Shown here one piece after another: positions 1 through 21,075 of a stretch of 21,075 nucleotides of DNA. This stretch comes from a virus. The stretch is from positions 1-21,075 of the IMG/VR virus record IMGVR_UViG_3300032326_001159; one strand, 5' to 3'. The first letter of the stretch is position 1. Each line of letters opens with the position of its first letter. Both the position numbers and the translations under genes were made by a program. Under the pieces are notes generated by a model, which worked only from the letters and a program-made list of their open reading frames with translations, ran no database searches and was not told the origin of the DNA.

Positions 1-1
1 A

Positions 2-1105
2 GCTGAAGCATTGGATGTCACAGGCAATATCAAAACCAGTGGTGAACTGTATGTGGATGCAGTGACTGATGCCAACAGCGTGAGCACAGGTGCAATGATA
101 GTGAAGGGTGGAGTGGGCATTGCAAAAAAATTATATGTGGGAGATGATGCAACATTTCAAGACAACATCACTGCCAGAGACATCATGCCCAACAGCAACA
201 ATACCTACAACATCGGCACAGTCAACAATAGATATTTGAACATATATGCCAACTCATTTGTGGGCAACGTGGTGGGTAACATCACAGGCACAGTGAGCGG
301 AGCTTCCGGAACCAGCAACAAATTAACCAGTCTGACCACATTTGAAATGAGTGGTGATGTGAGTGCTCCAAGTTTCACATTTGATGGTCAAACAGGCGGC
401 ACAGTAAAAAGTTTTGTGACTTCGGTCAGCAACAGTTTTATTGCCAGCAAAACTGCTCAAGCTAGTTCTTTATCCAGTGATGAATTTATTTTTAATAGAG
501 TTTCAGGCACCACAGGAGTTTTTAAAATCAATAGAGATAATCTATTCAACGCCATTGCTAAAATACCCACAGGCAGCGTTTTCCCTTATGCTGGATCCTC
601 AGCGCCAGCATATTGGCTATTGTGTGATGGATCAGAAGTTTTGAGATCCACTTATCCAGAATTGTTTGCTGTGATAGGCACCAGCTTTGGTACACCTCCC
701 AGTGGAGGATCTTATTTTTTACTGCCAGACATGAGAGGCAGATTGCCTTTGGGCAAAGACAACATGGGTGGTACCGGAGCCAACAGAGTAACTGCTTCAG
801 CTGCAGACTCAGTGGGTGGATTTGGTGGTGATGAAAGCAAAGTTATTCCCATACAAAATTTACCTGAACACGAACATGATCTGCAAGGAGCAGCAGGTGC
901 TCAATACTACGCTATTAGAGACGTGCCAGGCATAGGCGCAGGCGAAGTCACAGCAATCACTTATGATGCTCCCACAGGTGCAGGACAAGGTTCAGCTATC
1001 GCTACCAGCGGTGGAGTGAATAATCCTACATTGGGTCAAGCACAAGATGTAATGAACCCTTATTTGACTATGAATTATATAATTTACACAGGACAAACAC
1101 CATAA
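2..1105 (+). CDS. Phage tail fibre / tail-collar domain protein, 5'-truncated
   Basis: The frame is open from the first bases of the window (codons from nt 2), so the gene begins upstream; the TTG at 11 is only the first start-like codon. The visible 367 residues are a distal tail-fibre protein. The N-terminal half carries modules typical of phage fibres: LDVTGNI, then a GGVGI..LYVGD motif, then a TYNIGT..NRY motif. The C-terminal half is a tail-collar domain as in T4 gp12-type short fibres: LLCDGS near nt 620-637, LPDMRGRLPLG near nt 721-753, an HEH pair (His codons 869-871 and 875-877) of the kind that binds metal in gp12, and the closing MNPYLTMNYII near nt 1051-1083. The product should act in the virion, contacting the host surface. 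It overlaps the next gene by one base (TAATG). Family assignment is firm; which fibre it corresponds to is not. Confidence 0.85.
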   Translation, partial: AEALDVTGNIKTSGELYVDAVTDANSVSTGAMIVKGGVGIAKKLYVGDDATFQDNITARDIMPNSNNTYNIGTVNNRYLNIYANSFVGNVVGNITGTVSGASGTSNKLTSLTTFEMSGDVSAPSFTFDGQTGGTVKSFVTSVSNSFIASKTAQASSLSSDEFIFNRVSGTTGVFKINRDNLFNAIAKIPTGSVFPYAGSSAPAYWLLCDGSEVLRSTYPELFAVIGTSFGTPPSGGSYFLLPDMRGRLPLGKDNMGGTGANRVTASAADSVGGFGGDESKVIPIQNLPEHEHDLQGAAGAQYYAIRDVPGIGAGEVTAITYDAPTGAGQGSAIATSGGVNNPTLGQAQDVMNPYLTMNYIIYTGQTP

Positions 1106-3309
1106 TGAGTTACAAAATAAACAAAACAGATGGCACATTGTTGGTAGATTTGATTGACGGCACAATCAATACTGAATCAACTGATATCACACTGATTGGA
1201 AGAAACTACAAAGGCTTTGGTGAACTGATCAACGAAAACTTTGTGAAGATGCTGGAAAATTTTGCCAGCTCATCTGCTCCAGCCAATCCTTTGCGTGGAC
1301 AATTATGGTATGACACATCAGAAAGCAGATTGAAAGTTTACAATGGTACAGAATTTGCCACCAATGGTATTATTGTAGCCAGCACACAACCTAATTTAGC
1401 CACTGGAGATATTTGGCTCAACAGTCTTACCAATCAGATGAGTTTCTTCGACGGCACTGATCTGGTGTTGGTTGGACCAGTGCATACTGCAGCACAAGGC
1501 GTGTCAGGATTTGTGTCACAAAGCATACTGGACACACAAAATCAAACCAAGACTGTGCTGAAATTTTTTGTGGGCAACACACTGATAGGTGTGTGGAGTG
1601 CTGCACAATTTACTCCGGTTTCTGCTCAATTGATTGCTGAATTAGTTTCAGGAAGTAATCCCACAGGCACAATCTATCAAGGATTCAACACCACTAATAC
1701 AGCCTACAAATACAGAGGCATTGCCGCATTGGCTGAAGGATTGATTGATGGATTAGGAACAACCATATTGGCTGATTCATTTTTGCGCAGTGATGCCAAC
1801 GACATCACCACAGGCAGTTTAAAAATACAAAATAATTCAGGATTGACTTTGGGATTGAATGACAGTCTTCAATTAAAATTTGGCAGTGTGACTCTGCCCA
1901 ACACTAACATTATTGTGAGCAATGTGAGCAATGCTGATATCGCTATCAATGCTAAAAATCCTGCAGAATACACAGCCATATTTGTGGATGGCAGTGCTGC
2001 CAGAGTGGGCATATTTAATACCACTCCTGCGTACTCATTGGACATCACAGGAGATGTGAGAATACAAGGTAATTTAATCACCAGCGGCAGCAGCACAGCA
2101 GTCACAGCAGAAGATTTAAGAGTGGAAGACAAAACCATTCAGTTGGCCACCATCACTGGATCAGCCATAGGCAACGATGCCTATATAGATGGAGGTGGAA
2201 TAATAATCAAGTCCACAGTGTCAGACAAATCATTGTTGTGGGAAGATTCCACAGATTCTTGGAAAAGTTCAGAACATTTTAATCTAGCCACTGGCAAAGA
2301 ATACAAGATCAATGGTACCAGCGTGTTGAGCAGCACCACATTGGGTGCTACAGTGATCAACGCTCCTGGTTTAACTAGCATAGGCACGTTGACCAGTTTG
2401 AATGTGGGCAATTTATCACTGTCAGGTATCACTATCAGCGCCACAGGAAATTTACAATTGCAAGCCAGCACCAACATTATCAGCATACAAGGTTCAGCCC
2501 GAATCACTGGATTAGGTTTGCCCACTGCGGCTTCAGATGCCACCAGAAAAGATTATGTGGATGGATACTTGCCTATCAGTCTAGTGGCAGACATCACAGG
2601 ATTTTCCGCATTGTCAGGTGGAGTGAATGGCAGCATCATAAGATTATTGAATGATCTTTACCCAGTGGCTGGATATGCTGGAGCAGGATTAGGAATACCC
2701 GCAAGTGCCACAGGTAGAATAGCTAGAGTACACACAGTGGAGTCAGGTTCATTGAACGTGAATATTCCAGGAGCAAATTTAGAATCAGGATTAGATGAAT
2801 CATTCACAGCAGTGGATCAAACTTTAAATGCTGCTCCCAACACAGTGCAGACCATTCAAACTTATCTCAGCGGTGCAGCATTGTTGGATCCAGGACACAT
2901 TAGAATTACCACCCCATCAGGACATTTTTATGAAGTGGGCAACACAGTGACCATTTCAGGTTGTAACGGATCAGGAGTATTTGCTCCCACAGGATTTGAT
3001 GGCACATACACAGTGGCCAAAGTGATAGAAAATGCCACTCCCAGCACACAATTTGACATAAACATTTCAGCCACTATACCCGGCATAGATTCAGTGTCAG
3101 GTGCACTGTACAACACCAGCAGTGCTGCTGTGGTAAGAACACCAGCTTTGGGCAATTCTAACAAAACTGTGCTGCAAGATATTGCTTTCAGTACTGTGAC
3201 AGGTACTGTGACTGCTGTGGTTAACAGAGGATTAAAACAATTCATAGTTGCTAACGTTGCTGGCACTCCAACTTGGACTTTCCACAGCGATTTAACATCA
3301 ACCGTTTAA
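1105..3309 (+). CDS. Large phage tail fibre / virion structural protein
   Basis: This 734-residue protein has no transmembrane segment or signal peptide. Residues 1-125 form a domain shared with the next gene: NY.G.GE..NENFV..LENFA, then GQLWYD, then a TGD.W...Q....GT..VLVGP stretch. The middle (about residues 300-450) has fibre-type modules, including YSLDITGDVRIQGN and VEDKTIQLA followed by a LLWEDSTDSW segment. The composition is rich in Gly, Ser, Thr, Asn and Ala with few Cys, as expected for beta-rich trimeric fibres. The C-terminal 230 residues match nothing I can name and are a candidate receptor-facing or attachment region. The ATG overlaps the upstream stop by one base and has no obvious Shine-Dalgarno, so translation is probably coupled to the fibre gene before it. 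A virion role is inferred from composition, modules and neighbours. Confidence 0.75.
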   Translation: MSYKINKTDGTLLVDLIDGTINTESTDITLIGRNYKGFGELINENFVKMLENFASSSAPANPLRGQLWYDTSESRLKVYNGTEFATNGIIVASTQPNLATGDIWLNSLTNQMSFFDGTDLVLVGPVHTAAQGVSGFVSQSILDTQNQTKTVLKFFVGNTLIGVWSAAQFTPVSAQLIAELVSGSNPTGTIYQGFNTTNTAYKYRGIAALAEGLIDGLGTTILADSFLRSDANDITTGSLKIQNNSGLTLGLNDSLQLKFGSVTLPNTNIIVSNVSNADIAINAKNPAEYTAIFVDGSAARVGIFNTTPAYSLDITGDVRIQGNLITSGSSTAVTAEDLRVEDKTIQLATITGSAIGNDAYIDGGGIIIKSTVSDKSLLWEDSTDSWKSSEHFNLATGKEYKINGTSVLSSTTLGATVINAPGLTSIGTLTSLNVGNLSLSGITISATGNLQLQASTNIISIQGSARITGLGLPTAASDATRKDYVDGYLPISLVADITGFSALSGGVNGSIIRLLNDLYPVAGYAGAGLGIPASATGRIARVHTVESGSLNVNIPGANLESGLDESFTAVDQTLNAAPNTVQTIQTYLSGAALLDPGHIRITTPSGHFYEVGNTVTISGCNGSGVFAPTGFDGTYTVAKVIENATPSTQFDINISATIPGIDSVSGALYNTSSAAVVRTPALGNSNKTVLQDIAFSTVTGTVTAVVNRGLKQFIVANVAGTPTWTFHSDLTSTV

Positions 3310-3317
3310 GATAAATA
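3310..3317 (+). promoter_or_regulatory. T4-type late promoter octamer
   Basis: GATAAATA begins right after the stop of the upstream fibre gene and differs from the T4 late consensus TATAAATA only at the first base. A start of transcription a few bases downstream would leave a short leader containing AGGA (3328-3331), seven bases before the ATG at 3339. The motif and spacing are seen; the promoter function is inferred from T4-like phages. Confidence 0.6.
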
Positions 3318-3338
3318 AACTTGTAATAGGAAAAAAAT

Positions 3339-4775
3339 ATGCCATATCAAATAGACAGATACGCAGGTACTACACTAACAACAGTGCAAGACGGCACAGT
3401 AGACCAGACCACCAACCTAAAATTAGTGGGAAAAAACTACGCTGGCTACGGAGAAATCCAAAACGAAAATTTTGTACATTTATTGGAAAATTTTGCAGGA
3501 GCCAACGAGCCCAGCAGACCTCTTTCAGGACAGTTATGGTACGACAGTGCTGCTAACAAATTAAAATTTTATGATGGTGTTAAATTTAGAACCACAGGTG
3601 GGGCTGAAGTAGGAACCTCACAACCAGCTGGATTAACCACTGGAGATTTTTGGTGGGACACTGCCAATGATCAGTTGTATGCTTACAATGGCACAGGATT
3701 TGTACTAGTAGGACCACAAGGAGTAGGAGCCACAGTTACTCAATTAAAAAGTCGCACAGTGAAAGATACATTCAATGTGGATCAACCTATCATTGAAGCA
3801 TTGGTGGATGATGAAGTGATTTTCATAGTGAGCGGCACAGAATTCACCATCAACACAGTGGATCCTTTGCAGGCTATCACAGGATTTAATGCAATCAAAA
3901 AAGGTATCACTATGGTGAACACCTTGGCAGCTGCCAACGGAGTTACCACCACAGATCATAGATTTTGGGGCACAGCAGCCAACGCACTAAAATTAGGCGG
4001 AGTAGATGCTGCTAACTTTTTACAAGTGGGTGGCAATACCAGTTTCAATGACACAGGTTTCACAGTAGGTACTGGCAATGATCTTAGAGTGAGCATCATC
4101 AATGGTAACGAAGGTAGAATTATCAACGAAGTAGGTTCAGTGATCAAAATGGGAGCCAGCAACACTCACACAGTGAGCGTGACTGCAACAGGCTTTGAAC
4201 CTAGAATAGACAGCACTTATGATATTGGAACCAATGGCAACAGATTTGCCAATGTGTTTGCTGACAATTTTTATGGACTATCAGAAAAAGCCACCAACAT
4301 CACAGTGGGTGTGACCAACTATTCAGGATCCACAGCATCAGGAGTGAACACAGTGGCATTACGAGATGCTTCAGGAAATTTATCAGCCAATATTTTCAAT
4401 GGCGTGGCCACTCAAGCAAGATATGCGGATTTGGCAGAGAAATATTTGGCAGATGCGAATCATCCCATTGGCACCGTGATGAGCATAGGCGGTGCAAAAG
4501 AAATTCAAAAAGCCACTGAAGGCAGCATAGTGGTGGGTGTGGTGAGCGGTGCTCCAGCATATTTGATGAACGCTGAATTACAAGGCGGCACATCTGTGGC
4601 CATCAAAGGCAGAGTGCCAGTTTTGGTAACAGGCACAGTAACCAAAGGTGATAAAATTGGAGTCAGCAGCACAGCAGGAATTGGTATCAAAGTCACAGAA
4701 GGTGATTATTTTGCAGTGGCTTTGGAAGCTGACAGCAGATCAGGCGTTTCTCTGGTTGAGTGTTATATCAAATAA
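3339..4775 (+). CDS. Phage tail fibre / virion structural protein, paralogue of the preceding gene at its N-terminus
   Basis: The protein has 478 residues. The first ~125 align with the upstream 734-residue protein at about half the positions by eye (GT.L...DGT, GE..NENFV..LENFA, PL.GQLWYD, TGDFWWD, GTGFVLVGP). The rest differs. Near residues 290-310 is a TYDIGTNGNRF module also found in the truncated fibre at the window start (TYNIGTVNNRY). The last ~115 residues, starting at YADLAEKYLADANHPIGTV, are a compact Gly/Val-rich C-terminal domain of a type common at the ends of phage fibre proteins. I cannot say whether it is an autoproteolytic or purely structural domain. The ATG has an AGGA seven bases upstream and its own late-type promoter octamer, so it can be expressed independently of the gene before it. 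Confidence 0.75.
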   Translation: MPYQIDRYAGTTLTTVQDGTVDQTTNLKLVGKNYAGYGEIQNENFVHLLENFAGANEPSRPLSGQLWYDSAANKLKFYDGVKFRTTGGAEVGTSQPAGLTTGDFWWDTANDQLYAYNGTGFVLVGPQGVGATVTQLKSRTVKDTFNVDQPIIEALVDDEVIFIVSGTEFTINTVDPLQAITGFNAIKKGITMVNTLAAANGVTTTDHRFWGTAANALKLGGVDAANFLQVGGNTSFNDTGFTVGTGNDLRVSIINGNEGRIINEVGSVIKMGASNTHTVSVTATGFEPRIDSTYDIGTNGNRFANVFADNFYGLSEKATNITVGVTNYSGSTASGVNTVALRDASGNLSANIFNGVATQARYADLAEKYLADANHPIGTVMSIGGAKEIQKATEGSIVVGVVSGAPAYLMNAELQGGTSVAIKGRVPVLVTGTVTKGDKIGVSSTAGIGIKVTEGDYFAVALEADSRSGVSLVECYIK

Positions 4776-4783
4776 TAATCAAT

Positions 4784-4834
4784 ATGATGTCTAAAATATT
4801 CATGGGACAGTTCAACCCAACTAAATACTTTTAA
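4784..4834 (+). CDS. Possible 16-codon leader ORF
   Basis: ATGATG opens a 16-codon frame (MMSKIFMGQFNPTKYF) whose TAA ends one base before the ATG of the following structural gene. No Shine-Dalgarno precedes it, and the late-type octamer at 4821-4828 lies inside it. It may be chance. It could instead help deliver ribosomes to the next gene, which itself lacks a Shine-Dalgarno, by termination-reinitiation from upstream transcripts. Confidence 0.2.
   Translation: MMSKIFMGQFNPTKYF
4821..4828 (+). promoter_or_regulatory. T4-type late promoter octamer (CTAAATAC)
   Basis: CTAAATAC lies seven bases before the ATG at 4836, which has no Shine-Dalgarno. If transcription begins the usual half-dozen bases downstream of a T4-type late element, the mRNA would be almost leaderless. 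The motif resembles those at 3310, 5771 and 19637. Confidence 0.5.
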
Positions 4835-4835
4835 T

Positions 4836-5738
4836 ATGGCAGTAGGTGATCTAATAACAGCAGCAAGGTACAATGTGATTCAATCCACAGTGGCCAATGT
4901 GCTGAGCACAGGATCAGGAGATTCTGGTTATGGTCAAGCACTGCAAAGTTCGCAAGTGGCACAAAATCAGTTGATTGAAGACGATCACATGAACACTTTG
5001 AGATTGGACATTCGCAAAGCCTATCTGCATCAGAACAATTCATATCCCACATTGGCTGTGGTCAGCACTGCCAACACAGTGGATGAATCCAATGCACTTA
5101 ATAATTCTTACACATTATTCGAATCACTAGCTACCAATATCAACACCAACCGCAACACCATTAGTGCCAGCAGATTGACCACAGGCAACACTGCTTCCAG
5201 TTATGTGAGAACCACCACTTGGAATGCCACACGTGTGGGCAATTTCACAGTGACTTTTGCCAGCACCACTGCTGCTAGACATTTTTTTAATTCAGGCGGA
5301 GCTGTGCAGATTGATATGAACATATCCGGCAGCACCACTGCTAAGGTCAACGATTGGAATTCTTTATTTGGCACTAACATGGGCACACTGACTTTTGCCA
5401 ATCTAGCTTCCAGCAGATCAGGATCAGGCGGCACACTGTCTTCATCTGTGGCCTACACCACACTGACCACCACATTCCAAACTGTGTATACCACTAGTGC
5501 TGCAGGCACATACAGTTCCAACAATTTTAATATTCAAGTGCGATTCACTGACGTTTCCAATCTAGTGATAGAATTCCAGATCACCCTAAATGATGCTGCT
5601 GCAGGCAACGTGGACGAAGATGTGGATGGCAATCTCAACATCAACGTGAATAGACGTATTGCCAACGGGGCACTGAGTGATCCTATCACCATCACGGAAC
5701 CTGTTTTTGGTGCCATGAGCGGCACTGTAACTGCCTAA
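4836..5738 (+). CDS. Phage virion structural protein, beta-rich
   Basis: The 300-residue protein opens with MAVGDLITAARYNVIQ and has a SGYGQ...SSQVA segment around residues 30-43. I recall this type of N-terminus from uncharacterised structural proteins of T4-like marine phages, but I cannot confirm it by search. Residues 44-75 look helical (EDDHMNTLRLDIRKAYL). From about residue 105 onward the sequence is Thr/Ser/Asn/Gly-rich, predicting beta strands. There are no cysteines, signal peptide or membrane segment. The start is fixed by the N-terminal pattern and by an in-frame stop upstream at 4785-4787. It ends the virion block; after it comes a 94-base gap with promoters. A virion role is likely; the exact location in the particle is unknown. 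Confidence 0.65.
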   Translation: MAVGDLITAARYNVIQSTVANVLSTGSGDSGYGQALQSSQVAQNQLIEDDHMNTLRLDIRKAYLHQNNSYPTLAVVSTANTVDESNALNNSYTLFESLATNINTNRNTISASRLTTGNTASSYVRTTTWNATRVGNFTVTFASTTAARHFFNSGGAVQIDMNISGSTTAKVNDWNSLFGTNMGTLTFANLASSRSGSGGTLSSSVAYTTLTTTFQTVYTTSAAGTYSSNNFNIQVRFTDVSNLVIEFQITLNDAAAGNVDEDVDGNLNINVNRRIANGALSDPITITEPVFGAMSGTVTA

Positions 5739-5770
5739 ACCATTTCACCAATCACCAAAACCTAATCTAT

Positions 5771-5778
5771 CTAAATAT
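5771..5778 (+). promoter_or_regulatory. T4-type late promoter octamer (CTAAATAT)
   Basis: CTAAATAT lies in the 94-base gap between the virion block and the tailoring operon, about 55 bases before the next ATG. It is the same core as at 4821. Together with the sigma70-type promoter just downstream it would allow the operon to be read both early and late. The assignment rests on motif resemblance only. Confidence 0.4.
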
Positions 5779-5787
5779 CAACAGCAG

Positions 5788-5816
5788 TTGACTTTTGGCT
5801 GAAAATCTTATATAAT
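5788..5816 (+). promoter_or_regulatory. Near-consensus sigma70-type promoter upstream of the tailoring operon
   Basis: TTGACT (5788-5793) and TATAAT (5811-5816) are separated by 17 bases, i.e. 11 of 12 consensus positions with ideal spacing. A transcription start near 5823 would put the AGGAG at 5824-5828 at the very 5' end of the mRNA, with the ATG at 5833 only about ten bases in. It is the only such promoter I found in the gaps, and it heads the glycosyltransferase/radical SAM operon rather than the virion genes. Host RNA polymerase could therefore read the operon without phage late factors. Confidence 0.7.
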
Positions 5817-5832
5817 TTCAACTAGGAGAATC

Positions 5833-6171
5833 ATGAATATGACAGACATAGAAGATAGACTCAGTGCAGTCAATCAAATGGAAAATTTTAATAATCAGTT
5901 GCAGTTATTAAAAGACAAATTTGTGGACAGCAATATTTTGTTTTATCAAGGACATCAGTTCACAGTCACGGGCAATCTGTTGAGCTTGTGCAAGTCATAC
6001 ATAGACCTACATAGAACCAAAGATGTAGTATTATTGGATGACTATCAAACACCAGTTTTGGTGAACGATTTGGAAGAATATAACTCTGCTGCTTGGCACA
6101 CATATCAAACCAATCTCAATCAATATTACACAGAATATCAAACGCTGATCAAAAATAAAGGACAGATTTAA
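5833..6171 (+). CDS. Small phage protein of unknown function heading the tailoring operon
   Basis: The protein has 112 residues, is soluble and is rich in Gln, Asn, Leu and Tyr, with helical N- and C-terminal thirds (about residues 5-30 and 82-108) and a central patch VVLLDDYQTPVLVNDLEEY (about 64-82). The only cysteine is in LLSLCKSYIDL. A perfect AGGAG at 5824-5828 precedes two candidate starts: 5833 (spacing 4) and 5839 (spacing 10). I keep 5833. It lies between the virion block and the first glycosyltransferase, so it could be a fibre-assembly chaperone or a small virion protein. It could also be a carrier or substrate of the tailoring enzymes that follow. The sequence alone does not decide, and I do not recognise the family. 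Confidence 0.7.
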   Translation: MNMTDIEDRLSAVNQMENFNNQLQLLKDKFVDSNILFYQGHQFTVTGNLLSLCKSYIDLHRTKDVVLLDDYQTPVLVNDLEEYNSAAWHTYQTNLNQYYTEYQTLIKNKGQI

Positions 6172-6174
6172 GCC

Positions 6175-7026
6175 ATGAAATCTCAAGGCATTGTGATGTT
6201 TGCTCACAACAATGAAACAGTTGATTACGTGAAGCAGGCTATTTTTGCTGCTGTGCAGGTCAAAAAACATCTACATCTACCAGTGACTTTGATCACTTCC
6301 AATCAAGCACACTTAAATAACAAATATAAAAAGCAAGCCACAGTATTTGATCAAGTGATAGATATCAATGAGCATCAAACCCTTCAGACTCGAGATTTTT
6401 ACAATGGCATGGAACACAAGATCAAAGATGTATGGAAAAATCATTTGAGATCCACTGCTTATGAACTCACTCCATATGACGAAACCATTGTGATGGACAC
6501 TGATTACATAGTGGGTAATGATAATTTACTCCGATGTTTTCACAGCAAAGAAGATTTTTTAATACATCAAAAATCCATTTACATTAATTATTTTAATCAA
6601 CCTGAATGGAAAATCAAATACATCAGTGAAACAGGCATGGAGATGTATTGGGCCACAGTGTTTTATTTTAAAAAAACTCCCAGAGTCAAACAGTTGTTTG
6701 ATTTGATTGCACACATTAAAAATCATTGGGACTTTTACAGATTCACATGGCAGATACATGAACCAAATTTTAGAAACGATTTTGCTTTCAGCATGGCCAT
6801 ACACATGTTGAATGGATATTGTAAAGGTGCATGGCCACAAGGCTTGCCAGATTCGTTGTATTACATCACTGACAGAGACAAAGCAGACAATTTTAATCAG
6901 GACTGTTGGACTGTTTCATTGTACAACACACAAGGATACACAAAAACTTTGGCCAAACACATCAATCTACACGTGATGAACAAATTCAGTTTGGACCACA
7001 TCATTGACGAGGAGTTTTCCAAATGA
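6175..7026 (+). CDS. GT-A fold glycosyltransferase (GT8-like), copy 1
   Basis: The 283-residue protein begins with the Rossmann-like strand GIVMFAHNNETVDYVKQA and a second strand PVTLITSN (about residues 36-43). Later comes ETIVMDTDYIVGND, with the DxD metal and nucleotide-sugar site at residues 108-110. This layout fits retaining GT-A enzymes of the glycogenin/GT8 kind that use a nucleotide-sugar donor in the cytoplasm. No membrane segment is visible. It is a diverged tandem paralogue of the next gene: both open with G...FA..NE.VDYV.QA. The ATG is three bases after the preceding stop and overlaps its successor by four bases (ATGA). The acceptor is unknown; virion protein, phage DNA and host glycan are all possible. 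Confidence 0.7.
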   Translation: MKSQGIVMFAHNNETVDYVKQAIFAAVQVKKHLHLPVTLITSNQAHLNNKYKKQATVFDQVIDINEHQTLQTRDFYNGMEHKIKDVWKNHLRSTAYELTPYDETIVMDTDYIVGNDNLLRCFHSKEDFLIHQKSIYINYFNQPEWKIKYISETGMEMYWATVFYFKKTPRVKQLFDLIAHIKNHWDFYRFTWQIHEPNFRNDFAFSMAIHMLNGYCKGAWPQGLPDSLYYITDRDKADNFNQDCWTVSLYNTQGYTKTLAKHINLHVMNKFSLDHIIDEEFSK

Positions 7027-7871
7027 TAGAACAAGGGTTCTGTGTGTTTGCACAGCAAAATGAGCAAGTGGATTATGTGAGACAGGCACATGCATTGGCT
7101 ATGAGTATCAAAACGCACATGCCTCACAGCAAAGTGTGTTTGATCACAAATGTTAACATCACAAAAACTGTGTCTGCAATGTTTGATCACGTGGTGGATA
7201 TTCCTGGCATGGATGAAGCAGTGGACCAAGATTGGAAAATACAGAACAGATATAAAATTTACACAGCTACTCCTTTCAAACATTCAATAATATTGGATGC
7301 AGATATGTTGGTGTTGAATGATATCAGTCATTGGTGGAAGTTTTTAAAAAACTACAAAATGTATTTCACCAGTGCAGTTAAAAATTACAGAGATGAATTC
7401 AATCACAGTGATCACTATCGCAAAACTTTCACAAGCAATAGTCTACCTAATCTTTACTGTGGTGTGCATTACTATCAAAGATGCAAAGAAAATGATCAGT
7501 TTGTGGAACTTTTACGAGATATAGTGAGAAATCACACATTGTTCTATGACAGATTCACTCCCAAACACACTCAAAAATGGTGCAGCATGGATGTGAGTGT
7601 GGCGCTGGCCAGTAAACTATTGGGTATCACTGAAAAAATTACCAGCCGAGTGCCTTATGTCACATTCACTCATATGAAACCTCATCTTCAAGACTGGAAA
7701 ACAGTGCCAGATCATTGGATGAAAAAAGTAAATGTGTATCATGATATGGAAGGTCATATTAAAATTGACAATTTTCGTCAACGTGGAGTATTGCATTATG
7801 TGGAGAATGAATTTTTAACTGATGAATTGTTTGCAATCATTGAAAAAAAATATTATGAATCAAACCAATAA
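7023..7871 (+). CDS. GT-A fold glycosyltransferase (GT8-like), copy 2
   Basis: The protein has 282 residues. GFCVFAQQNEQVDYVRQA opens the nucleotide-binding half, KVCLITN follows at about residues 37-43, and SIILDADMLVLND carries the DxD (DAD, residues 92-94). A central QNRYKIYTATPFKH segment precedes the DxD as in glycogenin-like enzymes. It is a tandem paralogue of the gene before it, with the C-terminal halves more diverged, suggesting different acceptors or donors. The start uses an ATGA overlap and has a strong GAGGAG at 7009-7014, eight bases before the ATG. The family is likely; the substrate is unknown. Confidence 0.75.
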   Translation: MIEQGFCVFAQQNEQVDYVRQAHALAMSIKTHMPHSKVCLITNVNITKTVSAMFDHVVDIPGMDEAVDQDWKIQNRYKIYTATPFKHSIILDADMLVLNDISHWWKFLKNYKMYFTSAVKNYRDEFNHSDHYRKTFTSNSLPNLYCGVHYYQRCKENDQFVELLRDIVRNHTLFYDRFTPKHTQKWCSMDVSVALASKLLGITEKITSRVPYVTFTHMKPHLQDWKTVPDHWMKKVNVYHDMEGHIKIDNFRQRGVLHYVENEFLTDELFAIIEKKYYESNQ

Positions 7872-8433
7872 TTATATGTACGTGACATTTGATCCAGAAT
7901 CAGGAAAAATTTTAGGCTGTTCAGGTAGCAAAACCAACAACAGTCTGGCCATAGATACTGCTTTAGGTGAAAAATTTATCATGGGTGCAGAGTCCATACA
8001 CAAATACAAGGTGATATATCATAATGGTCAATATCAAATTCAAAAACATGGAGTGTTAAACCCCGTGGAAAACGTAATTCATTCTAAAAAAACTGAAATA
8101 ATCAATCAGAATATTTACAAAATTCCTAATAAAATTAAAACTCACAGTGGCATACAAATAAAATTGCATTTGAATCAAAACAAAATTGAATTTGTTGCGG
8201 ACAAAATATTCAAAAAAACTTTGGAGACCATAGTTTCCAAAGAAAACCATCGTACCCATAAGTTTTATTGTTGTAAACTCAACGATGCCACACAACTGAT
8301 TCAAACATTGGATCTAAATCTTTATGAATTACTTACTCAAGACAGTGTGCAGATCGATATGAATGCAAAAACAAACATGGACATTTACTGTAGAAAGATT
8401 TTTGATTACTCTATTGAAAGGATTTATGCATAA
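7855..8433 (+). CDS. Uncharacterised protein inside the glycosyltransferase block
   Basis: About 192 residues, of unrecognised family. It opens with MYVTFDPESGKILGCSGS shortly after the start, then alternates hydrophobic and Lys/Asn-rich stretches that predict mostly beta structure, ending in a C-terminal region with SVQIDMN and IYCRKIF. There is no signal peptide, membrane helix or catalytic motif I can name. Starts at 7855 (17-base overlap with the upstream gene) and 7876 (four bases after the upstream stop) are both possible, and neither has a Shine-Dalgarno; I keep 7855 tentatively. The downstream gene overlaps it by eight bases (ATGCATAA). The higher AT and Lys/Asn content sets it apart a little from its neighbours. 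It could be a virion-like or accessory protein, or a tailoring substrate. Confidence 0.6.
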   Translation: MNQTNNYMYVTFDPESGKILGCSGSKTNNSLAIDTALGEKFIMGAESIHKYKVIYHNGQYQIQKHGVLNPVENVIHSKKTEIINQNIYKIPNKIKTHSGIQIKLHLNQNKIEFVADKIFKKTLETIVSKENHRTHKFYCCKLNDATQLIQTLDLNLYELLTQDSVQIDMNAKTNMDIYCRKIFDYSIERIYA

Positions 8434-9334
8434 GATTGCTATCAAAGATTGTGATATTATATTTTTAAGTTATGATGAGCCCAATGCTGACAGAAATTAT
8501 GCAGATTTAAAAAGAAAAATACCTTGGGCTAAAAGAGTTCACGGCGTGGAAGGGTCAGATGCTGCACACAAAGCCTGTGCTGCTGTGTCTGACACAGAAT
8601 ATTTTTTAACTGTGGATGGAGACACACAAATAGATTCTAAATTTCTTAATGTTCAACTGGATCTCAACAGCATGGGCATGGATGATTCATACATCTTCAG
8701 CTGGTGTGGACATACCAATGTGAATGGATTGAAGTATGGCAATGGCAGTTTAAAGTTATGGACTAAAACTTTTGTGAATGAGATGAAAACACATGAAAAT
8801 TACTCTGGTAAGGATAACAATGAGATAGAATTTTGTTATTTTGATAAACTATTTCAATTCAATGAAAATTATTCTACCAGTTACATCAATAGCACACCCA
8901 AACAAGCATGGCGAGCTGGATTTAGAGAAGGCGTCAAAATGAGTTTGTACAAAAATTTTAAAATACAGTCGTTGGACCAACTGTGGTGGCAAAATTATCA
9001 TAGATTATTGATTTGGATGACTGTGGGTCAGGATGTGGAATATGGTATTTGGGCTATCGCGGGAGCCAGAGAAGGATGCTACAGAACACTTTGCACCACA
9101 TGGGATTTCAAACAAGTGAGAGATTTTAAAATTTTAGAACAATTATGGATCAGTACCAGCAACAATAATAGCATGAATGCACAGGATGTCAAACAAAAAT
9201 GTGTTTCTTTGGGCAAAATGATCAAAGAAAAATTCCAAATGGAATTTCCCACTGAACCATATGATGCAGAAAGCAGTGCATTTTTCAAAAAGGTATATAT
9301 TAATTCACCTAGAACTATTAGAAAGACCATATGA
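8426..9334 (+). CDS. GT-A-like glycosyltransferase of an unnamed phage family, copy 1
   Basis: The protein has 302 residues from the ATG at 8426, which gives an eight-base ATGCATAA overlap and has AAGGA just upstream. An in-frame ATG at 8363 would overlap the previous gene by 71 bases and is less likely. The sequence starts DIIFLSYDEPNADRNYADLK, then RVHGVEG, then YFLTVDGDTQID, where DGD (64-66) is the expected DxD of a GT-A fold. Further on are LKYGNGSLKLWTK, then W.AGFREGVK.S and RLLIWMTVG..VEYG.WAIAGA.EG. The same order of motifs is in the next gene, so this is one family. Known GT2-like enzymes share the early part; the C-terminal WAIAGA region is specific to this group. The substrate is unknown. 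Confidence 0.65.
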   Translation: MHKIAIKDCDIIFLSYDEPNADRNYADLKRKIPWAKRVHGVEGSDAAHKACAAVSDTEYFLTVDGDTQIDSKFLNVQLDLNSMGMDDSYIFSWCGHTNVNGLKYGNGSLKLWTKTFVNEMKTHENYSGKDNNEIEFCYFDKLFQFNENYSTSYINSTPKQAWRAGFREGVKMSLYKNFKIQSLDQLWWQNYHRLLIWMTVGQDVEYGIWAIAGAREGCYRTLCTTWDFKQVRDFKILEQLWISTSNNNSMNAQDVKQKCVSLGKMIKEKFQMEFPTEPYDAESSAFFKKVYINSPRTIRKTI

Positions 9335-10038
9335 TGTACGATATATTTTTTATCAGTTACAATGAACCCAACGCAGATCAAAATTATGCTCTGTTAAAAC
9401 AAAGATTTCCATTGGCACAAAGAGTTCACGGTGTAAAAGGCATTCAACAAGCACACATTAGAGCTGCCACGTTGAGTTTAACTCAAATGTTTTGGGTAGT
9501 GGACGGTGATGCTGTGGTTAAAGATGATTTTCAGTTTGATTATGAAGTGCCTGACAGAGACATGGATGCTGTGCATGTGTGGAGGAGTTCAAATCCCATC
9601 AACGAATTAGAATATGGTTACGGTGGAGTAAAATTATTGCCTAAAAAATTAACCATGCATATGGATCCTAACAGAATAGACATGACCACCAGCATATCCA
9701 ATAGATTTAGAGCCATGTACGAAGTATCCAACAGCACAGATTTCAACACAGATCCATTCAACACATGGAAAAGTGCTTTCAGAGAGTGTGTCAAACTCAG
9801 CAGCAAAGTGATTGATCGTCAAGTGGACAAAGAAACTGAAAAAAGATTATTGATCTGGTGCACAGTGGGTGCAGATCAACCATATGGAGAATATGCCATT
9901 GCTGGAGCACTGGCAGGCAGAGTGTATGGCACAGACAACAGAAGTAATTCAGATGCTTTAAGAATGATCAATAATTTTGAATGGTTGCGATTGGCGTTTG
10001 TGGGACAATTTCCATACATGGAGAAAGAAATATTATGA
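9331..10038 (+). CDS. GT-A-like glycosyltransferase of an unnamed phage family, copy 2
   Basis: A 235-residue paralogue of the preceding protein: DIFFISYNEPNADQNYALLK, RVHGVKG, MFWVVDGDAVV (DGD at 58-60), LEYGYGGVKLLPK, W.SAFRECVK.S, and RLLIWCTVGADQPYGEYAIAGA in the C-terminal third. It is about 65 residues shorter, mainly through loss of the C-terminal tail seen in copy 1 and shorter linkers. ATGATG gives two possible starts, 9331 (ATGA overlap with the upstream stop) and 9334. The next gene starts in its stop (ATGA at 10035-10038). The tandem copy makes a two-step or two-acceptor glycan reaction plausible, but that is inference. Confidence 0.65.
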   Translation: MMYDIFFISYNEPNADQNYALLKQRFPLAQRVHGVKGIQQAHIRAATLSLTQMFWVVDGDAVVKDDFQFDYEVPDRDMDAVHVWRSSNPINELEYGYGGVKLLPKKLTMHMDPNRIDMTTSISNRFRAMYEVSNSTDFNTDPFNTWKSAFRECVKLSSKVIDRQVDKETEKRLLIWCTVGADQPYGEYAIAGALAGRVYGTDNRSNSDALRMINNFEWLRLAFVGQFPYMEKEIL

Positions 10039-11036
10039 TAGATTCTAACATTCCATTTGATAAAATCATAAACTTTGGTCAACGCACCATGCTGGACAGC
10101 AAATTGTTTTCTGTGAGTTGGATCTTGGCTCGTTTTTGCAACTATGATTGTTCTTATTGCTGGCCTTATGCCAAAAGCAAACAGAAAGATCACAGACCAT
10201 TGTCAGTTTACACAGCAGTGGTGGATGAAATCAAGCGCCAGGCTAGACTGAATGGATTCACAGACTATCATTTCAGTTTTTCAGGTGGAGAACCCACTGC
10301 CTACAAAGATTTTTTACAATTGGTACAGCATTACAGTGCTGATTCTGCTCCAGAATATCAGAGTATTCACATGACCACTAACCTAAGTCCTTCAGAAAAA
10401 TGGTGGGAAAGATGGTTAGAAGCCACAAAATCATTAAACCGTCGCAGCATCACTGCAAGTTTTCATGCTGAATTTGCTGATGAACAAAAATTTGGAGATA
10501 AAATATTACTGTTGATGAAGAACAATGTGTTTGTCACAATCAATCAAGTGATGGTGCCTAATAGATTCACAGAATACTATGACAGGTGTGCAAGATTTAA
10601 TTCCAGAGGTATCAATGTCACACTCAAACCACAGAGTGATCCCACAGCAAGTTTTGTTGTTGAAGGTTATACTCCGGATCAACTGAATACTTTACAAACA
10701 GGTTTCCCTCAACGCATACAAGAAGGTGAAAATTACAAAAATTTATTTCAAATTGAAATGACGGATGCTCAAGGCAACAAGTATTACATGGATCAAGCAG
10801 AGAGATTTAATGCTTTTGGCTTTAATAAATTCAAAGGATGGCACTGTAATGCTGGATATCAAAGTTGTGTCATAAGAGAACCAGGTGGAGAAGTCAAAAG
10901 AAGTTACAGTTGTCATGATGAACCACTGGGCAGCATAGAACAAGGATTTAAACTGTTTGATAAACCAAGAATTTGCATAACTCCCACTTGTGTGAGTTCA
11001 GCAGATTCAAAAATTCCCAAGGCCAAACATGTATAG
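10035..11036 (+). CDS. Radical SAM enzyme with C-terminal auxiliary Fe-S cysteines
   Basis: The protein has 333 residues from the ATG at 10035, which overlaps the previous stop as ATGA. The longer frame from 9981 would run 58 bases into the upstream gene. CNYDCSYC places the cluster cysteines at 35, 39 and 42; FSGGEPT (GGEP at 84-87) is the SAM-amino-group motif. The C-terminus carries further cysteines at 271, 278, 293, 314 and 319 in a GWHCNAG ... RICITPTC arrangement. It resembles that of the genes at 13870, 14762 and 19623 but lacks the closing CxC they share. It should cleave SAM to a 5'-deoxyadenosyl radical in the cytoplasm and oxidise or rearrange an unknown substrate, with an auxiliary cluster likely at the C-terminus. 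It is first in a run of five radical SAM genes. Confidence 0.85.
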   Translation: MIDSNIPFDKIINFGQRTMLDSKLFSVSWILARFCNYDCSYCWPYAKSKQKDHRPLSVYTAVVDEIKRQARLNGFTDYHFSFSGGEPTAYKDFLQLVQHYSADSAPEYQSIHMTTNLSPSEKWWERWLEATKSLNRRSITASFHAEFADEQKFGDKILLLMKNNVFVTINQVMVPNRFTEYYDRCARFNSRGINVTLKPQSDPTASFVVEGYTPDQLNTLQTGFPQRIQEGENYKNLFQIEMTDAQGNKYYMDQAERFNAFGFNKFKGWHCNAGYQSCVIREPGGEVKRSYSCHDEPLGSIEQGFKLFDKPRICITPTCVSSADSKIPKAKHV

Positions 11037-12018
11037 ATATCAAGATATAAAAGATATTCATTTGGAAATCACCAGCAAGTGTCAAGCCCGATGTCCTATG
11101 TGTCCCAGAAGAATCAGTGGAGGACCATTGAATCCATTTATCAAACTGGATGAGATAACTTTGGATGTATTTAAAAAATGGTTTGAACTGGATTTTATAA
11201 AACAATTGGACAGTTTGTTTATGTGCGGTAATTTGGGAGATCCTATCATATCCAAAGACACATTGGAAATATATCAGTATTTGCGTGAAGCGAATCCCAA
11301 TATTAGATTGGCCATGCACACCAACGGCAGTGCTAGAGATCCAGAATGGTGGCAAAGATTGGCTCAATTGAAAGTGAAAGTAACATTTGGCATTGATGGC
11401 CTGGCTGATACTCATCATCTTTATAGGATCAGTACAGATTTTAACAAAATAATTGAAAATGCTCAAGCATTTATCTCAGCAGGTGGAGTGGCCAAATGGC
11501 ACATGCTGGTGTTTGCTCACAATGAACATCAGATTGAAGAAGCAAGAACTATGAGTAAACAAATGGGCTTTGTGGATTTTTCAATCAAACACACTTCTAG
11601 ATTCAAACAAGATTATCTGCAAGTGATTGATGATATGGGTAGACCCACACACAGAATTCAACCCACTCAAACCAGTTTGGACATGATTCCTTTGGCTGAA
11701 GCAGCACAAAAAGAAGTCAAACCACACATTGTTTGTAAGGCACAAAAATACAAACAGTTGTATGTGAGTGCGTGTGGCAATGTATCACCTTGCTGTTGGT
11801 TGGATATGGAATGGATACCTCCCATGCAAGAATCTAGAATAGATTACATGGAAAAAATTTCAGAATTTCCCAACTTGCATCGTAAAACATTGAAAGAAAT
11901 ATTTGACGGTGGATTTTTTTCAAAAATAGAAGCACAATGGAGTACAGTGGGATTGAAAGAATGCACCAAACAATGCGGTTCATTTGATAAACTAGGAGTA
12001 CAATTTGTTGAAAATTAA
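11029..12018 (+). CDS. Radical SAM / SPASM-domain enzyme
   Basis: The protein has 329 residues. LEITSKCQARCPMC gives the 4Fe-4S cysteines 18, 22 and 25; CGNLGDP (66-72) takes the place of GGEP; and HTNG and IDG motifs follow as in typical SPASM proteins. The C-terminal SPASM region has cysteines at 236, 249, 255, 256, 312 and 316 (VSPCCW, and KECTKQC near the end), enough for one or two auxiliary clusters. SPASM enzymes mostly modify peptides (anaerobic sulfatase maturases, RiPP maturases), but some act on sugars or other small molecules. It differs clearly from its radical SAM neighbours, so it is not a recent duplicate. It overlaps the upstream gene by eight bases (ATGTATAG) and the next by fourteen. 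Confidence 0.88.
   Translation: MYRYQDIKDIHLEITSKCQARCPMCPRRISGGPLNPFIKLDEITLDVFKKWFELDFIKQLDSLFMCGNLGDPIISKDTLEIYQYLREANPNIRLAMHTNGSARDPEWWQRLAQLKVKVTFGIDGLADTHHLYRISTDFNKIIENAQAFISAGGVAKWHMLVFAHNEHQIEEARTMSKQMGFVDFSIKHTSRFKQDYLQVIDDMGRPTHRIQPTQTSLDMIPLAEAAQKEVKPHIVCKAQKYKQLYVSACGNVSPCCWLDMEWIPPMQESRIDYMEKISEFPNLHRKTLKEIFDGGFFSKIEAQWSTVGLKECTKQCGSFDKLGVQFVEN
11994..11998 (+). promoter_or_regulatory. Shine-Dalgarno fixing a TTG start
   Basis: AGGAG lies six bases before TTG at 12005 (and nine before a second TTG at 12008), inside the end of the upstream radical SAM gene. No other start with a ribosome site exists nearby; the first in-frame ATG (12041) has none. It therefore supports a non-ATG start for the methyltransferase. 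Confidence 0.7.
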
Positions 12019-12619
12019 TATACAAGACGTTTTATTTTGGATGGATGCTATCAGACAATCTGATGATAGATATCGCACACTGGAAAGTTTTTGGAAAGGT
12101 CAAATCAACAGCAAAGTATGGTTGATTGAACAATTAAAAAAATTACCCAGAGCACACAGTATGGATATTTTAATTTGTGGTGGATGGTATGGAGTGATGG
12201 CCACACTTTTATTCAACAGTGATCTGTATGTGAACAAAATAACCAGCATGGACATAGACAGCAAGTGTGAAAACACAGCAAACACCATGAACAAACAGTA
12301 TGAAATCGCTGGAAGATTCCGTGCTGTCACTCAAGACATGATGACTTATAAAGATTATGATCGTTATGACATGATTATTAACACAGTGTGTGAGCATTTG
12401 ACAACAGAACAATACAATGAATGGTTGAATTTAATACCCAAAGACAAAATTATTGTGTTGCAAAGCAATGACTATGTGATTCCTGAACATGTGAATCCCA
12501 TGAAAGATTTAAATCAGTTTGTTTCACAAAGCAAACTGTATCCTATAATGGAACCCAGCGAATTACAAACAGAAAAATACAAAAGATTTATGATTATAGG
12601 AAAGAAAAATGAAAAATAA
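12005..12619 (+). CDS. Class I SAM-dependent methyltransferase-like protein
   Basis: The protein has 204 residues from TTG 12005. It is short for the family and has no separate substrate domain. The glycine-rich SAM loop is ILICGGWYG (55-63); the acidic end of strand 2 is SMDID (83-85); an aspartate after strand 3 is at VTQDMM (111); and strand 4 is YDMIINTVCEHL (121-132). That is a complete seven-strand Rossmann SAM site. The substrate is unknown. Lying between two radical SAM genes, it may methylate the same product or an intermediate. It overlaps the upstream gene by 14 bases and the next by 11, so its expression is tied to them. It could be a heteroatom (O/N) methyltransferase; nothing points to DNA methylation, since there is no DPPY/NPPY or ENV motif. 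Confidence 0.7.
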   Translation: MLKINIQDVLFWMDAIRQSDDRYRTLESFWKGQINSKVWLIEQLKKLPRAHSMDILICGGWYGVMATLLFNSDLYVNKITSMDIDSKCENTANTMNKQYEIAGRFRAVTQDMMTYKDYDRYDMIINTVCEHLTTEQYNEWLNLIPKDKIIVLQSNDYVIPEHVNPMKDLNQFVSQSKLYPIMEPSELQTEKYKRFMIIGKKNEK

Positions 12620-13877
12620 AAGTTGTACATTCTGCATGCATCCATTCACAGGATTGGCCACCAGAGAAGATGGTGCTATCAAGGTGTGTTGCAGAAGTTT
12701 ACCCATCAGTAACATACAAAATGAAACCATGGAACAAGCATGGAACAATGAAAAAATGCGTGAAGTGCGACGTCAGGTGTTGAACAATGAGCGACCTAAT
12801 GTGTGTGCACCTTGTTTTGATTTGGAAGATCAAGGAGTGCAAAGTTTGCGACAAAGACACATCAGTGACAATATTCCTGAATCAAGAATCAATCTTTATC
12901 CCACGGCTTTGGACAGTTTAAAAGAAGATTACACCATGCCTTTTGAATTGCCCACTATGGAAATCAAAATTAACAATTTGTGTAATTTAAAATGTCGTAT
13001 GTGTAATCCATTGGACAGCACACAATGGAAAGATTGGAACAGCATAGTGGATCATTACAAGAAAGAAGGCAATTACTTGGTCAAAGCAGTGGAAGATCTG
13101 GGCCTAACACAAGCACCACACGTGGATCTTTTCGAAAATAAACCACACTTTTGGGACAATTTAAAAAAACTTATTCCCTATTTTAAACGTGTGGAGTTTG
13201 CTGGTGGTGAACCTCTGATGGATCCCACACATTACAAAATATTAGACCTATTAAGCACCAATGGATCCAACATTGAAATCAAATATGCCACCAATGGCAC
13301 AGTGTTGGGAATCAAAGGTGGAAGAACCATACAAGACTACTGGCCTAAATTTAAAAGTGTGGCAGTGAATGTGAGCATTGACGGAATCTTTGACACTTAT
13401 GAATATATCCGAGGCAATGGCAAGTTTATGGATGTGGTCAACAACATAAAAATAATGAAACAAATACCCTCTGTGAGTAGAATAGTGGGAGCATTCACAG
13501 TGCAAGCCAACAATATCATGCAAATAGATCGTGTGATTGATTACTTTTTAAATGATCTAGGCATTGTGTTTTACAGTCACAGAGTAAACTATCCCCGAGC
13601 ATTGAGTGCTCAAGTGTTGCCAGCAAAATTAAAAAATCAAGTGATAGACAAACTGGAAGCAATGAAATCTAGAATAAAAGATTATACATTGGTCAAACAA
13701 CATCCAATATTGGAAAAAATTACTCTACAACAGATTCAAGACAACATTAATTTTTTAAAAGCCAAAGATCTTAACCAATACTGGATGGATTGTGTGGATT
13801 TTAATCGCAGATTAGATGCCACAAGAAATCAAGGACCTTTTGAAAAAATAAATCCGGAGTTTGCTGATTATGTTTAA
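12609..13877 (+). CDS. N-terminal-twitch radical SAM protein, copy 1
   Basis: The protein has 422 residues. An N-terminal cysteine-rich domain (CTFCMHPFTGLATREDG, then VCCRS, then CAPCFDLED; Cys 6, 9, 27, 28, 66 and 69) is the twitch-like auxiliary-cluster domain placed ahead of the barrel. It is followed by the radical SAM core: NNLCNLKCRMC (125, 129, 132) and FAGGEPL (GGEP 199-202). A ~67-residue insertion separates these two motifs, compared with 35-45 in most neighbours. The C-terminus ends with CVDF..RLDATR......INPEF, a pattern echoed in the minus-strand paralogue at 16358-17776. A good TAGGAAAG precedes the ATG. The N-terminal-twitch group is known mainly from phages and bacteria without an assigned reaction; I infer none. 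Confidence 0.85.
   Translation: MKNKSCTFCMHPFTGLATREDGAIKVCCRSLPISNIQNETMEQAWNNEKMREVRRQVLNNERPNVCAPCFDLEDQGVQSLRQRHISDNIPESRINLYPTALDSLKEDYTMPFELPTMEIKINNLCNLKCRMCNPLDSTQWKDWNSIVDHYKKEGNYLVKAVEDLGLTQAPHVDLFENKPHFWDNLKKLIPYFKRVEFAGGEPLMDPTHYKILDLLSTNGSNIEIKYATNGTVLGIKGGRTIQDYWPKFKSVAVNVSIDGIFDTYEYIRGNGKFMDVVNNIKIMKQIPSVSRIVGAFTVQANNIMQIDRVIDYFLNDLGIVFYSHRVNYPRALSAQVLPAKLKNQVIDKLEAMKSRIKDYTLVKQHPILEKITLQQIQDNINFLKAKDLNQYWMDCVDFNRRLDATRNQGPFEKINPEFADYV
13856..13859 (+). promoter_or_regulatory. Ribosome site favouring the 13870 start
   Basis: GGAG is ten bases before ATG 13870 and only one base before TTG 13861, so it selects the ATG. That start also gives an eight-base ATGTTTAA overlap like other junctions in this operon. 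Confidence 0.5.
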
Positions 13878-14772
13878 AGTGGAACACTTGTATCCTCATA
13901 TTAGAAACAGTGTCAAAGTGGAATGGAATCTTGGCAAAAGATGCAATTTGGATTGCAGTTATTGCCCAGCAGAAATACATGACAATCACAGTGAACACAC
14001 AGATATAGAGATATTGAAAAGCACTGTGGACACATTGAGCACCATACCCAATGTGAGAATCAGTTTGACTGGCGGTGAACCTTGTGTGCATCCAGACATA
14101 GAACAGTTGTTACAACATGCCAAAAATAAAATCAGTTGGATCAACATCACCACCAATGGTACCAGAACTGTGGAATTCTACCAAAATATTTTGGAAAATT
14201 ATATCAATCACATTGTGTTCAGTGTGCATTTGGAATCTGATTGGTTGAAGGTCATAAACACAATTATCAAGGTTTATAAGCAGTCTGCCAACAAAAATGT
14301 TCTAGTGCATATGATGATGCTGCCAGGGCGTTTAAAAGACGTTAAAGACGCTTGTGAGGCTCTTTTAGATGCGGGCATACGCTATGCATTGAGACCTATA
14401 CGCTGGACCAAAACACATGATGATTTTGAAGACATGATTCATTACAGTGAAGAAGAAAAAGAATTTTTGGCAGTGAGCAATCACACACCACCAAAAAATA
14501 CTCTCATAGACAACACAGTAGAATGCAATGTGAATGATTTGTTGATCAATAAAACCAATCAATTTCTAGGATGGAGTTGTATGGCTGGAGTGGAAAGTCT
14601 TATGATCAATTGGGATGGCGAAGTTCATCGAGCCACTTGTAGAGTGGGTGGCAGTTTGGGCAACATCTATCAAGGCACTTTTGCAAAACCCACAGATCCC
14701 ATTGATTGTACTCGCAAATGGTGCACTTGTGCTGCAGACATAAACATAACCAAGTTGAACAATGCTGATTGA
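13870..14772 (+). CDS. Radical SAM enzyme with C-terminal CxxxxCxC auxiliary motif
   Basis: The protein has 300 residues. VEWNLGKRCNLDCSYC holds the cluster cysteines 25, 29 and 32, and LTGGEPC the GGEP (68-71). TTNGTR and FSVHLE follow as expected strands of the barrel. The C-terminus has GWSCMAG (Cys 237), CRVGGSLGN (257), and DCTRKWCTCAAD (280, 285, 287). The spacing C-x(~20)-C-x(~22)-CxxxxCxC is shared with the genes at 14762 and 19623, which marks a subfamily with a C-terminal auxiliary cluster. It is compact for a radical SAM plus twitch/SPASM-like protein. It is translationally coupled to its neighbours on both sides (8- and 11-base overlaps). The substrate is unknown. Confidence 0.87.
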   Translation: MFKVEHLYPHIRNSVKVEWNLGKRCNLDCSYCPAEIHDNHSEHTDIEILKSTVDTLSTIPNVRISLTGGEPCVHPDIEQLLQHAKNKISWINITTNGTRTVEFYQNILENYINHIVFSVHLESDWLKVINTIIKVYKQSANKNVLVHMMMLPGRLKDVKDACEALLDAGIRYALRPIRWTKTHDDFEDMIHYSEEEKEFLAVSNHTPPKNTLIDNTVECNVNDLLINKTNQFLGWSCMAGVESLMINWDGEVHRATCRVGGSLGNIYQGTFAKPTDPIDCTRKWCTCAADINITKLNNAD

Positions 14773-15742
14773 AAAAATAGATTATAAATTTAAAGAATTC
14801 AATCGTGTGCTGCAGATTGAATGGACTTTGGGTAACACTTGCAATTACAATTGTTCATACTGCCTGCCCATACTGCACAACAATAGTTTTCCTTGGATAA
14901 ACTTGGATGAAAGCAAAACGTTCATAGACAAACTACACAATCATTACAGCAAATTAGGAATCACAGATTACATTTGGAAATTTGGCGGTGGAGAACCCAC
15001 ACTGTACAAAGATTTTGCCGAGTTGTGTACTTACATAAATTCCAAATCCAACAATTATATCATACCCATTACCAATGGCAGTAGAAAACTGCATTGGTGG
15101 CAGGAGCATGCTAAAAACTTTTTTGCTGTGCATTTCAGCATTCATCCAGAATTTGCGGATCCCAATCACATTGTGGCAGTGTGTGACAATTTGATAGAAC
15201 AAAAAATCGACAGCATCTGTCATGTGATGATGAAACCTAACGATTGGAATAAATGTTTGGAAATAATAGAAGTTTTAAAAAACAGTAAACACAAACAATG
15301 GGGCATACAAGCCAAACCTTTACATCACACTTGGGAATCAGACACTGTAGAAGAAAGAGATTTATATCCTTACACTGCAGAACAAAAACAAATTTTTCAA
15401 GCTCCTATCAGAGCACAAAGCAGAATCAGTCCAAGAGTGGATTCCAAATTGAACAGAGACATGTACATGATCACTGAGGAAGGCATCAAAGATTTTGATC
15501 CTTATTGGGCAGTCACTCATGACATTGTGGACTGGAGTGGTTTCAAATGCGATGCAGGCATCAATAGAATATATATAAACTATGACAAACGCATGTATTT
15601 GGGAGCAGGGTGTAGAGTTGAGTTGAATAACTTTGTGGGAAAAAAATACAATGAAAGTTTTGAATTTCCCACCCAATCAATCATTTGTAATCAAAGGAGA
15701 TGTGTATGTATCGCGGACGTGCAGGTGCCCAAAAGCAGATAG
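14762..15742 (+). CDS. Radical SAM enzyme with C-terminal CxxxxCxC auxiliary motif
   Basis: The protein has 326 residues. IEWTLGNTCNYNCSYC gives Cys 27, 31 and 34; KFGGGEPT has GGEP at 76-79; ITNGSRKLHWW and FSIHPEFADP are barrel motifs also found, slightly altered, in the genes at 10035 and 19623 (SFHAEFAD; SCHHEKVD). The C-terminal cysteines are 263, 284, 309, 314 and 316, ending in ICNQRRCVCIADVQVPK. This gene is the closest in plan to the minus-strand radical SAM gene at 18577-19623, so the two may be old duplicates on opposite strands. It overlaps its upstream neighbour by 11 bases and the SGNH-like gene by 37. Confidence 0.87.
   Translation: MLIEKIDYKFKEFNRVLQIEWTLGNTCNYNCSYCLPILHNNSFPWINLDESKTFIDKLHNHYSKLGITDYIWKFGGGEPTLYKDFAELCTYINSKSNNYIIPITNGSRKLHWWQEHAKNFFAVHFSIHPEFADPNHIVAVCDNLIEQKIDSICHVMMKPNDWNKCLEIIEVLKNSKHKQWGIQAKPLHHTWESDTVEERDLYPYTAEQKQIFQAPIRAQSRISPRVDSKLNRDMYMITEEGIKDFDPYWAVTHDIVDWSGFKCDAGINRIYINYDKRMYLGAGCRVELNNFVGKKYNESFEFPTQSIICNQRRCVCIADVQVPKSR
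15694..15699 (+). promoter_or_regulatory. Shine-Dalgarno selecting the 15706 start
   Basis: AAGGAG abuts ATG 15700 directly and lies six bases before ATG 15706. Correct spacing therefore picks the second ATG. Confidence 0.6.
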
Positions 15743-16392
15743 GATTTTTTGGAGATAGTTTTTGTTCCTATGCTGAAAAACACAACTGGATGGGACAACT
15801 GGCAGATCATTTTGATAGCAAAATTGTTCACAATGGAGTGGGGGGTTCCAGCTATTGGACCACAGTGATAGATTACACAAAAAACTTTGATCAATACAAA
15901 AATTTAGATTACACAGTGTTTTGCTGGACTGAACCTTACAGAATATATCATCACAAAGGAGATTTCACAGGTCCTAAAGCATATAAAAAAGACGATCCTA
16001 GATATAAGGCAGCACAGATGTACATAGAACATCTGCGTGATTGGAACAAAGAAAGAATGGAATTCACAGCCACAGCATATTGGTTGGATCATGAATATCT
16101 CAGCAAAGTATCTGGAAAAATTATACACCTTTGGAGTTTTGGAGACATACGCATACATGATTGGCCCAAAGCAGAATTAAAAGACATTAAATTTTTACAT
16201 GATTGGAAACACGGAGTGGAGATGCGTACACCTTTGTTCTATATCAGTTGTAGAACAGATTCCTTTAGACACAAATTTGAAAATCACTGGTTGAATGATA
16301 TATTTCATTTCACAGTGAATCACATGGGACCAGAAGGTGATGCCTGGGTGTTTAAGGCTATAAAAGATGTGCTAACTCAGGAAAAATTTTAG
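15706..16392 (+). CDS. SGNH/GDSL-hydrolase-like protein
   Basis: The protein has 228 residues. IGFFGDSFCSY (GDS at 16-18) is block I with the nucleophile Ser18. HNGVGGSS (42-48) supplies the block II glycine, and CWTEPYR (73-79) sits where block III oxyanion residues are expected, with no clear asparagine. Near the end, NDIFHFTVNHMGPEG offers a DxxH at 198-201 or His206 for the catalytic dyad. There is no signal peptide, so it acts in the cytoplasm or is carried in the virion. SGNH enzymes remove or transfer acyl groups on sugars, peptides or lipids; here it fits glycan or peptide acyl editing alongside glycosyltransferases. It closes the plus-strand operon and its last 35 bases overlap the end of the minus-strand gene. 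Confidence 0.65.
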   Translation: MYRGRAGAQKQIGFFGDSFCSYAEKHNWMGQLADHFDSKIVHNGVGGSSYWTTVIDYTKNFDQYKNLDYTVFCWTEPYRIYHHKGDFTGPKAYKKDDPRYKAAQMYIEHLRDWNKERMEFTATAYWLDHEYLSKVSGKIIHLWSFGDIRIHDWPKAELKDIKFLHDWKHGVEMRTPLFYISCRTDSFRHKFENHWLNDIFHFTVNHMGPEGDAWVFKAIKDVLTQEKF

Positions 16393-17776
16393 CAGCACTC
16401 AATCCTCTGATAGCGTCCAATTTATTCACGTACTCTTTGAATCCAGGCAGCAGTCTAGAATTATCTTTGGCTTCCATGTGTAGTAACACTGCCTCCCAGC
16501 GTCTCCAACCATAAGGATTTGTTTTCCAGAAATTATCATCCTGTCTATAATTTTGCCACAACCAATCTTTAAAATCCATAAACAATTCTCTTATTTGTTG
16601 TTTGTCTTCTTGAGGTAATATTTGTATGCTTAAAAAAGTTGGTATGTATAATAAATGCATGTTGACCAATCCACCACCCATTTGTACTCCACCAGGCACT
16701 GTGCCCACATTTAATTTTTTAAATCCGCTCTGTATTTTCCATTTCATAAAATCAGGCAAGTGTTTGATATTAAAAATTTGTATGGCAGTGGCCAAACTCA
16801 CTTGTATGTTGTCAGGAGTGTTATCCAACATGTGTAAATTCTTTTCCACTGTGGCCCATTGTGTGGGAAAACGTATGTATTCATCACGCTGATGTGTGGC
16901 ATCCATGCTCACAGCAAATTTAACTTTTTTAAATTTACTCCATAACTGGATTAAATCTTCATCCACTAATATGCCATTGGAATTGTAACGCAGCAATATG
17001 CGATCTTGATAACCTTGACGTATGATTTCTTCAATAAATGTTTTATGCTCTTTGATCATCAGTGGTTCACCACCAGCAAAATAAACCTGTTTGAGATTGG
17101 GTATCTGACGATACATCTCCTGCCAGAATGTATCTTTTTCATGCCAGAAGTTGTTGAATTCTTTGCGATCCCATTGAATTTGATCTTTGACTTCTTTGTT
17201 TTGTAATTGTGGCATCAATTGTTGCCAGTCATTCACCCATTTGCTGCTGTCGTGTGGAGAACACATCACACATTTGATATTGCAAGTGTGTCCCAAACGC
17301 AGATCCAAATACAATAATTTTTCAGGCACGGTGCCATCTTCTTTGGTTTGACGTATCAGTTCAGGCACATCCACACCATCTCGATACCAAGTGCCAGTCT
17401 CCCAAATTCTTTTACTGACCACACCCACACGTTCTTCATCAAAACACTTGCGACAACTGGCAGGTATCTCTCCTTTCAGCATAGTGGTACGCACACTTTT
17501 CATATAATCATTGTTCCAAGCACTCATGGGAGTATCCACGCCAAAGTTGGCAGGTGTACCATCTTCTTTTTTAATAATACCCACTGTGTGATCAGATCCA
17601 GCACCACTGGCATTGGCTGAACAACACAGCCTCATATCACCATTGGGTCTGGTGGCAAAATGTATCCAAGGCAATATACAATAGGTAGGTGTGCCTGTGA
17701 CAGATTCTATTTCTCTCTGCCATTTGCCCAGTTGTGAGTCTTCTGGATTCATCCAATATTCATTATGATCTGACAC
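16358..17776 (-). CDS. N-terminal-twitch radical SAM protein, copy 2
   Basis: The protein has 472 residues from a GTG start. The N-terminal cysteine domain has CILPWIHFATRPNGD, LCCSA and ASCRKCFDEE (Cys 33, 51, 52, 108 and 111). The radical SAM core follows: GHTCNIKCVMC (165, 169, 172) and YFAGGEPL (GGEP 235-238), with a ~63-residue insertion between them. YNSNG and VSMDA are barrel motifs. The C-terminus ends LDAIRGLSAAKIFPEL, matching the LDATR...INPEF end of the plus-strand copy at 12609. It also has a Gly-rich loop (GGVQMGGGLVNMH) that I cannot place. It is last in the minus-strand operon, overlapping the PP-loop gene by 14 bases. The substrate is unknown. Confidence 0.85.
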   Translation of the reverse strand: MSDHNEYWMNPEDSQLGKWQREIESVTGTPTYCILPWIHFATRPNGDMRLCCSANASGAGSDHTVGIIKKEDGTPANFGVDTPMSAWNNDYMKSVRTTMLKGEIPASCRKCFDEERVGVVSKRIWETGTWYRDGVDVPELIRQTKEDGTVPEKLLYLDLRLGHTCNIKCVMCSPHDSSKWVNDWQQLMPQLQNKEVKDQIQWDRKEFNNFWHEKDTFWQEMYRQIPNLKQVYFAGGEPLMIKEHKTFIEEIIRQGYQDRILLRYNSNGILVDEDLIQLWSKFKKVKFAVSMDATHQRDEYIRFPTQWATVEKNLHMLDNTPDNIQVSLATAIQIFNIKHLPDFMKWKIQSGFKKLNVGTVPGGVQMGGGLVNMHLLYIPTFLSIQILPQEDKQQIRELFMDFKDWLWQNYRQDDNFWKTNPYGWRRWEAVLLHMEAKDNSRLLPGFKEYVNKLDAIRGLSAAKIFPELAHLL

Positions 17777-18584
17777 TGTCTACTCCCCATTGTCGCTCTT
17801 GACACCAAAAGCATTTTCCACACACAGGCACGGGCTGCCCTGGCACATAAGTCCTGTAGTCCAAGTCTCCAAAGATTTCAGGTGATGTGTCACGGTCACC
17901 TTCACAACTGCGAGTGAGATTGAATAGGTCCATTATGCCTAATTTTTTGTATTGGGCAACTATCCAATTTTTCTGCACATAAGTGAAAGGGTGACAAGCA
18001 TAGCCGCCCATGTGTGCTTTGATTAATCTATCCAACACTGTGTCAGACAATGTGTCGAGCAACACATCTCTGTCAGTGAGACGATGATCAAATTCTTTAT
18101 CAGGATTTTTGGTTACTCCACAGTACCAAGCATCTAATTTTTTTGTGTGAGCCACATATTCAGCATGTGCTCTTAACTCTATTTGATTACCACTCTTTAA
18201 TCTACCGTATTCATCCACAATGGTAGGTCCCTTTGATCCCCATTCTAATTCAGGAGCAATGAAATTTTCGTGTCTTTTAAATTTTATGCTTTTAAATTCA
18301 TCAGTCAACCAATCATAAACTTCCATACTGTTGTGACGTTGCCAAGGTCTAGTTTTCCAACATCTAACATTGGTAATAATATGCACAGTGATATTCAATT
18401 GATTTTTTACAATTAAATCGCACAGCAGATATGCCATTAGAGCACTGTCAGCACCACCACTCACACTGACGCCAATATTTTTCCATTGTCTGGACAAAGG
18501 AAAATACACATCATCAATGAGATGCAGTATGTTTTTGAACACACTGGTTTCGTAAATTGTTTTTAATTGTGCTGTGTTACTCAT
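17763..18584 (-). CDS. QueC-like PP-loop ATPase with Cys4 zinc site
   Basis: The protein has 273 residues from the ATG at 18584, which forms an eight-base ATGAGTAA overlap with the upstream stop; longer in-frame starts would run into that gene. NIGVSVSGGADSALMAYLL contains the SGGxDS PP-loop (42-47) that adenylates a carboxyl or carbonyl group. The C-terminus has RSCEG (Cys 227) and CGKCFWCQER (255, 258, 261). This matches the zinc-binding tail of QueC (preQ0 synthase; there CGxCxxC after an earlier Cys), although the first gap is longer here. A middle block (GRLKSGNQIELRAHAEYVA; KAHMGGYACHPF) is not typical of QueC. It may activate a carboxylate for amide or nitrile formation, but the substrate need not be a deazaguanine. 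No QueD-like gene is visible. Confidence 0.75.
   Translation of the reverse strand: MSNTAQLKTIYETSVFKNILHLIDDVYFPLSRQWKNIGVSVSGGADSALMAYLLCDLIVKNQLNITVHIITNVRCWKTRPWQRHNSMEVYDWLTDEFKSIKFKRHENFIAPELEWGSKGPTIVDEYGRLKSGNQIELRAHAEYVAHTKKLDAWYCGVTKNPDKEFDHRLTDRDVLLDTLSDTVLDRLIKAHMGGYACHPFTYVQKNWIVAQYKKLGIMDLFNLTRSCEGDRDTSPEIFGDLDYRTYVPGQPVPVCGKCFWCQERQWGVDSVRS
17783..17788 (-). promoter_or_regulatory. Shine-Dalgarno fixing a GTG start
   Basis: GGGGAG on the minus strand is six bases upstream of GTG at 17776, within the end of the PP-loop gene. It supports the non-ATG start of the twitch radical SAM gene. Confidence 0.7.
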
Positions 18585-19623
18585 AAATTTTTTTATTACA
18601 GTTGATTTCGGGTTGACATTTGCAACGTTCTCTTTCGCAGATTGTGGGCACAATATCAGGGTAAAAGTTATCAGTAAAATCATGGTTAAACAGATTGAAT
18701 GAACGATTCAAATTATAAAGACGATTGCCACAAGAACCTTTGATTAATCCATGCTTGTCGATCTGTATGGTGTCCACACCCACGTTACATTGCCATCCTT
18801 TAAAATTGTTCATACCATTCAATGAAAGATAATTTTGCAATACTCTTTTCTTTTTCTTATTGTTAAAATGCAATGTGGGAGTGGAATTAAATTTTTCAAA
18901 TCTTCTTTTTTTCCAGTTAAACAGTTCAAAAAATGATGGATTTCTTTTGTTACAATCACTGAGATATTTCTTTTGTTCTTCATTGTAATTTACGGTGCTG
19001 TGATAAATTTCTAATACATTTATGGCCCATTTTTTTCGGCTGGATTTTAACTGCTCCACTATGGCCACACATTTATCCCAAGCATGTGGATCCATCAGCA
19101 CGTTGGCATCCACGCTGACTCCTTTTTTGTACAACAGATCTGCCACAGCAACAATATGTGGCACGTCCACTTTTTCATGATGACAGCTCAGCATCACAAT
19201 GTCATTGTAATGACCATATTCTTCCCACCATCTCAGTGTGCGTGATCCATTGGTGCTCATGCTAATCAAACAGTTGAATTGTTCTTTAAAATATTTGGTA
19301 AATTCTCCAAAATCTTTCCATATGGTGGGCTCGCCTCCTATGAGGTGCAGATAGAAATCTTTTTTGCCGACATTTTTTTTGTAATGTTCAATGAGATGAG
19401 AAAGATTCTTTTTGATCAATTCAAGATCAGGCCAACCGTGTGTGCCTTCATTGGATCCTGGAAAACAATACCAGCACTTGTAGTTGCATCTGTTGCTGAG
19501 GAATAATTCTATCCTAAAACTATCTTTTTTTTGGTTGCTCTGTATCCTGATTAACTGTTCAGATGATTGGCCAGCATTGGCTGATGATTCATCACTGGAA
19601 TTTGACTGCTCGAAATTGGACAT
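18577..19623 (-). CDS. Radical SAM enzyme with C-terminal CxxxxCxC auxiliary motif
   Basis: The protein has 348 residues from the ATG at 19623, chosen because a late-type promoter octamer lies at 19637-19644, between it and the ATG at 19662. The first ~30 residues are a Ser/Asn/Gln-rich, probably disordered tail that sister enzymes lack. CNYKCWYC gives Cys 46, 50 and 53; IGGEPT gives GGEP 96-99; MSTNGSRTLRWW and LSCHHE follow. The C-terminal cysteines 279, 298, 329, 334 and 336 end in CERERCKCQPE, the same CxxxxCxC as in the plus-strand genes at 13870 and 14762. There is an extra Cys342. It is first in the minus-strand operon and should share its transcript with the PP-loop gene, so the two may act on one substrate. 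Confidence 0.85.
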   Translation of the reverse strand: MSNFEQSNSSDESSANAGQSSEQLIRIQSNQKKDSFRIELFLSNRCNYKCWYCFPGSNEGTHGWPDLELIKKNLSHLIEHYKKNVGKKDFYLHLIGGEPTIWKDFGEFTKYFKEQFNCLISMSTNGSRTLRWWEEYGHYNDIVMLSCHHEKVDVPHIVAVADLLYKKGVSVDANVLMDPHAWDKCVAIVEQLKSSRKKWAINVLEIYHSTVNYNEEQKKYLSDCNKRNPSFFELFNWKKRRFEKFNSTPTLHFNNKKKKRVLQNYLSLNGMNNFKGWQCNVGVDTIQIDKHGLIKGSCGNRLYNLNRSFNLFNHDFTDNFYPDIVPTICERERCKCQPEINCNKKIYE

Positions 19624-19636
19624 AGTATGGACTGAG

Positions 19637-19644
19637 TATTTATC
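19637..19644 (-). promoter_or_regulatory. T4-type late promoter octamer for the minus-strand operon
   Basis: On the minus strand this reads GATAAATA, 13 bases before the ATG at 19623 and identical to the octamer at 3310. The wider context is ACGATAAATAC, one base different from the plus-strand motif at 19671-19681. Confidence 0.6.
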
Positions 19645-19672
19645 GTAATTAACTGCCCACATAATTTTTCAC

Positions 19673-19680
19673 GATAAGTA
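19673..19680 (+). promoter_or_regulatory. Late-type promoter octamer (GATAAGTA), divergent
   Basis: GATAAGTA within ACGATAAGTAC (19671-19681) repeats the minus-strand motif ACGATAAATAC with one change, and points at the ATG at 19686 five bases on. A transcript from it would be near-leaderless. The weaker sixth base makes this less certain than its partner. Confidence 0.4.
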
Positions 19681-19685
19681 CAGCT

Positions 19686-20357
19686 ATGCTTGACCAAATT
19701 AATATCACATGTTCAGCCAAAGAAATTTTTAACAGTTTGCCAATTTTGGATTTACCAAAAACTCAATTGAACGAACCCACTGGAGATTTTTTCTATGATG
19801 CTTGGCAGTTAAAAACAGAATTCAAAAAACAACCTATTGTGGATCTGTTTGCTCAATTGGGATCTGTGGGTGAAGCAAGAATAATTGTGTTGGAACCAGG
19901 CGAGAGTTATTGTGCTCATGCTGACATAGATGATCGATATCATTTGACACTGCAAGGTGAACACAGTTATCTGTATGATTTAAAAAATTTAAAAATGTAC
20001 CCCACTGAAGTGGACAACACAGTGTATCTTATGGACGCAGGACGCATACATTCTGCAGCTAATCTAGGTTATAAGTCACGCATTCAATTGGTCATAAGAA
20101 AGTTATTGAACAAAGTTGAATTAAAAGATCCTTGTGCTGTTAAAATCACAGTGAACAATCCACCATACAATTTAAGATATTTGTTTGATCATAGTTTTTC
20201 CATAGTTTTAAATAGATTAAACAAGCAAGGATGCATAAACAAATTTAAAAAAATTTCTGAAACTGAAATCAGTTTTGAAATAGAACGCACTCATTTGCCA
20301 CAAGTGAACAAAGTAGTAGACATTTGCGGATTTGATATAAAGGTTAGTTATGATTGA
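19686..20357 (+). CDS. Asp/Asn beta-hydroxylase-like 2-oxoglutarate Fe(II) oxygenase
   Basis: The protein has 223 residues. ARIIVLEPGESYCAHADIDDRYHLTLQG contains the HxD pair (His78, Asp80) followed by RYH (84-86). GRIHSAANLG has the distal His122, and SRIQLVIR gives an Arg (132) for the 2-oxoglutarate carboxylate. This order, H-x-D with RYH a few residues on, is that of the aspartyl/asparaginyl beta-hydroxylase family, which hydroxylates side chains of proteins or peptides. The C-terminal ~80 residues (from about 145) are an extra domain with no motif I recognise. No signal peptide or membrane segment is seen. It is the first gene after the divergent promoter pair and overlaps the next by eight bases (ATGATTGA). 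Confidence 0.7.
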   Translation: MLDQINITCSAKEIFNSLPILDLPKTQLNEPTGDFFYDAWQLKTEFKKQPIVDLFAQLGSVGEARIIVLEPGESYCAHADIDDRYHLTLQGEHSYLYDLKNLKMYPTEVDNTVYLMDAGRIHSAANLGYKSRIQLVIRKLLNKVELKDPCAVKITVNNPPYNLRYLFDHSFSIVLNRLNKQGCINKFKKISETEISFEIERTHLPQVNKVVDICGFDIKVSYD

Positions 20358-20985
20358 ACATTGGAATAATTTTTATAAACATGAACTGGGCACACTAGCT
20401 GTGGCTAATATGGTATATGAGCCATTGATCAATCCTAACAAAGATATATTTAGGATGAATTTTAACAGTAATCAATATTTTATTAATCCCAATATGACTG
20501 ATGATCTTAGACAAAATTGGTTTTCAAGAGAAATTAATTATATAGAAAAATTAAAAAATAAACCATATGCCCCTGAAATTTTAAACATTGATCACAGAAA
20601 TAGAACGATCGAATTCAAATGGTATGATCGTAGTTTAAGTAAATTCATACACACTGGTGAAATATCCGCAGTTTCCAACTGGCAACAACAGATCAAAGAT
20701 ATTTTGTCAGATTTATTGTCACAAAATATACACAAATCTAATTTGTACCCACACACGTTTTATTTGGATAACAACAACAAAGTTCGCATAATGGATCTTT
20801 ACGGTTGCACCTGTGACGAAGACAGATATGTGTCTAAAGAATTATTAAAATCTATATTATTTGATCCCAATCATCCTAGATTTGCTCAAAGTCTCACAGG
20901 TGAACTGTACGACACTTTTAAATTGTATGAATTAACTGTAAAAATGAATTATGGCAATTGGCCAGGAGATTTTTTAAATGCTTGA
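20350..20985 (+). CDS. Small protein-kinase-fold-like protein
   Basis: The protein has 211 residues. WFSREINYIEKL (57-68) resembles the alphaC segment with its glutamate, and TIEFKWYDRSLSKFI (86-100) resembles a hinge. NIHKSNLYPHTFYLD (126-140) is in the place of the HxDxxxxN catalytic loop, and VRIMDLYG (145-152) in that of DFG. The catalytic Asp of the loop is replaced by Lys/Ser, so it may be inactive or use altered chemistry. The fold call is by pattern only; a choline/aminoglycoside-kinase-like small kinase is the nearest idea. AAAGG six bases upstream supports the ATG. It is coupled to the oxygenase before it and the next gene (8-base overlaps). Confidence 0.4.
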   Translation: MIEHWNNFYKHELGTLAVANMVYEPLINPNKDIFRMNFNSNQYFINPNMTDDLRQNWFSREINYIEKLKNKPYAPEILNIDHRNRTIEFKWYDRSLSKFIHTGEISAVSNWQQQIKDILSDLLSQNIHKSNLYPHTFYLDNNNKVRIMDLYGCTCDEDRYVSKELLKSILFDPNHPRFAQSLTGELYDTFKLYELTVKMNYGNWPGDFLNA

Positions 20986-21075
20986 ATACGTGGGTAATTG
21001 CAAAGATTTGATTGATTGGCACAGTGTTATAAAAAGCATTGAAGATCAACAGAGTGCTTACATAGGACCAAGACA
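20978..21075 (+). CDS. Start of an unknown gene, 3'-truncated by the window edge
   Basis: An open frame starts at the ATG at 20978, overlapping the upstream stop by eight bases (ATGCTTGA), with AGGAG at 20964-20968 nine bases before it. Only 32 codons are visible (beginning MLEYVGNCKDLIDWHSV), too few to assign a family. It extends the plus-strand operon beyond the window. Confidence 0.65.
   Translation, partial: MLEYVGNCKDLIDWHSVIKSIEDQQSAYIGPR

Follow-up and report, generated by a model that had tools for sequence, protein, structure and literature searches.

Does a dense group of radical SAM (rSAM) genes in a phage-like genome encode one working pathway, and if so, what would such a pathway make? 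The question is raised by positions 1 to 21,075 of the IMG/VR virus record IMGVR_UViG_3300032326_001159 (21,075 nucleotides, hereafter the window). An earlier note, made from the letters alone, recognised seven rSAM genes there in under 10 kb, suggested a multistep radical pathway in active use and regarded the density as unusual for a virus. Of this interpretation the conserved, linked set in apparent active use stands, but the density as a novelty does not.

Seven radical SAM genes

Reading of the open frames in the window gave seven intact rSAM genes at 10035-19623, here named R1 to R7 (Table 1). All seven score above the curated cut-off of PF04055 (38.8-60.2 bits against 29.5), and the same search of the full record found exactly these seven and none beyond. 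In the translations CxxxCxxC is present in each protein and GGEP in six, R2 having CGNLGDP instead. The division into three types proposed earlier was borne out: R2 is a SPASM protein, R3 and R6 are enzymes with an N-terminal twitch domain, and R1, R4, R5 and R7 are paralogues of 23-29% identity with C-terminal cysteines, which are conserved among the homologues of R1, R4 and R7 and were read by eye in R5. The matches of R3 and R6 to NF033640, the N-terminal twitch rSAM family (cut-off 170 bits), are nearly full length, and the other five proteins are below that cut-off. The SPASM profile PF13186 (cut-off 21.5 bits) is exceeded at the C-terminus of R2 and the N-terminus of R3, with R6 under it at 19.3 bits. 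Two frames could open earlier, R1 with its first ATG at 9981 and R7 with an ATG at 19662, the likelier starts being 10035 and 19623, respectively.

Table 1. Features of the cassette and its upstream region in the window. Fractions are counts among the 42 fully flanked viral loci unless stated otherwise.
Feature	Position	Strand	Evidence and occurrence
Sigma-70-type promoter motif, TTGACT-17-TATAAT (11/12)	5788..5816	+	Boundary of virion-type genes and cassette operon
Small protein, 112 aa, first gene downstream of promoter motif	5833..6171	+	
Putative glycosyltransferase	6175..7026	+	Type by eye; 29% identical to 7023-7871 paralogue
Putative glycosyltransferase	7023..7871	+	Type by eye (DADM motif); phrog_1903, function not annotated
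GT-A-like protein	8363..9334	+	Paralogue of 9331-10038, 37% identity
GT-A-fold protein, probable glycosyltransferase	9331..10038	+	Predicted fold; 25/42
R1, rSAM with C-terminal cysteine tail	10035..11036	+	PF04055 51.6 bits; 40/42
R2, rSAM/SPASM with CGNLGDP for GGEP	11029..12018	+	PF04055 49.2, SPASM 22.4 bits; 42/42
Methyltransferase-like protein, class I (weak evidence)	12005..12619	+	42/42
R3, rSAM with N-terminal twitch/SPASM domain	12609..13877	+	NF033640 320, SPASM 32.1 bits; 42/42
R4, rSAM, C-terminal cysteine tail CTRxWCTCAADI	13870..14772	+	PF04055 60.2 bits; alignment; 42/42
R5, rSAM paralogue, accessory	14762..15742	+	PF04055 38.8 bits; 2/42
SGNH-like hydrolase, accessory	15700..16392	+	GDSF motif by eye; 6/42
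R6, rSAM with N-terminal twitch domain	16358..17776	-	NF033640 387 bits; dN/dS 0.055
QueC-like PP-loop ATPase	17763..18584	-	SGGADS; C-x27-CxxCxxC; 34/42
R7, rSAM paralogue, C-terminal cysteine tail	18577..19623	-	PF04055 48.4 bits; R7-type protein in 29/42
Aspartyl/asparaginyl beta-hydroxylase-like protein	19686..20357	+	HxD...H...R; 42/42
Kinase-like protein (weak evidence)	20350..20985	+	33/42

Linkage and conservation

Homologues of R6, the core member with the slowest evolution, were found in 285 stretches in viral contigs, and 42 viral loci have 9.9 kb on each side of the homologue (fully flanked loci). Six genes (R1 to R4, R6 and the methyltransferase-like gene; here the core six) occur together in 40 of these 42 loci, or in 31 of 32 after merging of identical R6 proteins, and the co-occurrence across phages considered in the earlier note is found. 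Seven orders of the core six were read from a list of 60 loci, and R5, R7, the SGNH-like gene, the gene at 8429 and extra rSAM genes vary among the loci. The rSAM set and its partners are a real conserved unit.

The sequences also argue for active use: 537 of the 538 distinct, full-length rSAM homologues retain CxxxCxxC, the exception being one R7 of 78, and median dN/dS values of 0.055-0.171 indicate purifying selection. Loss of the motif and homologues in unrelated contexts, the outcomes named earlier as contrary, are nearly absent. Apart from that one R7, only distant family members were seen outside the linked set, in Vibrio phage K566, as a bacterial NF033640 gene (locus L140) and as a lone PP-loop relative (L147). 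Pairwise distance matrices of the core six correlate at 0.29-0.82, and in all 15 pairs the value is higher than any obtained in 500 permutations; part of this correlation is due to common descent of the phages.

In eight of the 20 related records searched, a set that leaves out the window's own record, the cassette is accompanied by a gene for a T4-type portal protein (PF07230); seven matches score 367-386 bits, and the eighth, at 24 bits, is a fragment at the end of a contig. The portal protein was not found in the other 12, all of which may be fragments. Judged by this gene, the carriers of the cassette are uncultured T4-like phages, whose conserved biosynthetic cassette is present for the most part in the window. 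There it follows tail-type genes directly, as was also seen by eye in L217.

Partner genes and promoter

Besides the rSAM enzymes, the conserved unit includes a QueC-like PP-loop ATPase and beta-hydroxylase-like, kinase-like, methyltransferase-like and GT-A-fold proteins, partners which the earlier note had omitted. The unit runs past 19623 to about 20985, and the operon appears to start near 5833. In the methyltransferase-like family, five of 16 members match Methyltransf_25 (best E 0.011) and three match Spermine_synth (best E 0.0046), both below a confident level. The profile of the 19686 family matches the beta-hydroxylase 7v4f in the PDB (E 2.6e-15), and PF05118 is found in 13 of 16 members (best 4.6e-5; the window protein itself 0.035). 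A Pfam search of the 20350 protein gave nothing useful, and the best match of its profile is 8unk (E 0.0044), a bifunctional tRNA threonylcarbamoyladenosine biosynthesis protein whose kinase domain we take to be of Bud32 type. Family profile searches gave no match for the SGNH-like protein. The PP-loop gene likely starts at 18584; its product scores 24.1 bits against the QueC-like phrog_1550 and matches no Pfam family at E 0.01. Among 68 distinct homologues of this protein SGGxDS is present in 66, and the cysteine preceding CxxCxxC is 27 residues off in 37 and 20 in 31.

The promoter motif is one of the two best-scoring sigma-70-type sites in 4700-21075, a region whose total of 55 such sites is not above shuffles (62.8). 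In L217 and L066 it likewise precedes the homologue of the operon's first gene, with position and 17-nt spacer unchanged, and T4-late-type sites in the window are at chance level. Homologues of the 5833 protein occur in L066 (57%) and L107 (24%). The 6175 protein has neither a Pfam nor a PHROG match, and the 7023 protein has no Pfam match and uninformative library matches. By its predicted structure the 9331 protein is a probable glycosyltransferase: the AlphaFold2 model (pLDDT 90.1) has a GT-A fold, matched over residues 1-137 with a highest Z of 11.8, the value reached against B4GALNT1 (135 aligned, rmsd 2.6; VIA structure comparison), and the IspD and MobA nucleotidyltransferases score nearly as high (Z about 10.5). 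D57 and D59 are invariant in its family (17/17).

Possible function of the cassette

The best explanation, to which we give about even credence, is that the cassette encodes a pathway, probably expressed early, by which an unusual glycan or glycoconjugate is made or decorated at the surface of the infected cell or of the virion. Its substrate and product, the sequence of its steps, its timing and its benefit are inferred. Host RNA polymerase would start transcription at the operon's own promoter of sigma-70 type, and the glycosyltransferase-like proteins would supply and place sugars, joined in some relatives by nucleotide-sugar epimerases and a UDP-glucose-dehydrogenase-like enzyme. At least five rSAM enzymes with auxiliary clusters would perform C-H chemistry (oxidation, epimerisation or bond formation) on sugar carbons or an appended group, the QueC-like PP-loop ATPase could adenylate a carboxylate to give an amide, and the beta-hydroxylase-like, methyltransferase-like and kinase-like proteins may carry out finishing steps. 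The likely benefit would be a receptor change excluding other phages, or altered virion binding. More tentatively, and with considerable doubt, a pathway retained by phages across wide divergence and at least seven gene orders might link five or more serially acting rSAM enzymes to a ligase related to QueC, a beta-hydroxylase and sugar transferases, and so yield a chemically new glycoconjugate, made early and rebuilding the surface of the infected cell. We know of no precedent for viral multistep radical biosynthesis of such kind.

Support comes from what the analysis shows: the genes themselves, their linkage, conservation and purifying selection, two folds (among them the GT-A fold of the 9331 protein), the promoter motif upstream of the operon in three divergent phages, and sugar-gene neighbours. 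A putative-glycosyltransferase homologue (25 loci) and/or a nucleotide-sugar epimerase (8 loci) is present in 32 of the 42 fully flanked loci. The epimerase lies within the operon of L171 and L186, that of L171 matching UDP-glucose 4-epimerase 4zrm (E 6.8e-28), and in L201 the genes directly upstream of R1 include one resembling UDP-glucose dehydrogenase (E 3e-14) and one for an epimerase (E 1.6e-22). In phage K566 rSAM genes lie amid two GT8 genes, and the rSAM cluster of phage CP220 has sugar-transferase-type genes. Against a glycan stand the ten of 42 loci in which neither kind of sugar gene, glycosyltransferase homologue or epimerase, was detected with the probes used, the place of the 9331 protein outside the strict core, the almost equal match of its model to IspD and MobA, and the lack of an informative library match for the two putative glycosyltransferases (6175 and 7023). 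In addition, SPASM/twitch rSAM, beta-hydroxylase and protein-kinase-like folds have peptide substrates as frequently as sugars.

The main rival, though a somewhat unlikely one, is post-translational modification of a protein by the cassette. The target would most likely be a virion protein encoded just upstream, such as a tail fibre, or else a host protein. A single polypeptide would then undergo rSAM crosslinking or epimerisation, hydroxylation of Asp/Asn, phosphorylation, conjugation driven by the PP-loop protein, and O-glycosylation. Peptides are often the substrate of SPASM/twitch rSAM enzymes, the 19686 protein is beta-hydroxylase-like and the 20350 protein weakly protein-kinase-like, Cap9 is among the fold matches of the PP-loop protein, and polypeptide GalNAc-transferases and SunS/ThuS are among the GT-A matches of the 9331 protein; the position behind tail-type genes also suits such a role. 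However, the genes in 10035-20985 overlap or nearly touch, and no RiPP-type precursor peptide gene fits there beside the maturases, a distant precursor being possible. The sugar-nucleotide genes in or beside the operon of some relatives, and the sigma-70-type motif in three phages with T4-late-type sites at chance in the window, likewise count against protein modification.

Synthesis of a small molecule or of a modified nucleobase or nucleoside, such as a DNA modification of the 7-deazaguanine type with the PP-loop protein acting as QueC, is unlikely. Most of the PP-loop protein can be aligned with QueC (3bl5, Z 11.7, 170 aligned, rmsd 3.8), TilS and others scoring as high or higher, and the protein shares the PP-loop fold, SGGxDS and a C-terminal CxxCxxC with the QueC family (QueC, Cap9, QatC). 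It differs in having no PF06508 match and in its cysteine spacing, C-x27- or C-x20-CxxCxxC against the C-x8-CxxCxxC reported as the zinc motif of QueC (PMC13329287). A QueD-family gene (PF01242) is present in five of ten long records, three of which (G316, G321 and G014) have the PP-loop gene at the fetched locus, but among these records, which are fragments, the two do not track each other: in G018 and G320 QueD is found and the fetched locus lacks the PP-loop gene, and G317, G318, G319, G019 and G020 have the PP-loop gene and no QueD match. Of the expected pathway, a TGT/DpdA-type transglycosylase with QueC, PF01702 was matched in 0/10 records and PF06508 in 0/13, with controls detected; phage DpdA may escape PF01702, and the searched records may be fragments. 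It is distinctly unlikely that the metabolic genes were acquired separately and form a loose, hypervariable island with no common pathway. The variable members and the reported non-synteny of published host-recognition islands (PMC7029224) would fit such an island, but the core six stay together despite their seven orders, and their distance matrices correlate beyond all permutations, shared ancestry explaining part. Very improbable are viperin-like enzymes making chain-terminating ddh-nucleotides against competitors: the N-terminal halves of R1, R4, R5 and R7 match viperin models (R4 best, 54.3 bits, and 59 bits in PADLOC), but all matches are far under the curated cut-off of 180 bits (NF038283), that of R4 ends near residue 120, the C-terminal cysteine clusters are additional, and one product would not need several unlike copies.

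Relation to described phages

Dense rSAM genes in viruses have been described before. Campylobacter phages CP220 and CPt10, distant relatives of T4 (PMC3322345), have 11 and 12 rSAM proteins (Timms 2010, PMC2853527), the uncultured T4-like genome TARA_ERS488813_N000010 has 12 rSAM genes (Nishimura 2017, PMC5332604), and the host recognition cluster of pelagimyophages, an island of the structural region, carries both glycosyltransferases and rSAM cassettes (Zaragoza-Solas 2020, PMC7029224). Phages with many rSAM genes have been noted since 2010, the accounts of these genes in those papers giving no tested function; in the description of the TARA genome they are read as serving Fe-S cluster supply and metabolism, and a cassette or pathway does not figure in it. 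Our literature search did not find this particular gene set described. Defined here are a fixed core set, its named partners and a linkage that survives rearrangement, which turn a curious gene list into a testable pathway with a minimal set to express, conserved residues to mutate and a product class to seek. If the proposed reading is right, viruses would run complex oxygen-sensitive radical chemistry within infected cells, with a bearing on host range and superinfection wherever such phages occur.

Cultured phages gave distant matches only to the cassette proteins searched (R1, R2, R3, R4, R6, PP-loop and 9331), and none to R1, the 9331 protein or the PP-loop protein. In CP220/CPt10 only R2 was matched (24% identity); CP220 resembles the cassette in its clustered rSAM genes and in two genes annotated with nucleotide-diphospho-sugar transferase domains, and differs in that its cluster holds a putative glycine amidinotransferase. 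Mosig EXVC030M (MT647606) has a similar island between tail fibre genes and VrlC, with MoaA-like, Asp_Arg_Hydrox, aminotransferase, carbamoyltransferase and epimerase genes; it differs in having no match to R1, the 9331 protein or the PP-loop protein, and shares one R2-like match (26%). In the cultured Vibrio phage K566 the PP-loop protein and R1 are unmatched, and distant relatives of R6 (26%) and R3 (24%) are present; the ten genes scanned there include three rSAM genes over the cut-off and one under it, lying among two GT8 genes over the cut-off.

Gene layout and radical SAM enzymes

The virus record of the window comprises 21,075 bases, and its features are collected below together with the names used for them. 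The gene at 4836 has no family match. All seven radical SAM (rSAM) proteins exceeded the PF04055 cut-off, and a search of the whole record gave exactly seven such matches. The N-terminal twitch type is represented by R3 and R6 (NF033640 at 320 and 387 bits, respectively), R2 is a SPASM enzyme in which CGNLGDP replaces GGEP, and the paralogues R1, R4, R5 and R7 have a C-terminal cysteine tail in common. Among PDB sequences the R6 profile had no match at E up to 0.01, and the matches of the R4 profile (E 6e-8 or weaker), which include viperin, YydG, MoaA and BtrN, do not name a substrate.

Features of the virus record, with position, strand and remarks
Feature	Position	Strand	Remark
Tail-collar gene and two genes with virion or tail family matches	2-1105, 1105-3309, 3339-4775		within the first 4.8 kb
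Closely packed or overlapping gene run	from 5833	+	
Putative glycosyltransferases	6175, 7023		
9331 gene	9331		GT-A fold
R1	10035	+	rSAM
R2	11029	+	rSAM
Methyltransferase-like gene	12005		
R3	12609	+	rSAM
R4	13870	+	rSAM
R5	14762	+	rSAM
SGNH gene	15700-16392		
Minus-strand gene group	16358-19623	-	follows the plus-strand run
R6	16358-17776	-	rSAM
PP-loop gene	17763-18584	-	
R7	18577-19623	-	rSAM
Two genes after the minus-strand group	to 20985	+	
Beta-hydroxylase-like gene	19686		
Kinase-like gene	20350		

A RiPP precursor inside the cassette was considered and rejected, as there is no room between the genes. Scans of the window for tRNAs and Rfam families found none. At locus L102 (approximately 7149-9407; G018:C1:54238-56496) the R2 frame lies inside a 988-codon stop-free stretch, perhaps coding and perhaps open by chance, which crosses the overlapping R1 gene and has a twitch-like match upstream.

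Conservation of the cassette

The cassette is a conserved unit. The R6 search yielded 285 stretches, 80 of which were kept, and a divergent R6 (from locus L048) as the query yielded 69 loci; from these two sets we drew the 42 loci fully flanked by 9.9 kb on each side of R6, leaving out the rest because their flanks were shorter or their R6 was truncated. Loci recur between samples, so that the 42 hold 32 distinct R6 proteins, and the score thresholds used in calling families, for gene counts and motif count alike, were set by the analyst. R2, R3, R4 and the methyltransferase-like and beta-hydroxylase-like genes were each found in all 42 fully flanked loci, followed by R1 (40), the PP-loop gene (34), the kinase-like gene (33), R7-type genes (29), the 9331 GT-A protein (25), SGNH (6) and R5 (2), with 5 to 10 rSAM homologues per locus. 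The core six (R1, R2, R3, R4, R6 and the methyltransferase-like gene) were complete in 40 of the 42, and in 31 of 32 once identical R6 proteins were merged. The PP-loop protein as query brought up 49 viral loci, 31 of which were used for the gene count anchored on it.

Across the 60 loci that have the complete core and differ in their R6 proteins, eight genes occur in 15 arrangements, some of which differ merely by absent or cut-off genes; reduced by hand, these give seven orders of the core six, strand flips included. The linkage is therefore not simply a matter of missing rearrangement. The distance matrices of the core six proteins correlate pairwise at 0.29-0.82, all 15 pairs exceeding all 500 permutations; the phages' shared ancestry accounts for some of the correlation. 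A distant PP-loop query (from locus L057) led to one viral contig, L147, in which the other cassette genes were not detected; for distant relatives of the PP-loop protein, this speaks against strict linkage.

Among the distinct complete homologues that score above the analyst-set thresholds for the seven rSAM proteins, 537 of 538 retain the CxxxCxxC motif, weaker homologues thus falling outside the count; the single exception is an R7 in locus L083. Median dN/dS was calculated against the window only, from pairs that had a finite dS and an identity of 60-99%. It was 0.055 for R6, 0.062 for R3 and 0.105-0.134 for R1, R2 and R4; the PP-loop protein had 0.171. The cassette enzymes are under selection for function.

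Partner proteins

The model of the PP-loop protein, built from 20 sequences (pLDDT 77.2), has a PP-loop ATPase fold resembling TilS-type 1ni5 (Z 13.5), LarE (11.7) and Cap9 (Z 11.0), and its match to Bacillus subtilis QueC (Z 11.7) spans residues 34-266. The fold alone therefore does not single out QueC. SGGxDS is found in 66 of 68 distinct homologues, in which a cysteine precedes CxxCxxC by 27 or 20 residues, whereas the spacing in QueC is 8 (PMC13329287). The QueC-like match in PHROGs scored 24.1 bits, and the sole PDB match of the profile was NAD synthetase (E 0.82). The true start of the gene is likely at 18584, since homologues begin there.

Among solved structures the 19686 protein matches a beta-hydroxylase at E 2.6e-15, and H78, D80, H122 and R132 are invariant in its family (16/16). 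The 20350 protein bears a weak resemblance to kinases (E 0.0044), and the 12005 protein is, also weakly, methyltransferase-like. The 9331 protein was modeled with a GT-A fold (pLDDT 90.1), D57 and D59 being invariant in the family; its profile had no match to PDB sequences at E up to 1, and the predicted fold alone does not separate a transferase from a nucleotidyltransferase. By eye, small proteins that begin with an I(I/S)DWDxVI-like stretch form a repeated family adjoining the cassette at L160:18991-20116, and similar genes occur in L153, L163, L171, L178, L186, L198 and L201, several of these loci having a cold-shock-like gene too.

Possible role of the cassette

From the neighbour genes we infer that the substrate belongs to a pathway for an unusual glycan or glycoconjugate. 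A putative glycosyltransferase homologue (25 loci) and/or a nucleotide-sugar epimerase (8) accompanies the cassette in 32 of the 42 fully flanked loci, and neither was found in the other 10. The epimerase of L171 and L186 lies inside the operon, flanked by the methyltransferase-like and kinase-like genes, and that of L171 matches UDP-glucose 4-epimerase (E 6.8e-28). Immediately upstream of R1 in L201 are a UDP-glucose-dehydrogenase-like gene and an epimerase. On the related record G317, virion-type genes (by eye) are followed by two putative glycosyltransferases that matched no Pfam family, an epimerase scoring 128 bits against PF01370, a gene that by eye is GT-A-like, and the rSAM genes. Comparable neighbourhoods are known: in the cultured Vibrio phage K566, rSAM genes that include two distant relatives of R6 and R3 lie among two GT8 genes scoring over the cut-off; two genes of the rSAM cluster of cultured phage CP220 are annotated with nucleotide-diphospho-sugar transferase domains; and structural-region islands of pelagimyophages contain glycosyltransferases and rSAM cassettes (PMC7029224).

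Protein modification stays a serious rival to the glycan pathway because several of the partner folds act on proteins too. A canonical queuosine or deazaguanine pathway, with the PP-loop protein in the place of QueC, was rejected, QueC and TGT family matches being absent from the records searched. An identity as viperin, one of the PDB matches of R4, was likewise discarded, as only partial matches far under the cut-off were obtained. Separately, a QueD-family gene (PF01242) is present in 5 of 10 records (G316, G018, G320, G321 and G014), none of which has a match to QueC (PF06508) or to the transglycosylase family PF01702.

Carriers and relation to known phages

The related records come from uncultured viruses, and most of them are fragments. 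T4-type portal PF07230 was found in 8 of 20, at 367-386 bits in seven of the eight; PF11649 (T4 neck protein), tried for placing the cassette in the genome, matched in no record and so gave no information. PF04055 matches numbered 6 to 16 per whole record in ten long records, while another sixteen records had between 1 and 11. The 186-kb virus record G317 (loci L160, L217 and L218) has 16, 14 of them over the cut-off, and 14 of the 16 fall inside 37 kb (122,438-159,694).

Phages with many rSAM genes are already a known kind, such phages being in print: the papers give 11 rSAM proteins for CP220 and 12 for the cultured phage CPt10, with an interchangeable five-rSAM module (PMC2853527), and 12 rSAM genes for a T4-like TARA genome (PMC5332604), compared with the 16 matches (14 over the cut-off) of G317. 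Full-text searches of open-licence literature found no description of the present fixed gene set; within that literature the cassette looks new, as do its partners and the way it is conserved. In cultured phages R2, R3, R4 and R6 have distant matches only (24-29%), and none turned up for R1, for the 9331 protein at E up to 1e-5 or for the PP-loop protein at E up to 0.01.

To look for bacterial carriers of the set, genome contigs were scanned with the PP-loop alignment, which gave one locus, L057, binned in a Muricauda MAG, the contig of which looks phage-like by eye. Among 296 genomes of the Muricauda phylum, two passed the NF033640 cut-off: the same MAG, and another (L140) represented by a 3.7-kb stretch, in which one gene is methyltransferase-like by eye. 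L057:4-20557 is a distant, reduced version of the cassette with methyltransferase-like, twitch-type rSAM (NF033640 271 bits), CGNLGDP rSAM, PP-loop and kinase-like genes, and additionally a B12-binding rSAM and a class IV aminotransferase.

Promoter motifs

TTGACT-17-TATAAT is located immediately upstream of the operon at 5788-5816 in the window. At the homologous boundary, L066 has the same motif as the window and L217 has TTGACA-17-TATAAT. These sigma-70-type motifs before the operon suggest that host polymerase may read it, separately from the late virion genes. In 3.08 Mb there were 67 sigma-70-type sites with spacers of 16-18, whereas five base shuffles gave 11-19, the loci being partly redundant and the shuffles ignoring dinucleotides. 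The late T4 promoter consensus, TATAAATA, was of no use, with 30 sites (at most one mismatch) against a chance expectation of 28. In ten other loci (L106, L110, L112, L113, L120, L126, L128, L130, L131 and L157) a sigma-70-type motif ends 5-6 bases ahead of the ATG of a 9331-type gene, as if phages with a -10 box so placed made leaderless early mRNAs. A near-consensus sigma-70 motif, its -10 end also 5-6 bases from the ATG, stands before other genes in L171, L179 and L185.
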